In this document: piece after piece, positions 1 through 64,000 of the stretch
Layout: every line of letters starts with the position of its first letter
Position numbering within the stretch: position 1 is the first letter of the stretch
Origin: Kribbella sp. NBC_01245
Lineage (GTDB): Bacteria > Actinomycetota > Actinomycetes > Propionibacteriales > Kribbellaceae
Assembly (NCBI RefSeq): GCF_036226525.1
Contig: NZ_CP108487.1
Location: 4,774,001 to 4,838,000, forward strand
Length of the DNA stretch: 64,000 nt
Reading direction: 5' to 3'
The notes under the pieces: generated by a model
Told to the model about the DNA's origin: nothing
Database searches by the model: none
Seen by the model: the letters and a program-made list of their open reading frames with translations, nothing else
Translations under genes and position numbers: made by a program

Positions 1-40
1 TGACCCGGCCCTAGGCATCTACTGAACGCCCCCAAGGGCG

Positions 41-72
41 GCCAGCACACTCCTAGTCGCGGGTGTGCTGGC
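41..72 (-). terminator. hairpin over the end of the fucosidase gene
   Basis: A perfect 10-bp inverted repeat (41-50 and 63-72, GCCAGCACAC / GTGTGCTGGC) encloses the stop codon of the fucosidase gene. A second small hairpin (27-31 with 36-40) follows downstream on the minus strand. No T run is present, which is common for actinobacterial terminators. The role as terminator is inferred. Confidence 0.45.
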
Positions 73-1324
73 GGTAGACGTCGAGCTCGCCGTCCAGCTC
101 TAGCTCGATCACCGTGCAGTCCCGGTCGAGGGCGGTGTCCGAGGCGACGGAGAGGTACTCCCAGCCGGGGACCTCGCCGAGGCCGCCGACGCGACGGTGT
201 TGCAGGTCGACGCCGCCGCCGAGGATGGTTGCCTTGAGCACCTGGTTCTTCAGACCGCGGACCACTACGTACTCGTTGGGCCGGTCGAAGCAGAACAGGT
301 AGAGCCGGCGCCGGTCGGTGGAGACCGTGGAGGCGCCGTAGAAGTGGCCGAGCGGGAGACCGCGGCCGGTGTCGTAGATCGCGGGTTCGTGCCGGCGGAT
401 CCAGTCGCCGAGCTCCCGCAGGCGCTCCACCTGCGGGCCGGGGATCGTGCCATCCTCTCGCGGTCCGACGTCCAGCAGCAGGTTCCCCCCGCCGCCGATC
501 GTCTCGGCGAAGATCCGGACCAATTGGCGGATCGATTTGTAGTTGTCGTCCGCGTGCTGGAAACCCCACGAGTCGTTGATGGTCAGGCACAGCTCCCACG
601 GACCGGCCGGCGGCTCGATCGGCACTCCCTGCTCCGGCGTCGCATAGTCACCGAAGCCACCGTTCATCCGCCCGTTGATCACCGCCTGCGGGGTGATCCT
701 CATGATCAGCTCGCGGACCTCGTCCATCCGCCACTGCTCGGGGTCGCGCTCCCAGTCGCCGTCGAACCACAGCAGGTCTGGGCCGAACCGTTCCAGCAAC
801 TCGGTCAGCTGGGCCCGGTGGAAGGTGAGGAAGCACTCCCACCTGGCCGGGTCCTCCTCCCCTGCCGCCGGCACCGCGAACGGGTTGCCGCGCTCGTCGA
901 CCGGCATCTGGGCCGGCCGGACCGAGGCGTAGTTCGGGTGGGTCCAATCCAGGTGGCTGAAGTAGAGCCCGACCTTGAGGTCGTGCCGCCGCAACGCGTC
1001 GACATACTCACTGACGATGTCGCGGCGCGCGGGCGTCGCCTTCACCGTGGACAGATCGTTGGCCGCCGTATCGTAGAGCGCGACTCCGTCATGGTGCTTC
1101 GTGGTCAGTACGGCGTACCGCGCTCCGGCCGCCTCGAACAGGTCGGCCCAGGCGTCGGCGTCGAACTTGGCGGCGGTGAAGCCATCGAGCTGCTTCAGGT
1201 AGTCGTCGTGGCTGATCCGGCCATTGAAGAACGACCAGGACTCGGCGATCCCGTTGACGGCGTAGACACCGTAGTGGATGAAGATGCCGAGCTTGGCCTC
1301 GTCGAACCAGGGCTGGATCGCCAC
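53..1324 (-). CDS. GH29-type alpha-L-fucosidase
   Basis: A 423-residue protein that should hydrolyse terminal alpha-L-fucose from oligosaccharides. It begins QPWFDEAKLGIFIHYGVYAV, the usual opening of GH29 enzymes; TTKHHDG follows near residue 75 and the candidate nucleophile Asp188 lies in WFDGDW. The start is GTG at 1324, because GAGGAG lies 7 bases upstream and the family alignment begins there; a longer reading frame to 1453 only reads back through the upstream gene. There is no signal peptide, so the enzyme is cytoplasmic and would act on imported oligosaccharide. It is the last gene of the transporter operon, 11 bases after the GH5-like gene. Confidence 0.9.
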   Translation of the reverse strand: MAIQPWFDEAKLGIFIHYGVYAVNGIAESWSFFNGRISHDDYLKQLDGFTAAKFDADAWADLFEAAGARYAVLTTKHHDGVALYDTAANDLSTVKATPARRDIVSEYVDALRRHDLKVGLYFSHLDWTHPNYASVRPAQMPVDERGNPFAVPAAGEEDPARWECFLTFHRAQLTELLERFGPDLLWFDGDWERDPEQWRMDEVRELIMRITPQAVINGRMNGGFGDYATPEQGVPIEPPAGPWELCLTINDSWGFQHADDNYKSIRQLVRIFAETIGGGGNLLLDVGPREDGTIPGPQVERLRELGDWIRRHEPAIYDTGRGLPLGHFYGASTVSTDRRRLYLFCFDRPNEYVVVRGLKNQVLKATILGGGVDLQHRRVGGLGEVPGWEYLSVASDTALDRDCTVIELELDGELDVYRQHTRD

Positions 1325-1335
1325 GGAGATTCTCC

Positions 1336-2560
1336 TCAGGTCGCAGATAGAACGGGATAGGGGATGCCGCGCCGCCGGAGATAGTCCTCGTCGGTCGACC
1401 GGTCGCTGGTCACGATCGCCGGCGGCGTTCCGTTCGCGGCAGCGGCCATCCACGCGTCGAACAAGGCGCCGCCGGGAGCACTCGCCCGCCGCGGCTCCGC
1501 ACCGTCACCCACGTCCAGCACAACCGCTGTCGAGCGAGTCCCGGCCTGCGACGGGCTGTGCTTCAGCTCCGCGGCGACATCGCGCAGACGCTCGCCGACC
1601 GGCTTCGGTAGGCCGCGCTCGTCGCACAGGCCGAGGCTGTACTCCAGCTCGGGGAAGTCCCGCATCGTGCGCGAGACATCGTGGCTGCACCACCAGGTAA
1701 CACCCCACACCCCCTTCACAGCGGGCCAGGTTCCGAACCGTCTGTTCGGCGAACTCCGGTGCCTGCTCCGGCGTGACCGAGCCGGCCGGTGCGCCGATCT
1801 CCTGCACCCAGATCGAGCGAGCCGGGTCCGGTGCCCAGGCCCGGGCCAGCTCCACGACGTACTCGGCGACATGGGCCGCCTCCGTGCTGAGGCCGCCGTA
1901 CTTCTTGCCGATGCCGGCGGAGAACACCCACGGATGGACGACGGTCCGGGCGCCGAGCGTGGTCAGCTGGCGAGGGGTGAACGTATGGCCCTCGTCGTAC
2001 CAGACCGCGTCGAACGCCGAGTGCGTATGCGGGTGGTCCGGGTCGGCCTCGGTCGCGGCCGTCAGCAGCCGGGTGATCCAGGCGTCCACCTCGGCCTCGG
2101 TGACGGCGTCCCGACCCACCGGCGCGATCATGTTGTTCGGCTCGTTGGCCAGGCTCACGCCGAGTTGGTTGCCGTGGTCCCGTAGCCGATGCGCGACGGC
2201 GGCGACCAGCTCCGCCTCGGCCTCCACCACGTCGGGATCAGTGAAGATGTTGCGCTGATGGTGCGTCACCGTCCACGAAGGGTAGAACTCGAAGCTGCTC
2301 AGATGTCCCTGCAGGACGTCGACCGTCACATCCAGGCCTGCCCCGGCCGCGACGTCGTACAGGCGGGCCAGGTCGTCGAGCGCGCGCTGCCGGATCAATC
2401 CCCGCTGCGGCTGGAAGAGCGGCCACAGGCAGAACACCCGGACGTGGTCGAGACCGAGCCCGGCCAGTGTTTCGAAGTCCTCCCGCTGTTCGGCCGGATC
2501 GAAGTCCAGCCAGTGGTGGAACCAGCCGCGCCGCGGTGTGTAGTTGGCGCCGAATCTCAT
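1336..2560 (-). pseudogene. GH5-like (clan GH-A) glycosidase, frameshifted
   Basis: The first 280 residues form a TIM-barrel glycosidase with acid/base Glu in SLANEPNN and nucleophile Glu in VQEIGAP. The frame then breaks: the run of five C at 1710-1714 (five G on the coding strand) has one base too many. Removing one base gives CEGVWGVTWWCSHD and restores a protein of about 407 residues ending at 1336, just upstream of the fucosidase start. Uncorrected, the product runs to 1505 with an unrelated tail. The start ATG at 2560 overlaps the stop of the upstream ATPase gene. Either a real recent mutation or a sequencing error in a homopolymer. Confidence 0.8.
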
Positions 2561-3609
2561 CGGGTCAGCATCTCCTCAGCGGGTTCGTGCGAGTGACCGC
2601 CGTCGCCGTACAACCAGCATCGGGTCCAGCTGCCGTCGTCGAAGGAGGTCAGCTCGGGCAGCCGGGTGCGGCACTCGTCGCGCGCGAACGGGCAGCGCGG
2701 GTGGAAGCGGCAGCCCGGCGGTGGGTCGATCAGACTGGGCGGTTCTCCCAGGTCGTCGTCGAACCTGTCCACGACGCCGTCGTCGCGCCGGTCCGGGTCC
2801 GGCGAGCAGTCCAGCAGCAGTCGCGTGTACGGGTGCTTCGGCTGCTGGCTCACCGCCTCAGCCGGGCCGGACTCGACCAGCTGACCGGCGTACATCACGT
2901 TGATGTCGTCGGCGAAGTAGCGCGCGCTGGCGATGTCGTGGGTGATGTAGAGGATGGCAAGGCCCTCGTCATCCCGGAGTTTCGCGAGCAGGTTGAGGAT
3001 GTCGAGGCGGATGGACACGTCGAGCATCGACACCGGCTCGTCACCGAGCAGCACCGCCGGCTCGACCGCAAGAGCCCGGGCGATGACCACCCGCTGGCGC
3101 TGGCCGCCGGAGAGCTGATGCGGGAACTTGTCGATGAAGTCCTTGGCCGGTGTCAGGTTCACCCGCTCCAGCAACTGGAGCACCTTGGCCTCGACCTCGG
3201 CCCGGCCGGCGGCGCGCCCGTGGATGCGCAGTGCCCGGCCGATGATGTAACGCACCCGCTTCAGGTGGTTCAGCGACGAGAACGGGTCCTGGAAGATCAG
3301 CTGGACGCGCGCGTAGTACCGCCGCCGGTCCTTCTGCCCGCGCGGATCGGCGGGCTCACCGTCGAGCAGGATCTCCCCGTCGGTGAGCGGGTAGGCCAGC
3401 GCCATCAGCCGGGCCAGGGTGGTTTTGCCGCTGCCGCTCTCGCCCACCAGGGCGGCGATCCGGCCGCGGTAGAGGGTCAGGTTCGCGGACTCCAGCGCAT
3501 GGACCTCGTGGCCCTTGCTGCCCCGGCCGCGCAGTGCGAAGTGCTTGGTGGCGTTGCGCGCCTCCAGTACAGGCGTCGCCTTCGCGGTTGCCTCAGCCAA
3601 CCTTCTCAC
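2557..3609 (-). CDS. ABC transporter ATP-binding protein, OppF/DppF type
   Basis: A 350-residue ATPase that energises the oligosaccharide/peptide importer. Walker A is GESGSGKTT, the signature LSGGQRQRV and Walker B region VLLGDEPVS. The C-terminal oligopeptide-transporter extension with [18 protein letters not shown] is present. The first codon lies 17 bases inside the preceding ATPase gene, and the stop overlaps the start of the GH5-like gene, so translation is probably coupled. Context (two glycosidases downstream) argues for sugar rather than peptide import. Confidence 0.92.
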
Positions 3610-4624
3610 CTTCCACTGGACGCTGCTGGCGTGCCATCACGGGTACGGCGGGGTCGTGCAGGTGACAGGCCACCTGACGGCCCTCGATCGGCTGCAGCAG
3701 CTGCGGCAGTTCGGTGTCACAAGGCGCGAACCTCTTCGGGCACCGAGGGTGGAACGCACAGCCGGGCGGCGGGTCACGGAGGTCCGGCGGAGAGCCCGGG
3801 ATCCCTCGCAGGACGCGGATCGGGCCGTGCAGGGGCGGAAAGGAGTCCCGCAGCCCGGCCGAGTACGGGTGCAGTGGGTCGTCGTACAGCTGGCGGGCAG
3901 GGCCGAGCTCGACGATCCGGCCGGCGTACATCACCGCGATGCGGTCGGCGATCTCGATCAGCAGCGAGAGGTCGTGCGTGATGAAGAGGATCGCGAAACC
4001 GAGCTCGTCCTGCAGGCGCTGCACCTGGCGCAGGATCTGGCGCTGCATCACCACGTCCACCGCGGTGGTGGGCTCGTCCATCACGACCAGCTCGGGGTCG
4101 CAGGCAAGTGCCAGCGCGATGGTGGCGCGCTGGCGCATCCCGCCGGATAGCTCATGCGGGAAGGCTCGCAACCGGTCAGCAGGGATGCCCACCATCCGTA
4201 CCAGCTCGGCCGCCCGGGCCTCAGCGTCGGTGCGACTCAGCCGGCGATGCGCCTGCAGCGTGTCGACGAACTGGGCCCCGAGCCGCAAGACCGGGTTCAG
4301 TGCGTTCATCGCCGACTGGAAGACGATCGACACCTCCTCCCAGCGGATCTTCGCGAGCTGGTCGCGATCGGCTCGCAACAGGTCGACCTTGTCGCCATCC
4401 TGGGCATGGAAGACCGCGGTCCCGGCCGTGGTGACGGCCGGCGGACGCTGTAGCCGGGTGATGGCGTTGATCAACGTCGACTTGCCGCTACCGCTCTCGC
4501 CGGCGATGCCCAGGATCTCGCCACGCCGCAGCGTGAAGGTCGCATCCACCACCGCGTTGACGGGCCGGTCGTCGGTCTCGTACCCGACGTGCAGGCCGTC
4601 CACCTCGAGCAGTACGTCGGTCAT
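3593..4624 (-). CDS. ABC transporter ATP-binding protein, OppD/DppD type
   Basis: A 343-residue ATPase, partner of the OppF-like protein. Walker A GESGSGKST near residue 41, signature LSGGMRQRA, Walker B LVVMDEPTTAVD, and the C-terminal oligo-binding extension with PPPGCAFHPRCPKRFAPC. It overlaps its upstream neighbour by 4 bases and its downstream neighbour by 17, typical of one polycistronic message. Confidence 0.92.
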   Translation of the reverse strand: MTDVLLEVDGLHVGYETDDRPVNAVVDATFTLRRGEILGIAGESGSGKSTLINAITRLQRPPAVTTAGTAVFHAQDGDKVDLLRADRDQLAKIRWEEVSIVFQSAMNALNPVLRLGAQFVDTLQAHRRLSRTDAEARAAELVRMVGIPADRLRAFPHELSGGMRQRATIALALACDPELVVMDEPTTAVDVVMQRQILRQVQRLQDELGFAILFITHDLSLLIEIADRIAVMYAGRIVELGPARQLYDDPLHPYSAGLRDSFPPLHGPIRVLRGIPGSPPDLRDPPPGCAFHPRCPKRFAPCDTELPQLLQPIEGRQVACHLHDPAVPVMARQQRPVEGEKVG

Positions 4625-5517
4625 CGCTTGGCTCCCGTCAAGGCGGTCAGCCTGGTCGACGCCTTACGCGCGACAGTGCGCAGGCGTGGGTTGGAGATCT
4701 CGTCGATGCCGAAGTTGATCAGCCCGGCCGCCGTCCCGAGCAGGGCGATACAGGCCGCCGGCGGGACGAAGGTCCACCACTCGCCGTTGAACAGGGCGTT
4801 CGGTCCAGCGTCGTTGATCAGCATCCCCCAGCTGATGATCGAGGGATTGCCCGCCCCGATGAAGGCCAGTCCGGCTTCGGCGAAGATCGCGCCGACGACC
4901 GAGAACAGCAGGCTGGCCGCGATCAGCGGCGCCAGGTGCGGCACCAGTTCGAAGACGATCACCCGACGCCGGGATTCGCCGAGCATCTCGGTGGCGGTGA
5001 CGAAGTCGCGATTGCGCAGCGACAGCGCCTGCGCCCGCTTCTGCCGGGCACCACCCGCCCAGCTGGTCAGGCCGATGATCAGCGCGGTGACCCACCAGCC
5101 GCCGCGGCCCTTGACGTAGCTGCCGACGATGATCAGCAGCGGCAGCCCCGGGATCACCAGGAATATGTTGGTGAAGGCGGTCAGGAACGCATCGGTCCGG
5201 CCGCCGATGTAGGCGCCGGCGATGCCGAGCAGCGTCGCCAGGCCGGTCGCGATCAGCCCGGCCAGCAGGCCGATCTGCAGCGAGGTCCGGGTCCCGACGA
5301 CGAGCCGGGCAAGCAGGTCACGACCGTTCTTGTCCGTGCCGAGCCAGTGCGACCCGGACGGAGCCTCGCGCAGGTGGTCGACGTCCAGCTCCGTCGCGCT
5401 CAGGCCGAAGACGTGGGTGACCACGGTCGGGCCGACGAGGGCGACGAGCACGAAGAAGCCGAAGATCACCAGACCGACCCGGACCTTCGTGCTGTCCGGC
5501 AGCCGCAGCCTGCTCAC
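4621..5517 (-). CDS. ABC transporter permease, DppC type
   Basis: A 298-residue inner-membrane permease with about six transmembrane helices: one near the N-terminus (VGLVIFGFFVLVALVGP) and a five-helix core. The extracytoplasmic segment ends in SHWLGTDKNGRDLLARLV, a hallmark of the DppC/OppC group. The EAA-loop region is ATEMLGESRRRVIVFELVPH. It overlaps both neighbouring genes by 4 bases. Confidence 0.92.
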   Translation of the reverse strand: MSRLRLPDSTKVRVGLVIFGFFVLVALVGPTVVTHVFGLSATELDVDHLREAPSGSHWLGTDKNGRDLLARLVVGTRTSLQIGLLAGLIATGLATLLGIAGAYIGGRTDAFLTAFTNIFLVIPGLPLLIIVGSYVKGRGGWWVTALIIGLTSWAGGARQKRAQALSLRNRDFVTATEMLGESRRRVIVFELVPHLAPLIAASLLFSVVGAIFAEAGLAFIGAGNPSIISWGMLINDAGPNALFNGEWWTFVPPAACIALLGTAAGLINFGIDEISNPRLRTVARKASTRLTALTGAKR

Positions 5518-6584
5518 ACGTCCTCCCTGGCTCGTGGGTCGATCAACCCGTAGACGGAGTCGGCGATGAAGTTCGCGGCCAGCACCGACAGCGAGATGAT
5601 CAGGAACAGCGCCTGCATCAGCTGGTAGTCCACGCTGGTCACCGACTGGTAGAAGAGGTACCCGACGCCCGGGTAGGCGAAGACCACCTCGGCCAGCAGC
5701 GAACCACCGACCACGAAGCCGAGCGACACCGCCAGGCCGGTGACGCTGGGCAGGATCGCGTTGCGGGCCGCGTACTGCGTCATCACCCGGCGCGGCGACA
5801 GGCCCTTCGCCTCGGCCAGCAGCACGTAGTCCTCGGAGATGGTGGTGATCATCATGTTGCGCATCCCGAGCAGCCAGCCGCCGATCGACCCGGCGATGAT
5901 CGTGAACGCCGGCAGCAGCGCGTGGTGGATCACGCTCGGGATGAAGTAGATGTCGAACGCCGGCACCAGGTTGTCGACGTCGTACCCGTGGATATCGGGG
6001 AACCAGCCGAGCTTTCCCGCCAGGAACAGCTGTAGGAGTTGCGCGACCGCGAAGAACGGCAGCGCACCGATGAACGTCGACAGCGGTGCCGCGATCGCGT
6101 CGAACCCCTTACCGGGCTTGCGTCCGGCCAGGATGCCGAGACCGGTGCCCAACGCGAAGGCGAGGATGGTGGTGGTACCGACCAGGCCGAGCGTCCACCA
6201 GATGCCCGACCCGATCACCTGTGAGACCGGGGTCGGGTAAAACGCCGTCGAGATGCCGAAATCGCCCTGTGCGAGCTGCTTCAGGTAGCCGAAGTACTGC
6301 TGCCACAGCGGATCGCCCGAACCACCGAAGAGCCGCTGGATCGCCCGCACCTGTTCGGCGGACACGGCCTGGGTACGTCGGAGGTTCTCGATGATCGCGC
6401 CGGCCGGGTCGCCGGGCATCAGCCGCGGAATGAAGAAGTTCAGCGTGATCGCGACCCAGGTCGCCACCAGGTAGAACCTGATCCGCCGGGCGAAGTACCG
6501 CCACGACGACCCACGACCACGGACCGGCTTCGCCCTCGGTGGGGGTGCCGCAGCTGAGTCGACGACCTCGACACTCGACGTCAT
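5514..6584 (-). CDS. ABC transporter permease, DppB type
   Basis: A 356-residue permease. After a basic cytoplasmic N-terminus comes a first helix with the DppB hallmark NFFIPRLMPGDPAG, then five more helices; the EAA loop is LLAEAKGLSPRRVMTQYAARNAILP. It forms the membrane channel with the DppC-like protein. Start ATG at 6584, 7 bases after the binding-protein stop codon. Confidence 0.92.
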   Translation of the reverse strand: MTSSVEVVDSAAAPPPRAKPVRGRGSSWRYFARRIRFYLVATWVAITLNFFIPRLMPGDPAGAIIENLRRTQAVSAEQVRAIQRLFGGSGDPLWQQYFGYLKQLAQGDFGISTAFYPTPVSQVIGSGIWWTLGLVGTTTILAFALGTGLGILAGRKPGKGFDAIAAPLSTFIGALPFFAVAQLLQLFLAGKLGWFPDIHGYDVDNLVPAFDIYFIPSVIHHALLPAFTIIAGSIGGWLLGMRNMMITTISEDYVLLAEAKGLSPRRVMTQYAARNAILPSVTGLAVSLGFVVGGSLLAEVVFAYPGVGYLFYQSVTSVDYQLMQALFLIISLSVLAANFIADSVYGLIDPRAREDV

Positions 6585-6591
6585 CCCTGCT

Positions 6592-8280
6592 TCAGCTTCC
6601 GTAGGTGTCTGGGTTCGGCTTCAAGGACAGGACCACCCGCAGGTTGTCGCCCGCGGCCCACGGCGGCGGCATCGCGTACGGGTTCTCCTCGTTCGGCCAC
6701 CCGACCCACTGCTTGGAGTTGTACTCCGCCGAGGCACCGATACTGGCCAGCGGGAAGCTCGGCACCTTCTCGACCATGATCTTCTGCAGCTCCCCGACCA
6801 CCGCGAGCTGCTCGGCCTGGTCTCCGGTTTCGGACAACTTCTTCAGCAGCGCGTCGGTCTCCGGGTCCTTCCAGCTCCCGTAGTTGGCCCAGGCGCCGGC
6901 GTTCTTCGAGCTCAGGATGTCGTTGTAGTAGCTCCAGGGGTTCGCGCCGTACACCGCGCCGCCCACGTTGACGTCCAGGTCGGCCGACTTCTTCAGTGCG
7001 TCGAGCTGGGTGCCGGGCACCGGCCGGACATTGGTCTTCACGCCGATCTTCTTCCACTGCTCGGCGATGATCTGGTCACGCTGGATGGCGTCCTTGTACT
7101 CCGCGTTCTCCGGCAGATCGACGGTGAGCTGTTTGCCGTCGGGGCCGACCAACTCCTCGCCCCGCTTGCTGAATCCGGCCTTGGCCAGCTCGGCCAGCGC
7201 ACCGTCGACGTTCGCCTTGCCGAAGGGCAGGTCCTTGTACTGCGGGGCGATCCACTTGCCCTGGGTCTTCTGATCCATCCCGGTCGGGCTGATCGAGTAC
7301 GACAGATCCTGGGTGACGATCTTCATCACCTGGTCACCGTCGATCGCCAGCGACAGGCCCTTGCGGACGCTCGGATTGTCGAACGGCTTGCGGGCCGGGT
7401 TGAAGTACACGTTCAGCGAGCCGTACGACGGGTACCAGGCGTGGTTGTGCTCGGGATCCTTGTCGACATACACCTTCTTGACGTTCGCGATCGCACCGCC
7501 GGACCACTCCAGCTCACCGGACATCAGCTTCTGCTCCTCGGCCTGACCGAGGATCGGGATCTTGATCTGCGGCACCGGCACCTTCTGCTTCCAGTAGTCC
7601 GCCCGCGCCTGCAGGACAACCTGCTGGCTGGAGAACTGCCCGAGCTTGTACGGCCCGCTGACCACCGGCTCGGGGTTGGTCCACTTCTTGAGGTCCTGCG
7701 ACTCCCAGATCTTCTTCGGCACGATGGACACGCCACCGATGGTGCTCTCGAGCGTGTAGGCGGGCCCGGCGAAGGTGATCTCCGCGGTCTTGGCGTCTAC
7801 CGCCTTCGCGGCGACGTACTCGAACTTCTGCAGCTCGGGGTCCTTCTTCAGGGCCTCGAGGGTGAAGACGAGGTCCTCCGCGGTGACGGACGAGCCGTCG
7901 CTCCAGGTTGCGTCCTGGTTCAGCTTGATGGTGATCTTCTTGCCGTCCTCGGACCACGCGGGCTTGTCTGCCAGCCAGGGGATGAACTCCCCCTGCTTGA
8001 GGATGTTGAACATCCACAACGGCTCGTACATGAAGAACGTGCCCGACGTGGCCGTCGGGGAGAACGGGTTGAAGTTCCGAACGAAGGTCGACTGACCACC
8101 GGCGAGTCCCGCTGTCAGCGTCGTCGGACAGGACGTCTTGCTGCAGGTGTAACCGGGGTCGTATCCGTCGGACTGCGCCGACTTCTTCGTGTTCGGTGAA
8201 TTTGGGCTGCTGCAGCCCACCACGGTCATCAGGACCGCAACTGCGAGAGCACCCAGCGCCGCTGGCGAATGCTTCCTCAT
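6592..8280 (-). CDS. solute-binding lipoprotein, family 5
   Basis: A 562-residue extracytoplasmic receptor of the DppA/OppA family, first gene of the operon. The start is taken as ATG at 8280 (MRKHSP...), with GGAG 6 bases upstream and a lipoprotein signal peptide ending VVGC; a longer frame to 8337 would bury this signal. The mature protein has the family's two-lobe length, with internal motifs such as FVRNFNPFSPTATSGTFFMY and TWSDGSSVTAEDLVFTLEA. Because the downstream genes encode a fucosidase and a GH5-like enzyme, the ligand is more likely a plant- or glycan-derived oligosaccharide than a peptide. Confidence 0.9.
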   Translation of the reverse strand: MRKHSPAALGALAVAVLMTVVGCSSPNSPNTKKSAQSDGYDPGYTCSKTSCPTTLTAGLAGGQSTFVRNFNPFSPTATSGTFFMYEPLWMFNILKQGEFIPWLADKPAWSEDGKKITIKLNQDATWSDGSSVTAEDLVFTLEALKKDPELQKFEYVAAKAVDAKTAEITFAGPAYTLESTIGGVSIVPKKIWESQDLKKWTNPEPVVSGPYKLGQFSSQQVVLQARADYWKQKVPVPQIKIPILGQAEEQKLMSGELEWSGGAIANVKKVYVDKDPEHNHAWYPSYGSLNVYFNPARKPFDNPSVRKGLSLAIDGDQVMKIVTQDLSYSISPTGMDQKTQGKWIAPQYKDLPFGKANVDGALAELAKAGFSKRGEELVGPDGKQLTVDLPENAEYKDAIQRDQIIAEQWKKIGVKTNVRPVPGTQLDALKKSADLDVNVGGAVYGANPWSYYNDILSSKNAGAWANYGSWKDPETDALLKKLSETGDQAEQLAVVGELQKIMVEKVPSFPLASIGASAEYNSKQWVGWPNEENPYAMPPPWAAGDNLRVVLSLKPNPDTYGS

Positions 8281-8337
8281 GCCGACTCCGTTTCCCTGAC
8301 CACCGGCCGCGGAGGGGTTGGCCGGACTTGGGGACAT

Positions 8338-8366
8338 ACGTTGTCAATGCTTGCGAGTGATGTCAA
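8338..8366 (-). promoter_or_regulatory. probable promoter of the transporter operon
   Basis: On the minus strand TTGACA (8366-8361) is followed after 17 bases by CAACGT (8343-8338), 57 bases before the start codon. The TTGACA lies inside an imperfect inverted repeat (TGATG ... CATCA, 8359-8376), a candidate operator for a sugar-responsive repressor, but no regulator gene adjoins the operon. The rest of 8367-8505 shows nothing I can name. Confidence 0.45.
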
Positions 8367-8505
8367 CAGGCATCAAGCGTGCAGTATTGTGCGTTTTTAG
8401 CGCTCATCAACACGAACCAACGCGCACCGGAACCCCAAGGCGGGATAACGTTGTCTCCCCCGCAACATGCCGCCATGACCGCTGTGCAAGTCAGGGTGAT
8501 CGGGT

Positions 8506-9504
8506 TCATCTAGCCAATGTGCGGAGGTCGTAGGCCAGGTCGATCAGGCGCTGGCCTACGACTTCGTACAACACGTAGTAGCCCTCACGGCGGGTCTGGA
8601 CCATTCCCGCGTCGAGCAACAGCTTGAGGTGGCGCGAGACCGCTGCACCGGACAGGCCGAGCAATCCTGACAACTCCTGCGTACTCCGCGGCTCCTCCGC
8701 CAAGAGCCGGATGATGTCGAGCCGCGACTGCCCCGCGAGCGCACGCAGACCCGACGACAACTCGACGGACTCCCTGCTCTGCGGATTCGGCGGTACGACG
8801 GGATAGGTCATCCGCAACGGCCACGGCTCGTCGCAAGTGACCCGCACGTGCGGCCACGCGTAGTAGCTCGGCGTCAACCGCAACGGCCCACGCTCGGCGA
8901 CTTCGACCCGATGATCGTGCGGGCGATCCAGCAGCACCAGCCTACGTCGCACGTCGAGCCGGATCGCGGGCGCGAGTTGGCGAAGCAAGGGCAGAACCCC
9001 ATCAGGTAAGGCGGTTCCGGCGTCCGCGACCGTGTCGAGCAGTTGCGGTTCGAGATGCTCCCATTCCTTGCTGAAGGCAACTTCCCAGTACGACGTGAGC
9101 ACCGCGAGGATCTCGTCGAGCACGCTGCGCGGTTCCTTCTTGACGCGGCGCCGGAGCTCGGGATCGTTGCCCTCGTTGACCAGGACCGCCTCGGACAAAT
9201 CGCGTGCGATGTCGCGCGCCGGCAGGGCCCGCACGATCTCGATCTCCTCCGCGAAGGTGCGATCGAGATGACCCGCACCCGCCTCGAACAAGGCCGGCAC
9301 GTAGTCCCGCACCACCCAGCTCAACCTGCGCAGGTCGTTGCGCAATTCGGCCGGCAGATCCCGGCAACGCCGTACCCAGGGCAGTTGCAGCGCGTGGTGG
9401 CCGGGCGCGCTCAGGGCGTGCCACGAGTGCACCGCCTCGGCGAGGGCGGACAGCTCGAAACTGACGTGCTCGGCCGCGTCCGGCGGCATCCGCAAGGTGA
9501 TCAC
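8506..9504 (-). CDS. winged-helix regulator, ArsR type with long N-terminal domain
   Basis: A 332-residue predicted repressor. The N-terminal 230 residues form an uncharacterised helical domain seen in some actinobacterial ArsR-like regulators. The C-terminus holds the winged helix (SRLDIIRLLAEEPRSTQELS, then LLGLSGAAVSRHLKLLLDAG). The start is uncertain: GTG at 9504 leaves 64 bases to the divergent lyase gene, whereas an upstream GTG at 9561 would run to within 7 bases of it. Divergence suggests that it controls the lyase gene. Confidence 0.8.
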   Translation of the reverse strand: MITLRMPPDAAEHVSFELSALAEAVHSWHALSAPGHHALQLPWVRRCRDLPAELRNDLRRLSWVVRDYVPALFEAGAGHLDRTFAEEIEIVRALPARDIARDLSEAVLVNEGNDPELRRRVKKEPRSVLDEILAVLTSYWEVAFSKEWEHLEPQLLDTVADAGTALPDGVLPLLRQLAPAIRLDVRRRLVLLDRPHDHRVEVAERGPLRLTPSYYAWPHVRVTCDEPWPLRMTYPVVPPNPQSRESVELSSGLRALAGQSRLDIIRLLAEEPRSTQELSGLLGLSGAAVSRHLKLLLDAGMVQTRREGYYVLYEVVGQRLIDLAYDLRTLAR

Positions 9505-9568
9505 GGAACTGATTATCTCTTTCGCGAATCTGTTGTCCGCTGCGGACGTCCGTCTCGACACTCAGGTC

Positions 9569-10894
9569 ATGACCGCCTTTATGGAGCCCTTCCGGATCAA
9601 ATCCGTCGAACCGATCGCCTTCCCGACCGCCGCGGAACGCCGCGCCGCGCTGGAAGCCGCCGGGTACAACCTGTTCAAGGTCGACGCCGCCCAGATCACC
9701 ATTGACCTGCTCACCGACTCCGGCACGGGCGCGATGTCCGCCGCCCAGTGGTCGGCACTGCTCTCCGGCGACGAGTCGTACGCCGGGGCGCGATCGTTCC
9801 GCCGGTTCGAGTCGGTCGTGCAGGAGCTGACCGGCTTCAGCGAGGTGCTGCCGGTCCACCAGGGCCGTGCGGCGGAACGGCTGGTCCTTTCGACACTGCT
9901 CAAGCCAGGCCAGGCGAGCGTGAGCAACACCCACTTCGACACCACGCGGGCACACGTGGAACTGGCCGGCGGTAAAGCCGTCGACATCCCTGCGCCGGAT
10001 GGCGGCGACATCGACCTCGACCAGCTGCGGAAGGCGTTCGCGGTGGAGGACGTCGCGTGCGTCGTACTCACCGTCACGAATAACGGCCTCGGCGGCAAAC
10101 CCGTGCTGATGCAGAACATCCGCGACACCCGGGCGATCTGCGACGAGTTCGACGTTCCGTTGATTCTCGACGCGGCACGCTTCGCGGAGAACGCGTACCT
10201 GATCACCGAACGCGAGCCGGAATTCGCCGGCCGGCTGCCGCGCGAGGTCGCCGAGGAGATGTTCCGGCTGGCCGACATCATCTGGGCCAGCCTCAAGAAG
10301 GACGGCATCGCCAACATCGGCGGGCTGATCGCGATGAACGACCAGGACCTGGCCGCCCGGTGCCGCCTCGAACTGATCGCCTACGAAGGCTTCCCGACGT
10401 ACGGCGGCCTGGCCGGGCGCGATCTCGAAGCCCTCGCGCAAGGTCTGCTCGAAGTCACCGAGCCGTCGTACCTGCGCTACCGCGCCGAGTCCGCCCGCTG
10501 GTTCGGCGAGGCGCTCCGGGCGGTCGGCATGCCCGTGATCGAGCCGGTCGGCCTGCACGCGGTCTACATCGACGCGGGCGAACTCCTGCCCGGCCGGACC
10601 CTGCCCGCCAACGCCCTACTCGCCGAGTTCTACCTCGAAGGCGGCATCCGCGCCAGCGAACTCGGCACCCTCGCCTTCGGCCGCATCGACCCCGCCGGCG
10701 GCCCCGACATCCCCTCCGCCCGCGAACTCGTCCGCTTCTGCCTCCCCCGCCGCGTCTACACCCAAAGCCACCTCGAGTACGTCGTCGAAACCGCCGCCGC
10801 CATCGCCAAACGCGCCGAGTCAATCCCCAGCTACCGCATAACCCACCAATCCCCCGTAATGCGCCACTTCACCGCCACCCTCGCCCCGGTCTAA
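9569..10894 (+). CDS. beta-eliminating lyase (tryptophanase / tyrosine phenol-lyase family)
   Basis: A 441-residue PLP enzyme, fold type I. It starts MTAFMEPFRIKSVEPI; the PLP-binding lysine region is ASLKKDGIANIGG, and LILDAARFAENAYLI carries the Asp/Arg that contact the cofactor. These residues place it with enzymes that cleave tryptophan or tyrosine to pyruvate, ammonia and indole or phenol; sequence reading alone does not settle which. ATG at 9569 is used because the longer frame reads back through the divergent regulator. The ribosome site is weak. Confidence 0.85.
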   Translation: MTAFMEPFRIKSVEPIAFPTAAERRAALEAAGYNLFKVDAAQITIDLLTDSGTGAMSAAQWSALLSGDESYAGARSFRRFESVVQELTGFSEVLPVHQGRAAERLVLSTLLKPGQASVSNTHFDTTRAHVELAGGKAVDIPAPDGGDIDLDQLRKAFAVEDVACVVLTVTNNGLGGKPVLMQNIRDTRAICDEFDVPLILDAARFAENAYLITEREPEFAGRLPREVAEEMFRLADIIWASLKKDGIANIGGLIAMNDQDLAARCRLELIAYEGFPTYGGLAGRDLEALAQGLLEVTEPSYLRYRAESARWFGEALRAVGMPVIEPVGLHAVYIDAGELLPGRTLPANALLAEFYLEGGIRASELGTLAFGRIDPAGGPDIPSARELVRFCLPRRVYTQSHLEYVVETAAAIAKRAESIPSYRITHQSPVMRHFTATLAPV

Positions 10895-10905
10895 CGCGCG
10901 TTTGG

Positions 10906-11793
10906 TCAGGAGGGGTACGAGAGGGGGGCGTGGGTTAGGTGGTTGCAGAGTTCGCCGATGGCGGGGGCGCGGACGATTACCTCGTCGCCGTCCGTCAGGA
11001 AGAGCTGGGGGTCGCGGGCGTTGCCGATGCCGGAGGGGGTGCCGGTGAGGATGAGGTCGCCGGGGTGGAGGGTCATGCCGAAGGACAGCTCGCTGATCAG
11101 CTTCGCGATCGGGAAGGCCATTTCCGCGGTCGAGGCGCTCTGCCGGAGTTCGCCGTTGACCAGGCATTCGAGCCGTACGTCCTGCGGATCACCGAGTTCG
11201 TCCGGCGTCACGATCCACGGTCCCAACGGCATGGTCTGGTCGATGCTCTTGCCCTTGAGCCATTGCCCGCCATGCGCCCGCTGGAGGTCCCGTTGCGAGA
11301 CGTCGTTCGCGAGCGTGTAGCCCCAAACGTGGTCGAGCGCCTTCTCCTCCGGGATACTCCGGCCGCGCCAGCCGATCACCACCGCGAGTTCGGCCTCGTA
11401 ATCCCATTTGGCCGAGACGGCCGGGTCGTACGCGATGTCGTCGTACGGCCCGATCGCGGTATCCGGCGCCTTACCGAAGAACGTCGGCCGCGCCGGCGGA
11501 TCCACGTCCTGGCCTTCGCGTTTACCCGCGCTCTCGTAGAAGTGGTCCCAGTAGTTCCACCCGGTGCAAAGGATGTCGCGCCGGAATCGCCGGATCGGTG
11601 CGACCAGGCGGATCTCGTCCATCACCACCCGTCGCAAACCCGGCAACGCCGTACGGACCGCGTCGATGGCGGGTTGGCCGCCTTCGATCACCGAGACCAG
11701 GTCCGGCCAGGTCGACGGCAGCACCAGGACTTCCTCGCCGTCGACGACCACGGGCCGTTCGACGCCTTCCACCTCGGCCGTCGCGAACCTCAT
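10906..11793 (-). CDS. fumarylacetoacetate hydrolase family protein
   Basis: A 295-residue enzyme with the FAH fold: FRRDILCTGWNYWDHFYESAG, the metal-binding region YEAELAVVIGWRGRSIPEE, YTLANDVSQRDLQ and the signature GDLILTGTPSGIG. Members hydrolyse or isomerise acylpyruvates and related ring-cleavage products. The ATG at 11793 overlaps the stop of ridA-like gene 11790-12188, so the two are co-translated. It converges on the lyase gene with an 11-base gap. Confidence 0.9.
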   Translation of the reverse strand: MRFATAEVEGVERPVVVDGEEVLVLPSTWPDLVSVIEGGQPAIDAVRTALPGLRRVVMDEIRLVAPIRRFRRDILCTGWNYWDHFYESAGKREGQDVDPPARPTFFGKAPDTAIGPYDDIAYDPAVSAKWDYEAELAVVIGWRGRSIPEEKALDHVWGYTLANDVSQRDLQRAHGGQWLKGKSIDQTMPLGPWIVTPDELGDPQDVRLECLVNGELRQSASTAEMAFPIAKLISELSFGMTLHPGDLILTGTPSGIGNARDPQLFLTDGDEVIVRAPAIGELCNHLTHAPLSYPS

Positions 11794-12188
11794 GCGGCCA
11801 GCACTGCGATGGCGTTGATCTCGATCAGATAGTCGGGATGCGCCAGCCGGCTGACCTCCACCATCGTCGAGGCGGGCAAAGGCTCGTGGAAGAACTGCGC
11901 CCGCACTTCGTGGATGGCGGCGAAGTCGTCGATATCCCGCACGTACACGTCCAGCCGGCAGACGTCCTCGAGCGTGCCGCCTGCCGCGACGAGTGCGGCC
12001 CGGATGTTCTCGCAGACCTGGCGGGTCTGGGCCGCGATATCGCCGACGCCCACGATTTCGCCGTCCGGCCGGCGCGCGGTCATGCCGGAGACGAACACCA
12101 ACCGGCCACTCGCCTCGACCACGGTGGCCTGGGAGAAGACACCGTTCGGGCTGCGCAGATCGGGGCTGCTGAGCTGCGTTTTGGGCAT
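11790..12188 (-). CDS. RidA family enamine/imine deaminase
   Basis: A 132-residue protein with the YjgF/YER057c/UK114 layout: FSQATVVEASGRLVFVSGMT at the front, the QVCENIRAALVAAGGTLEDV segment, and the closing ARLAHPDYLIEINAIAV-like end with the substrate-contacting Glu. Such proteins hydrolyse reactive enamine intermediates or act in catabolic pathways. GGAGG lies 7 bases before ATG. First gene of a two-gene operon with the FAH enzyme. Confidence 0.9.
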   Translation of the reverse strand: MPKTQLSSPDLRSPNGVFSQATVVEASGRLVFVSGMTARRPDGEIVGVGDIAAQTRQVCENIRAALVAAGGTLEDVCRLDVYVRDIDDFAAIHEVRAQFFHEPLPASTMVEVSRLAHPDYLIEINAIAVLAA

Positions 12189-12210
12189 GACGAACCTCCA
12201 TCAGGGGAGA

Positions 12211-12220
12211 TTTGATCAAA
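12211..12220. promoter_or_regulatory. palindrome TTTGATCAAA, candidate TetR operator
   Basis: A perfect 10-bp palindrome 23 bases upstream of the RidA start, between the divergent RidA/FAH operon and the TetR gene. Position suggests an operator for the divergently encoded TetR protein. Not tested. Confidence 0.4.
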
Positions 12221-12339
12221 CATCACGAGCCGCCGCCTCCGCAACCAATGCGATCTGGACCAAATATCGCGCTGACCCGACCAGGCACTTCCTGGCAGGT
12301 TTCCGACTGACCGAGTGCACCATCGCAGGCCGGGCGTGC

Positions 12340-12351
12340 TAATTTCAGGCC
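12340..12351 (+). promoter_or_regulatory. leaderless promoter -10 TAATTT
   Basis: TAATTT (12340-12345) followed by six bases and GTG at 12352. This spacing puts the transcript start on the start codon and decides the choice of GTG for the TetR gene. Confidence 0.5.
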
Positions 12352-12969
12352 GTGCGGTCTAAAAACGGAGCAGGCGGCCGGATGTCGTTCATCCAGACCG
12401 CCCGGCGAGCCCAGATCATCGAGGCCGCGATCGCGACAGTGACCGCGGTCGGCTACGGGCAGGCCTCGCTGGCCCGGATCGCCGCCGAGGCCGGGATCAG
12501 CAAGAGCGTCATCTCGTACCACTTCGTGAACAAGGAAGACCTGCTGGAGAAAGTGGTCGAGCAGGTCCTGGCCGATTGGGACGCGTCGATGCGGCCGATC
12601 GTCGACGCCGAACCGACCGCCACCGGACAGCTCGCGGCGTACGTCCGTTCCCGGCTCGCCTATCTCCGCGAAAACCGCACCCGGCTGATCGCCCTGGCCG
12701 AGATCATCGTGAACCACCGCGATACCGATGGCCGTCCGGTCTTCGCCGAGCGCGATACCGAACCGGTCGGCGAACTGCTGACCATCCTCCACGCCGGTCA
12801 AACGTCGGGCGAGTTCCGCGCGTTCGACCCGGTGGTGATCGCGATGACCGTGACGCAGGCGATCGACGGCGCCGTGACCCGCTGGGCCGAACATCCCGAA
12901 ACCGACCTCACGTCGTACGCCGAAGAGCTGGTCACGCTTTTCCGGCTGGCAACCCAGGAGCATCGATGA
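12352..12969 (+). CDS. TetR family regulator
   Basis: A 205-residue repressor: helix-turn-helix at residues 20-60 (IIEAAIATVTAVGYGQASLA, then IAAEAGISKSVISYHFVNK) and a helical ligand-binding domain. The GTG at 12352 fits a leaderless promoter; an internal ATG at 12382 is the alternative. It is divergent from the RidA/FAH operon, which it probably controls, and overlaps the next gene by 4 bases. Confidence 0.88.
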   Translation: MRSKNGAGGRMSFIQTARRAQIIEAAIATVTAVGYGQASLARIAAEAGISKSVISYHFVNKEDLLEKVVEQVLADWDASMRPIVDAEPTATGQLAAYVRSRLAYLRENRTRLIALAEIIVNHRDTDGRPVFAERDTEPVGELLTILHAGQTSGEFRAFDPVVIAMTVTQAIDGAVTRWAEHPETDLTSYAEELVTLFRLATQEHR

Positions 12970-13667
12970 ACGCCGAGCGGCAGACCGTGATCGGGCATTC
13001 CAAGTTGGACAAACTCGTGCTGTACGGCGGTTTCCCGCTCGTCGGCCTGGTCCTCGGCTTCTTCCTGCCGCGGATCGCCGACTGGGCGATGACGGTGGAC
13101 TGGTTGCCGAAGGGCCCGCTGCGGTTCGTCGCGGAGTGGGACGCCTGGTGGGTGACGCTGATCCTGATGCTGGCCGGCCTGATCGCCGGTGTGCTGCTGG
13201 CTGCGGTCGCGCTGGAGGACACCCTCAAGGTGACGATCACCGATGCCGACGTACAACTGCTGAAGAACACGAAGACCCAGACCGTACGGCGGAACGACGT
13301 GGCGCTGGCGTTCCTCGACGGCAAGGAGCTGGTGCTGCAGGACGCTCGCGGTGGCGAACTCGCGCGCGAGAAACATGACGAGCTCAGCTCGGGCGCAGGC
13401 AAGTTCGGGCCGGCCTTCCGGCTGCACGGTTATGCCTGGTCCGATGACGGCGATCCGCAGGCGGGCGCCTTCCACCGCTGGATCGAGGATCACCCGGACA
13501 TCCCGCCGGCGGTCAACGCCGTACTGAAGGCGCGAGCGAAGGCGATGAAGGCGGGCGACAAGGGCAAGTCCGACGTGCGCGAGTTCCGGCTGGAGATCAA
13601 CAAGCTCGGGTACGCCGTTCGCGACGAGGACGGTAAGCAGTTCGTCCGCGCAGTGGGCAAGCGCTAA
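12966..13667 (+). CDS. YqeB-like membrane protein
   Basis: A 233-residue protein with two membrane helices (about residues 17-37, YGGFPLVGLVLGFFLP, and 60-82, WWVTLILMLAGLIAGVLLAA) followed by a soluble domain resembling a PH-like fold (VTITDADVQLLKNTKTQTV). Similar actinobacterial proteins are annotated YqeB; function unknown. The ATG lies inside the TetR stop region (ATGA), so it may be co-expressed with the regulator. Confidence 0.7.
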   Translation: MNAERQTVIGHSKLDKLVLYGGFPLVGLVLGFFLPRIADWAMTVDWLPKGPLRFVAEWDAWWVTLILMLAGLIAGVLLAAVALEDTLKVTITDADVQLLKNTKTQTVRRNDVALAFLDGKELVLQDARGGELAREKHDELSSGAGKFGPAFRLHGYAWSDDGDPQAGAFHRWIEDHPDIPPAVNAVLKARAKAMKAGDKGKSDVREFRLEINKLGYAVRDEDGKQFVRAVGKR

Positions 13668-13700
13668 CCGGGTTTGCCGCTTGGTGGGCAGACTGGTGGG

Positions 13701-14099
13701 GTGATCACACTTGAGCAGGCGAGGCGGTTACGCAAGGCCGGCGTGTTGTGGGTGCCCGGGCCGGGTGATCGCTTCATCGTGCCGAACCGGGAGATGGACG
13801 ACGACGTCTTCGTGGTCAGCGATATGACGGTCGAGGTGCACGACTATCCCGGTGGCAAGGTGATCGGGTTCAACGGCACCACCGAGTGGGCGCTGGACAG
13901 TATCGAACAGCGCGAGGTGGTCTGGCTGCCGCGGGAGAACCAGTTGCGCGAGCTGCTGGCCGACCGGTTCGTCCGGCTGGAGGCGGCGCCGGACGGGTAC
14001 GCGGTCGATCTGGCGGCCGACAGCGGTGAGCACAGGTTCACCGGGCCGGATGCCGAACAGGCCTACGCCGAGGCCCTCATCGCACTGCTGACGCCTTAA
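13701..14099 (+). CDS. conserved protein of unknown function
   Basis: A 132-residue soluble protein beginning VITLEQARRLRKAGVLWVPG and containing MTVEVHDYPGGKVIGFNGTTEWALDS. I recall close relatives in actinomycetes under the doubtful name CpaE-like; nothing here supports a pilus role. GTG at 13701 is chosen because CAGACT lies six bases upstream, matching a weak leaderless promoter, and because the preceding in-frame codons have no ribosome site. Confidence 0.6.
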   Translation: MITLEQARRLRKAGVLWVPGPGDRFIVPNREMDDDVFVVSDMTVEVHDYPGGKVIGFNGTTEWALDSIEQREVVWLPRENQLRELLADRFVRLEAAPDGYAVDLAADSGEHRFTGPDAEQAYAEALIALLTP

Positions 14100-14145
14100 C
14101 GACTACCGGTCGACCCCTCCGTCAACCGGTCGTCAGTGGCCGGAG

Positions 14146-14397
14146 TCAGCGGTCGAGCACCGCGCGCAGCTCGCTCACGCGGCTGATCAGGCGGTCACGC
14201 TGCTCCGCCGTACCCCGATGGGTGCGCAGCAGACCTTCGTACATCTCCAGCTGAGCGTGGGCCTGGAGAAGCTGATCCGGAGTCAGCGGGTGATGGTCGG
14301 TCCCTCGGTCGATCCGGCCGTGCTCGTTGCGAACCACCTGACGCCAGAGTGCCGGTACGGCGTGGTGGCGGCCGCGGGTGATGGTGACAGTGCTCAT
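14146..14397 (-). CDS. small unknown protein, 83 residues
   Basis: Predicted 83-residue basic, helical protein (MSTVTITRGRHHAVPALWRQ). AGGAGG lies 6 bases upstream of ATG, which strongly supports translation. No recognisable domain; the second half (LLQAHAQLEMYEGLLRT...) is probably one long helix. Confidence 0.6.
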   Translation of the reverse strand: MSTVTITRGRHHAVPALWRQVVRNEHGRIDRGTDHHPLTPDQLLQAHAQLEMYEGLLRTHRGTAEQRDRLISRVSELRAVLDR

Positions 14398-14468
14398 ATC
14401 GTCCTCCTCTGAAACCGCCGGGGCGGTGTGTGCCTACTCTGACGACGGATCGCCGCCATAAGTTCGGA

Positions 14469-14645
14469 CTAGTCGGTCCCAGTAGTGGTCACCTGCAGCT
14501 TCGGGCCCTCCGAGGGCTTGAGAAGCTGACCGATACCGGGCCGCCAGATCGCGAGAATCGCAACGACGGCGACGATGCCGATGACCGTGATCAGCTGGGC
14601 CTTGATGGAGGCCTGGCGGCGGCGGGGCAGGAAGTCGTTCGTCAT
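14469..14645 (-). CDS. small single-pass membrane protein, 58 residues
   Basis: Starts MTNDFLPRRRQASIKAQL, then one hydrophobic helix (ITVIGIVAVVAILAIW) and a short outside tail. GAGG lies 9 bases upstream of ATG at 14645. Positive-inside rule predicts the N-terminus in the cytoplasm. Function unknown; it lies next to the two-component genes but on the other strand. Confidence 0.5.
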   Translation of the reverse strand: MTNDFLPRRRQASIKAQLITVIGIVAVVAILAIWRPGIGQLLKPSEGPKLQVTTTGTD

Positions 14646-14798
14646 GGTCTCTACCCTCGCGAAATAAGCGCCGCGGGACATCGGCCCCTGGGACCGTCCT
14701 TCCAGCCGCCGGGTAAGACCTCAGTAGGGTGCCGCCTCATCCTTTAGAAGGACCCGAGTACCGTCCGTCCGCCGGACGTCACCAACCGTGCCGACGGC

Positions 14799-14811
14799 TA
14801 CTCTGAGCAAT
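14799..14811 (+). promoter_or_regulatory. leaderless promoter -10 TACTCT
   Basis: TACTCT (14799-14804), seven bases, then GTG at 14812. Used to choose the start of the histidine kinase. Confidence 0.45.
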
Positions 14812-16101
14812 GTGTTGAGCTACTGGCGCCGGATGTCGCAGTGGGGGCAGGACGCCCTCGTCGCGGCAGCTCTGGCCGTTGCCTGGGGCATCGGTCTAGC
14901 AGTCCTCAACCGGTACTACTCGCTCCTGGTGGAGTGGCAGGCCTACCTGGTCGCAGGGATCTTCCTGGTCTTCAGTGTCGCCTTCGTCCGCAGATTTCCG
15001 CGTACGACGCTTGCGACCGTCTGCGCGCTCTACCCGTTCATCTACAACCTGATCCTGGACCACGAGCAGACGTTCAACGCCTTGCACTCAGAGGTTCACC
15101 TGGCTCCGCTACTGGTTGTGGGCTACCAAGCGGCCGCAGGTGGCGTTCGGGTGCCTACCTGTCTCTTCTTCACTCTTGGCAGCCTGGCCACTCTGATGGT
15201 GTTCATACCGACAGCAGCCTCTCTAGCCATCAGCGTGCTCGGCGCCGATGCCCTGCCGATCACCGGCTTCCCGAGGACTCTGCCCGGTTTGATCCGGTAT
15301 ATCGACCTCTCCCTCTTCGTAGCGGCTGCAGCACTTGTGGGCGGCATGGTGCTTCTTGGCGCCAGCAGCCGTCGCCGCCGGTCCAGCATGATCCTGCTCG
15401 AGCAGAGGAACGCTGAGCTGGTACGACTTCGCGCAGACGCCGCCGAGCGCGCTGCCGCCGCGGAGCGCACCCGGATCGCCAGAGACCTGCACGACGTCGT
15501 CTCGCACCACATGAGCGCAGTGGTCATCCGGGCGCAGGCAGCAGACCGTGTCGCGGAGCAACGGCCTGAGGAGCTGCGCGAGGCTGTGCGCTGGATCGCG
15601 GCCAGCGGCAAAGAGGCGCTGACGGCGATGCGGGAGACCGTGCGGGTGCTCAATACGGCATCACCAGGGGGTTCCGCCGACACCGCGCCCGTGCCAGATC
15701 TGGACGACGTGGTCCGGATGGGCGAGCGGCTCAAGGCGGTTGGCGTTGACGTCGTACTAGATCTGCCTGTGCGCCAATCGGCTTCCGCCACGCAAGTGAC
15801 CGCCGTACGGATCATCCAGGAGGCATTGACGAACGTGATGGTGCATTCGCGCGCCACCTCGGCCCGGGTCACCTGGCACAGCGCGCCCGAAGGCGAACTG
15901 TTGACGGTGGACGACAACGGCCGGACCGGGCCGCCACCACCGAACGTGCTGGCCACGGCCAAGCGCGAGGAGTCGGGCCGGGGCAACGGCCTGATCGGAA
16001 TGCGCGAGCGATCGGCTGCCGTAGGTGGCACGCTGTCGGTCGGGCCGAGCCCCTTGGGCGGATGGAGGATCCAGGCATGGTTGCCGGCACCGGCGAGATG
16101 A
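14812..16101 (+). CDS. sensor histidine kinase, NarL/DesK (HisKA_3) type
   Basis: About 429 residues. The N-terminal 190 residues contain five or six membrane helices; a coiled linker (LLEQRNAELVRLRADAAERA) leads to the dimerisation helix with phospho-acceptor His in RIARDLHDVVSHHMSAV. The ATPase domain has the N box around IIQEALTNVMVHSRATSA and G box RGNGLIGMRERSAAVGGT. It autophosphorylates and passes phosphate to the adjacent response regulator. Start GTG 14812 fits a leaderless promoter; GTG 14788 is possible. Confidence 0.9.
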   Translation: MLSYWRRMSQWGQDALVAAALAVAWGIGLAVLNRYYSLLVEWQAYLVAGIFLVFSVAFVRRFPRTTLATVCALYPFIYNLILDHEQTFNALHSEVHLAPLLVVGYQAAAGGVRVPTCLFFTLGSLATLMVFIPTAASLAISVLGADALPITGFPRTLPGLIRYIDLSLFVAAAALVGGMVLLGASSRRRRSSMILLEQRNAELVRLRADAAERAAAAERTRIARDLHDVVSHHMSAVVIRAQAADRVAEQRPEELREAVRWIAASGKEALTAMRETVRVLNTASPGGSADTAPVPDLDDVVRMGERLKAVGVDVVLDLPVRQSASATQVTAVRIIQEALTNVMVHSRATSARVTWHSAPEGELLTVDDNGRTGPPPPNVLATAKREESGRGNGLIGMRERSAAVGGTLSVGPSPLGGWRIQAWLPAPAR

Positions 16102-16838
16102 GCGATACGAAGATCCGGGTGCTCGTGGTCGATGACCAGGGCGTGATCCGGATGGGTCTCGCGATGATCATCGACCACGAGCCCGACCTGGTCGTGGTCG
16201 GTCAGGCCGGTGACGGTGAGGAGGCGTTGCGCCTGGTCGCCGAGCTCCGGCCGGACGTCGTACTGATGGATATCCGGATGCCGGTGATGGACGGTTTGAC
16301 CGCCACCGCTCGTATTACCGCCGCCACCGGCTCGGGTCGGCCGGGGGTGCTTGCGCTGACGACGTTCGACGATGAGGCGTACGTGTTGGGAGCGGTGCGT
16401 GCGGGGGCGTCGGGATTCTTGCTGAAGGACACGGATCCGGATCTGCTGGTGGGAGCGATTCGTGCGATTCACCGGGGCGATTCGCTCGTCGATCCGGCCT
16501 CGACGCGGGTGTTGTTGGAGCGGTGCGTTGAGCTCGAGCGCCGGGTCGGCGGGCGGGATCCGGTGCAGGCCGACCAGCGCTGGGCGACTCGGCTCGCGTC
16601 TTTGAGCGATCGGGAGCGGGATGTGCTGATCGGTTTGGCGCGCGGGCTGTCGAATCGGGATCTCGCCGACCATTTGTTCGTCACCGAGACGACGATCAAG
16701 AGCCACGTCAGCAGCGTGCTGAGCAAACTGGAGCTGTCCAGCCGGGTGCAGGCCGTGGTGGTCGCCTACGAGACGGGGGTCGTGCGGCCGGGAGAGACCG
16801 GTCTACAGGGGCTTGGGCCTCAGTCTCCTTCGAAGTAG
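16098..16838 (+). CDS. response regulator, LuxR/NarL type
   Basis: A 246-residue regulator. Receiver domain: acidic pair in VLVVDDQG, phospho-acceptor Asp in VVLMDIRMP, Lys in GFLLKDT. The C-terminal LuxR helix-turn-helix is LSDRERDVLIGLARGLSNRD followed by TTIKSHVSSVLSKLEL. The ATG overlaps the kinase stop (ATGA), so they form one operon. Its 3' end overlaps the convergent YjbR-like gene by 19 bases. Confidence 0.93.
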   Translation: MSDTKIRVLVVDDQGVIRMGLAMIIDHEPDLVVVGQAGDGEEALRLVAELRPDVVLMDIRMPVMDGLTATARITAATGSGRPGVLALTTFDDEAYVLGAVRAGASGFLLKDTDPDLLVGAIRAIHRGDSLVDPASTRVLLERCVELERRVGGRDPVQADQRWATRLASLSDRERDVLIGLARGLSNRDLADHLFVTETTIKSHVSSVLSKLELSSRVQAVVVAYETGVVRPGETGLQGLGPQSPSK

Positions 16839-17164
16839 GCTTTGGCGACGCTTTTCGGGACGCACATGGTCCAGGCGTCGAGCACCAACTCGCGCATCTC
16901 CTCGAAGTCCAAGGCGTCTAGGCGGCACTCGATCCACTGGTACCGCTCGTCGGCCTTGCTCGGCGGAAGGAACTTGTGCGGCTCGGCTTCGAGGGCTGCC
17001 GCGCGCTGTTCCTTCGGAAAGCCGAGGCCCATCTGCGTCTCGTCCCGGGAGAACGCGAGGTAGACGATCCGGCCGACGCGGAACTTGACCCGGTCCCGGA
17101 CCAGCACCTCGTAGCTGCGTGGCAGGTCCGCCGTCACCGCGCGGACGTCGTCGATCGTCACCAT
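16820..17164 (-). CDS. MmcQ/YjbR family protein
   Basis: A 114-residue protein of the YjbR (CyaY-like fold) family: MVTIDDVRAVTADLPRSYE at the start, then VKFRVGRIVYLAFSRDETQM and the closing DAWTMCVPKSVAKAY. Members are presumed DNA-binding but are not characterised. ATG at 17164 sits 54 bases from the divergent esterase start; a longer frame to 17341 merely shadows that gene. Confidence 0.8.
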   Translation of the reverse strand: MVTIDDVRAVTADLPRSYEVLVRDRVKFRVGRIVYLAFSRDETQMGLGFPKEQRAAALEAEPHKFLPPSKADERYQWIECRLDALDFEEMRELVLDAWTMCVPKSVAKAYFEGD

Positions 17165-17206
17165 GGTTTGCAGCCTGCCAGCTGCCGGGGACAATTTCCG
17201 GCCGCG

Positions 17207-17218
17207 TACCGTGTTCTG
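17207..17218 (+). promoter_or_regulatory. leaderless promoter -10 TACCGT
   Basis: TACCGT (17207-17212), six bases, then GTG at 17219. Confidence 0.45.
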
Positions 17219-18268
17219 GTGTCCGACAAGCCGCCGGTGAGCGCCGTAGAAGGGGCCGAGGTGGTGTTCCGCCTGGCCGACGCGGAGCATGCCCTGACCG
17301 GCGTACGCCTCTGGCAGGAGCTCGGGATCCCCGCGGAACACCTGGGCTTCAAACCCGTCGAGTACGGCTGGGAACTACGTCTGCCGAGACCTTCGGTCCA
17401 CCGGATGGAGTACCTGTTCGACGTCGCGGACCAGGGTACGACCGTTGACCCGACCAATCCGCGCGTAGTCGGCGGGGCCTTCGGGGAGCACTCGTGGCTG
17501 CCACTACCCGGCTATACCGAGCCAGACTGGATTTCGGTGCCACCGATCGCTGCGAGCCTTATGCCGCTCACGGTGGACTCTCCAGTTGGGCCGATCGACG
17601 TACAGGTGTGGGCGCCAGACGGGATCCTGCCGTCGTACGAGCTCCCCCTGTTGCTGTCGCACGATGGGCCTGAGTTCGCGTCGTACGCCGGTCTCACGCA
17701 TTACGTAGGCGCCATGGTTGCCCGTGGCGCCTTGCCGCCGCTACGGCTTGCTCTGGTACGGCCTACCGCTCGGAACCCCTGGTACGCGGCTAATCCTGCG
17801 TACGCGACGGCCTTGACCCAGTACGTCGTACCAGGCGTCATGGATGCTTTTAAGAGCCGTAAGCCCGTCATGATGGGAGCGAGCCTCGGGGCGCTCAGTG
17901 CGCTTCACGCCGAGTGGAACCACCCCGGCACGTTTGACGGGCTCTTCCTCCAGTCCGGATCCTTCTTCACGCAGGAGACGGATCCGCAGGAGTCCGAGTT
18001 CGAGTTCTACGCCGAAGTCACGTCGTTCGTCACTTCAGTCCTCGGAGCTTCGGCCTCGCCTACCAGCGCAGACGTAGCCATGACCGCCGGAACGCCCGAG
18101 GAGAACGTCCACAACAACCGCGTAATGGCGGCCAAGCTCGACGCCCTCGGCGTGACGGTGGACTTCCAGGAAACCCCGGACATGCACAACTTCACCGCCT
18201 GGCGCGACGTCCTCGACCCCTGCCTGACCAAGCTCCTCCAGCGCGTCTGGGAACACCCCGTCCAGTAA
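17219..18268 (+). CDS. esterase with N-terminal beta-sandwich domain
   Basis: A 349-residue alpha/beta hydrolase of the enterochelin-esterase (esterase D) family. Residues 1-75 resemble a CBM48/early-set beta domain; the hydrolase domain follows with nucleophile Ser in VMMGASLGALSALH and the catalytic His in TPDMHNFTAWRDVL. No signal peptide, so cytoplasmic. It opens a cluster with a second esterase and an ATP-grasp enzyme, all on the plus strand, suggesting cleavage and ligation of related ester or amide substrates. Confidence 0.85.
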   Translation: MSDKPPVSAVEGAEVVFRLADAEHALTGVRLWQELGIPAEHLGFKPVEYGWELRLPRPSVHRMEYLFDVADQGTTVDPTNPRVVGGAFGEHSWLPLPGYTEPDWISVPPIAASLMPLTVDSPVGPIDVQVWAPDGILPSYELPLLLSHDGPEFASYAGLTHYVGAMVARGALPPLRLALVRPTARNPWYAANPAYATALTQYVVPGVMDAFKSRKPVMMGASLGALSALHAEWNHPGTFDGLFLQSGSFFTQETDPQESEFEFYAEVTSFVTSVLGASASPTSADVAMTAGTPEENVHNNRVMAAKLDALGVTVDFQETPDMHNFTAWRDVLDPCLTKLLQRVWEHPVQ

Positions 18269-18341
18269 GTCCCGACATGCGCCCACTACCCGGCTGGGGG
18301 CGAAGTACGTGATTCTTGTCTGACGGATGGGAGTGAGGCGG

Positions 18342-19088
18342 ATGGAACGCGAACAGGTCGAACTGGACGCGCCTGGGCTCGACAGACCCGGCACGCTGAT
18401 CCGATACGGGCACTACGGACGGCCGGTGCTGGTCTTCCCCAGTGAGCAGGGGCGTGCCTGGGACTACGAGAACAATGGAATGGTCGACGCCGTCGCGGAT
18501 CTGATCGAGGCCGGCCGGGTGAAGTTGTACTGCGTCGACTCGTACGACCACGTCAGCTGGTCCGACCGCTCGATTCCGCTGGAGGAACGCGCCCAGCGCC
18601 ACGGTCTGTACGAGTCCTGGATCCTCGACCGGGTCGTCCCGGCGATCGGCGCGGACTCCCCGGGGACGACGGACCTCATCACGACCGGCTGCAGTCTCGG
18701 CGCGTTCCACGCTTTCAACTTCGCGTTGAAACGGGCCGACCTCTTCCCAGTGGCGATCTGCCAGTCGGGCAACTACGACTCGACGGCCTGGCACGGCTGG
18801 GGCGAGCGCGGCGACGCGACGTACTTCAACAATCCCGCGGACTACCTGCAGGGCCTGTCCGGCGAGCATCTGGACTGGTTGCGCAGCCGGGTCTTCCTGG
18901 TGCTGACCGTGGGCCAGGGCGATTGGGAGACGCATCCGACCGGTTCGTTGCCGTCGGCCATCGCCACCGCCGGCCTGCTGCGGGAGAAGGAGATCCCGCA
19001 CGAACTGGACCTGTGGGGTCATGACGTGGCGCACGACTGGCCCTGGTGGCAAAAGCAGATCGCCCATCACCTACCGCGATTCGTCTGA
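18342..19088 (+). CDS. esterase family protein
   Basis: A 248-residue esterase of the PF00756 group: nucleophile in TGCSLGAFHAFNF and His in LWGHDVAHDWPWW. It lacks the beta-sandwich domain of its neighbour. ATG 18342 is preferred over 18327 because GGGAG and GAGG precede it at 8 and 3 bases. It is followed 24 bases later by the ATP-grasp gene. Confidence 0.85.
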   Translation: MEREQVELDAPGLDRPGTLIRYGHYGRPVLVFPSEQGRAWDYENNGMVDAVADLIEAGRVKLYCVDSYDHVSWSDRSIPLEERAQRHGLYESWILDRVVPAIGADSPGTTDLITTGCSLGAFHAFNFALKRADLFPVAICQSGNYDSTAWHGWGERGDATYFNNPADYLQGLSGEHLDWLRSRVFLVLTVGQGDWETHPTGSLPSAIATAGLLREKEIPHELDLWGHDVAHDWPWWQKQIAHHLPRFV

Positions 19089-19112
19089 ACCATTTCTTCA
19101 GGAGGAGTGAAC

Positions 19113-20351
19113 GTGGCTGACCGCTCGCAGCACCTGGTCGGATTGTTACTCGGCGCCGAAGAGGATTGGCCGCAGGCGTTCGAGGCGCTGCTGCGGCGGG
19201 TCGGGCCCGTCACGGACGACACCGGCGTGACCCACGACTTCGTCAGCGAGCGGCTCTCGATCGAGCCGTTCGACCTGGCCGACCCGGTCCGGACCGACCT
19301 GGTGATCGACCGGCTCGCGTACTGGTACTACCACCCGCGCGAGTGGCTGAAGAAGGCCGCGCTGATGGACGGCACGTACCTGCTGAACTCGCCGTTCACC
19401 TTCCAGTCGATGGAGAAGCACAGCGCGTACTGCGCGATGATGCGGCTCGGGCTGAAGATCCCGCGCACGGTGCTGGTGCCGTACAAGAACCCGGTCGACA
19501 ACGTGCGCTGGGCGTACACGTCCGCGAAGTACAACAAGCCGTTCGACCTGGACGCGATCGCGGACGACCTCGGCTATCCGATGTACATGAAGCCGTTCGA
19601 CGGCGGCGGCTGGCGTGGCGTCTCGCGGATCAACAACCGCGACGACCTGCATCAGGCGTACGACGAATCCGGCGAGATGCTGATGCATTTGCAGGCGACG
19701 GTGGAGTACGACAAATTCGCGCGGGCGTTGTCGATCGGCGCCGAAACGATGGTGATGGATTTCCGTCCGGACGAGCCGATGCACAACCGGTACGCCGTTT
19801 CGCACGATTTCCTCAGCCCGTCGGCCGGGCATCAGTCCGTCGCGATCTCGCGCATCGTGAACGCCTTCTTCGGTTGGGAGTTCAACTCCTGCGAAATGCT
19901 GGTCAAGGGTGATTCGGTCCATCCGATCGACTACGCGAACGCCTGTCCGGATGTCGCCATCACCTCGTTGCACTACTACTTCCCCTGGGCCATCTCGGCT
20001 TTGGTGAAATGGTCGGCGTATTCGCTCGCCACCGGTCGCCGTACCAAGGTCGACCTGCATACCGAACGGTATTTCGCGATCGCCGACGACGAGTCACTCG
20101 ATTACGACGCGAAACTCGAGGGATACCTGGCGCTCGCGGACGAGTACTTCGAGACGGAGCGGTATCAGGTGTGGTGCCAGGAGAATCTGGCGCATTTCGA
20201 TGAGCAGGTGGTCGACTGGGTGTCCGGGCCGGACTGCGACCGCATCCTGGTCGAGACCGTGCGGGCGATGTACCCGGCGCATGAGCAGGAGAAATTCCTG
20301 GCGCATTTCCGCGGACTTCTCGGCCTTTGGGTGGCAGATCAGGCTCGGTGA
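19113..20351 (+). CDS. ATP-grasp superfamily ligase
   Basis: A 412-residue protein whose centre reads MYMKPFDGGGWRGVSRI, an ATP-grasp nucleotide-binding pattern, with acidic metal-binding residues further on (GDSVHPIDYANACPDVAI). Such enzymes join a carboxylate to an amine or thiol using ATP. GTG at 19113 has AGGAGG 7 bases upstream. Substrate unknown; its pairing with two esterases suggests that it builds a product the esterases process, or the reverse. Confidence 0.8.
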   Translation: MADRSQHLVGLLLGAEEDWPQAFEALLRRVGPVTDDTGVTHDFVSERLSIEPFDLADPVRTDLVIDRLAYWYYHPREWLKKAALMDGTYLLNSPFTFQSMEKHSAYCAMMRLGLKIPRTVLVPYKNPVDNVRWAYTSAKYNKPFDLDAIADDLGYPMYMKPFDGGGWRGVSRINNRDDLHQAYDESGEMLMHLQATVEYDKFARALSIGAETMVMDFRPDEPMHNRYAVSHDFLSPSAGHQSVAISRIVNAFFGWEFNSCEMLVKGDSVHPIDYANACPDVAITSLHYYFPWAISALVKWSAYSLATGRRTKVDLHTERYFAIADDESLDYDAKLEGYLALADEYFETERYQVWCQENLAHFDEQVVDWVSGPDCDRILVETVRAMYPAHEQEKFLAHFRGLLGLWVADQAR

Positions 20352-20398
20352 ACCACGCTGCGTCACAATGGATGCCCTACTGCGTATGAGGGGGCCTC

Positions 20399-20695
20399 GT
20401 GTCCGAATCGGGCTTGGACGCCGAAGCTGTCGAGCTGATGCGCCGACGGCAGATCGCCCAACAACAACTGGCCGCAGTCGCCGAGCAGATCGGGCGAGTG
20501 ATCCAGCAGGTTTCCGGCTACGAGGAGGGCTACCTGCGCCAGAACGACCAGGTGCAGCAGCTCATCCGCGGCACCGAACCCGGCACCGACCACGCCATCG
20601 CCCGGCACCTCGGCGACGCCAGCGGCGCCGTACGCCAGGCCATGCTCTCCCTTCTCGCCGCCCACGCCACGGGCCGCGCGGCCAGCCGAGCCTGA
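20399..20695 (+). CDS. small helical protein, likely partner of the toxin-like protein
   Basis: 98 residues, GTG start with GAGGGGG just upstream. The sequence is almost entirely helical (LMRRRQIAQQQLAAVAEQIG ... VRQAMLSLLAAHATG), the size and helix-turn-helix shape of ESX-type or LXG-partner proteins, though no WXG motif is present. It lies 6 bases before the toxin-like gene. A chaperone or secretion partner is inferred from position only. Confidence 0.6.
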   Translation: MSESGLDAEAVELMRRRQIAQQQLAAVAEQIGRVIQQVSGYEEGYLRQNDQVQQLIRGTEPGTDHAIARHLGDASGAVRQAMLSLLAAHATGRAASRA

Positions 20696-20701
20696 CCGCC
20701 G

Positions 20702-22069
20702 ATGGCATCTGACCTGGAACGGATCGCGCAGGGTCTGCTCGACTACCTCGACCAGAACCCGCGCCTGTCCGCCGATCTCCGCAACGCCGCCGGCCAATGC
20801 ATGGAGCTCGCCGCCGTCGCCGGCGAACTGTCCGTCCTCCTGCCCGAGGCCGCCGCCGTTGCGGAACACCTCGCCGCCGCGGCCCACGCCTGCGACGAAG
20901 CCGCCGCCCTCTCCGCCAACGCCACCACCATCGGCCGCACCTGGGCCATCTCCGCGGTAGGCGGCGGCACCGGCCCGTCCCCCGCCGGCACCGCCGACCG
21001 CAACCCCGCCACCACCCTCAACCGCCCAGCCGACCGCGAGGAGCGCGACGAGCGGGCGGATGAGGAGCGCGACCGGTTCCTGGCCGAGCGCGACGAACGG
21101 GACAAGCTGCCCGAGTCGGAGGAACAAGACGACCGCCCGGCCGAACGCGGCGCGCTCCCCACCCCACTCGACCTCCCCCTCCCCGAAGGCACCCCTCCAC
21201 CCGTCATCGCCCTCGACCCGACCGCTTCCGATGACCCACCCGCCACGGAACAGCCGGATGACAAGCAGCCGGAGCCGGAGCCCGAGGAGCAAAAGCCCTT
21301 CAACCTGGACGTCAAGTTCGGCGAAGGCGACGACGCCCCCACAGCCCGCGACATCCTCAAGCGGTACGACCCGGCCAAGGCCAACCTCCCCGAGCTGACC
21401 CTGGCCGAAGCCGTCGACTACATCACCGCCAACAAGGACGCCCGCCCCTGGCTAGCCCCCGCCGCCGACTGCGAACCCGAAGTCCAACGCGTCTACGCCA
21501 CCCTCGACAACGGCCTAGGCCACGCCCACCACCGCCACAACGGCCTAGGCGAAGACACCCTCTACGAACGCCGCGTCACCTACCTGGAAGACCCCGCCCA
21601 AACCGACCCCACCAAACGCACCAAAAGCGAAGACGCCTTCCGCCCAGGCGACCTCCATTTCTGCGGGATCGACTCGACACGGATTGCTAGCCCGAGGGCA
21701 TTCGCAACTGCCTTCGTCCGCGCACTCGACAACGAGGAACTCAGCCTGGCCCTGCAGAGGGATTGGGACGAAACGACTGAACCCTTCAGCTTGAAGCTTC
21801 CAATCTCAGATCTTCTCGGCCCGGCTGGCCACGAGGAGTGCATCGGATACCGTCTCAATGGTGAATGGCCGGCTTCACGGCGCGAACGCAAGGCATGGGC
21901 GGTCGCGCGGGCGCGAGGCCAAAATCTGCAAAACCTTCCCGAGCCGACTGGCGCTCCGATCCAGTCTTTTAAGGACGGCGATATCGAAATTCGCCTCCGT
22001 CCCAACGGCGCCATGACCGGCTATGAGATCGGTACGATGTTCCCGAATCCAGCCGAGCCGGACTCATGA
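20702..22069 (+). CDS. putative polymorphic toxin with variable C-terminal tip
   Basis: 455 residues, no signal peptide. Residues 1-85 are helical (delivery or partner-binding), 90-205 a charged, proline-rich linker, and 205-455 a folded C-terminal domain with GHAHHRHNGLGEDTLYERRV, a basic/DPAQTDPTKR stretch and CGIDSTRIASPRAFATAFVRA. The His/Arg-rich start is reminiscent of RNase-type toxin domains, but I cannot assign a family. Third-codon bases are almost all G/C up to about 21,650 and then become mixed, as if the tip had been swapped in. Immediately followed by CdiI-like immunity genes, which is the main reason for the toxin call. Confidence 0.6.
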   Translation: MASDLERIAQGLLDYLDQNPRLSADLRNAAGQCMELAAVAGELSVLLPEAAAVAEHLAAAAHACDEAAALSANATTIGRTWAISAVGGGTGPSPAGTADRNPATTLNRPADREERDERADEERDRFLAERDERDKLPESEEQDDRPAERGALPTPLDLPLPEGTPPPVIALDPTASDDPPATEQPDDKQPEPEPEEQKPFNLDVKFGEGDDAPTARDILKRYDPAKANLPELTLAEAVDYITANKDARPWLAPAADCEPEVQRVYATLDNGLGHAHHRHNGLGEDTLYERRVTYLEDPAQTDPTKRTKSEDAFRPGDLHFCGIDSTRIASPRAFATAFVRALDNEELSLALQRDWDETTEPFSLKLPISDLLGPAGHEECIGYRLNGEWPASRRERKAWAVARARGQNLQNLPEPTGAPIQSFKDGDIEIRLRPNGAMTGYEIGTMFPNPAEPDS

Positions 22070-22085
22070 AGACGCGGAGACGAAA

Positions 22086-22412
22086 ATGACCAAGATCAAG
22101 GAGTACTGGTACAAGGATCGAAGCGTCCCGTTCGGGACCTTGCTGAACCTCGTCGACGCGTATTGCAACCCGGAGGCGTACGACGGCGCCTATGAGGCAC
22201 TCGTCCAGCGAGCGAGGAGCTCTAAGCCGGAAGACTCAGATATCCGAATCTTCAAAGCTGAACTGACCCAGTTGCTCCAAGGCGACAGGGACGGTCTCCA
22301 TCCCCACGCATTGGGCACTGCAGCGGAGTACGACGATTATGACGACACCGCCTTCCTTGCGCGGCTCTGGCACGACCTCTACCCAGACGAGCCTGTTCCC
22401 GAAGCGAGCTGA
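22086..22412 (+). CDS. CdiI-like immunity protein, copy 1
   Basis: A 108-residue protein: PFGTLLNLVDAYCNPEAYDG, FKAELTQLLQGDRDGLHPHA and the closing DTAFLARLWHDLYPDEP. This matches what I recall of the contact-dependent-inhibition immunity family CdiI_2. GGAG lies 6 bases before ATG. It should neutralise the product of the upstream gene. Its codon use resembles the toxin tip rather than the toxin body. Confidence 0.7.
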   Translation: MTKIKEYWYKDRSVPFGTLLNLVDAYCNPEAYDGAYEALVQRARSSKPEDSDIRIFKAELTQLLQGDRDGLHPHALGTAAEYDDYDDTAFLARLWHDLYPDEPVPEAS

Positions 22413-22419
22413 GGTACCC

Positions 22420-23124
22420 GTGGCCGGCGTTAGGCCCTACTGGCGCAGGGACCCGGAGAGACTTGTTCCGTTCTCAGCACTTCTTAGCCTGGTGGAGACC
22501 TACTACCACCCGGAAGTCAGGCATGACAACTACCCGTCATTGATCTCGCGGGTCCGCAGGAGCGGCGCCAACGATGCAGACATCCAAAGGTTCAAACAAG
22601 ACCTGATTGCCCTGCTAACCGGCGACCGCGAGGGTCTGCATCCGCAAGCATTGACGGAGGCCGCGTGGTACGACGAGGACGATGACACCGGGTTCCTTCA
22701 GCGCTTGTGGCGTGATCTGTACCCGGACGAGCCGCTTCCGCGGCGCCCGGGGCAGGACTCTGCGGGTGTCGATGACGGCAGGGCAACAGTGAGTCGGGTC
22801 AAGGGCCACACGGACCGGGGGACTCCGTACGGCACGCTATTGCGGATCGTTGACACCTACTGCCATCCAGAGGCTGACGATGATGCGTACGCTGCGCTGA
22901 TCCGGCGGGCTGCAACCAGAGCAGACGATGCCGAAATGGTGACCTTCAGGGGCGAGCTGGTTCGGCTTCTCGAGGGCGATCGTGAGGGCCTCCGTCCTGA
23001 AGCGCTAAGCACGGCCGCTGAATACCCCGGCGGCAACGATGACGCATTCCTTGAACGACTTTGGCGCGATCTCTATCCAGACGAGCCACTTCCGAAGCGG
23101 GACGGAGGGTTGGGAATGCGATAG
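22420..23124 (+). CDS. double immunity protein, copies 2 and 3 fused
   Basis: 234 residues with two tandem copies of the CdiI-like domain: residues 1-110 (PFSALLSLVETYYHPEVRHD ... RLWRDLYPDEPLP) and 125-234 (PYGTLLRIVDTYCHPEADDD ... RLWRDLYPDEPLP). GTG at 22420 has GAGG 5 bases upstream, overlapping the stop of copy 1. A fusion of two immunity domains is unusual; each could bind one toxin tip variant. Confidence 0.7.
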   Translation: MAGVRPYWRRDPERLVPFSALLSLVETYYHPEVRHDNYPSLISRVRRSGANDADIQRFKQDLIALLTGDREGLHPQALTEAAWYDEDDDTGFLQRLWRDLYPDEPLPRRPGQDSAGVDDGRATVSRVKGHTDRGTPYGTLLRIVDTYCHPEADDDAYAALIRRAATRADDAEMVTFRGELVRLLEGDREGLRPEALSTAAEYPGGNDDAFLERLWRDLYPDEPLPKRDGGLGMR

Positions 23125-23220
23125 GTGAGCTTCTGCGGTTGTGACGCGGCTTGCATCCCGGTCAGCCGGCGCCGCTCCCGCGTTGCGACGGCTGCCTACT
23201 AGAACGGGCAAGGCTGGCAC

Positions 23221-23531
23221 ATGGCTGGCGTGAAGCCGTACTTGCACCAGGATCCTGACGGGCCTGTTCCGTTCTCGACATTGCTGACCACCCCGAAATC
23301 CCGCACGACAATTACGGCGAACTCATCGCCCGGGCTCGGGAGAGCCGACCGAGCGACACCGAACTCCAGAAATTCAAGAGTCAATTGCAGACACTGCTGG
23401 GCGATCGCGAGTGGCTGCATCCACAAGTGCTAACGGAAGCAGCTTGGTACGACGACGAAGACGACACGGCGTTGCTGGAGCGGTTGTGGCGGGATCTCCA
23501 TCCGGAGGAGATCGTGCCGGGTAGGAACTAA
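23221..23531 (+). pseudogene. immunity gene copy 4, broken by a deletion
   Basis: Begins MAGVKPYLHQDPDGPVPFSTLL in one frame and continues HPEIPHDNYGELIARARES ... RLWRDLHPEEIVPG in another. Compared with copy 2 about 19 bases are missing right after the LL codons near 23286, which removes SLVETYY and shifts the frame. Both halves otherwise align over the full domain, so the copy decayed recently. Confidence 0.7.
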
Positions 23532-23562
23532 GCATTTCGTGACCACTCGTGGGATTAGTGGG

Positions 23563-23591
23563 CCGCCTTCCTGTGGGGAGGCGGTTTTTTT
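23563..23591 (+). terminator. Rho-independent terminator after the immunity array
   Basis: CCGCCT (23563-23568) pairs with AGGCGG (23579-23584), followed by seven T. It ends the toxin/immunity transcription unit and abuts the stop codon of the convergent ArsR gene. Confidence 0.8.
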
Positions 23592-24096
23592 ATGGGGTTA
23601 GGGCGGTGAGGAGGGTTAGGAGGGCGGGGAGGCGGGGGGTGGGGATGGTGTAGGTGGCTCGGGTGGGGGTGTGGAGCCAGCCTTCGGCGGTTAGGTGGCG
23701 GAGGTGGTGGTAGATCTGGCCGCTGGTGCCTAGGCCTTCGACTTCGCCTAGGGCGGTTACGGAGGTTCGGCCGGCCAGGATTTGCTGGAGCAGCTTTAGG
23801 CGGATGGGGTTCGCCAGGGCGGCTAGGGCTGAGGCTCGGGTGGACCAGTCGGCTTCTAGGAGGTCGGCGGTTGGGTGAGCGTTCTGCCATTCGACCAAGC
23901 CCGTGGTGGGCAGGGTGACCGTGCCTGCCGAGAGCACTGCTCCGGGTGGTGACACCTGCTCTCGCAATGACTCCAGGACCGCATCAGCGGTGATGACTGG
24001 GGAGCGGGCGGTGGAAGCGGTGGACTCCAGGGCCGCGAGGCGGCGTTCCAGCCGGGCGAGACGCTCGGCCAGGGAGTTATCCACAGGCTCTTCCAC
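23590..24096 (-). CDS. ArsR-type winged-helix regulator
   Basis: 168 residues. An N-terminal coiled segment (ERLARLERRLAALES) precedes the winged helix (STRASALAALANPIRLKLLQ, then TSGQIYHHLRHLTAEGWLH). Start GTG at 24096 follows directly a perfect inverted repeat at 24108-24123, suggesting autoregulation. Divergent from the amidohydrolase gene, a likely second target. Confidence 0.82.
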   Translation of the reverse strand: MEEPVDNSLAERLARLERRLAALESTASTARSPVITADAVLESLREQVSPPGAVLSAGTVTLPTTGLVEWQNAHPTADLLEADWSTRASALAALANPIRLKLLQQILAGRTSVTALGEVEGLGTSGQIYHHLRHLTAEGWLHTPTRATYTIPTPRLPALLTLLTALTP

Positions 24097-24107
24097 AGTT
24101 GTGGATG

Positions 24108-24123
24108 TTACGTAGTTACGTAA
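24108..24123. promoter_or_regulatory. operator-like inverted repeat TTACGTA-N2-TACGTAA
   Basis: A perfect 7+2+7 inverted repeat 11 bases upstream of the ArsR start and 58 bases before the -10 of the divergent amidohydrolase. A typical size for a dimeric winged-helix repressor site. Confidence 0.55.
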
Positions 24124-24180
24124 AAGCTCACAAGGAGCCACGCTTCCAGCACCGCCTGAGAAAGAGGGCGGCCAGGCTCC

Positions 24181-24192
24181 TAGAGTGGCCGG
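24181..24192 (+). promoter_or_regulatory. leaderless promoter -10 TAGAGT
   Basis: TAGAGT (24181-24186), six bases, then ATG at 24193. Confidence 0.5.
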
Positions 24193-25071
24193 ATGGTGGA
24201 TGAGGAGGTGCCGGCGTGGTGGCAGCGGCTGGGGTTGCCCGGGTTGGTCGACGTACACGTGCACTTTCTGCCCGACCCGGTGATGGACGCCGTGTGGGCC
24301 TACTTCGACCAGGCCGAACGGCACTACGGCGTCGCCTGGCCGATCAACTACCGGACTGACGTAGCCACCCGGCTGAAGACGCTGCAAGACCTCGGCGTGC
24401 GGGCGTTCCCCGCGCTGGTTTATCCCCACAAACCCGACATGGCCGCCTGGCTGAACGAGTGGGCCCGCGCGTTCGCCAAAGACACTCCCGGCTGCGTCGC
24501 CAGCGGCACGTTCTACCCCGAGCCGGGCGCAGCGTCGTACGTCGCGAAGGCGATCGAGCAAGGCACGCGCGTTTTCAAGGTGCACGTCCAGGTCGGGGAT
24601 TACGACCCTCGCGACCAGGAGCTCGACCGGGTCTGGGGTCTACTCGCCGAGGCGGGTACGCCGGTCGTGGTGCATTGCGGGTCGGGCCCGATCCCCGGCA
24701 GGCATACCGGACCCGGCCCGTTCGGCGACGTACTCAAGCGGCATCCACGGTTGACCGCGGTGATCGCGCATTTGGGCATGCCGGAGTACGACGAACACCT
24801 CGCGATGGCCGAGGGCTATCCCAACGTGCACCTGGATACGACGATGGCGTGTACGCCGTTCACCGAGGCGCTCGCGCCATTGCCGAAGGACCTCAGGCCA
24901 CGGCTCGGCGCGTTGCAGGACAAGGTCGTACTCGGGACGGACTTCCCCAACATCCCGTACGAGTACGCCGTACAACTGGAAGCCCTCGAGAACCTAGGCC
25001 TCGGGGACGACTGGCTCCGCGCGGTGTGCTGGGACAACGGTAAAGGGCTGCTGGACGTCAGCGAGGCCTGA
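24193..25071 (+). CDS. amidohydrolase-2 family metal hydrolase
   Basis: 292 residues, TIM-barrel metal-dependent hydrolase of the ACMSD-like amidohydrolase_2 group. Metal ligands are visible in VDVHVHFLP (HxH), VVVHCGSGP, VIAHLGMPEYDEH and VVLGTDFPNIPYEY. Members decarboxylate or hydrolyse ring-derived acids. Translation starts at the transcript's first base if the promoter call is right. Its 3' end overlaps the convergent hydrolase gene by 14 bases. Confidence 0.88.
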   Translation: MVDEEVPAWWQRLGLPGLVDVHVHFLPDPVMDAVWAYFDQAERHYGVAWPINYRTDVATRLKTLQDLGVRAFPALVYPHKPDMAAWLNEWARAFAKDTPGCVASGTFYPEPGAASYVAKAIEQGTRVFKVHVQVGDYDPRDQELDRVWGLLAEAGTPVVVHCGSGPIPGRHTGPGPFGDVLKRHPRLTAVIAHLGMPEYDEHLAMAEGYPNVHLDTTMACTPFTEALAPLPKDLRPRLGALQDKVVLGTDFPNIPYEYAVQLEALENLGLGDDWLRAVCWDNGKGLLDVSEA

Positions 25072-25885
25072 GCGGATCGCGGATCGGCATCCCCGCGAGC
25101 CGGCCGACGAACCACGCGAGCGTGACGCCGGTGAGGATCGAGTCGCGGTCGGCGTCGAGGTTGACCTGCTGGGCGTTCCACGCGAGCACGGCCGTCGCGA
25201 GCACGAGGGCCGGGATCTGCTGGCGCTCGGTGAACGCGACGAGGTTCTGGTTGAACCAGCGCACGTCGCGCAGCTCCTCCTCGTACAACCCCTCGGGCGC
25301 GGGCTGCGGGATCTCCGGACCCTCGACGATCGTGTACGCCGGGGCCTCGCCGGGACCGCTGCGATCGTCGGCGACCAGGTACGACGGGTAGCCCAGGCGG
25401 GCCATCAGCTCGGTCCACCCCGCGGCCGTCTGGCGACTGGGCGAACCGCCAGGCGGACCAGCCAGCGCCGCCCACGCGATCGACGGGATGACCAGGTGGT
25501 AGTCCCCCTTCGCCTCGAGTGGCGCGGCGGCATCGATCACGTCGATGACCGAACTCGGCCACGCGTGCGTCAGCAGCAACGGCGTCGCGCTCGCCGTGGC
25601 CGAGGGGATGTGCAGGAAATGCACGGGCTGCCCGGCGATCGCCGTCCGGAAGTGCTCATACGCGTTGAGCCGGGCCTCGTAAGTCCGCCAGTTGTAGCTG
25701 TCGCACCAATAGTCGAGAAGATCCTGCACGTACGGCGCGGGCACCACGCTGCCGAGGCCGGCGGCGGCGAACATGCCCTCGTCCCGGTACTCCCGCAGGC
25801 GCGCGGTCAGCGTATCCAGGTCGCTCTGCGGCACCCGCAAAGCGAACTGCTGGACATCGGCCGTCGTATCGCTCGCCACCCACAC
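25058..25885 (-). CDS. epoxide-hydrolase-like protein, truncated and probably inactive
   Basis: 275 residues against about 380 for the family. The N-terminal EHN-type domain is present (QQFALRVPQSDLDTLTARLR, YWCDSYNWRTYEARLNAYEH), then the oxyanion region HAWPSS replaces HGWPGS. The nucleophile elbow expected after it reads YLVADDRSG instead of GGDWG-like, much of the cap is missing, and no C-terminal catalytic His is evident. It may be a decaying gene or a non-catalytic relative. Start is GTG at 25885 with no clear ribosome site. Confidence 0.6.
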   Translation of the reverse strand: MWVASDTTADVQQFALRVPQSDLDTLTARLREYRDEGMFAAAGLGSVVPAPYVQDLLDYWCDSYNWRTYEARLNAYEHFRTAIAGQPVHFLHIPSATASATPLLLTHAWPSSVIDVIDAAAPLEAKGDYHLVIPSIAWAALAGPPGGSPSRQTAAGWTELMARLGYPSYLVADDRSGPGEAPAYTIVEGPEIPQPAPEGLYEEELRDVRWFNQNLVAFTERQQIPALVLATAVLAWNAQQVNLDADRDSILTGVTLAWFVGRLAGMPIRDPLRPR

Positions 25886-25947
25886 CCCAATCGCAGAAAC
25901 CGGCTACGCCCGACATGACGCAAGCCGGCCGCAAAGAGTTGCCCCAC

Positions 25948-26111
25948 AGTGTCCTGGACCCGAAGTTCCTTGAGTGATTGCGGTGTTCAGGTGCGTGCAT
26001 CGCGGTGCTGGCGGAGCGTCCTCGATGCGGAGCATCGTGGATGCTTCGCCAGTGCCGCGAGGTGCGTGCCTGGGCGCCGCAAGCGCCAAGGAACTTCGGG
26101 TCCAGGACACT
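25948..26111. repeat. 164-bp near-complete palindrome
   Basis: The outer 25 bases (25948-25972) are the exact reverse complement of 26087-26111; the interior continues as an imperfect inverted repeat down to GATGC-GGA-GCATC at 26024-26036. The whole element can fold into a single 80-bp hairpin with a 3-base loop. It fills the gap between the epoxide-hydrolase-like gene and the GH2 gene. Could be a MITE-like non-autonomous element; no second copy is in this window. Confidence 0.85.
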
Positions 26112-26247
26112 AGGCAATCAGTTCAGCAGGTGGACCGCAAATGAGTTCGTCCAGGCCCGAATCCAGGGCGCGGGACAGGCCTTGTTGCGGCGATTCCAAC
26201 GTTGTAAACTCCGGAAGCCAGCCGCCGCCAATCTCCTGGAGTCCCCT

Positions 26248-28062
26248 ATGACGACCGCCGTGCCCCGTCCCGAGCACCCGCGCCCGCAGTTCGTCCGGCC
26301 CAACTGGCTCAACCTGAACGGCGAATGGCAGTTCGAGCTCGACCAGGGCGACTCCGGCCTCGAACGCGGTGTCGCCGAGCGCGAGCTGCTGGCCCGGATC
26401 ACCGTGCCCTTCGCGCCCGAGTCGGAGCTGTCCGGTATCGGCAACACCGACTTCCTCGAGGCCGTCTGGTACCGCAAGACCCTGCAAATCCCGGCCGAGT
26501 GGACCGGCAACCAGGTCCTGCTGCACTTCCAGGCCGTCGACCAGGACGCCACCGTCTGGGTGAACGGCGTCGAGGTGGTCCGGCATCGCGGCGGCTTCAC
26601 CCCGTTCAGCGCCAACCTTGCCGGCGTGGCCGGTCCCGGCGACGAGGCCGTCATCGTGGTCCGCGCCCGTGATACCCGGTACGGCGCGCAGGCCCGCGGC
26701 AAGCAGGCCGTCCGTTTCGCCAACCACGATTGTCTTTACACGCGTACCACCGGGATCTGGCAGACCGTCTGGCTCGAAGCCGTGCCGGAGACGCACCTAC
26801 GCCGGCCGCGGATCACGCCGGATGTCGCGAACTCGATGTTCCACCTGGTCGTACCGCTGTCGGCGAACAAGCCAGGCTGGAAGGTGCGCGCGCTCCTTGC
26901 CGACGGCAACGGTGAAGTCGCGCGGGCCGAGGTGCCGGCCGATCTCGATCTGGCGCCACGGTTGGTGCTGGCGATCCCGGCGGACCAGGCCCGGCTGTGG
27001 ACGACGACGGACCCGCACCTGTACGACGTACGGCTGGAGCTGGTCGATGCCGAGGGCAACATCGCGGACGCCGCTGACAGCTATGCGGGGCTTCGCTCAG
27101 TCGCGATCAACGGCAAGGCCATCCTGATCAATGGTGAGAAGGTCTTCCAGCGGCTCGTTCTCGACCAGGGGTATTGGCCGGACGGCCTGATGACCGCGCC
27201 GAGCGAAGAGGCGTTGATCGCGGATATCGAGCTCAGCCTGGCTGCCGGGTTCAACGGCGCGCGGCTGCACCAGAAGGTGTTCGAGGAGCGCTTCCTCTAC
27301 CACGCGGATCGCCTGGGTTACCTGGTGTGGGGCGAGTTCGGCGACTGGGGTTCCAACCTCGGCGGCGAGACGCAGAACGACAACCAGCAACCGACGCCGT
27401 CCTTTGTGGCGGAGTGGCTGGAGGCGGTCGAGCGCGACTACAACCATCCGTCGATTATCGGGTGGTGCCCGCTGAACGAGACCCACCAGCACCTGCACGA
27501 CCGGATCACCCAGCTCGACACCGTGACGCGCGCGATGTACCTCGCGACCAAGGCGGCCGATCCGACCCGGCCGGTGCTGGACGCCTCGGGCTATTCGCAT
27601 CGCGTGCTCGAGACGGACGTCTATGACTCGCACAACTACGAGCAGGACCCGGAGAAGTTCAAAACGGCCATGAGTGGTTTGGCCGAGGACAAGCCGTACG
27701 TCAATCCGGGCGCCCGCAAAGACCTGGCGATCTCGCAGCCGTATGCCGGTCAGCCCTATTTCTGCAGCGAATTCGGCGGTATCTGGTGGAATCCGGAAAG
27801 CGCCGCCGCCTCGGCCGGGAACAACAATCTCGAGTCCTGGGGGTACGGCCCGCGCGTGCGCGACGAGGAGGACTTCTACAACCGTTTCACCGGCTTGGTC
27901 GACGTGCTTCTCGATGACCCGTTGATGTTCGGCTATTGCTACACGCAATTGACCGACGTCTTCCAGGAGGAGAACGGGATCTACCGTTTCGACCGATCGG
28001 AAAAGCTCGACGTGTCCCGCATCCACAAAGCGCAGACCCGGCGCGCGGCGTACGAAGGCTAA
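26248..28062 (+). CDS. glycoside hydrolase family 2 enzyme
   Basis: 604 residues, cytoplasmic. Sugar-binding jelly-roll first (RPNWLNLNGEWQFELD, TVWVNGVEVVRHRGGFTPF), an immunoglobulin-like domain, then the TIM barrel with acid/base Glu in GWCPLNETHQ and nucleophile Glu in YFCSEFGGIWW. The family covers beta-galactosidases, mannosidases and glucuronidases; specificity is open. ATG 26248 has GGAG 6 bases upstream. It ends 4 bases inside pqqB's 3' end. Confidence 0.9.
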   Translation: MTTAVPRPEHPRPQFVRPNWLNLNGEWQFELDQGDSGLERGVAERELLARITVPFAPESELSGIGNTDFLEAVWYRKTLQIPAEWTGNQVLLHFQAVDQDATVWVNGVEVVRHRGGFTPFSANLAGVAGPGDEAVIVVRARDTRYGAQARGKQAVRFANHDCLYTRTTGIWQTVWLEAVPETHLRRPRITPDVANSMFHLVVPLSANKPGWKVRALLADGNGEVARAEVPADLDLAPRLVLAIPADQARLWTTTDPHLYDVRLELVDAEGNIADAADSYAGLRSVAINGKAILINGEKVFQRLVLDQGYWPDGLMTAPSEEALIADIELSLAAGFNGARLHQKVFEERFLYHADRLGYLVWGEFGDWGSNLGGETQNDNQQPTPSFVAEWLEAVERDYNHPSIIGWCPLNETHQHLHDRITQLDTVTRAMYLATKAADPTRPVLDASGYSHRVLETDVYDSHNYEQDPEKFKTAMSGLAEDKPYVNPGARKDLAISQPYAGQPYFCSEFGGIWWNPESAAASAGNNNLESWGYGPRVRDEEDFYNRFTGLVDVLLDDPLMFGYCYTQLTDVFQEENGIYRFDRSEKLDVSRIHKAQTRRAAYEG

Positions 28063-28967
28063 AGCTCAAGGACCGTGCCGTCGGGGGGCAGTTTCACCCC
28101 GACGGCACGGACTTCGGCGTACTCAGGTGACCGTGAATCCAATACCGGGTTGGTGTTGTTGAGATGTACGTACGCCCAGTTGGTGCCGGGTTGTACGGCA
28201 CCGAGTTTGCGAATGCGTTCGAGGCTGCCGTCCGGCCCCGCGATCGGCACATGACCCATCGCGCGCTGTGCGGTTGACCCGACACCCGCACGAGTCGAAC
28301 CCGACATCTCGTCCGGGCTGAAGAAAGTCCCGTCCAGCAAGACGTACGACGCACCGTCCACGAAGGTCTCGAGGCCGTCCGGCCAGGTGGCGAGGCAAGG
28401 CGCGTAGACGATCACCCCACCCGTCGCCGGGTCTTCGATGCGATAGGCAACGACCCACGGACCACCCCCGTCCGCCCTTGCATACTTGGGCTTTTTGTTG
28501 CTAACGGCAAGGACTCGGACGCGCAAGCGGCCAAGCGTCATCCCATCCTTGGCGGCGAACCAGGCCCAATCGCCGTACCGGCCGACGATCTGCTGGACCG
28601 CGAAGTCGTCCCGCAAGGCGTTGAGCGCAGCGACCGGAGCATAGACCTCAAGCCCAGCACCTTCGCGCAGCATCAACAGCCCGAGGCTATGGTCGAGCTC
28701 CGCATCGGTCAGCAACGCGCCACGAATCGGCGTCTCGCGCGGCCCCGGCCCGGGATCGAGCAGGTCGGTCGCGAGGATCTGCGCGCGGATATCGGGCGAG
28801 GCGTTCACCAGGTACCAGTCGGACCCGTCGGCGCTGATCGCGAGCCCATCCTGGCTGCGCGGAACGACGCCGGGCGCACCACCACGGCAAGAGGCGCAGC
28901 GGCCGCAGTTGCAGTTCCATTGCGGAAAGCCGCCGCCTGCCGCCGTACCGAGGAGAACGACCTTCAT
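28059..28967 (-). CDS. pqqB: PQQ biosynthesis protein PqqB
   Basis: 302 residues, metallo-beta-lactamase fold oxygenase of PQQ maturation. It begins KVVLLGTAAGGGFPQWNCNC followed by CASC, the conserved start of PqqB; DAELDHSLGLL and the C-terminal WAYVHLNNTNPVLD are also typical. It hydroxylates the Glu-Tyr cross-linked intermediate. The ATG overlaps the stop of pqqE; last gene of the operon. Confidence 0.95.
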   Translation of the reverse strand: MKVVLLGTAAGGGFPQWNCNCGRCASCRGGAPGVVPRSQDGLAISADGSDWYLVNASPDIRAQILATDLLDPGPGPRETPIRGALLTDAELDHSLGLLMLREGAGLEVYAPVAALNALRDDFAVQQIVGRYGDWAWFAAKDGMTLGRLRVRVLAVSNKKPKYARADGGGPWVVAYRIEDPATGGVIVYAPCLATWPDGLETFVDGASYVLLDGTFFSPDEMSGSTRAGVGSTAQRAMGHVPIAGPDGSLERIRKLGAVQPGTNWAYVHLNNTNPVLDSRSPEYAEVRAVGVKLPPDGTVLEL

Positions 28968-30058
28968 GCTCGCTTGCCTTTCGGGCCACGCATCGCGAAG
29001 TCGAGCACGCCGGCCGGTTTGGGCGCAGCCAGGATCAGGTCGACGAGGCCTCGATCGGGCGACTTCTTGCAGACCGGATCGGTGCTGGCGCCATCGCCGG
29101 TGAGAAGGAACGCCTGGCAGCGGCAGCCGCCGTAGTCGATACCGCGTCGATCGCAACTGCGGCAGGTGTCGCTCATCCAGTCCTCGCCGCGATAGGCGTT
29201 GAACGACTCGCTGCCGTACCAGATCTCCGCGAGCGGCCGGGTCGTCGCGTTGTCCAGGTTGAGCGTCTCGATCGCACTCGCGGCCGGGCAGGGCAACACC
29301 GTGCCGTCTGGGGCGATCGTCAACTGCCGCGCGCCCCATCCGTACATGCACGGCTTCGGGTATTCCTCGTAGTAGTCCGCGACAACGTAGATGACCTGCA
29401 TCTTTCCCTTCAGCCGGTCGATCGCCGCGCGCACGATCGGGGCGGCCACGGCCAACTGCTCGGGTGTCGGCATCAGCGCGTCGCGATTTTTCAGGGCCCA
29501 TCCGTAGTACTGCGTATTGGCCAGCTCGAGCCGATCGGCGCCCATTCGTTCCGCGAGGGCGATGATGCCTTCGAGCTGGTCATGGTTGGCCCGATGCAGG
29601 ACGACATTCACGCTGAGCGGCAGGCCCGTGCGTTTGATCAGCTCGGCGGCCACGATCTTGTGGTGATGCGCCTTCGTACCGGCGATCTTGTCGGCGCGCT
29701 CGGCATCAGCTGCCTGGACGGACAACTGGATGTGCGCGAGGCCACGGTCGATCAGGTGGTTGAGGCGTTCCTCGGTCAGGCCGAGACCGCTGGTGACCAG
29801 GTTGACGTAGCAGCCGAGGTTCGCGGTGTGCTCGATCAGCTCGGGCAAGTCCGGTCGCGCGAGCGGCTCGCCGCCGGACAGGTGGACCTGCAGTACGCCG
29901 AGCTCGCGGGCCTGGGTGAGGACGGACTTCCACTGGTCGGTGGTGAGCTCGGACTCGCGAGCCAGTAGCTCCAGCGGGTTCGAGCAATACGGGCAGTGGA
30001 GCGGACAGCGATGCGTCAACTCCGCGGTCATCCCGAGGGGAGGCTCCGCACTGGTCAT
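28964..30058 (-). CDS. pqqE: PqqE, radical SAM peptide cyclase
   Basis: 364 residues. The radical SAM cluster motif CPLHCPYC (C-x3-C-x2-C) is near residue 20; the SPASM region near the C-terminus carries further Cys (CPAASAIETLN ... CRSCDRRGIDYGGCRC). It forms the carbon-carbon link between Glu and Tyr of PqqA with PqqD as carrier. ATG at 30058 overlaps the pqqD stop; an ATG two codons earlier is possible. Confidence 0.95.
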   Translation of the reverse strand: MTSAEPPLGMTAELTHRCPLHCPYCSNPLELLARESELTTDQWKSVLTQARELGVLQVHLSGGEPLARPDLPELIEHTANLGCYVNLVTSGLGLTEERLNHLIDRGLAHIQLSVQAADAERADKIAGTKAHHHKIVAAELIKRTGLPLSVNVVLHRANHDQLEGIIALAERMGADRLELANTQYYGWALKNRDALMPTPEQLAVAAPIVRAAIDRLKGKMQVIYVVADYYEEYPKPCMYGWGARQLTIAPDGTVLPCPAASAIETLNLDNATTRPLAEIWYGSESFNAYRGEDWMSDTCRSCDRRGIDYGGCRCQAFLLTGDGASTDPVCKKSPDRGLVDLILAAPKPAGVLDFAMRGPKGKRA

Positions 30059-30318
30059 ACCCATTCCACCACCTGTCGGTCGGCCAGCCGGTTGAGCACG
30101 TCGACGATCTGCTTCTCCTCGACGCCGTCGTACTGCTTGCCTAAGGCAACTGCCAGTTCGGCGACGGTCGTCTTGCCATCGCAGAGCTGGAGAATCGCGG
30201 TGGCGGTGGGATTCGGGACTAGCACGCCTTCGGGATAGAGCAGCACCTGCAGGTCTCTGGTGTGGTCGTAAGTGATCCGCACACCCCGCCGAAGACGCGG
30301 GATCAGCGTCGGGTTCAT
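30055..30318 (-). CDS. pqqD: PqqD, PqqA-binding carrier
   Basis: 87 residues with the RRE fold typical of PqqD: IPRLRRGVRITYDHTRDLQV, YPEGVLVPNPTATAILQLCD, then VAELAVALGKQYDG. It holds the PqqA precursor for PqqE. Overlaps pqqC and pqqE by 4 bases each. Confidence 0.93.
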   Translation of the reverse strand: MNPTLIPRLRRGVRITYDHTRDLQVLLYPEGVLVPNPTATAILQLCDGKTTVAELAVALGKQYDGVEEKQIVDVLNRLADRQVVEWV

Positions 30319-31016
30319 GCCTTGGCCGCCGCGAGCTCGATGTTGTCGAGCATCGACCAGAGCACGTCACACTTGAACGACAACGCGGCGATGGCGGCGT
30401 CCTGCTGCTCGCGGGTGATCGCGTGTTCGACCACCAGGTCGAGCGTGCCCTGCCCTTCGCCGGAAACCGCGTCGATCCGGTTGGTGAAATAGGCCAGGTC
30501 CTCGCGACGGATCCACTCGTAGTTGGCCAGCATGTCCACCACGCGCTGCTTCATCAGATGGCCCGAGAACATCTCGGTCAGGCCCGAGGCGACCGCTTCC
30601 ACCCAGGGCCGGGTCCGCGCGAACGTGACGTACGCGTCGACGGCGAATCGCACGCCCGGCGCGAGATGCCGCTCGTCCAGCACCTCGTCGCGGTCCAGCC
30701 CGACCGCCTCGCACAGCCGCAACCAGCGTTCCAGCCCGCCATCCGCGCCATCGCGGCCGTCGTGGTAATTGATGCGGTCGAGCCACTGCCTACGGACCTG
30801 CGGCAGCGGGCAATTGCTGATGATCGCCGCGTCTTTTTGCGGGATCATGCTCTGGTAATACCACCGGTTCGCGGCCCAGATCTTGAGTTCGCGTTCGTCC
30901 AGCTCACCGGCATGCAGGCGCCGGTGGAACGGATGCGTTCCCCAGTAACGATGGGACAGACCGCGTAATGCGGTAACGAATTCTTCGGGATTCCTCGCGG
31001 CAGGCATGACTGACAT
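30315..31016 (-). CDS. pqqC: PqqC, pyrroloquinoline-quinone synthase
   Basis: 233 residues, all-helical oxidase performing the last ring closure and oxidation. Family features: HRYWGTHPFHRRLHAGELDE, WAANRWYYQSMIPQKDAAII, and WVEAVASGLTEMFSGHLMKQR with the active-site residues. It is separated from pqqA by a 77-base gap with a GC hairpin (31060-31083). Confidence 0.95.
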   Translation of the reverse strand: MSVMPAARNPEEFVTALRGLSHRYWGTHPFHRRLHAGELDERELKIWAANRWYYQSMIPQKDAAIISNCPLPQVRRQWLDRINYHDGRDGADGGLERWLRLCEAVGLDRDEVLDERHLAPGVRFAVDAYVTFARTRPWVEAVASGLTEMFSGHLMKQRVVDMLANYEWIRREDLAYFTNRIDAVSGEGQGTLDLVVEHAITREQQDAAIAALSFKCDVLWSMLDNIELAAAKA

Positions 31017-31093
31017 GGCACCTCACAGCGGTTGCGGCAGGCTGGACAGTCAGGGGAACGGCGGGAGCGCAATCGCCCCCGCCGCCAAAGCAG

Positions 31094-31189
31094 TCAGTCC
31101 ACGCGAGCCGCGTAGGAGGTGACCTCCGTCGGCGTCTCGAACTCGATGAAATCAGGGGCGATCCAGATCTCGCGCTGAGCTTCCACCAT
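31094..31189 (-). CDS. pqqA: PqqA, precursor peptide of PQQ
   Basis: A 31-residue peptide ending FETPTEVTSYAARVD. The E-V-T-S-Y pattern supplies the Glu and Tyr that become PQQ. GGGAG lies 7 bases upstream of ATG. It heads the operon pqqA-C-D-E-B and is divergent from the threonyl-tRNA synthetase leader. Confidence 0.93.
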   Translation of the reverse strand: MVEAQREIWIAPDFIEFETPTEVTSYAARVD

Positions 31190-31428
31190 GGTGCACTCCC
31201 AACGATCGTGACGGGGCGAGCCGTCAATCCGTTACCCGGCCCGGCGGACCGGGCAAATGCACACTAAGACTTCCGAAGCGTCCTTTACTAGTGCTGTCCC
31301 GAATGATTCACGCGAATTCGGTGATTTGAACGCTCATAAATTCCGGGTGTTCCCCCACACGGACATCCCGCCGCCGAAGTTCCATCCACTGGCCGAAAAA
31401 GATGTGCGGCCCCAGGGCGTCCCGTACT

Positions 31429-31441
31429 ACGGTTGTGAGTA
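31429..31441 (+). promoter_or_regulatory. leaderless promoter -10 TACGGT for the Thr leader peptide
   Basis: TACGGT (31429-31434), seven bases, then ATG at 31442. It predicts that the leader transcript begins at the leader peptide's start codon. Confidence 0.5.
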
Positions 31442-31492
31442 TGAAGTTCGTAGTGGTGACGACGACGCCGAGGTTTGTCCCGGCGCGCTGAC
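31442..31492 (+). CDS. leader peptide with three Thr codons (attenuation)
   Basis: A 16-residue open frame, MKFVVVTTTPRFVPAR, ending TGA at 31490-31492. Three consecutive ACG threonine codons stand at positions 7-9. It lies 91 bases upstream of a threonyl-tRNA synthetase gene and 17 bases upstream of an intrinsic terminator. Stalling on uncharged tRNA-Thr would be expected to prevent terminator formation. Confidence 0.7.
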
Positions 31493-31509
31493 TGCTACCT
31501 GTCAATCGA

Positions 31510-31539
31510 AGCCCTGGGGCGAGTGTCCCGGGGCTTTTT
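31510..31539 (+). terminator. attenuator terminator upstream of the ThrRS gene
   Basis: A nine-pair stem (31510-31518 with 31527-31535; eight Watson-Crick pairs and one G-T) with an 8-base loop, followed by TTTT (31536-31539). It sits between the leader peptide and the ThrRS ribosome site, the classic position for a transcription attenuator. Confidence 0.75.
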
Positions 31540-31582
31540 CGCGTCTGGCCACTTCGCCTCATCCACTTGAGGAGAACCCAAG

Positions 31583-32782
31583 ATGTACGACCACCGCCGC
31601 CTCGGCCGTGAGCTCGAGCTGTTCGACAGCGACCCCCTGATCGGCGCCGGCCTGCCCTACTGGCTGCCAAAGGGCGCGGCCATCAAGCAATCCCTCGAGG
31701 AGTACATCCTCAAGGTCGAACGCCTCGCCGGCTACCAGCACGTCTCCTCCCCCGTGCTCGGCAAACGCGAGCTCTACGAGATATCAGGCCACTGGTCGCA
31801 CTACCGCGACGACATGTTCCCGCCGATGGACCTCGGTGGTGAGGAGGTGGTCCTCCGCCCGAGCCTCTGCCCACACCACGCGCTGATCTTCCGATCCAGA
31901 TCGCACAGCTATCGCGAACTCCCGTACCGCATGGCCGAGGTCGGCAACATGTACCGCTCCGAGTTGTCCGGCGTGATCGGCGGCCTCAACCGCGTCCGCG
32001 CCATCCAGCTGAACGACGCGCACATCTTCTGCAGCCTGGACCAGGTCGCGGCCGAGGCCCGTGCCGCGCTGGACCTGATTCGCGAGGCGTACCAGGCGAT
32101 GGGGATCGAGGCGGCCCGCTATCGGTTGTCCCTGCCGGGGCCGGGCGGCAAGTACGTCGGCGAGCCCGAGATGTGGGCCCAGGCCGCCGAGATGCTGATC
32201 GACGCGCTGGGCGATATCCCGTACGAGCGCGGGGAGGGCGAGGCCGCGTTCTACGGCCCGAAGATCGACGTACAGATAGAGGATTCGGCCGGGCGGGAAT
32301 CGACCTTGTCGACCGTACAGATCGACTTCCACCAGCCGGAGCGGTTCGACCTGCAGTACGTCGGACCGGATGGCGCGAAGCACCGGCCGGTGATGGTCCA
32401 TCGCTCGATCATCGGCAGCGTAGAACGGGCCATCGCTCAGCTGATCGAGGTCCATGGTGGCGCGTTCCCGCTCTGGCTGGCGCCGGTGCAGGTCGTCGTA
32501 CAACCGATCGCCGACGCCGAAGCGGACCAGGCCGAGGCCTTCGCGCGAGCGTGCCGCGTCGCCGGATTGCGCGCGGAGGTCTCCTGGCCGGAGGCGGGCA
32601 CCTTGGGCGCTCGCATCCGCGCCGCCCGGCACGCGCCGTACCAGGCGATCATCGGCAATCGGGAGGCCGAAGCGGGCCAGGTGGCGTTGCGTCTGCGCGA
32701 CGGCTCGCGGCTCGAGCCGATGAGCTGGGAAAAGGCTGTCGAGGCGGTGTTGTCTTCAAGTCCGCTTGAGGTTGCAAGCTAG
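31583..32782 (+). CDS. threonyl-tRNA synthetase lacking editing domains
   Basis: 399 residues; standard ThrRS has about 650 with N-terminal TGS and editing domains, both absent here. The catalytic core is complete: motif 1 region (YWLPKGAAIKQSLEEYI), motif 2 (MYRSELSGVIGGLNRVR), motif 3 (HRSIIGSVERAIAQLIE), and the three zinc ligands in LCPHH, DAHIF and VHRSI. A C-terminal anticodon-binding domain follows (VQVVVQPIADAEADQAEAFA). GAGGAG precedes ATG by 8 bases. Probably a second, stress-regulated ThrRS controlled by attenuation. Confidence 0.9.
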   Translation: MYDHRRLGRELELFDSDPLIGAGLPYWLPKGAAIKQSLEEYILKVERLAGYQHVSSPVLGKRELYEISGHWSHYRDDMFPPMDLGGEEVVLRPSLCPHHALIFRSRSHSYRELPYRMAEVGNMYRSELSGVIGGLNRVRAIQLNDAHIFCSLDQVAAEARAALDLIREAYQAMGIEAARYRLSLPGPGGKYVGEPEMWAQAAEMLIDALGDIPYERGEGEAAFYGPKIDVQIEDSAGRESTLSTVQIDFHQPERFDLQYVGPDGAKHRPVMVHRSIIGSVERAIAQLIEVHGGAFPLWLAPVQVVVQPIADAEADQAEAFARACRVAGLRAEVSWPEAGTLGARIRAARHAPYQAIIGNREAEAGQVALRLRDGSRLEPMSWEKAVEAVLSSSPLEVAS

Positions 32783-32786
32783 GGCA

Positions 32787-33566
32787 ATGACGATTGATCT
32801 GGACGCCTACCTCAAGCGGATCGGGCATGATCGGGTGACGCCGTCGGTCGCGGCGTTGGAGTCGCTGCACGCGGCCCACGTCGCGACCATCCCGTTCGAG
32901 AACGTGGACGTCATCCTGCATCAGCATCCCGGCATCGCCCTCGACGCCGTCGAAGCCAAGCTCGTCCACCGGCAACGCGGCGGCTATTGCTACGAGCATG
33001 CCCCGCTCTTCGGAGCGGCACTCGAACAACTCGGTTTCACCGTGCACGGCCGGATGGCGCGAGTCCAGCCGCATAAGAACGGTCCGCGTACGCACATGCT
33101 GCTGCACGTCGAGACCTCCGACGGCTTGTACCTGGCGGACGTCGGATTCGGCGCGGGCATGCTGCACCCGATGCCGCTCGTCGACGGCGCGACCGTGAGC
33201 CAGGCGGGCTGGTTGCATCGTCTCGACGTCGAGCAGACCGCGATCGGCCCGGTCTGGACGCTGTCGAAGCAGACCCCGGACGGCTGGGAGCCGCAACACC
33301 AGCACGACCTGCAGCCGCAACGCCAGATCGACTACGAGGCGGCGCACCACTATGTGTCGAGCCACCCGCATTCGCCGTTCAGCCACAAGCTCATCGTGAT
33401 GCGTCTTGAGGAAGGCCTGAGCCGCCGTCTCGTTGGCGACCAACTCACCTTCGAGTACGCCGATGGGCGGACCGAGAGCCGTCAGGTGACCGACCTCCCC
33501 GAGGCGCTGGCCTCTCTTGGCGTCGAACTCACCGTGGACGAGGTGTCGCGCCTTTTGACCAGTTAG
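32787..33566 (+). CDS. arylamine N-acetyltransferase
   Basis: 259 residues of the NAT family, acetyl-CoA dependent. The catalytic triad is visible: Cys68 in RGGYCYEH, His103 in RTHMLLH, Asp118 in LADVGFG. The opening LDAYLKRIG and IPFENVDV are typical. ATG 32787 lies six bases after CAAGCT, a weak leaderless promoter, and 5 bases after the ThrRS stop. Confidence 0.93.
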   Translation: MTIDLDAYLKRIGHDRVTPSVAALESLHAAHVATIPFENVDVILHQHPGIALDAVEAKLVHRQRGGYCYEHAPLFGAALEQLGFTVHGRMARVQPHKNGPRTHMLLHVETSDGLYLADVGFGAGMLHPMPLVDGATVSQAGWLHRLDVEQTAIGPVWTLSKQTPDGWEPQHQHDLQPQRQIDYEAAHHYVSSHPHSPFSHKLIVMRLEEGLSRRLVGDQLTFEYADGRTESRQVTDLPEALASLGVELTVDEVSRLLTS

Positions 33567-33602
33567 GTGGCCGCCGAACTGTTGCGGCGGCAGGATGGCG
33601 GT

Positions 33603-34304
33603 ATGACGACTGCAGCGGAAGGGCGTGAGCTGGCGGCGTGGGCACGGATGCTCGCCGACGGTACGCGCGCGACGATCTGCCTCGCGCTGCTGGACGGGCG
33701 GGCCTGGACGGCGACCGAACTGGCCCGCCTGACGAAGGTGTCGGCGCCGACGATCAGCGAGCACCTCAACCAGCTCATCGCCGGCCGCCTGCTATCGGAA
33801 CTCCGGCAGGGCCGCCATCGCTACGTACGGCTGGCCGGCCCGGAGATCGCCGAATTGCTGGAGAACCTCGCGGCCCTCCAACCCCGGAAGGCCGAGGTCA
33901 CGACGACTTTGTCCGCCGCCAGCCGCCGTGACGCGTTCGCACGGGCGCGGACCTGCTACGACCACCTGGCCGGACGGCTCGGTGTGGCTCTGGCGGATGC
34001 AATGACCAGTGCGGAACTGATCGACTGGAGTGACGGCGTGACGCTCACTCCGGCAGGCGCGCGCCGGGTGGCGGACCTCGGCATCGACGTACCGGCTCGG
34101 CGGGGGCGGCCGCCGTTGCGTTCATGTCTGGATGTAACCGAACGGCGCCCGCATCTGGCCGGGCCGATTGCGGCCGCCTTGTGCGGACATGCGCTGAGTG
34201 AGGCGTGGATCACGCCCATCCCCGGTGGACGCGCGCTTCGCCTGACAGACAAGGGGATTCGCGGTTTCGCGGAGCACTGGAATGTCGAGTTGTCCGCGAT
34301 CTGA
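33603..34304 (+). CDS. ArsR family regulator with C-terminal ligand domain
   Basis: 233 residues. Winged helix at residues 8-80 (WARMLADGTRATICLALLDG, then KVSAPTISEHLNQLIAGRLL and RHRYVRLAGPEIAELLENL); the remainder is a second domain often seen in actinobacterial ArsR proteins. ATG 33603 lies six bases after CAGGAT, consistent with leaderless expression; an in-frame GTG at 33567 directly after the upstream stop is less likely. Confidence 0.85.
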   Translation: MTTAAEGRELAAWARMLADGTRATICLALLDGRAWTATELARLTKVSAPTISEHLNQLIAGRLLSELRQGRHRYVRLAGPEIAELLENLAALQPRKAEVTTTLSAASRRDAFARARTCYDHLAGRLGVALADAMTSAELIDWSDGVTLTPAGARRVADLGIDVPARRGRPPLRSCLDVTERRPHLAGPIAAALCGHALSEAWITPIPGGRALRLTDKGIRGFAEHWNVELSAI

Positions 34305-34338
34305 CACGCGAGATCAGGCAAATGTCGGTGGGACCGCC

Positions 34339-34351
34339 TAGGGTCCGCCCC
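34339..34351 (+). promoter_or_regulatory. leaderless promoter -10 TAGGGT
   Basis: TAGGGT (34339-34344), seven bases, ATG at 34352. Confidence 0.5.
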
Positions 34352-34582
34352 ATGGACAAGTTCGTTACTCCGGCGGATCCGGAGCTGATCCAACGACTGC
34401 CCCTGCCGAGCCATGTCACCGTGTTCGCTGGTGGAAAATGGCGTCCCGCCTGGCTGATCGCGCGGGTGCACGACCCGGATGGATGGTTTGGCACGGTCCA
34501 GTTCGACGACGACGAGGGGACCGAGGTCACCACCCAGCTGCCGGCCGACCAGATCGCCGCTCCGGACAGCCTTTCCGCCTGA
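34352..34582 (+). CDS. small conserved protein of unknown function
   Basis: 76 residues, MDKFVTPADPELIQRLPLPS, then GKWRPAWLIARVHDPDGWFG and an acidic DDDEGTEV. Looks like a small beta-barrel domain. The leaderless promoter and a strong terminator just downstream define it as a single-gene transcript. Confidence 0.65.
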   Translation: MDKFVTPADPELIQRLPLPSHVTVFAGGKWRPAWLIARVHDPDGWFGTVQFDDDEGTEVTTQLPADQIAAPDSLSA

Positions 34583-34597
34583 CCAAACAGTTGATTT

Positions 34598-34634
34598 GGC
34601 GGCGGCGCCCGAGCGGGGCGCCGCCGCCGTTTTT
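34598..34634 (+). terminator. strong Rho-independent terminator
   Basis: Perfect 13-bp GC stem (34598-34610 with 34616-34628), 5-base loop, and five T at 34630-34634, 15 bases after the stop codon of the small protein. Confidence 0.9.
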
Positions 34635-35054
34635 GCGTACAAGGCCCGTCGGGGCGCCAGGCGACAGGACCGTCTTGTACACGGTTTTTGCACACGGAGG
34701 ACCTCGCTCCAGAACCTTCGGGCGGTCGGGTCGGGAACGAGGTCCTCACGGTCTTACTGACCGCTATATCGCTCACTGGCACCAAAGCGTTACAGCCAGT
34801 TCACAAAAAAATCTCAGCCAGCCTTCTAGCGCCACTTTCAACCACTTCCCCCTGGGCTCCCGGGCGCCCCACGGAAGGGTCGGCGAGGCGGCCCCGGCGC
34901 ACGGATTCTGAACGCCGGAGCCTGGAATTCCCAGCCTCTCGAGCGACCAGAAACCCCTAAGTCGTCGGGCCCCTCTCATGCCAGGCCGGTCCCCCGGTAC
35001 CCGCGGTCGCCCTCGGCAAACAAGTTGCCCACAGCAACGACCAGTGCGAGTAGG
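34635..35054. other. intergenic region with one hairpin, no gene
   Basis: About 420 bases without a convincing reading frame. A perfect 10-bp inverted repeat (34697-34706 with 34738-34747) could form a stem with a 31-base loop. Base composition is slightly less GC-rich than the genes. A non-coding RNA is possible but unsupported. Confidence 0.4.
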
Positions 35055-35066
35055 TAGGCTCCGGCC
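35055..35066 (+). promoter_or_regulatory. leaderless promoter -10 TAGGCT
   Basis: TAGGCT (35055-35060), six bases, ATG at 35067. Confidence 0.5.
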
Positions 35067-35990
35067 ATGATCGGACAGTGGCAGGACCCCCTTTGGCAAC
35101 ACGAGGCGCGGACCTGGATCCACGAACAACTCGCGGCAGCGGGGTTAACCGTCACCGGCGAGATCACCCAGCCGCACGTACGGCCCTGGTCCACCGCCAT
35201 GCGCGTGCCGACCACCAATGGACCAGTCTGGTTCAAGGCAAACGGCCCGGGTACGTCGTACGAGCCCGCGCTCTTGCGTTCCTTGGCCGATTGGGCCGCC
35301 GAGTGGACGCTCCCCGTGCTGGCCGTCGACACCGAACGCGCCTGGTCCCTGCTTGCCGATGGTGGCGAGCCACTCCGGATCCGCTTCGCGTCGGACCCGG
35401 ATCCGGCGCACTGGGAGCGGGCCCTGGTCCGGCACGGCGCCATGCAACGGGCCTCGCAAGCGCGAGTGCCGGAACTACTCGCGCTCGGCGTCCCCGACGT
35501 ACGCCCGGAGCGGATGCCGTCGTACTTCGCCGAGTTCGTGCCGCCCGAACTGGCGCGCTTGAAGCCGTCGTACGACGAATGGTGCGCGGAGCTCGTTCGC
35601 AGTGGCATCGCGCCCGCCTTGCAACACGATGACCTGCACGACAACAACGTGCTGATCGGGCCCGACGGCGTTTACCGGTTCTTCGACTGGGGTGATGCCG
35701 GGATCGCGTTCCCTTTCGGCGTACTGCTGGTGATGTTGCGTAGCGCGGCCGGCCGGTTCACCCGTGCCGAGCTGACCCGATTCCGGGACGCCTATCTCGA
35801 GGTCTGGACCGGCGACTTCCGTCGGGCCGAACTCGTCGCGCTCAGCAAGACGGCGATCAAGGTGGCCAAGGTCGGTCGTTCGCTTGCCTGGCAACGGGTT
35901 CTGGCGCCGCTGCCGGCGGAAGAGCGCGGGGAGTACGACGACGCGGTCGCCGGGTGGTTCGCGGAGCTGGCGGAACCCGACGTCCTATAG
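35067..35990 (+). CDS. aminoglycoside phosphotransferase-like kinase
   Basis: 307 residues of the APH/choline-kinase fold. Catalytic loop LQHDDLHDNNVLIG and metal-binding YRFFDWGDAG are intact; the ATP-binding front is less conserved (VWFKANGPG). Substrate unknown; many such proteins are not antibiotic-resistance enzymes. Ends 6 bases inside the convergent anti-sigma gene. Confidence 0.88.
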   Translation: MIGQWQDPLWQHEARTWIHEQLAAAGLTVTGEITQPHVRPWSTAMRVPTTNGPVWFKANGPGTSYEPALLRSLADWAAEWTLPVLAVDTERAWSLLADGGEPLRIRFASDPDPAHWERALVRHGAMQRASQARVPELLALGVPDVRPERMPSYFAEFVPPELARLKPSYDEWCAELVRSGIAPALQHDDLHDNNVLIGPDGVYRFFDWGDAGIAFPFGVLLVMLRSAAGRFTRAELTRFRDAYLEVWTGDFRRAELVALSKTAIKVAKVGRSLAWQRVLAPLPAEERGEYDDAVAGWFAELAEPDVL

Positions 35991-36656
35991 CGAGGCCTTC
36001 AGCAGGACGCGACCGCTTTCGGTGCTCCGGATGTCGAGGGTGCGGATCTCCGCGCGCGAGAGTTTCGTCGTGGCCGTGGGCGTGGCGATGCTGCCGGGAG
36101 CGGCCGACCAGCTCGCGATCTGCGTGACCGTGCCGTACGAGTCCGTGACGAACAGGGCGTATCCCCTGGCCCTGGTGCTCGAGGACGGGCTGCGGTCGTA
36201 CATGCAGGTGGTCTGGATCGTCGTACCCCATGGTTCGTCGACGATGCGGACTTTCGCGTGCAGTTTGCTCGTTACGATCTGCGCCAGCGACACCACCTGG
36301 CCCGTCGGTTCGGCAGGCGTATCGCGCGGGACGAAGAAGCCGACGCACGCGACAGCCGCGGTGGCGACGGCGGCGGCCGCGACGACGACGGCCCGGCGCC
36401 TCGTACGTCGCTGCGCCGCTCGGGCCAACCCGGGCATGAGGTTCGGCGCGGGGGGCGTAATGGCTGGGGGCGCGATCGTGGCGAGGGCGCGATCGGCCGG
36501 GAGCACGGCCAGGACGCCGGGCACTCCCGCCATGCTCGCGACCGAGGCTGCGCACTCCGGGCAGGTCGCCAGGTGCTGCTCGAAGGCCCGGCGCTCCCCG
36601 GGCGAGAGGGCGCCGAGGAGGTAGGCCGCATCCCACTCGCGGAACTGGTCGGTCAT
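35985..36656 (-). CDS. anti-sigma factor, zinc-finger type
   Basis: 223 residues. The N-terminal anti-sigma domain contains HLATCPEC (HxxxCxxC zinc motif) near residue 30; one membrane helix (AVVVAAAAVATAAVACVGFF) at about 90-108; then an extracytoplasmic anti-sigma-K-like domain. It holds the adjacent ECF sigma factor inactive. The ATG overlaps the sigma gene stop. Confidence 0.9.
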   Translation of the reverse strand: MTDQFREWDAAYLLGALSPGERRAFEQHLATCPECAASVASMAGVPGVLAVLPADRALATIAPPAITPPAPNLMPGLARAAQRRTRRRAVVVAAAAVATAAVACVGFFVPRDTPAEPTGQVVSLAQIVTSKLHAKVRIVDEPWGTTIQTTCMYDRSPSSSTRARGYALFVTDSYGTVTQIASWSAAPGSIATPTATTKLSRAEIRTLDIRSTESGRVLLKASL

Positions 36657-37162
36657 TCCTTGGTCACCCCCCTCTCCTGCAATGCGAGCCGGAGCGCGCG
36701 CAGCCCGTAGTGCAGACGTGATTTCACCGTACCCGGCGGGATGTCGAGCTCCGCCGCGATATCCGTCACCGTGCGCCGGCCGTAATAGGCCCGCACGATC
36801 ACCTGCCGATGATCGTCCGACAACTGCGCGAGCGAGTCGGACACCAGCCAGGCGTCCAGTACGGCGGTCGCGTGGTCCGCGCTCGGCCGCTCCGGCAACT
36901 CGTCGCTGCTGAACTCCCGGTTCATCCGCGCGCTACGCCGATCGTCGATCACCAGGTTGCGCGCCACCGTGAACAACCAGGCCCGCGCGGCCGCCTCGTC
37001 CTGCGACAGGATGTGCGGGCGCCGCCACGCCCGCAACAAGGTCTCCTGTACGACGTCCTCGGCGAATCCGTCGTCACCGGTCAACCTGACCACGAACCGC
37101 CAAAGCGACGGCGCGTGGATATCGTGCAGGGCTCGCAGGAGTGCCGCCCGATCATCGGACAT
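36653..37162 (-). CDS. ECF RNA polymerase sigma factor
   Basis: 169 residues. Region 2 (LWRFVVRLTGDDGFAEDVVQ, ETLLRAWRRP) and region 4 (LSDDHRQVIVRAYYGRRTVT, IPPGTVKSRLHYGLRALR). Co-operonic with its anti-sigma factor. No target promoter pattern was established. Confidence 0.93.
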   Translation of the reverse strand: MSDDRAALLRALHDIHAPSLWRFVVRLTGDDGFAEDVVQETLLRAWRRPHILSQDEAAARAWLFTVARNLVIDDRRSARMNREFSSDELPERPSADHATAVLDAWLVSDSLAQLSDDHRQVIVRAYYGRRTVTDIAAELDIPPGTVKSRLHYGLRALRLALQERGVTKE

Positions 37163-37199
37163 CGGCGCTCCTCACCCCTCTTCTGTTCGTTCTTTCTGT

Positions 37200-37619
37200 T
37201 TAGGCGGCGACTTTTTCGCGGTCGCGGCTGCCGCGCTTGATGCCGTCCTCCACGGCCCAGGTGCCGGCGCCGAGGAAGGCGATCAGGACGAACGCGAACG
37301 CGAACAGCGCCGCCTTCTCACCGCCGTTCTCGATCGGTAACAACCCGGTCGACTGATGGACGACGAAGTAGGCGTACGCCATCGAACCAGAGCAAAGGAG
37401 CGCCGCGTACCGGGTACCGAGCCCGATCATCACCGCGGCACCGCCGACCAACTGGATGACGGCGGCCCACCAACTCGGCCAGGCGAACGCCTCCAGCTGC
37501 TTGCCCTCCGACCCGAGCACCCCGAACAACGAGGCGAACCCGTGGGTCGCGAACAAGAACCCGACGACGATCCGGAAAACGGCCAGCACTTCATCACGCC
37601 AACGCTCGAGCACGGTCAT
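37200..37619 (-). CDS. DoxX family membrane protein
   Basis: 139 residues with four membrane helices; begins MTVLERWRDEVLAVFRIVVG, then FLFATHGFASLFG typical of DoxX. GGAGG lies 7 bases upstream of ATG at 37619; an upstream ATG-like start is unnecessary. Members link to redox or thiol stress. It precedes the sigma gene by 37 bases and may be co-transcribed. Confidence 0.88.
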   Translation of the reverse strand: MTVLERWRDEVLAVFRIVVGFLFATHGFASLFGVLGSEGKQLEAFAWPSWWAAVIQLVGGAAVMIGLGTRYAALLCSGSMAYAYFVVHQSTGLLPIENGGEKAALFAFAFVLIAFLGAGTWAVEDGIKRGSRDREKVAA

Positions 37620-37655
37620 GGTCTTACCTCCATTGGACGGGAACGGGGGTTCCAC

Positions 37656-37950
37656 ACCGCCACCCAGAGGGCTGGGCCGGCGATGCCCTCACACCCGCAG
37701 AACGGACCAGCCCACGATTCGGTTCAACGCCCAGTGACCTTTTCGCCACCCATAGCAACCACGCCCTGCCCCCGTCAATACTTGAATCTGTGACGTCCCT
37801 CCACAGCTTTTCCCTTGCAATACCGCAGCATCAGCCGCTATCCGTTGCCCAACCGCCGGGGCCGTGGACACGCCGCCGGCGTCCACCGAGAACCCGGCGA
37901 GCGGATTCACCCCAAGACCTGAGACACTATTCCCGCAGCCCCCGGGCTGC
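37656..37950. other. intergenic region upstream of tRNA-Lys
   Basis: About 295 bases with no credible gene. Reading frames here lack ribosome sites and family features. CCCGCAGCCCCCGGGCTGCGGGG at 37932-37954 can fold as a hairpin just before the tRNA. Confidence 0.35.
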
Positions 37951-38026
37951 GGGGCTCTAGCTCAACTGGCAGAGCAGCGGACTTTTAATCCGCGGGTTGT
38001 GGGTTCGAGTCCCACGGGCCCTACCA
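37951..38026 (+). tRNA. tRNA-Lys (TTT), host of the island
   Basis: Complete cloverleaf: acceptor GGGGCTC/GGGCCCT (with G-T pairs at positions 1-72 and 6-67), D arm GCTC...GAGC, anticodon stem GCGGA/TCCGC with loop CTTTTAA giving anticodon TTT, T arm GTGGG TTCGAGT CCCAC, discriminator A at 38023 and an encoded CCA (38024-38026). Its last 44 bases are the left attachment site of the island. Confidence 0.97.
37981..38024. repeat. attL, 44-bp repeat
   Basis: From the anticodon-loop side of tRNA-Lys to the base after the discriminator; identical to 59887-59930. It starts at ACTTTTAATC and ends GGGCCCTAC. Confidence 0.95.
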
Positions 38027-38032
38027 CCCGAA

Positions 38033-38072
38033 AAGTGGCCTCTGACCTGCAGTTTTAGGCCAGAGGCCACTT
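38033..38072 (+). terminator. tRNA terminator carried by the island
   Basis: Perfect 12-bp stem AAGTGGCCTCTG / CAGAGGCCACTT with a 16-base loop, 7 bases after the tRNA CCA. It replaces the original terminator, which now lies at 59932-59963. Confidence 0.7.
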
Positions 38073-38138
38073 CGTTTGAAAGCCCCGGCAGGGATCAAAA
38101 CGACCTCCCGTGGAGCCATTCGTGGGGCGAGCGCGCTC

Positions 38139-38150
38139 TAGGATGACCCC
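38139..38150 (+). promoter_or_regulatory. leaderless promoter -10 TAGGAT of the integrase
   Basis: TAGGAT (38139-38144), six bases, ATG at 38151. Confidence 0.5.
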
Positions 38151-39929
38151 ATGGGGTCATCGAACGGACGCGAGAAGCGAGCCACGGGCCAGGTCGAAGT
38201 TCTACCGAGCGGCTCGATCAGAGTGCGCGTCTACGCGGGGATTGACCCCGTCACGAAGAAGCGCCACTACTTGGACGAGACGGTCCCGGCGGGGCCAAAC
38301 GCTGAGAAGCTCGCAGAGAAGCTGAAGATCAAGTTCCTGAACCAGGTCCACGAGAAGCGCAACCCTCGAACCAAGGCAACGGTCAACCAGCTACTTGACC
38401 GCTACTTCGCCGAAGCCGACTTAGAGTTCAACACCGCCGATACCTACCGCGGTTATGCCGAGAAACACATCCGCCCGCTGCTCGGCGACCAGAAGGTTGG
38501 CTCCCTCGACGCCGGTGTGATGAAGTCGCTCTACGTCGAGCTACGACGGTGTCGAGAACACTGCAAGAAGACCAGGGCTCTGATCGACCACCGGACGCCG
38601 CGTGATCACGAATGCGACGATCGTTGCCGGCCGCATCAATGCCGAGGCCTCGCCCCGTCCACGGTCCGGCAAATTCACTTCATCCTGCACGGCGCGCTGC
38701 GTGAGGCCATCGTTTGGAATTGGGTAGCGACAAATCCAATCGCCACCGCGACCCCGCCACCAGCACCGAAGTCGAACCCTCGACCACCCTCGCCGAAGCA
38801 AGCAGCGCGCATCGTCAACGAGGCGTTCAAGGACCCCGACTGGGGAACGCTGGTGTGGCTCACCATGGTCACCGGACAGCGTCGCGGCGAACTCTGCGGG
38901 ATTCGGTGGGCCCACGTCGACCTCGACGTGGCGACGCTTCACTTGGAGAAGGCGATCGGTCAGCGAGGTGCGAAAAAGTGGGAGAAAGACACCAAAGCCC
39001 ATCAGGACCGCTGGATCACGCTCGACCCTGGAACCATCGAACTTCTCCGGGAGCACCAGTCGCGCTGTGAGAGCCGAGCCGCAGCCCTGGGCCTGGAACT
39101 CAGCGAAGACGCGTACGTCTTTTCTCTCTCGCCCGACGGATCGACCCACCTGGTCCCAGACTCGGTCAGCCAGCGGTACAGCAAGCTGGCCGAACGCCTG
39201 AAGATCAAGACCACGATCCACAAACTGCGCCACTACTCAGCAACCGAGCTGATTGCCGGGGGCGTTGACATCCGTACCGTCGCCGGCCGACTTGGTCACG
39301 GCGGTGGTGGGACGACGACGCTCCGGGCCTACACCGCGTTCGTGTCGCTCGCGGACCAGCGCGCCGCGGGCTCGCTGGCCACTCGAATGCCGCCACGACC
39401 ATCGACTGCGACCCCTCCAACGGCCCTCCCCGACTTCACGCCGACGAGTCCGTACGAAGTAGTCGCCGCTGCCCTCCGAGTTCAGATCGCCTCCGGAGAA
39501 CTCCGCGCTGGGCTACCACTCCCCCCGATCAAGCAGATTGCCGCAGCCCACGGCACGTCAGCTAGCACCGCCCAGCGAGCGGTGAAGCTTCTCGCTGAGT
39601 GGGGGCTCGTGGAAGTGATGTCCGGTCGCCGAACGACGGTCCGCTACGCGCACGCGATGGCAGAGCCTGCGCCAATTCCGGCCGCTGACCGCGAGACTAT
39701 AAGCAGTCCGTCAACGAGGCCCCTAGAACTTGAAGTCCGCCAACTCGGACACTCGATCTCACGCTTCCGGGCAGATGCCGACCCCGAAAGTCACCCGGCC
39801 CTTCGTGCGCTGCTCGTCGGCGCGATCCGTCGAAACGGCGGCACCTTAGAAGCCATCTCCGACTACGAGCTTGTCGTGCGACAGATCGGATCAGCCGAGC
39901 CGCTCATAATCTTCGTCGCCACCAACTGA
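38151..39929 (+). CDS. tyrosine integrase fused to a GntR-like winged helix
   Basis: 592 residues, the integrase of the island. Residues 10-110 are arm- and core-binding domains (with an inserted Cys/His stretch, CREHCKKTR ... HECDDRCRPHQC, near 130-165). The catalytic domain shows Arg in TGQRRGELCG, HKLRHYSATEL, GRLGHGGGGTTTLRAYTAF. After about residue 420 a GntR-type winged helix follows (PYEVVAAALRVQIASGELRA, then HGTSASTAQRAVKLLAEWGL) and a short C-terminal domain. The added DNA-binding domain may serve as built-in directionality or repression function, since no excisionase gene is seen nearby. Confidence 0.88.
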   Translation: MGSSNGREKRATGQVEVLPSGSIRVRVYAGIDPVTKKRHYLDETVPAGPNAEKLAEKLKIKFLNQVHEKRNPRTKATVNQLLDRYFAEADLEFNTADTYRGYAEKHIRPLLGDQKVGSLDAGVMKSLYVELRRCREHCKKTRALIDHRTPRDHECDDRCRPHQCRGLAPSTVRQIHFILHGALREAIVWNWVATNPIATATPPPAPKSNPRPPSPKQAARIVNEAFKDPDWGTLVWLTMVTGQRRGELCGIRWAHVDLDVATLHLEKAIGQRGAKKWEKDTKAHQDRWITLDPGTIELLREHQSRCESRAAALGLELSEDAYVFSLSPDGSTHLVPDSVSQRYSKLAERLKIKTTIHKLRHYSATELIAGGVDIRTVAGRLGHGGGGTTTLRAYTAFVSLADQRAAGSLATRMPPRPSTATPPTALPDFTPTSPYEVVAAALRVQIASGELRAGLPLPPIKQIAAAHGTSASTAQRAVKLLAEWGLVEVMSGRRTTVRYAHAMAEPAPIPAADRETISSPSTRPLELEVRQLGHSISRFRADADPESHPALRALLVGAIRRNGGTLEAISDYELVVRQIGSAEPLIIFVATN

Positions 39930-39965
39930 CACTGACCGGCTGTACCCAACCGACGCGCACGCGCA

Positions 39966-39978
39966 TAGCCTGCGTGCC
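39966..39978 (+). promoter_or_regulatory. leaderless promoter -10 TAGCCT
   Basis: TAGCCT (39966-39971), seven bases, ATG at 39979. Confidence 0.45.
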
Positions 39979-40419
39979 ATGGCTCCAACTCTTGAACCCG
40001 AACACCCGAAGTTTGGTCAAGTTGCGGGGCGGGCGGTCGCTGGCGTCGCTGCTGCCGTGACAGTGCTTGCACTCACCCCAATCATCGGTCCGGTCGGAGT
40101 TGCAGTGGCGACCGGTGCGCTGGTACCAGTCTTTGAGCAAATTGCCGCCTATGACCAGCGGGCCGCTGAGAATGCCGGTCGGGCGGCCGAGCTGGGTGCG
40201 GAGTTTGCAGGCCTCACTCCAGAGGACCTCGCCGACTGGGCGAAGGGGTCTCCTCAACGACTGGCTCTCCTCGCCAATGTTGTCGAAGCTGCATGGCGCT
40301 TTACCGACGAGGAAAAGACCGTAATGCTCGCCCGGCTGCTAGCAGATGGAGTGCAGGACGACGCAAGGATTGACATCGATCGTTTGTTCGTAGCGGCCAT
40401 CCGTTACTCCGTTCGGTGA
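39979..40419 (+). CDS. unknown protein, possibly frameshifted at its end
   Basis: 146 residues with an N-terminal hydrophobic stretch (VAGVAAAVTVLALTPIIGPV GVAVATG region) and a soluble helical part (DEEKTVMLARLLADG). The frame ends SVR at 40419, but the +1 frame continues with plausible sequence DALLDFLRASNAEVAD to 40468, so the gene may have lost its original C-terminus. No family recognised. Confidence 0.5.
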   Translation: MAPTLEPEHPKFGQVAGRAVAGVAAAVTVLALTPIIGPVGVAVATGALVPVFEQIAAYDQRAAENAGRAAELGAEFAGLTPEDLADWAKGSPQRLALLANVVEAAWRFTDEEKTVMLARLLADGVQDDARIDIDRLFVAAIRYSVR

Positions 40420-40489
40420 CGCACTGCTGGATTTCCTCCGTGCCTCCAACGCAGAGGTCGCCGATTAGAGCTCGCGCCGGACCATCGGT

Positions 40490-40796
40490 GCCGGCCTGTA
40501 GAGCAGTGTCGGCGGCTACCTCGATCACGACCCGCGGCTGGACCTTCACTAGTGCCACGTTGCTGTCCTGGCCGCCCCATCGGCGTGAGGTGATCTCGTC
40601 AGGCCACGGATGCGTCGCTCCGGCTGGTTTCACCACGGCTGCAAGCTCGGCGGACTGATGGTCCTTGAGTGGCAAAGTCCGGCCCACAACCTGAAGCTCT
40701 CTGCCGGTAGCGGCCAGTATCACCGCCTCGGGCCGCGTCAGCGAGCCGGTCAACGCTCCCACGATCACTTCGATCGTGTCTCGGTGGCGGACTTTT
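40490..40796 (-). pseudogene. C-terminal fragment of ATP-dependent DNA ligase (fragment 1)
   Basis: Reads KVRHRDTIEVIVGALTGSLT, then ELQVVGRTLPLKDHQSAELA and HPWPDEITSRRWGGQ, VVIEVAADTALQAG: the oligonucleotide-binding domain of LigD/LigC-type ATP ligases. Homology starts abruptly at the Lys-Val-Arg codons (40796-40788) and is lost after about 40,490. The following frame to 40301 is unrelated. Confidence 0.8.
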
Positions 40797-40987
40797 CATC
40801 GGGGTCTCTAAGGCCTCGCGTACTGTCGTGTTGAGAGTGTCGAGCGGCACGTGGGCGACACCCATATGGGGAAGTGGCAGAACCCACGAGGTGTTACTCG
40901 CTCGATGGACAGCCGGCTGTGGGATCCGGCACCGTGAAGGACCGCGGGGGTAACAGAGCCTCGCACCGTGCCAGTAGGGGGCCCGTG

Positions 40988-42367
40988 GTGATTTCACTTC
41001 AACGAGTTCTGCGCCCGGTTCGCCGCGAGCGGCGCGACCGTGATCTGGCCCGGACCCCGAAGTTCGGGCCGTTGCTACTGCAGGGGACTGTGGCCGTGCT
41101 CCTAGCGATCGGCGGCGCTGTGGGGCTCTATCTTCTCTTGGCCTGGTTGCTAGGCGTCTCACCACACCTGTCAGGCCCGACTGCCGGCCAGCCGAGCCTC
41201 CCCCGCGCTGACCAACAGAAGTTGCTGGCCGACCTCGTCAAGGTCGCCCTTGGTCTGGCAGCGGGCATCGGAGCCGCCTTCGCTCTCGTCGTCAGCTTCC
41301 GCCGCGCACGCGCCGAAGAAGCCAGCAGCCACCGCGACGACCGCCGGCTGTTCAGCAGCCGCTACCAAGACGCCGCCGATCTCCTCGGCAGCGATAAGGC
41401 CGCCGTTCGGCTTGCCGGCATCTACGCGATGGCACGCCTGGCCGACGATTGGCACGAACAGCAACAACAATGCATCGACGTACTGTGCGCCTACCTACGG
41501 CTGCCCTACAACACGTTAGACAGCGATCCCAGCGAACGAGGCGACCACGGCGAACGTGGCGAACGCGAAGTCCGCCTCACAGTCATTCGCCTCATCTCTG
41601 CACATCTCCAACCCTCGGCTACCCGTTCATGGCAAGGACGTGACCTAGACTTCACCGGCGCAGTCTTTGATGGTGGCCGTTTCAGCGGGGCCGTGTTCTC
41701 CGGCGGCAAGGTCGACTTCACCGGGGCGCAGTTCACCGGCGGCACCATCGACTTCACCGGGGCGCAGTTCACCGGCGGCACCATCGACTTCACCGAGGCG
41801 CAGTTCACCGGCGGCACCGTCCACTTCAGGCTGGCAAGGGTCGACGGCGGACGCGTCTACTTCACCAAGGCGCAGTTCGCCGGCGGCAGCGTCGACTTCT
41901 TGGCGGCAGAGTTCACTGATGGCGGCATCCCCAGCGACGAGAGGGAGCAGTTCACCGGCGGCACCGTCAGCTTCGCCGGGGCGGAGTTCTCCGGCGGCAC
42001 CGTCAGCTTCCACAGGGTGAACTTCGGCGGCGGACGCGTGTATTTCAGCAACGCGCAGTTCTCCGGAGCTACCGTCTACTTCAGGGACGCAAGGTTTTCC
42101 GGCGGCACCGTGTACTTCGATAGGGCCCAGTTCTCCGGTGGGGGCGTCGACTTCGACGAGGCGCGATTTTCCGGCGGCAGAGTTCGGTTCCCCCAGGCGC
42201 AGTTCTCGGGCGGAACCGTTGATCTCTCCGCAGCGATCCTCTTGGCCGATGGCAGCGAGCCAGAGGGCCTTCCGACGCTTTCCATACACGGGACGGTGCG
42301 CGCGAGTGACACCGGCATCGCGGGTCTGCGGCTACCGGCCTGGCTGCGCACTCCCGAGCGGCGCTGA
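40988..42367 (+). CDS. membrane protein with 12-residue beta-solenoid repeats
   Basis: 459 residues. Two membrane helices (about 30-55 and 82-103, VALGLAAGIGAAFALVVSF), a helical region with SSRYQDAADLLGSDKAAVRL and AGIYAMARLADD, then about 15 units of a 12-residue repeat with pattern V-x-F-x-x-A-x-F-x-G-G-x (residues 215-445). At DNA level the first units are near-identical 36-bp tandem repeats around 41707-41820. Automatic annotation would probably say pentapeptide repeat, but the period is 12. AGGGGG lies 6 bases before GTG 40988; GTG 40985 is equally possible. Confidence 0.8.
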   Translation: MISLQRVLRPVRRERRDRDLARTPKFGPLLLQGTVAVLLAIGGAVGLYLLLAWLLGVSPHLSGPTAGQPSLPRADQQKLLADLVKVALGLAAGIGAAFALVVSFRRARAEEASSHRDDRRLFSSRYQDAADLLGSDKAAVRLAGIYAMARLADDWHEQQQQCIDVLCAYLRLPYNTLDSDPSERGDHGERGEREVRLTVIRLISAHLQPSATRSWQGRDLDFTGAVFDGGRFSGAVFSGGKVDFTGAQFTGGTIDFTGAQFTGGTIDFTEAQFTGGTVHFRLARVDGGRVYFTKAQFAGGSVDFLAAEFTDGGIPSDEREQFTGGTVSFAGAEFSGGTVSFHRVNFGGGRVYFSNAQFSGATVYFRDARFSGGTVYFDRAQFSGGGVDFDEARFSGGRVRFPQAQFSGGTVDLSAAILLADGSEPEGLPTLSIHGTVRASDTGIAGLRLPAWLRTPERR

Positions 42368-42657
42368 ACAACCGGTCGCAGGCCGTTATCACGGGTAGTC
42401 CGGACTGTCGGAACCGATGACCTTCTCATTACGAGGAGGATATTCACCGGCGTGTATGCCCTCCACAGGCGCAAATTCTGACAGTCCGCGTGGCGCCACG
42501 CCCGCTATTCCCCATGTCTATCAGGTCCTGGGATCCACGAACGGATCCACGGCGCATCGGTGCCTGTCGCTGGGTAGCGATGCGGAAAACTGATCAATTT
42601 CCTCGCCAATGAAGGTGAGGCGAATGGGTGACGGGCTGAGATCTCAGGGCTTCAAGA
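42368..42657. other. intergenic region, no gene seen
   Basis: About 290 bases between convergent genes. A dyad (CGGACTGTC near 42402 against GACAGTCCG near 42480) is the only structure noted. Confidence 0.35.
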
Positions 42658-43671
42658 TCATCCTGTGGCCCCTTTGGGGCTTACCTCGGCGATCCCCTGG
42701 AGGGCCGCGTCGGTGTCTGCGGTGGCCAGCATCCTGTTGATGTCGGCGCCGGCCAGTGCGCCGGCCGCTGCGGAGGCCCCGACCTGGGCGACCAGATCGG
42801 TGGCGTTGCCGGCCACCCACACCCCCGGCACCTCAGTGGTGCCGGCGATTCCGGAGGCGAAACCGCGGCCCTTGTTCGGCAGGTCCTGCACCGGCAGGCT
42901 CAGACCTTCCAGGCCCTGGGCGCGGATCTGCAGCTGCGCGAGGACCGCGAGGATGCGGCGGGTCACGACCTGGCCGTCGGCCAGGCGCACCCCGGCCAGG
43001 GCACCGTCCTCGTCGTTGACGACCTGGGTGACCGGGGTGTCGATGATGCGGATGCCGCGGGCGGCGAAGCGGGCACGGCTGTCCTCGTCCAGGTCAGTAC
43101 CGTTGGTGAAGTAGGTCAGATCCTCGGTCAACTGCCGGAACAGAAACGCGTGGCCGATGGAGACCGGGCCGGTGGCGAGGATACCGATAGGCTCATCGCG
43201 CACCTCCCAGCCGTGGCAGTACGGGCAGTGCACCACACTGTGCCCCCAGTGCTCGGCAAGCCCGGGCACCTGCGGCAGCACATCCGTGAGGCCGGTGGCC
43301 ACCAGGATGCGGCGAGCGGTGATACTGCGGCCGTCGGCCAGGGTGACGGTGAACCGCAGGTCCCCGTCCGCCGACGGGGCGGCAGGCTCGGCCGAGACCA
43401 CCTCGCCGAACACGACGCGTCCGCCGTACTGGCGCACCTGCTCCCGGCCCCGTCGAAGGATCTCGGACGGCGGGGTGCCGTCCAGAGCGATGAGGCCGTG
43501 CACGGCCTCCGCGGGCGCGTTGCGCGGGGAGCCGCTGTCGATCACGACGACCGAGCGGCGGGAGCGGGCGAGGATCAGTGCACCGTTCAGCCCCGCGGCG
43601 CCCCCGCCGATCACCACCGCGTCGACGGTCCCCTCGGCCAGTGCGTCGCTCGCGTACGGAGGACTCGTCAC
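42658..43671 (-). CDS. thioredoxin-reductase-like flavoprotein oxidoreductase
   Basis: 337 residues. FAD-binding VVIGGGAAGLNGALILARSR near the N-terminus, central HSVVHCPYCHGWEVRDEPIG containing a CPYC pair comparable to the redox-active CxxC of thioredoxin reductases, and C-terminal GVWVAGNATDLVAQVGASAA. The NADPH-binding glycine motif is weak (ILATGPVSIGHAFLF). Start GTG 43671 has AGGAGG 8 bases upstream and is preferred over ATG 43704. Divergent from a TetR gene with repeated operator-like sites between them. Confidence 0.88.
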   Translation of the reverse strand: MTSPPYASDALAEGTVDAVVIGGGAAGLNGALILARSRRSVVVIDSGSPRNAPAEAVHGLIALDGTPPSEILRRGREQVRQYGGRVVFGEVVSAEPAAPSADGDLRFTVTLADGRSITARRILVATGLTDVLPQVPGLAEHWGHSVVHCPYCHGWEVRDEPIGILATGPVSIGHAFLFRQLTEDLTYFTNGTDLDEDSRARFAARGIRIIDTPVTQVVNDEDGALAGVRLADGQVVTRRILAVLAQLQIRAQGLEGLSLPVQDLPNKGRGFASGIAGTTEVPGVWVAGNATDLVAQVGASAAAGALAGADINRMLATADTDAALQGIAEVSPKGATG

Positions 43672-43768
43672 AGCCACGGCCTCCTGCCTTTCCTTATCAG
43701 TCATGGTCCGGTCAGCCCTTCGAGTTCTGGGTGGTTGGAGGCTCCTGCCGGCGAGCGCAGGACGGTTG

Positions 43769-43835
43769 TGTACTGAACTGTCAGAAACGTAGGCGGTTCT
43801 GTACTGAATTGTCAAATACGGTAGGTCGGCCCTAC
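43769..43835. promoter_or_regulatory. two direct operator-like repeats plus a palindrome
   Basis: TGTACTGAAcTGTCA at 43769 recurs as TGTACTGAAtTGTCA at 43800, 31 bases or three helical turns apart; similarity continues for about 26 bases. A partly palindromic GTAGGTCGGCCCTAC (43821-43835) lies just before the TetR start. These are candidate sites for the TetR protein controlling both divergent genes. Confidence 0.6.
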
Positions 43836-43844
43836 CTTCTATGT

Positions 43845-44468
43845 ATGGCGAGACCACGAAGCTTCGACCGCGACCACGTCCTCCATGCCGCCGAACGGCA
43901 GTTCCGCACCACGGGCTACAACGGCACGAGCGTCGACGACATCAGCGCCGCCACCGGCCTGGGCCGCGGCAGCCTCTACGCCGCGTTCGACGGCAAGCAC
44001 GGCGTGCTGCTGCAGGCGATGGCCGGGTACTTTGCCCGGCTGGGGCAGGCTGCGCCGAAGGTGCTCGCCGGACCGGACGAGGGCGCCCTGGAACGACTGC
44101 ACGGGTACTTGCTCCGCGCCGTCCACGGGGTGCCACTCGCCGACGACGTACCCCCCGCCCCTGACCGGGCGGCGGCGGCCTGCTTCGCCGCCAAGATGGC
44201 CCTGGAGCTCGGCGCCTCCGACCCCGAGGTGCAATGCCTGGCCAACGCCTGCTTCTCCGCGGTCGCGACGGCGATAGCCGAGTGCGTGCGAGCGGCGCAG
44301 CGCAACGGCGACATCGACCCCGACGCAGATCCCGACGACCTTGCGTACCTTCTGCTGACCATCATCCGCGGGACCGATGTCGTAGGCGCGTACGGCCACA
44401 GTCCCGCCCGCCTGACCTCGATTGCGGAGAGCGCGTTCGCAATGTTGCCTCGCCCGCGCCGCCGCTGA
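43845..44468 (+). CDS. TetR family regulator
   Basis: 207 residues. Begins MARPRSFDRDHVLHAAERQF; helix-turn-helix in TSVDDISAATGLGRGSLYAA; C-terminal ligand-binding domain of the AcrR-like group that has Cys near residue 110 (AACFAAKMALEL). Divergent from the flavoprotein gene; together they look like a reductase/repressor pair for redox-active or xenobiotic compounds. Confidence 0.9.
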   Translation: MARPRSFDRDHVLHAAERQFRTTGYNGTSVDDISAATGLGRGSLYAAFDGKHGVLLQAMAGYFARLGQAAPKVLAGPDEGALERLHGYLLRAVHGVPLADDVPPAPDRAAAACFAAKMALELGASDPEVQCLANACFSAVATAIAECVRAAQRNGDIDPDADPDDLAYLLLTIIRGTDVVGAYGHSPARLTSIAESAFAMLPRPRRR

Positions 44469-44712
44469 GAAGGGCACGGCCGGCCTCGTTGCACAGGCAT
44501 CTCATGCGGTCGGCCCACTTCGACGCCGCGGAGGCACGGCCCATAGGTTTACGCGCCGCCGTGACCTCGTGTGTTGGCGCGTGCTGTGGTGTTCCGGGGG
44601 TATGCGGGGTGGGCACTGCTCGGCGCTTCGGACGTGAGGCGATTCCATGGATGCTGCTGCGCAGCGACCTGGCACTGGGCGACGTGGAGAAGCTCCCACC
44701 TCGCTGACTGGC
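44469..44712. other. junction region without a gene
   Basis: About 240 bases. Two short blocks recur near 53646-53700: GGCGACGTGGAGAAGCT (44678-44694) and GCCGTGACCTCGTGTGTTGGCG (44564-44585), each with one or two mismatches. Probably ends of recombinase modules. Confidence 0.4.
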
Positions 44713-47202
44713 TCAGATCAGATTCGGATGAGGGGTGCGGAGCTGCTGTTCGGCGTCGACGCGGCGCTGCCGCAGGTGACGCAGCGACTCCTCCAGCGCC
44801 GCGACTTCACCCAGCCACGCCTGGGTTTTGGCCTCGGCCAACCGGGCCTCGGCATTGCTGGTCAATTCCTCGATCCGGGGCAGCTGGGCCGGGTCGACCT
44901 TCAGGAACCGGCACCTTATGCAGGCGTGCTCGTGGACGCACGGAGTGCCGTAGGGGCGGTGGCATTCACCTAGTGCGACCTTGCGCAGCAAGAAGTGGTC
45001 CTCGAACTCGGTCCACTCCTCGCTCGTGGCCGGCCGCATCTCCCCGAACGGCCGCGTGGCGCGGCGTCGCTCGATGAAGTGCTGGTGCGCGGCGATGACC
45101 TCCTCGGGAAACACCGCGGTGTATCCGCGGGTGGTGTCGAGGTTCAGGTGGCCGAGCAGCGTCGCCGCGATGTGCAACGGCAGCCCGGTGGAGACCAGCT
45201 CAGTGGCGAACAGGCGCCGGAAGTCGTGCGGCGTGAAGCGGATCGGCTGGCCGGCGTCGCGCAGGTCGGCCGAGGCCGCCACGGCGCCGATCATCCGCCG
45301 CACCACCGAGGGCGACATGACCTCCTGCCGCGTGCCGATGCGGCGGGCGAACAGGTGCGGGAACGGCTCGCCGTGCACCTTCTCGTGAGGGTCGTAGCGC
45401 ACCGACAATGGCACGTGGCTGTGCGGCCCTTTCGCCCGGCGCTGCACCGCGACCAGCACGATCACGAGCTCCGGTGTCATTGGCACCAGACGCTCGACGT
45501 CGGTCTTGCTGGGAACGATGTGCAGCAGCGGGACCAGCGTGCCCGACGTTGCGGAGGTGTAGTGGCGCAGTGACAGCTGCGTGAGCTCGAGCAGTTCCTC
45601 GATGCGGATCCCGGTGAGCCGCAACGTCTCGATCACCGCCCACGCCCAGAACCCGTCACTCTCGGCCGCGGTGAGGTCGACCAGCCCCATCTTGCTGACA
45701 GCGATCGCAGGCATATTGTTGGCACCGGTGATCAGATGGGCTCGGAACCGGACCGGCCGGGCGTGCTCGTAGTGGCGCGGTGGCGGCTTGTGCAGCTCGA
45801 ACACCGAGCCGTCCACGGTGAACCGTTCGCCGTGGCTGACCTGCTCGGCCGCGGCGAGTGCTCGCGCCGACCAGTCGCGGCGTCGGCCTGCCTCGGCGAC
45901 CAGCCTTGGCAGGAGCGGCGTCAACGCCCGAGTCCGGTCCTGGGTCCGCGACTGCTGGCGCCGCTTCTCCTTCGAGGCGGCCTTCGATTCGTGCCGCGAG
46001 ACGGGGCATTGAGCGACCCACGGGCCCCAGCGTGCGGGTTCGTCGTGCGCCCATTCCGCCAGGTCGCGATACATCCCCCGGACGGCGAACAGCGTCGAGT
46101 GGACCTCGCGGCGCGGTTGCCCAGCAGTGGTCAGCGCCAGACGCTCGCGCCACTGCGTCGCGACGTCAGGTGCCAGCTGCAGGCTGGACTGCGCGGGATT
46201 GATCTGCAGAACCTCCCACCAGAACAGGCGCACCAGGCGGTAGGCCCAGCCCTGCAGCGAGCCGTAGTCCATCGATGGCTTCAGCTCGCGCAAGTACTCA
46301 ACCAGCAGATCGCGGACCCCGCCGGGCGGGATGCCGTAGCGGTCGACGAGCGTTTCGACCGAGTGCTGACGGGTGTTGCCCTTGGCCGACCACGCCGCAC
46401 GCATCGTCAGCGGTTCGCCGGCGAACGGGCCGAGCGCGACCAGCAGCTCCCAGGCCAGATGCTCGCGGCGGTGCCGTCCGGAGGTCTTGACGATGTCGGC
46501 GTAGTGCAGCAGATGCTCGCCCTGGAGCTGCTCCAGGCGCAGGCCTGTGCGGATCAGCACCCTGGACAAGCACGCCTCGGCGTCACGCTGGTGCCGTTCC
46601 AGCACCGTCCGATAGGCCGGCAGCGCGCGCGTCCGCGCCAGCAGTTCAGGCTCGTGTGTCTCGAGCATGCGCTGCGGCTGGTGTGCTCCAGCGCCACTGG
46701 ACAACTGCCAGCCGTAGGACGGCCGCAGGATCCGCACCACCATCAGCGCGTTCGACGCGACCTTCAACTCCGCCGGCATGCTCTGCGGTCGGACCGCCTG
46801 ACGCCAGGTTCGCGGCGCCAGGTCAGCGCCGCTGCGCAGCCACCGCTCCTCCCAGGTGTCGCCCTCGAAGCTGTCCAGCCACTGCAGCAGCCGCCGGACG
46901 CCATAGGCGAGGTGTTTGCGGCTGACGAACACGCCGACCGTGGAGTCCAGCGTGTAGTCGATCGCCTCAGCCAGCCCCAGTCGCTGAACCAGCTGCCCGG
47001 GAGCGTCGGCGAGCAGCGGAGGCGGCGCCTGTCCGAGGTCGTAGCCATGACGCCTCAACAGCCGCCCGCCTGGCCCGAAGACTGCGTCCGGAGCCGCCAT
47101 CGCCGGAGGAGACAAAAGCTTGGTCGATGGTCCGGAGGCCGCCCGGGTGGCGTTGGCCTGCCGGCGCGGGCCAGGCAGCTGGTCAGTCGTCGGGCCGGTC
47201 AC
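44713..47202 (-). CDS. large tyrosine recombinase, 829 residues
   Basis: Catalytic residues of the tyrosine recombinase family are all present in the C-terminal third: Arg in LTGIRIEELLELT, His/Arg in FTPHDFRRLFATELV, His in LLGHLNLDTTRGY and Tyr in the same motif. A Cys/His-rich segment (CHRPYGTPCVHEHACIRC) and a coiled tail close the protein. The GTG start overlaps the stop of a truncated recombinase (47199-47375), showing that it was the second gene of a recombinase-in-series module. Confidence 0.88.
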   Translation of the reverse strand: MTGPTTDQLPGPRRQANATRAASGPSTKLLSPPAMAAPDAVFGPGGRLLRRHGYDLGQAPPPLLADAPGQLVQRLGLAEAIDYTLDSTVGVFVSRKHLAYGVRRLLQWLDSFEGDTWEERWLRSGADLAPRTWRQAVRPQSMPAELKVASNALMVVRILRPSYGWQLSSGAGAHQPQRMLETHEPELLARTRALPAYRTVLERHQRDAEACLSRVLIRTGLRLEQLQGEHLLHYADIVKTSGRHRREHLAWELLVALGPFAGEPLTMRAAWSAKGNTRQHSVETLVDRYGIPPGGVRDLLVEYLRELKPSMDYGSLQGWAYRLVRLFWWEVLQINPAQSSLQLAPDVATQWRERLALTTAGQPRREVHSTLFAVRGMYRDLAEWAHDEPARWGPWVAQCPVSRHESKAASKEKRRQQSRTQDRTRALTPLLPRLVAEAGRRRDWSARALAAAEQVSHGERFTVDGSVFELHKPPPRHYEHARPVRFRAHLITGANNMPAIAVSKMGLVDLTAAESDGFWAWAVIETLRLTGIRIEELLELTQLSLRHYTSATSGTLVPLLHIVPSKTDVERLVPMTPELVIVLVAVQRRAKGPHSHVPLSVRYDPHEKVHGEPFPHLFARRIGTRQEVMSPSVVRRMIGAVAASADLRDAGQPIRFTPHDFRRLFATELVSTGLPLHIAATLLGHLNLDTTRGYTAVFPEEVIAAHQHFIERRRATRPFGEMRPATSEEWTEFEDHFLLRKVALGECHRPYGTPCVHEHACIRCRFLKVDPAQLPRIEELTSNAEARLAEAKTQAWLGEVAALEESLRHLRQRRVDAEQQLRTPHPNLI

Positions 47203-47375
47203 GCCGGCAGCCCGAGCAGTTCACGAACCGCCGCGTCGTCATAGGCCGGCTCGATGACCGGACCGACCGCGCGGGGCCGGGCGTAGTGCTCCAGCACCTT
47301 CGAGACCAGGTCCTCCAACCGCGGCTGGGCGTAGATCTGAGTCGTGGACACGCTGGCGTGCCGCAAGGCGGCCGG
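47199..47375 (-). pseudogene. C-terminal remnant of a tyrosine recombinase
   Basis: Reads LRHASVSTTQIYAQPRLEDL and ends ELLGLPA before the GTGA overlap with the 829-residue recombinase. The active-site His region and the tyrosine are visible; everything upstream is replaced by DNA-ligase sequence at about 47,370. Confidence 0.75.
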
Positions 47376-47634
47376 CGATGTACATGGTGTTCGACCTGCT
47401 CGGGGTCGGCGGGGTCGACCTGCGGAACATGCCCTGGCTACGGCGCCGGCAACGGCTCGAAGACCTCGCCGCGGCCTGGTCGGGACCGCTGCAGCTGTGC
47501 CCGGTCACCTACGACCTGGACGAGGCCCGCGAATGGTTCGACGCGCTCGGCGCAATGGGGATTGAGGGCCTGGTCGTGAAAGGCCGCCGCACCCGCTATC
47601 TGCCCGGCCACTCGTCCGGCTGGCTAAAGGTGCG
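47370..47634 (+). pseudogene. central fragment of ATP-dependent DNA ligase (fragment 2)
   Basis: Reads MYMVFDLLGVGGVDLRNMPW, then GIEGLVVKGRRTRYLPGHSS and GWLKVR: nucleotidyltransferase motifs of an ATP-dependent ligase (VFDLL, EGLVVK, WLKVK). Homology stops exactly after the Lys-Val-Arg codons (AAAGGTGCG at 47626-47634). The matching downstream half is at 49810. Confidence 0.85.
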
Positions 47635-47817
47635 TTCTGACGGGGTGCCCAGTGGTCGGTTCGCCGGCGTTGCTGTGTTGTGCCTGGTCAGCGTGCTGCT
47701 CGCCGGTCGGTCGTCGTGCGCGACGGCTGTTGCACACGCGGACAAGCATGCTTGGTTTCATCGACACCTGACCTCCCTCCACGCCGACAGCGGTCGGCGC
47801 GGGGTTTACTGGGGCCG

Positions 47818-49086
47818 GTGAAAGCCCAATGGCGTGTCTTAGTCGACCATCGGAACTTCCGACGTCTGTTCGCTGGTAACTCGATCTCCCTCCTGGGATC
47901 GAGCGTGACGACCGTTGCGTTGCCCTTGACCGCCGTCCTGGTCCTCGGCGCATCGCCGGTACAGATGGGTTTGCTGGGAGCGGTCTCGTTTCTGCCGCAC
48001 CTTGTCTTGGGCTTGCCGGCTGGGGTGTGGGTAGACCGGTTGTCGTACCGCCGGGTCGTTGTCGGTGCTGACCTGTTGGCCGCCGCTGCGCTGATAGCAG
48101 TGCCGATTCTGGCCGTGGCGGGACTGCTGCAGATGTGGCAGCTGTACGTCGTTGTCGTGATCACGGGGACCTGCAGCCTGTTCTCCGTGATCGCGGGCCA
48201 GGCGTTCGCGCCCATACTGGTTCCCCGCAGCGACCTGCTGGCAGCCAACAGCGCGTTCGCACTCAGCAACTCCGTCGTCGCCACGAGCGGCAGCGCCCTC
48301 GGCGGCGTCCTGGTCCAGCTCCTCACCGCCCCAGCAGCGATCGCTGTCGACGCGGCCTCGTTCCTGCTGTCGGCCATCTCGAAGGCGCGGATCACCGTCG
48401 CGGGCCGACCGACTGGCACCGAGCCGGCCAAAGAGTCGTTGTTTAAGGGTATTTGGGGCGGCTTGCGCGCAGCGCTTGAGCATCCCGCACTACGGGCGAC
48501 CACGATTGCCGCCACCATCGGCGCTTTGGCAGGTCAGATGCAGGCGGTGATCATGGTGCTGTTCCTGGTCCGTGACCTCGGCTTGTCGGCTGGACTGGTG
48601 GGCCTGGTCATCGCTGTGGCAGGGGTCGCCGGAATCGTCGGTGCCACCATCGGGGTGCAGATCACTGGACGGCTTGGCAATGGGCCTGCCTTCGTCGTCG
48701 GCATGACTTTGTCGAGTCTGGCCGGACTGGTGATGGCCGCCGCAGGAGGACCGGCGGCGCTGGTGTTGGCGGTTGTCATCGTCGCGCAGCTCCTGCATGG
48801 CTGGGGGCCAACGCTGTACGGGATCAACCAGCAGACCATCCGCCAGATTTTGATCGCACCCGAACTCCTCGCTCGAACTCAGGCCACCTGGCGGTTCCTG
48901 GTCTTCGGAATGCAGCCGATCGGCGCCCTCCTCGGCGGCACGCTCGGCGCCCTGGTCGGTTTCCGCGCCACCCTGGTGATCAGCAGCCTGGTCATGCTGA
49001 CCGGCACCACCCTCGCACTGCTAAGCCCACTACGAACGCTGCGCCAACTCCCAGGCAGCGAGACCGCAACACACCGTCGTCAATGA
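47818..49086 (+). CDS. MFS transporter, macrolide-efflux-like
   Basis: 422 residues with 12 predicted membrane helices; start VKAQWRVLVDHRNFRRLFAG, with the cytoplasmic loop LPAGVWVDRLSYRRVVVGAD between helices 2 and 3 (motif A-like). Likely exports small hydrophobic compounds. GTG 47818 lies seven bases after TTTACT. It is cargo within the segment that interrupts the ligase gene (47634-49810). Confidence 0.85.
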   Translation: MKAQWRVLVDHRNFRRLFAGNSISLLGSSVTTVALPLTAVLVLGASPVQMGLLGAVSFLPHLVLGLPAGVWVDRLSYRRVVVGADLLAAAALIAVPILAVAGLLQMWQLYVVVVITGTCSLFSVIAGQAFAPILVPRSDLLAANSAFALSNSVVATSGSALGGVLVQLLTAPAAIAVDAASFLLSAISKARITVAGRPTGTEPAKESLFKGIWGGLRAALEHPALRATTIAATIGALAGQMQAVIMVLFLVRDLGLSAGLVGLVIAVAGVAGIVGATIGVQITGRLGNGPAFVVGMTLSSLAGLVMAAAGGPAALVLAVVIVAQLLHGWGPTLYGINQQTIRQILIAPELLARTQATWRFLVFGMQPIGALLGGTLGALVGFRATLVISSLVMLTGTTLALLSPLRTLRQLPGSETATHRRQ

Positions 49087-49161
49087 CCGCAGAGCGCCCA
49101 GGGGTTCTCTAGTACGTCGTTCCTTGAGCTGTCCCGCTTGCAGCTGCTGTGGAGCTCGGTC

Positions 49162-49703
49162 TTACTGCCGCGTGTTGAGGTGAGTCATCAGCTCGCGGTT
49201 GGCCGCCCGGGCGGCGGCAAGCTCTTCGCCGCGTTCTTCGAGCTGACGGCGCAGCTCGAGCAGTTGTTGCTCGCGGTCGGTGAGTGTCTGCTGGAGGCTG
49301 CGGATGTCGTCGGGTGCCCCTAAGCCGCTGTCGCGGAAGACGGCTTCGCCGAAGGTCTCCGAGAGCCGGTTTTCCAGGGAACGGATGTGTTGCTGCAGCC
49401 GGACCCCTCTGCATGGCGCAGCCACAGCATGAACGCGCCCAGCCGATCGACCGCGTCCCACCAATCCCTGTGCACCTGCCCGCACCACGACAAGTACAGC
49501 GAAACCGACGTCGCGTGCGCCCTCGTCGTACTCTCCGCGCAACCCCGGCCGAACCGCAGATGCCGCAAGAAGTCGTCCGCGGCCCGATGCATCCGAAGAT
49601 CCCAGTCCAGCACCGTCCAGTACCGAACACCCGACGGCAACTGAACCGCAAACGCTCGCACTCCGCCTCCCGCGGCCCACCCGTCACCCGACACGAGCGC
49701 CAA
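49162..49703 (-). pseudogene. recombinase module remnant: integrase N-terminus joined to a coiled-coil tail
   Basis: From 49703 to about 49410 the frame encodes the N-terminal DNA-binding domain of a tyrosine recombinase (VRYWTVLDWDLRMHRAADDF, SVSLYLSWCGQVHRDWWDAV). The frame then changes to a coiled-coil tail (HIRSLENRLSETFGEAVF, LRRQLEERGEELAAARAANR) ending at 49162, which matches the DUF6262-type protein usually found last in such modules. An internal deletion has removed the rest of gene 1, all of gene 2 and the start of gene 3. Confidence 0.7.
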
Positions 49704-49809
49704 CGTAGGACCTCGCCGGCCCGCACGCCCTCACCCCAGAACGGGGTGTCGTACACGTGCCAAATCGGTCCTCAACGCGACAGTGCACGACACAAAATCC
49801 AGCCCTTCA

Positions 49810-50212
49810 AAAGGTGCGCCATAGGGAGACTCTCGACGTTCTGGTCGGCGCAGTGACCGGTTCGCTGGCACGGCCTGAGGCAGTGATCGCCGGCCGCTAC
49901 CGGGGCCAGGTGCTCGAGGTGGTGGGCCGAACAGTGCCGCTGAAGGACGCCCAGGCCGCCGACCTGGCCAAGGTGCTGAAACCGGCCGGCCCCAGCCATC
50001 CGTGGCCGGACGAAATCGCCTCGCACCGGTGGGGCGGCAGGGACAACCGGGTAGCCCTGACGAAGGTCCAGCCGAAGGTCGTGATCGAAGTAGCCGCCGA
50101 CACGGCTCTGCAAACGGGCCAATTCCGCCACCCGCTGCGATTCGTCCGGATACGCGCAGAGTTGCACCCAAAGGACGTTTCGACACTTCCCGGTAACGGT
50201 GGTGGATTGTGA
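49810..50212 (+). pseudogene. C-terminal fragment of ATP-dependent DNA ligase (fragment 3)
   Basis: Starts with AAAGGTGCG and reads KVRHRETLDVLVGAVTGSLA, VVGRTVPLKDAQAADLAKVL, HPWPDEIASHRWGGRDNRVA and HPLRFVRIRAELHPKD to a proper stop at 50212. It is the direct continuation of the fragment ending at 47634. A GTG at 49757 could still give a 151-residue protein, but without the catalytic half. Confidence 0.85.
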
Positions 50213-50277
50213 AGTTCCACTCCGGCACGGTGAGCGTAGGCGTTCTGGCCTGGGGTCTGCGCGTCGGCTAGGCAAAA

Positions 50278-50301
50278 TGCATCAATGTTGTGTTTGATGC
50301 A
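50278..50301. promoter_or_regulatory. inverted repeat over the start of the recombinase operon
   Basis: TGCATCAA (50278-50285) and TTGATGCA (50294-50301), perfect 8-bp arms with 8 bases between. The start codon GTG 50290 lies in the spacer. Candidate operator for the HTH protein of the operon, or a recombinase site. Confidence 0.5.
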
Positions 50302-51447
50302 ACGGTGTCTGATGCCGGAATCGAGCTGCCAGGAGCCGCTCATCTTGTCTTGGTCGCGGATCTCGGTCTGCTGCAGCCGGAGCGGTCGGTGCTGGACGCG
50401 ATGGTCGAGGGCTGGGAGCGGCAGCAGCGAGTGCGGTTCTTGAAGGCCGACACGATCCGGCGGCGCCACAGGGTGGTGGCTCGGATGGTTGAGTTCTCCG
50501 GCTTGTATCCGTGGCAGTGGACCGCGGCTGAGGTTGAGGCGTTCATCGATCAGATGCGGTCCGGAGGTGCGCCGATCGTAGCGTCGACGGCGCGGAGCTA
50601 CTTGATTGATCTGCGGTTGTTCCTCGAGTACATCACCGACCGTAGGTATGGCTGGCCGGATGTGTGCCGGGAGCGCTTTGGCGCTGTCCCGTTGCAGGTG
50701 CTGGATGAGTGGAACACCGTCATCCACGTCAGCCAGTACGAAGGGTCACCGGGGCGCCGTCCACTGTCGTATGACGAGGTCCAGCGACTGTTCGACGCCG
50801 CCGATGACCTAGTCGACCAAGTCCGCGCGAGCGGCCGCAAGGGTGTCCTGGCTGCGCACCGCGATGCGGTGGCGCTGAAGACGGTCTACGCGTTCGGGCT
50901 ACGCCGCCAAGAGACGTGGGGGCTGGACCTGGTCGACCTGCGCCGCAATCAGAAGGTTCCGCAGTACGGCGACTTCGGCGCGTTGATGATCCGGTGGGGC
51001 AAATCGTCGCGCGGAAGCCGCCCGAAGCGCCGCACGGTGCTGCTGGTACCGGAGATGGACTGGATCGTCCCCGTCCTCGAGCAGTGGACCGCCGAACTGC
51101 GGCCGCGGTTCGATCCGGGTGCACTGGTGGCGATGTGGGTGACCGAGCGGCGCAGCCGCCTCTCGATGCGCGGCCTCAACCAGGCCTTCGCGGTCGCCCG
51201 GGACGCGGCCGGCCTGGATCCGGTGCTCGATCTGCATTGCCTGCGGCACTCGTATGTGACTCACCTGGTCGAGTTCGACTACCCCGAACGGTTCGTGCAA
51301 GAACAGGTCGGGCACGCCTACGCAGCGACCACCGCGATCTACACCAGCGTGTCCGATGCCTACCGCAACACCCTGCTGCAACGCTCACTGACCGGGCGGA
51401 ACCCTGAACTGTGGAACGACAATCTGGACGGCGAGGTCGACCGATGA
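50290..51447 (+). CDS. tyrosine recombinase (first gene of a three-gene module)
   Basis: 385 residues. N-terminal SAM-like domain (LKADTIRRRHRVVARMVEFS) and catalytic domain with Arg in YAFGLRRQETWGLDL, LHCLRHSYVTHLVEF, QVGHAYAATTAIYTSVSD. The full catalytic set is present. It overlaps the HTH gene by 4 bases. Confidence 0.9.
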   Translation: MFDATVSDAGIELPGAAHLVLVADLGLLQPERSVLDAMVEGWERQQRVRFLKADTIRRRHRVVARMVEFSGLYPWQWTAAEVEAFIDQMRSGGAPIVASTARSYLIDLRLFLEYITDRRYGWPDVCRERFGAVPLQVLDEWNTVIHVSQYEGSPGRRPLSYDEVQRLFDAADDLVDQVRASGRKGVLAAHRDAVALKTVYAFGLRRQETWGLDLVDLRRNQKVPQYGDFGALMIRWGKSSRGSRPKRRTVLLVPEMDWIVPVLEQWTAELRPRFDPGALVAMWVTERRSRLSMRGLNQAFAVARDAAGLDPVLDLHCLRHSYVTHLVEFDYPERFVQEQVGHAYAATTAIYTSVSDAYRNTLLQRSLTGRNPELWNDNLDGEVDR

Positions 51448-51782
51448 TCAAAAAGATGGGGATCGAGTGGAACCTGCGGCTGCGGATGGCCGAGCAGGAC
51501 CTCTACTCCACCACTGAGCTGGTGCCGCTGCTGGCCGAACGAGGGATCCACCTTTCCCGCGAGCAGGTCTACCGTCTCGTGACATCCACACCGCAGCGGC
51601 TCAGCACCGACGTGCTCGCCGCCTTGTGCGACATCCTCGGCTGCACGCCCAATGACCTGATCACGGTTGCCGTGGTCAACCAGCAGGTCTCCAAGCCGGC
51701 TTCAGGCGGCTCCAGCTCGGCCGCCGGCGGCAGCCCAGCGCCGCGACGGACAACCATCCGTCGGCCCGGAGAGGCGATGTGA
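51444..51782 (+). CDS. Cro/C1-type HTH protein
   Basis: 112 residues. Residues 5-75 form an XRE/HTH_26 domain (LVPLLAERGIHLSREQVYRL, LSTDVLAALCDILGCTPNDL); the tail is Ser/Ala-rich and disordered. Overlaps both neighbouring recombinase genes by 4 bases. Probably regulates the module or assists recombination. Confidence 0.85.
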   Translation: MIKKMGIEWNLRLRMAEQDLYSTTELVPLLAERGIHLSREQVYRLVTSTPQRLSTDVLAALCDILGCTPNDLITVAVVNQQVSKPASGGSSSAAGGSPAPRRTTIRRPGEAM

Positions 51783-53323
51783 CGGCCGATCCCAAACCTG
51801 CCGTCCAAACGCGAAGACGCATCGCCTGCGGCGGATGCGGTCGGCTAGAGCCGCCGAATGCGCTCTGGCCGATCGGACCGGTCTGCAAATTCTGTTACCG
51901 GACCGCCCGAGCGAATCCGGCGTCCTGCCAGGCCTGCGGGCAAGTCCGAGTGCTCATCGCCGAGGCACCGACCGCGGCAGGACCAACCGTCCAACTGACA
52001 ACCTGCGGACCGTGCGCCGGCAGTCATCTCAGCTACCTGTGTGACCGTTGCGGCGGCGGTGATGAGCCCTACAAGGACGGGAGTTGCGTGCGATGCGCTG
52101 CCCGCGAAAAGCTCACCACTGCCTTCACCGGCCCAGATGGACAGCTGAGTCCACAGGCCGCGCTCGTGGTTGACGCGATGGCCGCCAGCCGCCGACCGCG
52201 ATCAGTGCTGAAGTGGCTGTCGAACCCGCGCGGCGGCGCAGAAACGCTCCGCGAAATCTTCGGCCGGGGCCAGTTGGTCACCCACCAAGTGCTCGATCAA
52301 CTCAACGAGATCACCGTCTGGTCGCTTCGTCGCACACTCACCGACCTGAACATCCTCCCGGTTCGTGTTGAAACCCTCGCCCAGCTCGAAACACGGATCC
52401 ACAAGGTCGCTGCGCCCCTTCCGGGCCGCAACCGCGAGCTCATGCTCACCTATGGGACCTGGTGGGTCCTGCGGCACGCTCACCGACAGCATGAACGCAC
52501 CGGCCGGTTCAGCCGCGCCCAATTGCGATCGGCTGCACGGCGCATCACCACGGCAGCCGGCCTCCTGGCCTGGGCCGACGGCCAGGGCCTCAGCTTGGAC
52601 CGCCTGACCCAGGGCGACCTCGAGCGATGGATCGAGGGCTGCCCACTCGCGCGGGAAGCCGCCGATTTCCTGCGCTGGGCGTACCGGCGACGGTTCGCCG
52701 AGCAGCTGAGCCTTCCCCATCAGCCGTGCTCGGATCCGGATATCGTCATGAGCGATGACGAACGCTGGGCCCTGCTGTCGCGCTGCCTGCACGACGCCAC
52801 CCTCCCACTTGAGGTGAGAGCGGCTGGAGCCGTGATCCTCCTCTACGGCATTCCACTGGCCAAGGTCGTCGAACTCACCAGCGCGCACCTCAGCCAACGC
52901 CCTGGCCCTGCGACTGACCGTGGGATACCGGACGGGCTGAGGGTGTCGCTGGACTCCCCGGTGATCGCTGCGCCACCAGCTCTAGGCCGCCTACTGGCAC
53001 AGCTCCCAGCTGCTCCCGCGAACCCGAGATCCCGCCCACTGATCGAGGCTGCCGAAGACCCCCGCGATTGGCTCTTCCCCGGCAGATCCGCTCTCGGCCA
53101 CGTCAATGCCTCGGTCATCGCGAAACGACTCAAAGACCACGGCATCCGCGTCCGGCCTTCACGCAACGCCGCCCTCATCGCTCTGGCCGCTGACCTCCCA
53201 GCATCGGTAGTCGCCACACTGTTCAACATCAGCATCAGCGCGGCCGTGCGGTGGTCACGGCGAGCCGGCCGGGACTGGAACGCCTACATCGCCGCGGAAG
53301 CAGCTACTCGCGCTACCCAATGA
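51779..53323 (+). CDS. zinc-ribbon protein with degenerate recombinase fold
   Basis: 514 residues. Three Cys pairs in the first 110 residues suggest zinc ribbons (CGGCGR ... CKFCYR; CQACGQ ... CGPC; CDRCGG ... CVRC). The rest follows the layout of a tyrosine recombinase (SRAQLRSAARRITTAAGLLA, VILLYGIPLAKVVELTSAHL), but where HxLRH and LGH...Y are expected it has RPSRNAALIALA and LFNISISAAVRW. The nucleophile and the catalytic His/Arg are therefore missing, and it probably acts as a structural partner. Confidence 0.75.
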   Translation: MTADPKPAVQTRRRIACGGCGRLEPPNALWPIGPVCKFCYRTARANPASCQACGQVRVLIAEAPTAAGPTVQLTTCGPCAGSHLSYLCDRCGGGDEPYKDGSCVRCAAREKLTTAFTGPDGQLSPQAALVVDAMAASRRPRSVLKWLSNPRGGAETLREIFGRGQLVTHQVLDQLNEITVWSLRRTLTDLNILPVRVETLAQLETRIHKVAAPLPGRNRELMLTYGTWWVLRHAHRQHERTGRFSRAQLRSAARRITTAAGLLAWADGQGLSLDRLTQGDLERWIEGCPLAREAADFLRWAYRRRFAEQLSLPHQPCSDPDIVMSDDERWALLSRCLHDATLPLEVRAAGAVILLYGIPLAKVVELTSAHLSQRPGPATDRGIPDGLRVSLDSPVIAAPPALGRLLAQLPAAPANPRSRPLIEAAEDPRDWLFPGRSALGHVNASVIAKRLKDHGIRVRPSRNAALIALAADLPASVVATLFNISISAAVRWSRRAGRDWNAYIAAEAATRATQ

Positions 53324-53390
53324 GCTTCAGCTCCACTGGCCCAGCTCCTGCATCCACCCCGTCGAGCGTGATGCCAGGGCGGATGAGCGA

Positions 53391-53648
53391 ACATCAATCC
53401 GTGCGCTGCTACGTCAGCGGTCCTATCGTCAACTATGGACGGCGCGGACCGTGTCGCAGTGGGGCGACGCGTTCAACACCGTCGCGCTCGCGCTGCTCGT
53501 TTACTCGCTGACCGGATCTGGTCTCGGCGTGTCAGGCGTCGTGTTCGCAGAGATCATCCCTGTGCTCGCGCTCGCGCCATTGGCTGGTGCGCTAGTCGAC
53601 CGGCTACCGAAGGTGCGGGTGATGATCGGCGCCGACCTGCGCCCCGGC
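53391..53648 (+). pseudogene. N-terminal remnant of an MFS transporter
   Basis: Reads IRALLRQRSYRQLWTARTVS, QWGDAFNTVALALLVYSLTG, and LAPLAGALVDRLPKVRVMIG: the first three helices of an MFS exporter. No in-frame start is evident and homology stops near 53648, followed by the short repeated block GGCGACGTCGAGAAGCT. Confidence 0.65.
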
Positions 53649-53662
53649 GACGTCGAGAAGCT

Positions 53663-54045
53663 GGCCTGAGCCGTGAACTCATGTGTTGGCGGCCGCACGG
53701 CGTACTTCCGTGTGGTCGCCGTTCTGTCCCAACGCCCGCCACGGACGGCGGCACCAAGCGGTGCGACGGGGACGATTTTCCTCACGGCCGTAACGCACGG
53801 TGGGTCAACAACGATGAGCTCAGTGTAACGCTCGACTCGCTTGACCGAGTCGCGCGGATAGCAGTGCGCAAAGGCGCGAAAATGCCACCCGCCCGGGCGG
53901 CTCTTTGTTGTACCCAAAAGCATAAGCCTGGGCCAAGCAAGGCGTTTACAAAGCAAGAATAGACTTCAGTGAAACATTGACGACGAGACTGCAAATATGG
54001 TGCGCTTCATGGCATTCTCTTCCGCCCATTGCGAGTGAGGTAGCC
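53663..54045. other. intergenic region, no gene seen
   Basis: About 380 bases of lower GC than the surroundings. Apart from the repeat at 53675-53696 no gene or strong hairpin is apparent. Confidence 0.35.
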
Positions 54046-54537
54046 ATGAAGCGAACGCTCGGAATCTTCTCTGCAGCCGTCATATCGCTGGTTGCGCCCA
54101 CCCTGCCTGCTGCCGCGGCAGATACGGCAGACGGTCCACCGAGAGCGCCAGCAACCCAACAAAGCCCTGGGCTGAAATCAACATTTGGCCCCGCGTCCGC
54201 TTCCCAATGCAACTCCGGATACGCGTGCCTGTGGGGAAACCGTGACTGGAGCGGAGGGCCGTGGAGGCAGGAGAACGATCCCGGTCTCTACAACACTGGC
54301 TATTGGAACAATGACGAGACCTCGTCGGTGTGGAACCGGCAGACAAACTATCGGCTGTGGCTCTACAACCGGGAGAACGGAAGTACGACTGAAGGTGTCG
54401 TCTGCGTGCCCAAAATGTACGGCGTGAAGAACCTGGACGACTACAACTTTGACGACCGTGTCTCATCATTCAGACTGGATATCGGCAGTTGCCCGTCAGG
54501 CACGACCACAATCGGGTCCTACAAGCCGAACCCATAG
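54046..54537 (+). CDS. secreted peptidase inhibitor family I36-like protein
   Basis: 163 residues. Signal peptide (MKRTLGIFSAAVISLVAPTL PAAAA region) followed by a small Cys-containing beta-rich domain: QCNSGYACLWGNRDWSGGPW and DDYNFDDRVSSFRL, the pattern of I36 inhibitors and related crystallin-like proteins. GTGAGG precedes ATG by 5 bases. It could inhibit an extracellular protease or bind the cell envelope. Confidence 0.8.
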   Translation: MKRTLGIFSAAVISLVAPTLPAAAADTADGPPRAPATQQSPGLKSTFGPASASQCNSGYACLWGNRDWSGGPWRQENDPGLYNTGYWNNDETSSVWNRQTNYRLWLYNRENGSTTEGVVCVPKMYGVKNLDDYNFDDRVSSFRLDIGSCPSGTTTIGSYKPNP

Positions 54538-54540
54538 ACC

Positions 54541-54993
54541 ATGCGTCGCAAGGCAGCGTTGCTCCTGGCCTGCGCTAGTTTGAGCATCATGCCGCTAGCC
54601 GCGGCCGCCGGACAGAGCGAGCCGAAGGGACCCAGCGTGAACCAGCACGAACAGGCGCTCGCGAAATGCCTCGAGAAGTACGATATCCGACTGTTCGAAG
54701 ACGAGTCCGGCAGTCTGCGCCTCGGCGGTGATGTGAACAGGATGGAGGAGGCGACACTGCGTGGACCATGCGGCGCACTGGTGAATGCCGAGATTCAAGG
54801 CAAGCTTGAGTTGTTCTATGCAGACCAGAATAGAGCAGTTGTTGCGTGTCTTCGGCGCCATGGCGTTAATGCCGTCTACGACGAAGGCGACCGGCCAGGT
54901 ATCCAGATTGTGGAAAAGCACCCGCAGCTACAGGAGTACCTGGAAAGGTGCGCTGCGGAGGTCTTCGCGGCGGCACGAAACGACGGGCTCTGA
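54541..54993 (+). CDS. secreted protein of unknown function
   Basis: 150 residues: signal peptide (MRRKAALLLACASLSIMPLA) then a helical domain with four Cys (AKCLEKYDIR, GPCGALVN, VACLRRHGVNAVY, LERCAAEVF). The spacing suggests two disulfides. It starts 3 bases after its neighbour and is probably co-transcribed with it. Confidence 0.65.
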   Translation: MRRKAALLLACASLSIMPLAAAAGQSEPKGPSVNQHEQALAKCLEKYDIRLFEDESGSLRLGGDVNRMEEATLRGPCGALVNAEIQGKLELFYADQNRAVVACLRRHGVNAVYDEGDRPGIQIVEKHPQLQEYLERCAAEVFAAARNDGL

Positions 54994-55049
54994 AGACGGT
55001 TGAACACTCCAAGTAATGAACACCAGGACCTGGCCGCGGGAAGGTCCTG

Positions 55050-56000
55050 GTGACATTTTCGGCAGCGCTAGCGGTCAGCGCGCGGGGATTGCGCAAGACC
55101 TACCGCAGCCGACGGGGCCGGAGGACCATCGCGGTGCAGGGCCTCGACATGGACGTGCCGGCCGGCGGCGTCCACGGGTTCCTCGGTCCTAACGGTTCGG
55201 GCAAGACCACGTCGATCCGGATGCTGCTCGGGCTGGTCCGGGCCGACGCGGGCACGATGACGATCTTCGGCCAGCCGGTGCCCGAGCGGCTACCAGAAGT
55301 GGTCGGCCGGGTCGGTGCGATCGTGGAGTCGCCGAAGTTCTTCCCGGCGTTCAGCGGCCGGAAGAACCTCGAGTTGCTGGCCGAGGCGATCGGCACGCCA
55401 CGTTGTGTGGTCGACGAGGTTTTGGAGGAGACATCACTCGGTGACCGTGGCCGAGACCGATTCAAGTCGTACTCGCTCGGCATGAAGCAACGGCTCGCGA
55501 TCGCGGCTGCCCTGCTCAAGCAGCCGGACCTGCTGATCTTCGACGAGCCGACGAACGGCCTCGACCCGGCTGGCATCCGCGAGATCCGCGAGACGATGCG
55601 GGGCCTGGGCGACCGCGGTAAGACGGTGCTGGTCAGCAGCCACATCCTGGCCGAGGTCGAGCAGGTCGCCGACACCGTGTCGATCATCGGGCACGGCCGG
55701 CTGCTCGCATCGGGAACCGTCGCTGACGTGATCGGCAGCAACGCGGCAGCCTCGGTTCGCCTCCGCATCGCGGACCGCGAGGCCGCGGTCCGGGTGCTCA
55801 CCGACGGTGGGCTGGTAGTGCGGGTCGAGGGTGAGCAACTGCTGGTCGATGGGGTGACTGACAGTGCCGACGTGACGAGACGGCTGGCCGAGCACGGGCT
55901 GTACGTTGCCGAGATAGTTCCGGTGCGAGCGGCTCTCGAGTCGGTATTCCTGGAGCTCACAGCGGGCGAAAGTCTCACCGGGACGAAGGAGCCGCGATGA
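55050..56000 (+). CDS. ABC transporter ATPase, drug-export/ABC-2 type
   Basis: 316 residues. Walker A GPNGSGKTT, signature YSLGMKQRLAIA, Walker B LLIFDEPTNGLDP, H-loop SSHILAEVEQ. A C-terminal extension of about 95 residues follows. GTG at 55050. It pairs with the membrane protein gene that overlaps it by 4 bases to form an exporter, possibly protecting against an antibiotic or lantibiotic. Confidence 0.92.
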   Translation: MTFSAALAVSARGLRKTYRSRRGRRTIAVQGLDMDVPAGGVHGFLGPNGSGKTTSIRMLLGLVRADAGTMTIFGQPVPERLPEVVGRVGAIVESPKFFPAFSGRKNLELLAEAIGTPRCVVDEVLEETSLGDRGRDRFKSYSLGMKQRLAIAAALLKQPDLLIFDEPTNGLDPAGIREIRETMRGLGDRGKTVLVSSHILAEVEQVADTVSIIGHGRLLASGTVADVIGSNAAASVRLRIADREAAVRVLTDGGLVVRVEGEQLLVDGVTDSADVTRRLAEHGLYVAEIVPVRAALESVFLELTAGESLTGTKEPR

Positions 56001-56986
56001 TCAGGCTCACCCGCGCCGAGATCCGCAGGCTGCTCTCTCGCCGGCTCAGCCTGGTCGGTGCGCTCGGTGCGCTGGCAATCACCGCCGGGATACTGCTGTC
56101 CGTCTATCAGGAAGCCAAACCGCTTCCAGCCGACGCACAGGCCACAATGCGCGCGGACTTCGAACGAGCGCACCAAGACTGGGAGAGCAACCGGAAGCAG
56201 CTCACTACCGACTGCCTCGCAGCTCAAGCCCAACATAGAGCAACCGACCCTAACGCCGACTTCCACTGCAACGATCTGGAGCCGAGATTGGAGCATTGGG
56301 GCAAACCCGAGACTAGATTCACCGAACTTGCTCCTGAGATCCTTCTCGGCTCCGGTTACATGCTCGGCCTTCTCGCTTTCCTGATCGGAGCCAGCTTCAT
56401 CGGCGCCGAGTTCAGCACCGGCTCGATCGCCACCTGGCTGACCTTCGAACCCCGCAGGCTCCGCGTCTACATCAGCAAGCTTGCAGCCGCCGCGCTCGTC
56501 GTGGCGCCACTAGCGGTCCTCGTTGTCAGCTTGCTGACGGGTGGGATCTGGCTGATCGTCGATCGCCATGGGTCGACTACCGGCGTCACTGCCGACGCAT
56601 GGAGCGACCTGTCCGGCACGGCAGGACGAATCGTCCTGCTGACTTGCGCCAGCGCGATCGTTGGTACGGCCGTGGGGCTAATGGTGCGCCACACAGCCGC
56701 CGCCCTGGGCATTGTAATCGCCTACTTGGCGCTGATCGAAGGCACGTTCTCCGGGGTGCTCCAACAGCAGCAGCTATGGCTGGTCGGGCCAAATATCCGC
56801 AGTTGGATCCACCACGGAACGACCTACCCTGCCCTTGAGTGCAGCCCGGTGGCCGATGGCAACTACCAGTGCAGCAACGTCGATAGGCTGCTGACGTTCA
56901 CTGACAGCTCACTTTATCTCGGCCTCACGTTCGCCCTGGTTGTAGCCCTCGCAGCACTGGTCTTCCATCGACGCGATATCACCTAG
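55997..56986 (+). CDS. ABC-2 type permease
   Basis: 329 residues, about six helices: one at 17-36, a large outside loop (residues 40-115) with Cys, then helices from LLGSGYMLGLLAFLIGASFI onward with GAEFSTGSIATWLTFEPRR, typical of bacitracin/lantibiotic-type permeases. ATGA overlap with the ATPase gene. Confidence 0.88.
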   Translation: MIRLTRAEIRRLLSRRLSLVGALGALAITAGILLSVYQEAKPLPADAQATMRADFERAHQDWESNRKQLTTDCLAAQAQHRATDPNADFHCNDLEPRLEHWGKPETRFTELAPEILLGSGYMLGLLAFLIGASFIGAEFSTGSIATWLTFEPRRLRVYISKLAAAALVVAPLAVLVVSLLTGGIWLIVDRHGSTTGVTADAWSDLSGTAGRIVLLTCASAIVGTAVGLMVRHTAAALGIVIAYLALIEGTFSGVLQQQQLWLVGPNIRSWIHHGTTYPALECSPVADGNYQCSNVDRLLTFTDSSLYLGLTFALVVALAALVFHRRDIT

Positions 56987-57289
56987 CCCGGCGCTTTCAC
57001 GTTGGTTGGCTGTGACGTCGTGTTAGTGAAACTGAAGGTGCTCCTGACCAACGACGATGGGTCTGCCACCTCGGGGTGTTCTTACCAGCACCCCTAAGTC
57101 ACTCGACTCGGTTGCCGACGCAGACACGCGGGCCTGCCGGCCGGTCGCCACGGCGCGGCGTGCGCCGGGTCCTTCGCGTCGGCAGCGACACAACAGCGGC
57201 TGCACATTGGGCGAGCTTCGGGAGTTCCAGGCCTACCGACATGCCGCCTCGCGGAGTATTCGGCACGAATCAGATAACGCCGTCCCCCA

Positions 57290-57455
57290 GCCATACGAGC
57301 CGACCTGCGTGCCTCCGACGTTGACCAGCTGACCTAAGGCGTCAGTGACGCGCTGGCTGAGCTGGTCGTGGCCAGAGTGCCCCGGTGCAGGCATGGAACG
57401 GGGTGCGGCCAGGCCTTACTGGTCCGGCCGCACCCAATTGCGGACGCTTAGTGGT
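57290..57455. repeat. direct repeat, left copy (flanks the protease gene)
   Basis: About 165 bases closely similar to 59561-59725, both beginning CCAGCCATACG and containing GTTGACCAGCTGACCTA and AGAGTGCCCCGGTGCA. The preceding 300 bases (56987-57290) hold no gene; a short frame at 57028-57062 resembles the start of SurE (KVLLTNDDG) but stops. Confidence 0.7.
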
Positions 57456-57494
57456 GGTTTTTGCTTCGTCGTTCTGGTGGTGTGGGCACTGCGG

Positions 57495-58772
57495 TCAGGA
57501 GACGATCAAGGACGCGCCGACCCGCGCTGCGATGTTCTTGATACCGGCGAAAACCCAGTCTTCGTCGCCGTCTCCGTCGCAATCCTTACGGCCGATGTAC
57601 TGGCCCCAAGCCTTGACGGCGCCGCCGGTCGCCGTCGTGAGCACGGGACCGCCGGAATCGCCCGGTCCTGGTCCGTAACCGGTGACCTTCGAGACACAGG
57701 TGAGCTTGCTGAGCGAGGCATAGCCGTACTCAGCGCCGTAGTTGAATGTCGTGGTGCGATTGAGGATCACGCCGCAGTTCAGCCCGAAGTTGGCTCCACT
57801 CGAACACACCGTGACGCCAGTCTGCGTACCGTCGTTGTCGGCCCACAGCACCCGGCGATGTGAGGCATCCCGGGTACCGCCGACCCACACCGAGTTGTCG
57901 ACACTTCCGTAGGTGATCCGGATGTACTCGAAGTCGACGTACTCGCCGGTGTTGAGGTACCTGGTGCCGACGTAGCCGATGCGCTGATCCGGGAGGCCGT
58001 TGTAGAGACTGGTCCCGGGCGCCCAGCAGTGGCCCGCAGTACTGGCGTAGCGGAGGTTATCGGCCCATCGTCTCCAGTTGTAGCCCTGGGTGCACTGGGC
58101 CGTGGACCGGCTCGCGTCTTGCGAACCCCACAGGGCGTTGCCGGCGGTCCATGGTGAAGAGGAGTAATAGCGGTCGTCGAGTTTGATGGCCGTTCCGGGC
58201 CGCAAGCTCACGGTCTTGCCGAACCGGCGCTGTGCCGCGGTGCGCAAGGCGGCCAGGTCGCCGCTGACCTGGGCGAAGAGAGTTCCGGTCTTTGCGTCCA
58301 CGGTCGCGCCGACAACATTGCGGACCGCCGACTGTCCGCCCCATTTCGCACGGCCGGCCATGAAGGTGTCGAGTAGCGCCTGTTGCCCGTCCAGCGAGAG
58401 GGGGACCGGACGGAACACGGTCTTGACCGGCGACTTGGCGGATCGGAGTTTGCCCGTGACGGCTTGCTGGAACACGGTCCGGAGGTCGGCCCGCTTGGCG
58501 CGGGGAGCCGCGACATTGACGTACAGGGTCTTCGTGGCCGCATCCCAGTGGGTGCCGGCAAACGCCTCCGGGTAGGCGGCGGCGATGGCGGCGATCTGCG
58601 CCCCGGCGTCCTCGGCGGGAATCTGGTCGACCGGAGTGATGTTGGTCGGGAGCTTGCCGGCAGCCTCCGGTGTTGGAACGGCCAGCGCGGCCGAAGAGTT
58701 GGTCAAGGCGACCGCGACCAGCATCGCTGCTGTGGCCGCCATGACAGGCAGGGTGATGGGTAGACGACGCAC
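57495..58772 (-). CDS. secreted S1-family serine protease with prodomain
   Basis: 425 residues. Signal peptide (MRRLPITLPVMAATAAMLVA), a pro-region of about 150 residues like alpha-lytic-protease precursors, then the chymotrypsin-like domain: His in YASTAGHCWAPG, Asp probably in GEYVDFEYIRI, Ser in GPGDSGGPVL. Cys pairs fit disulfides. GTG start with GTGAGG 5 bases upstream. Flanked by 165-bp direct repeats, so it may be a mobile unit. Confidence 0.9.
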   Translation of the reverse strand: MRRLPITLPVMAATAAMLVAVALTNSSAALAVPTPEAAGKLPTNITPVDQIPAEDAGAQIAAIAAAYPEAFAGTHWDAATKTLYVNVAAPRAKRADLRTVFQQAVTGKLRSAKSPVKTVFRPVPLSLDGQQALLDTFMAGRAKWGGQSAVRNVVGATVDAKTGTLFAQVSGDLAALRTAAQRRFGKTVSLRPGTAIKLDDRYYSSSPWTAGNALWGSQDASRSTAQCTQGYNWRRWADNLRYASTAGHCWAPGTSLYNGLPDQRIGYVGTRYLNTGEYVDFEYIRITYGSVDNSVWVGGTRDASHRRVLWADNDGTQTGVTVCSSGANFGLNCGVILNRTTTFNYGAEYGYASLSKLTCVSKVTGYGPGPGDSGGPVLTTATGGAVKAWGQYIGRKDCDGDGDEDWVFAGIKNIAARVGASLIVS

Positions 58773-59092
58773 TGGTGCCTCACGTCTCTGCGACCGGAAT
58801 CGCTGGAGGTGATGAATCTGGTCGTCCGACAGTGACAGAGGCAGACCGGCTTCGGCCAGGAAAGTGCAGCTACCTGCAGACCACTTCGCACCTTCCTGCG
58901 AAGCACCGCCATCAGCAGCTCGGAGGCGGCGGTGGGTCAGCCGTCGACGCTGACAAGTTCGATGCTGGCGGATTGCTCGGCCACTTCTTGGACCGAGCGG
59001 TTGGGCAGGGGTGGGGAGTGCCGCCCCAGGCTGGGCAGCGGGCCTTGTGGTCGCACCAGACGCAGAGTGGACCTTTGCTCGGCCGCCAGTCG
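58773..59092. other. region with small hairpin and a possible nuclease remnant
   Basis: About 320 bases without an intact gene. CTTCGCA/TGCGAAG (58884-58903) forms a hairpin. On the minus strand 59092-58990 reads GPLCVWCDHKARCPAWGG, reminiscent of the Cys cluster at the end of RecB/Cas4-like nucleases, but the frame breaks. A remnant is possible. Confidence 0.35.
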
Positions 59093-59167
59093 CCGTACCG
59101 ACTGCGATTCATCCGCATACGAGCAGAGTTGCAGCCACAAGACATCCCGACACTTCCTGGTAACAGT
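59093..59167 (+). pseudogene. tail of ATP-dependent DNA ligase (fragment 4)
   Basis: Reads YRLRFIRIRAELQPQDIPTL, nearly the same as the end of fragment 3 (HPLRFVRIRAELHPKD). Nothing upstream belongs to a ligase. Confidence 0.65.
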
Positions 59168-59221
59168 GGACGGTTCTTGAACGCCCGGGCCGGCCCGGGC
59201 GCCTTCGAAACTGTCGCGACG

Positions 59222-59252
59222 TTGACAGTCCCTGCGTCGCGCGCGCTACAGA
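59222..59252 (+). promoter_or_regulatory. probable promoter of the small-peptide gene
   Basis: TTGACA (59222-59227) and TACAGA (59247-59252) with a 19-base spacer. The TTGACA is kept in the inverted copy, whose -10 reads GACAGA. Confidence 0.4.
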
Positions 59253-59320
59253 CCTCGCGCACGTCCTGCCGAATGCTTGACGCAGAAGACGTTCACCCCG
59301 AAACCCAGGAGGAACAACAG

Positions 59321-59446
59321 ATGCGCAGGATTAAGCAGTCAGTGGCAATGGTGCTCATGCTCGGCACTTCGATGGCGGGCGTGGCCGTCATGGCTTCACC
59401 CGCGGACGCGGCCCTGAAGCCGTGTTACCCGAACTGCCCGTGGTGA
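59321..59446 (+). CDS. 41-residue secreted peptide precursor, copy 1
   Basis: A signal peptide of about 30 residues (MRRIKQSVAMVLMLGTSMAG ... ASPADA) leaves a predicted mature end ALKPCYPNCPW with two Cys three residues apart. AGGAGG lies 8 bases before ATG and a strong hairpin follows, so it is expressed as its own unit. A secreted mini-peptide, possibly a signal or disulfide-closed ring. Conservation of both copies argues for function. No family known to me. Confidence 0.7.
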   Translation: MRRIKQSVAMVLMLGTSMAGVAVMASPADAALKPCYPNCPW

Positions 59447-59500
59447 CAACTCGATGACGTGAAGGGCTGGCGCCGGGCTACCAGCCGTGCGCCTGCCACT

Positions 59501-59534
59501 CGCTATTCCTCTCGGCGGGCCGAGAGGAATAGCG
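59501..59534 (+). terminator. terminator of peptide copy 1
   Basis: Perfect 15-bp stem (59501-59515 with 59520-59534), loop CGGG. No T run. Confidence 0.65.
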
Positions 59535-59560
59535 CACAGTGCAGATATCGCTCGCCCCCA

Positions 59561-59725
59561 GCCATACGGCCCGACTTGCGTGTCTCCGACGTTGACCAGC
59601 TGACCTAGGAGTCAGTGACGGTCGGCTGAGCTGGTCAGTGGTCAGAGTGCCCCGGTGCAAGACAGGAAACGGGTGCGGCCAGACTGTGAGGTTGAGGCCG
59701 CACAACCCATTGCCGACGCTTGGCG
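59561..59725. repeat. direct repeat, right copy
   Basis: Partner of 57290-57455. Between the copies lie the protease gene, ligase fragment 4 and peptide copy 1. The rest of 59726-59886 shows no gene. Confidence 0.7.
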
Positions 59726-59886
59726 TGAGTCGAGCTAAGAGGCGGCTTTACCGCCCGTCTGGGTGCCATGCGCTGTCCATGACCATGTCCACGAACGCCA
59801 ATCAATTTGGGACACTACAGACAGGTAAGGCAGGCGCGGATACACAGTGAGCCGGTCAAAACGGACCAGCCTTGGCGACGCGTGCA

Positions 59887-59930
59887 ACTTTTAATCCGCG
59901 GGTTGTGGGTTCGAGTCCCACGGGCCCTAC
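59887..59930. repeat. attR, 44-bp copy of the tRNA-Lys 3' end
   Basis: Exact copy of 37981-38024. Preceded by GTGCA instead of the anticodon stem, so it is not a functional tRNA. Confidence 0.95.
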
Positions 59931-59931
59931 A

Positions 59932-59963
59932 AAACCCCAGGTCAGTACGCTGACCTGGGGTTT
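59932..59963 (+). terminator. original tRNA-Lys terminator, displaced
   Basis: Perfect 14-bp stem AAACCCCAGGTCAG / CTGACCTGGGGTTT with loop TACG, directly after attR. In the empty chromosome it would end the tRNA-Lys transcript. Confidence 0.8.
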
Positions 59964-60152
59964 AGCTTGTTTGGGCCCATGGTTTACCACATGGTTTGCT
60001 CCAGCCACCCGCCTCCGCGGGCTCCTTTCGCCGGGCGCCGAAGGCACCTTCAAGCGCGTTGGCGGCGCCCGGATTCTTCGCCTTGCGCCCCAAGTAGACG
60101 TCCTGCGTACGCAAGGCCACCAACGTCGCGTTCTACGAGCTCACCTCTCGCG

Positions 60153-60587
60153 TCACGCGCGATACGCTCCGAAGGAGTGGATTGTCACCATGCCACTCCT
60201 GCTGACCTTCTTGAATTGGAGCCGGTAGGTGCCGCGGGCAACAGTTCCGAAGGACAGCGTTCCGACCTTCTTGGACGTCGTGCAGGCAACGTCGGCTGTC
60301 TGGTCCACAACTCTCCACCCGCCAGTGGAGGTCTCCTTCAGCAGTCTCGCCTCCCAGTAGCCGCCCGCAACCACGCCATAGGTGCACGAAGCGTAGTAGG
60401 CCACCTTGATCACACCGCCGTTCCCGGTAAAGGTTTTGAGCGCGCCGATGTTGTCCGTGAACCGGTAGTTCGTACCCTGAACCAGATAGGTCACCGCTTC
60501 GCTCTGCTCCGTCTTGGCGACAAGCCCGGCGGACAGCACCATGAAGAAAGACAGTGCCGCCAAGGCAGCGTGGGTCAGCCTTTTCAC
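60153..60587 (-). CDS. small secreted protein
   Basis: 144 residues: signal peptide (MKRLTHAALAALSFFMVLSA) and a beta-rich mature part with two Cys (ASCTYGVVAGGYWEARLLKE, DVACTTSKKVGTLSFG). AGAGGTG precedes ATG. No known family. Divergent from another secreted protein gene with similar general design. Confidence 0.65.
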   Translation of the reverse strand: MKRLTHAALAALSFFMVLSAGLVAKTEQSEAVTYLVQGTNYRFTDNIGALKTFTGNGGVIKVAYYASCTYGVVAGGYWEARLLKETSTGGWRVVDQTADVACTTSKKVGTLSFGTVARGTYRLQFKKVSRSGMVTIHSFGAYRA

Positions 60588-60877
60588 TTTGCACCTCTCA
60601 AGAAACAGCTCCGAGTACGAGCAGCTCCAGGATCCGGAGCCGCCCGCTGAACGTGCGCGACGTTACGAGCGGCCCTTGTCACCTCGCTGCCCGCACCCCG
60701 CCCGTACCAGCCGTGGCGGCGGTGGTGGTGCCGTCTGACTGATCGGCGGTGCCGGGACTGGTTGCTGATGCGGTCTGTTGCTGGGCCCGGGGTGGTGGCA
60801 AGCGGACAGAAAGCGGACGGAAAGCACCCGTGGTTAGCGTCGTTGCCTCGACAACTCATCACAAGGAGCGATTTCGT

Positions 60878-61291
60878 ATGCTCACTCTGAGCACCAGGCT
60901 CAAGGCAATCCTCGGCGTGCTGGTCCTGGCCACCACGGCGTTCACTGCCGTCAGCGTCACCCACCCGGGCGAGGCTCAGGCAGCGGGCTGCATCGACGGC
61001 GGCAACTACCAGAGCGTCAACTTGCCGAGTGGTACCACCCGTTTCCCCAGCAGCGGCTACCTCAAGACGACCAGCAGGTGCCAGGACATCAACCTGTCGG
61101 CGAGCCCCTGGCACGCACCCCAAACGGTACGTGCCATCAAGGTGTGCTTCAGGACGGCAGGCTGCCAGGATCACTGGACAAACGTCCGAGATAGCGGCTG
61201 GTACGAGATCGCGACCAACGTCAAGGACGGCACCGAGTACTACTTCAAGTTCTACTCCTACGGAAAGTGGTACGGCACAGTCGCCGACTGA
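60878..61291 (+). CDS. small secreted protein
   Basis: 137 residues: signal peptide (MLTLSTRLKAILGVLVLATT ... AQA) then about 100 residues with four Cys (GCIDGGNYQS, SRCQDINLS, VCFRTAGCQDHW) and ending YYFKFYSYGKWYGTVAD. AAGGAG lies 9 bases upstream of ATG. The upstream region contains direct repeats AGCGGACAGAA / AGCGGACGGAA (60797-60822). Confidence 0.68.
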   Translation: MLTLSTRLKAILGVLVLATTAFTAVSVTHPGEAQAAGCIDGGNYQSVNLPSGTTRFPSSGYLKTTSRCQDINLSASPWHAPQTVRAIKVCFRTAGCQDHWTNVRDSGWYEIATNVKDGTEYYFKFYSYGKWYGTVAD

Positions 61292-61368
61292 GCATCGCCG
61301 CGGAGCGGCCGGTGATGCTTCGGTGTCCGTGGATGCCATCGATCGCTGTGACCGCAATCGCCTGGTCT

Positions 61369-61655
61369 CATCGAGTTGTCACCACGGGCAGTTCGGGTAA
61401 CACGGCTTCAGGGCCGCGTCCGCGGGTGAAGCCATGACGGCCACGCCCACCATCGACGTGCCGAGCATGAGCACCACTGCCACTGCCTGCCTAATCCTGC
61501 GCATTTGTTGTTCCTCCTGGGTTTCGGGGTGGACCTCTTGTGCGTCAAGCATTCGGCAGGACATCCGTGAGGTCTGTCGCGCGCGCCACGCAGGAACTGT
61601 CAACGTCACGACAGTTCGAAGGCGACCAGGCCGGGCCCGGGCGTTCACGAACGGC
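61369..61655. repeat. inverted repeat arm 2
   Basis: Reverse copy of 59172-59456, about 90 percent similar by eye. The two arms enclose attR and both secreted-protein genes, so recombination between them would invert about 1.9 kb. Confidence 0.8.
61379..61504 (-). CDS. 41-residue secreted peptide precursor, copy 2
   Basis: Differs from copy 1 at four positions, all in the signal peptide (RQAVAV for KQSVAM and V for A at 19); the mature end ALKPCYPNCPW is identical. The ribosome site is identical too. Lies outside the island. Confidence 0.7.
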   Translation of the reverse strand: MRRIRQAVAVVLMLGTSMVGVAVMASPADAALKPCYPNCPW

Positions 61656-62124
61656 CCTCCCGCGCGTGTAAGGACCAATGCCTGGGGATTCAGGACCTTG
61701 TACCAGTGTCCGGCGGTCGCATTGCTGATGCTGGGGAGGCGGAGAGTCACGCATCACAACCAACCGTCACGGAAGAGGATCATGAGGACCACCAAGGTTC
61801 GATCGGCGCCAGCAAGGCCGGATCCCCCCGTTCGCGTACTTGCCGCCACCACTGATCGGCAAGGGCCGCGACTATGCCTTCCCCGGTGCCGTCGACGCGC
61901 TCAAGATCAACGCCGAGACCTTCGACTTCGAGCCCTCGGCGTGAAGTAGCCAGTCCGTTCTTGAAGGTCCGCGACGCTCTACTGCGGCGTCGCGGACCAT
62001 GGCGCCGGCGGGGAGGATGGCGAGGGCGAGGATGGTGCGAGGTGAGCTGAGGAGATGGCTGCCAGGCCTGTTGGTGGCCAGCCTGGAGGAGGGAATCGCG
62101 GTCTCAGGGTCCTCCAGCGAGCAG
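61656..62124. other. region of gene remnants
   Basis: No intact gene. On the plus strand 61825-61944 reads PPFAYLPPPLIGKGRDYAFP and ends ETFDFEPSA at a stop, apparently the tail of a lost gene. On the minus strand around 61999-62036 about 38 bases match 63878-63915 in the membrane gene at the window's end. Confidence 0.45.
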
Positions 62125-62898
62125 TTAGTGATGGAGGTTGGGACCCCAGGTGGGGAGCCGGCCGGTGTCGAGGAGGTGCCGGGCAACGTCTCGCAGCTTG
62201 GTGTTGGAGTCTTGGGAGTAGCGTTTCAGGATGTCGAAGGCGCGGCCTTCGTCGATGCTGAAGCGTTCCCTCAGGATGCCGACGGCTTGCCCTATGCACT
62301 GGCCGGCGTACACGGCCTCGACGAGGGAATCGTGCTCCTTGGCCGCCGCGATCGCGACTGCGCCGTAGGTCGCCACGCGCGGTGCCTTGGCGTCCTCGGC
62401 GTCAAAGCTGTGCGGGTGTTCACCGATGAGGGTCAAAGCGCCGAAGGTGGAGCCGGAAGCCGTGAGTGGAATGGCGAAGATCGAGCGACCGTGGGCTGTG
62501 ACGTTGCTGGTCCACAGCGGCCAGCGGGTTTCACGGGCGGTGTCGGGGACCAGAACGCTCAAGCCGCTCGAGATCGCCGTCAGGCACGGTCCTTCGCCGC
62601 AAGCCAGCTGAGCGAGCAGGGCAGCGTGCGAGGCGTCGTCGGTGGCAGCTCCTGCCGTGATCCTGGCGCGATGGCGCAGCGCGATGGTCGCGTGGTCACA
62701 GGCCAGAAAGTCGACTGCGAAGGCTAGGAACCGATCCATTGTGTGCTGCAGGTCGGGTGCCTCGTGCAGCTCGACGACCAAATTCTCCAGCCGGTCTTCG
62801 TCGAGGATCGGCGCCGGCCGCGAACCCGATTGTGCATTGCTGTTCAGCTGCGTCGGGTCTGGGGGCTGAGGGCCCCGGTCGGCTGCGGGTACGGGCAT
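62125..62898 (-). CDS. GAF-ANTAR transcription antitermination regulator
   Basis: 257 residues. GAF domain (LQHTMDRFLAFAVDFLACDH to GALTLIGEHPHSF) followed by an ANTAR RNA-binding domain (AGQCIGQAVGILRERFSIDE, GRAFDILKRYSQDSNTKLRD). Such proteins bind paired hairpins in nascent RNA. GGAGGA lies 7 bases upstream of ATG 62898. Confidence 0.92.
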   Translation of the reverse strand: MPVPAADRGPQPPDPTQLNSNAQSGSRPAPILDEDRLENLVVELHEAPDLQHTMDRFLAFAVDFLACDHATIALRHRARITAGAATDDASHAALLAQLACGEGPCLTAISSGLSVLVPDTARETRWPLWTSNVTAHGRSIFAIPLTASGSTFGALTLIGEHPHSFDAEDAKAPRVATYGAVAIAAAKEHDSLVEAVYAGQCIGQAVGILRERFSIDEGRAFDILKRYSQDSNTKLRDVARHLLDTGRLPTWGPNLHH

Positions 62899-63092
62899 TC
62901 GCTTCCTCCGAGTCGGAACCGTGGGGGTTCCATTGCGCTCGATGCCCTGCTCGGCACACCGTTGTCGGCTTGGTGCGCCCGGGCCAGACGAGAGCCGGGA
63001 GGCTCCGACTGCCAACCACCTGAAGGCAGGTAGAAAGACAACTCTTTCTACATGGTATCCAGGCCGATGTCGAGGGCGTAGGGTTGCGTGGC

Positions 63093-63674
63093 ATGACGGT
63101 CAACGGGGCTGTGGAACGCAAGCAGGCACCCCGGCAACGCATCCTCGACACCGCCTACCAACTGATTGCGCGGCGAGGTGTCCGTGACGTCGGCGTCGAA
63201 GAGGTGATCGCCAGAGCAGGTATCGCCAAGGCGACGCTGTACCGGCACTTCCCGTCCAAGACCGATCTCGTCCTGGCGGTGCTCGAGCAGCGCGAGCAGC
63301 TCTGGACGCTCGGCCTGGTCGAGGCCGAGGCGCGGCGACGAGGCGCCACCCCCGAGGACCAGCTACTAGCCGTCTTCGATGTCTTCGACGAGTGGTTCCG
63401 CAGCGACGGATTCGACACCTGCACATTCGTGAACGTGCTGCTGGAGATGGGCGCCGACCACGTACTGGGCGAGGCCAGCATCCGCCACCTGCGGAACATC
63501 CGCACCGTGATCGCGGGGATGGCCCGCGAAGCCGGTCTGCGGGAGCCCGAGGAATTCGCCCGCTCTTGGCACATCCTCATGAAAGGCTCCATCGTCTCCG
63601 CCGCAGAAGGCGACACCGAAGCCGCGATGCGCGCACAAGCCATGGCGGCCAACCTGATCGACCAGTTCCGCTAA
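63093..63674 (+). CDS. TetR family regulator
   Basis: 193 residues. HTH at 15-60 (RILDTAYQLIARRGVRDVGV, EEVIARAGIAKATLYRHFPS) and a C-terminal ligand domain with TFVNVLLEMGADHVLG. TAGGGT lies 8 bases before ATG 63093, a possible leaderless promoter. Divergent from the ANTAR gene. Confidence 0.9.
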   Translation: MTVNGAVERKQAPRQRILDTAYQLIARRGVRDVGVEEVIARAGIAKATLYRHFPSKTDLVLAVLEQREQLWTLGLVEAEARRRGATPEDQLLAVFDVFDEWFRSDGFDTCTFVNVLLEMGADHVLGEASIRHLRNIRTVIAGMAREAGLREPEEFARSWHILMKGSIVSAAEGDTEAAMRAQAMAANLIDQFR

Positions 63675-63786
63675 ACCCATAGCGCGACAAGCTTGGCGAC
63701 GTCCACAGCGCCGCTACCTCAGACCCCATGCCGGCCGCCATCTCCGAGAGCGGCAATTGGCGTGTGATCCGGCGTGGGCAGGCGGC

Positions 63787-63999
63787 TTAGTCGAGCTTGG
63801 GCCAGGCGGCTAGGAGGAGGGCTGTGCGGGCAACAGCGACCAGGGGTGGGATGGGGAGGGCGAAGCCCCACCAGTAGATGGCGCCGGCGGGGAGGATGGC
63901 TAGGGCAAGGATGGCGCCGGTGCGGTGGTTTCCCCAGAGCAGCCAGCCGGCGGCGGCTTCGACGAGGCAGACGGCTAGGAAGCCGGCGAGTAGGGGCAC
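63787..63999 (-). CDS. small membrane protein, possibly cut by the window edge
   Basis: 70 residues visible with two helices (GFLAVCLVEAAAGWLLWG; AILALAILPAGAIYWWGFAL). A GTG at 63999 could be the start, but the frame remains open to the edge. Family unknown. Confidence 0.55.
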   Translation of the reverse strand: MPLLAGFLAVCLVEAAAGWLLWGNHRTGAILALAILPAGAIYWWGFALPIPPLVAVARTALLLAAWPKLD

Positions 64000-64000
64000 G

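Follow-up and report, generated by a model that had tools for sequence, protein, structure and literature searches.

Tn554 comprises the genes tnpABC and has one preferred att site, located in radC. In the cited sections of PMC3414803, the Tn554-related transposons of actinobacteria are described as pairing a short tyrosine recombinase with an abnormally long one (611-828 aa), with or without TnpC. Also described, again in the sections cited, are RIT elements, which have three recombinases of 315-410 aa (PMC3414803; PMC10214605), GInts, whose ginABCD operon encodes three integrases and a small protein and which need all four genes (PMC5385486), and the SEs of Gammaproteobacteria, with the arrangement intA-tfp-intB-srap (PMC10214605). 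Within the open-licence PMC literature, we found no description of the targets of Tn554-related elements in Actinobacteria, nor of a Tn554-type insertion into a DNA ligase gene, nothing relevant by title on tyrosine recombinases and ATP-dependent DNA ligase in Kribbella or on a DNA-ligase attB for an integrase, and nothing relevant on a split ligase. The enzyme class is known; the ligase target, its use at several sites and the cassette derivatives are apparently undescribed.

The locus studied lies in a stretch of 64,000 nucleotides from Kribbella sp. NBC_01245 (the window). Our main reading, to which we assign a probability of roughly 85%, is that in these soil bacteria site-specific transposons related to Tn554 repeatedly land at several sites of one accessory ATP-dependent ligase gene, which thereby acts as their shared landing pad. 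The families of elements would differ both in their tyrosine recombinases (TnpA short, TnpB long, and TnpC in one family only) and in their att sites, each of which sits at a fixed codon. The gene has fixed break points, the inserts have conserved ends, and uninterrupted orthologues represent the empty sites. The breaks fall at KWDG[YF]|R (type A), LDG|EL (type B), W-x-P|P (type C) and W-x-K|V-[KR] (type D, the Lys-Val-Arg or KVR site). The window contains the following features.

40490..40795, minus strand: ligase fragment 1, reference residues 180-283, beginning with Lys-Val-Arg
40796..40880, minus strand: second type D right end, adjoining ligase fragment 1
44713..47202, minus strand: type A TnpB, a tyrosine recombinase of 829 aa (PF00589, 9e-17)
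47208..47372, minus strand: C-terminal 55 aa of type A TnpA, truncated at the junction with ligase fragment 2
47372..47635, plus strand: ligase fragment 2, covering roughly residues 88-182 of the reference accessory ligase and ending with Lys-Val-Arg (tblastn)
47626..47634, plus strand: left copy of AAAGGTGCG, the target core and also native ligase codons
47635..47672, plus strand: type D left end (KVR site), TTCTG followed by a G run
47680..49086, plus strand: MFS transporter cargo, 468 aa as called (PF07690, 9e-25)
49165..49703, minus strand: recombinase remnant, the N-terminal part of TnpA (49323-49703) run into the C-terminal part of TnpC
49726..49810, plus strand: type D right end, whose inverted arms are GTGTCGYACACGTGC / GACAGTGCRCGACAC, from an alignment of 14 copies
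49810..49818, plus strand: right copy of AAAGGTGCG, bounding the insert on the side of ligase fragment 3
49811..50212, plus strand: ligase fragment 3, from reference residue 180 to the C-terminus, stop included

An earlier note on this DNA had proposed that fragments 2 and 3 are halves of one gene, and this is confirmed: both are in frame, with an insert of 2175 bp (47636-49810) between them and AAAGGTGCG on each side. Its account of the insert as an MFS gene and a recombinase remnant was also correct, given the PF07690 match and the TnpA part that runs into a TnpC part. The LKVR codons close fragment 2, whose in-frame end is 47635, and the NCBIfam models TIGR02779/NF006078 score below cutoff on this fragment. 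Fragment 1 likewise reads in frame, from 40795 on the minus strand. The MFS gene probably starts further in than called. This 2.18-kb insert is an internally deleted type D element carrying the MFS gene, and its recombinase remnant is what an internal deletion left of a type D tnpABC operon. The TTCTG of its left end is common to 8 other loci, with a variant in locus L013. Given that about 0.41 chance copies of the 9-mer AAAGGTGCG are expected per 64 kb, and that a third, unrelated copy lies in the window at 54944, the 9-mer alone is weak evidence.

The type D end itself is more specific. A 21-mer from it, allowing up to 3 mismatches, has 5 copies in the window's 8.68-Mb genome (reversed control 0), all of which adjoin ligase C-terminal sequence starting Lys-Val/Ile-Arg/Lys. 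Because a conserved end adjoins each C-terminal ligase fragment, the coincidence of break points is a signal, and it persisted under proper alignment. The earlier note had counted three independent breaks. The codons are indeed shared, but fragments 2 and 3 stem from one event and fragment 1 from a second, which makes two. A type D right-end model, trained on 14 copies and scanned against 38 Kribbella genomes at E <= 3.3e-5, yielded 23 matches, namely the 14 training copies, one copy identical to a training copy (G011:C5) and 8 new ones. Six of these 8 adjoin ligase codons KVK, KIK, KWK or a decayed form and two lie away from ligase, so that 21 of the 23 right ends are at ligase. Excluded from this count are 13 weak matches (E 0.001-0.01); neither of the two inspected is at ligase. 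The six new D ends at ligase support the proposal that a recombinase family recurs at Lys-Val-Arg, and they are interruptions of ligase orthologues elsewhere. An uninterrupted orthologue (genome G019) is 92% (N-terminal part) and 89% (C-terminal part) identical to the split copy of genome G011. At 3 D loci the core on the left is not identical to that on the right, reading AAAGTCCG/AAGGTTCG in L013, AAGGTGAA/AAAGTCAA in L060 and AAGCTCAA/AAGGTCAA in L055. Tn554-related transposons bring along a 6-bp footprint of their donor site, and the differences may be of this kind. Such imperfect repeats resemble the footprints of Tn554, SEs and GInts, as given in the cited sections of PMC10214605 and PMC5385486.

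A truncated type A element sits beside the type D insert in the window: its TnpB is 66% identical to that of the KWDGY-site element at locus L107, and the TnpA piece is 81% identical over 53 aa to the TnpA of L107. No type A left end was found in the window, and the element there therefore cannot be bounded on the left. Fragment 2 may be the remnant of a ligase with a type A element on its left, which would also have received the type D MFS cassette; a deletion would have taken away ligase codons, the right end of the A element and some of its tnpA. The recombinase set at 50290-53323 was considered and set aside, its 385-aa protein having little or no similarity to types A-D.

Besides KVR, the accessory ligase has three recurrent break points, each with its own ends. 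The commonest is the KWDG[YF] motif (type A), with 16 loci in all and the left end present in 13 of the 13 joints compared. Across 391 genomes of the order, the left-end pattern gave 14 matches, all in Kribbella (reversed control 1), of which 11 follow the ligase KWDG[YF] motif, intact or decayed (for L143 the match is of just six residues), and 3 are away from ligase. The right-end 19-mer gave 15 matches in 84,980 genomes, with ligase after it in 13; L136 departs from this placement fully and L132 nearly. The type B left-end pattern has 4 matches in 38 genomes, which are the four joints used to build it. Type C is known from three left joints and a single right one; at one mismatch its pattern has 4 matches, two already known and two inside an apparent ABC-transporter gene, the latter rejected as element ends. 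Among 302 four-codon windows of six intact ligase genes, the sites rank at conservation percentiles of 98 (B), 92 (C), 85 (D) and 60 (A), and the idea that they are simply the gene's most conserved DNA holds only partly.

Across the sites, inserts range from 0.8 to 12.4 kb and often consist of a single cargo gene without a recombinase, while the longer ones carry Tn554-related tyrosine recombinases. Cargo includes transporters, acetyltransferases, a peptidase and other genes, and the joints agree to the base across species despite unrelated cargo. The three further sites with different ends, the recombinase-less inserts and the Tn554-related recombinases are absent from the earlier note.

Recombinase genes lie just inside the ends of type A and, on fewer loci, of types B, C and D. 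The A-type TnpA begins just inside the A right end at 9 loci, and a single region of the window's genome has B- and C-type TnpA next to the left ends of their types. The TnpA proteins of types A-D are mutually 24-45% identical, with type D represented by Streptomyces and Pseudonocardia relatives. Type A has a short and an abnormally long tyrosine recombinase next to each other, as in L107 (a 392-aa TnpA and a long TnpB broken by an insertion) and in the plasmid elements; for types B and C only TnpA was seen, and for type D the pair (378 + 816 aa) was seen only in the Streptomyces relative L199. Kribbella holds only parts of the D-type tnp genes; a complete operon was seen in Streptomyces. Against PF19776 (DUF6262, cutoff 29.0), the TnpC relatives score 28.7 bits (L106) and 29.6 bits (a 52%-identical S. 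albus relative). No TnpC is annotated after TnpB in the plasmid type A elements examined, and no third recombinase was seen beside the type A pair in L107 and these elements.

The closest likeness is to the actinobacterial Tn554-related transposons. Type A has recombinases of ~390 and ~830 aa side by side and showed no TnpC, relatives of type D have in addition a putative TnpC with scores close to the DUF6262 cutoff, and, as in that class, one site is strongly preferred (at ligase, A 11/14 and 13/15, D 21/23). The differences are the ligase target, used at several positions, where the cited sections of PMC3414803 name no target gene, and the recombinase-less cassettes with the same ends, which are common here. 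With Tn554 the elements share site specificity, apparently the tnpABC layout and perhaps a small core footprint, but the target gene is different and four element lineages use one gene. GInts and SEs, as presented in the sections cited, are likewise cargo islands moved by several tyrosine recombinases (PMC5385486; PMC10214605), and GInts likewise occupy a protein-coding gene, flanked by imperfect repeats (PMC5385486). However, both need four genes, one of them for a third integrase-like protein that was not seen here (PMC5385486; PMC10214605); in contrast to the three integrases of a GInt, L107 and the type A elements on plasmids showed two recombinases. RIT elements also have multiple tyrosine recombinases, but here one of them is ~830 aa.

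Outside Kribbella, 7 of the 20 best records listed are >50% identical; these related plasmid elements come from Mycobacteriales and Micrococcales. Six of the seven adjoin a DNA ligase gene (PF01068 or tblastn) at the KWDGY position, from about reference residue 16 on; the seventh (H2) adjoins only a 20-residue ligase-like remnant (E 0.12). Type A is placed at plasmid ligase genes in two other orders, and these ligases are only ~30-50% identical to those of Kribbella. An RNA-ligase reading of the gene at one of these elements (H1) was ruled out by its DNA-ligase fold. The left ends and the N-terminal ligase part of the plasmid A elements were searched for and not found, and of 10 further elements that are more distant or of another type, none is at ligase. 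As none of the 4 D recombinase relatives examined on Streptomyces and Pseudonocardia plasmids is at ligase, the preference of type D may be young or local.

A single ancient insertion at each site, followed by duplication and divergence of the split ligase and by cargo swaps, would account for the splits without repeated targeting, and we regard this as improbable. Four of the five D copies in the window's genome cluster on the ligase tree, and some of them may therefore descend from one insertion; the labels are also somewhat clustered, since of 500 label shuffles 39 and 50 (D) and 6 and 5 (A) were as low as observed. However, on the ligase trees D requires 8 changes of state and A requires 5, of which well-supported branches force at least 5 and at least 4, respectively, an alternation in which trees do not separate gain from precise loss. 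Moreover, the intact G019 and split G011 genes are 92/89% identical, and type A in other orders adjoins the ~30-50% identical ligases. Decay of a redundant gene by unrelated indels, with homologous recombination copying an end and the ligase C-terminal part together, would fit the several copies that are broken further (e.g. L065, L070, L071, L118) and the left edge of fragment 2, which resembles a plain deletion. It is nevertheless very unlikely, given base-exact joints across species with unrelated cargo, four positions with different specific ends, and recombinase genes just inside those ends.

Single-gene cassettes without a recombinase and a palindromic end sequence recall an integron-like array with IntI and attC. 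Against this, no attC is common to all, the four sites each have their own unrelated end, D ends in the window's genome occur only at ligases, and the recombinases score 20.6-43.6 of 265 bits against integron-integrase models, far below cutoff, which leaves the idea hardly credible. The poorest candidate, with almost no chance of being right, is that the inserts are removed by splicing, as inteins or as introns of group I or II, so that ligase is still produced. Sites A, B and D do lie at or beside ligase catalytic motifs, a frequent place of intron and intein sites, and the D left joint can read GTGCG; but no intron family reaches Rfam gathering scores in the window and six loci, every one of the three frames read in the ligase sense meets stops within the window insert, the cargo is unrelated and on either strand, and some inserts carry tyrosine recombinases.

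Under the landing-pad reading, TnpA and TnpB would cleave the ligase at its core and insert a circular copy of the element at that point, and internally deleted or cargo-only cassettes, keeping both ends, would move when recombinases act in trans; the mobility of elements and cassettes is inferred. The accessory ligase is probably dispensable, because it is patchily present and often broken, and therefore a split copy would cost little and an intact copy would be a fresh target.

With the target, both ends and an empty site in hand, attachment sites, orientation and trans-mobilisation become testable, and several recombinase lineages on one gene give a tractable form to the old question of why genes become insertion hotspots. 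The plasmid relatives of the ligase could serve the elements as a vehicle. More tentatively, and with the odds somewhat against it, this one accessory ligase, in genomes and with relatives on plasmids, may offer four or more attachment sites to all these elements, with different transposon lineages having converged independently on its codons. Recombinases supplied in trans would then shuffle single-gene cassettes that lack a recombinase among the ligase copies, and adaptive genes would be exchanged much as in an integron, though no integron is involved.

Ligase pieces were mapped in 43 stretches, and breaks in the accessory ATP-dependent DNA ligase gene recur at reference residues 15/16, 57-59, 130/131, as well as 180. 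Four types of insert are distinguished by the codons at which they enter: A (KWDG[YF]|R), B (LDG|EL), C (W-x-P|P) and D (W-x-K|V-[KR]). By our own tally, 18 of 38 Kribbella genomes carry at least one ligase insertion of these types, several of them decayed.

The window is placed at 4,774,001-4,838,000 of a single-contig 8.68-Mb genome. The three ligase fragments described in the earlier note are present with their codon boundaries, as are the 2175-bp insert between fragments 2 and 3, its MFS gene and its recombinase remnant.

Features of the window (strand given for the ligase fragments)
31583-32782: 399-aa threonyl-tRNA-synthetase-like protein, whose N-terminus looks shortened (by reading only)
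37951-38023: tRNA gene, directly preceding the 592-aa integrase gene
38151-39929: 592-aa tyrosine integrase with a C-terminal GntR DNA-binding domain (PF00589 and PF00392), an unusual fusion, situated at a probable integration site
40490-40795, minus strand: ligase fragment 1
40874-42367: 497-aa protein that contains a long repeat of pentapeptide-like type, GGTxDFTxAQF, and neighbours the second type D end (by reading)
44713-47202: 829-aa recombinase of type A
47372-47635, plus strand: ligase fragment 2
49811-50212, plus strand: ligase fragment 3
50290-53323: another recombinase set, comprising a 385-aa integrase, a 123-aa HTH_26 protein and, containing paired cysteines, a 514-aa protein (this last with relatives 32% identical at 1.41 Mb and 31% in locus L060)
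59102-59167: another small stretch resembling C-terminal ligase sequence

Fragments 2 and 3 are separated by a type D insert. Its recombinase remnant reads as the N-terminal ~100 residues of the short recombinase TnpA in its type D form (48-56% identity to relatives in Streptomyces and Pseudonocardia), joined directly to the end of a DUF6262-like TnpC, and the insert is therefore an internally deleted transposon with MFS cargo. The earlier note had proposed that a recombinase family integrates at these codons; the 9-bp repeat bounding the insert, with a chance expectation of 0.41 copies and a third copy at 54944, would not be sufficient by itself to carry that claim. A second type D joint is present at fragment 1; the opposite side of this joint was not found within the window. 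The 497-aa repeat protein may be cargo of this second element.

The sequence 5' of C-terminal ligase fragments is similar within this genome and across other species. With up to three mismatches allowed, a 21-mer from the type D end has five genomic copies, each a ligase joint, against none for its reversed control. A sequence-only model, built from 14 ends and ending before the ligase codons, yielded 23 matches at E <= 3.3e-5 in 38 Kribbella genomes, 13 weaker matches being left out of the count. Fourteen of these are the training set, one (G011:C5) duplicates a training sequence exactly, and eight are others. Six of the eight adjoin ligase, at codons KVK, KVK, KIK, (K)GVK, KVK and KWK, several with the ligase more decayed downstream; two lie away from it (G031:C17 and G003:C4). 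Among 11 left joints listed, L068 is a plain deletion, and TTCTG follows the codons in nine of the ten others, L013 being a variant. The end is visible in 14 of the 16 right joints listed (absent in L064 and L069). Loci L055 and L056, on two contigs of genome G011, share an identical 2.2-kb stretch that comprises a ligase with a PNPOx cassette, and represent either a duplication or an assembly duplicate.

At residues 15/16, the type A left joints read CTTCACTGAAC in 13/13 cases and the right joints GTTCAGTCAACT in 10/10 listed. Across the order (391 genomes), the left-end pattern matches 14 times, in nine genomes that are all Kribbella, against one match for the reversed control; 11 of the 14 come after ligase sequence, some decayed and one (L143) by six residues only, and three do not. 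Pattern matches and directly read joints total 16 loci. The 19-base right end has 15 matches in 84,980 named genomes (13 in Kribbella, one each in Promicromonospora and Actinopolymorpha), with ligase next in 13 of the 15. At locus L132, roughly three ligase-like codons separate the right end from a D-like left end. Locus L136 (K. albertanoniae) has a right end without ligase after it, followed by CCTTCTTTGAAC, similar to the type A left end; from its sequence, L136 is possibly two elements in tandem. Type B, at the DGEL codons, has left joints reading GTTATCTGAGG in 4/6 cases (one variant, one different) and a common end in the five right joints listed; its left-end pattern matches four times in 38 genomes, exactly at the four joints behind the pattern. 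For type C the evidence is one right joint and three left joints, two of them identical and the third related; left and right joints form an inverted repeat.

Beside the 829-aa recombinase in the window lies the 55-aa end of a TnpA; both are of type A, with 66% and 81% identity, respectively, to their counterparts in locus L107. Because this TnpA is interrupted where ligase fragment 2 starts, we infer that a deletion probably took out the ligase up to about residue 88, together with the A right end and the remaining part of tnpA. No type A ends were found in the window. The matches listed for this genome (best 8 of 12) include no intact copy of this ligase, and at least two intact paralogues (34-39% identity) are among those listed. 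The intact ligase of genome G019 carries the Pfam DNA-ligase domain PF01068; its best NCBIfam match is NF006078, with a score under the cutoff.

Nineteen inserts bounded on both sides measure 0.82-12.4 kb, some edges being approximate, and many hold one long reading frame without a recombinase. Their cargo includes a pyridoxamine-oxidase-like protein, a GNAT acetyltransferase, an S41 peptidase, an ABC-transporter protein, a membrane protein without Pfam match and, by reading only, methyltransferase-like proteins. The 12.4-kb insert of L107 encodes a 392-aa TnpA that starts just inside the right end and a TnpB (the long recombinase) disrupted by a later insertion. Homologues of this TnpA sit just inside the A right end at nine loci. 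Locus L018, which belongs to the same genome as the window, has TnpA genes of types B and C adjoining left ends of these two types. Between types, TnpA identity is 24-45% over the alignable parts.

Recurrence was assessed on two ligase trees, with only 7/27 and 9/21 well-supported branches, in which counts of changes do not distinguish gain from precise loss. For C-terminal parts (31 of 32 assembled rows, L106 being left out as it lacks this part), the D state requires eight changes, at least five of them forced by well-supported branches, with a shuffled mean of about 10.5. For longer sequences (25 rows), D requires seven changes and A five, at least four of the latter forced; given a shuffled mean of 8.6 and only 5-6 of 500 shuffles as low, the A state is clustered.

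With recombinase genes at the ends, base-exact joints without large target duplications, and imperfect core repeats, the evidence fits the Tn554/GInt/SE mode of tyrosine-recombinase movement, as outlined in PMC5385486 and PMC10214605. The enzyme class is already known. PMC3414803 defines a class of Tn554-related actinobacterial elements that pair a short recombinase with a long one and may or may not add TnpC, two layouts matched by types A and D. Conserved ends with varied cargo suggest that cassettes without a recombinase would move in trans. In the open-licence literature we found no description of a ligase as a target, of several lineages on one gene, or of cassette derivatives.

The window TnpB matches 286 of 72,556 plasmid records, and seven of the 20 matches listed are >50% identical to it (Mycolicibacterium 2, Cellulosimicrobium 1, Paenarthrobacter 4). 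In each of the seven, an A-like right end lies 5' of tnpA, reading GTTCAGTCAAC or, in Paenarthrobacter, GTGCAGTTAAC. A DNA ligase gene on the opposite strand adjoins six, with entry at about residue 16; the ligase call comes from tblastn, annotation or Pfam for five of these six. The sixth is element H1, whose neighbour is annotated as an RNA ligase and is a DNA ligase by PF01068, PF04679 and tblastn. In the seventh, H2 (M. chubuense), the resemblance to ligase extends over just ~20 residues (E 0.12) and may be that of a remnant. At locus L185 (M. madagascariense plasmid), a second, intact ATP-dependent ligase follows tnpB at 7507-8574, about 32% identical to the Kribbella ligase; the type A element beside it itself sits at a ligase gene. 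Related ligases match 1514 plasmid records, all under 60% identity. Ten further elements, six of them less similar and four related to type D, were examined with 4-5 kb flanks; none lies at a ligase, and one splits a PDDEXK nuclease gene by its annotation. On the Arthrobacter sp. NicSoilB11 plasmid (L193), two pieces annotated PDDEXK nuclease flank a related recombinase pair, an arrangement suggesting that a sister lineage uses a different gene as its fixed target. Use of the ligase by type D is seen only in Kribbella. With six of seven close plasmid elements at a ligase and none of the ten others, the ligase site is characteristic of the A lineage in several orders.
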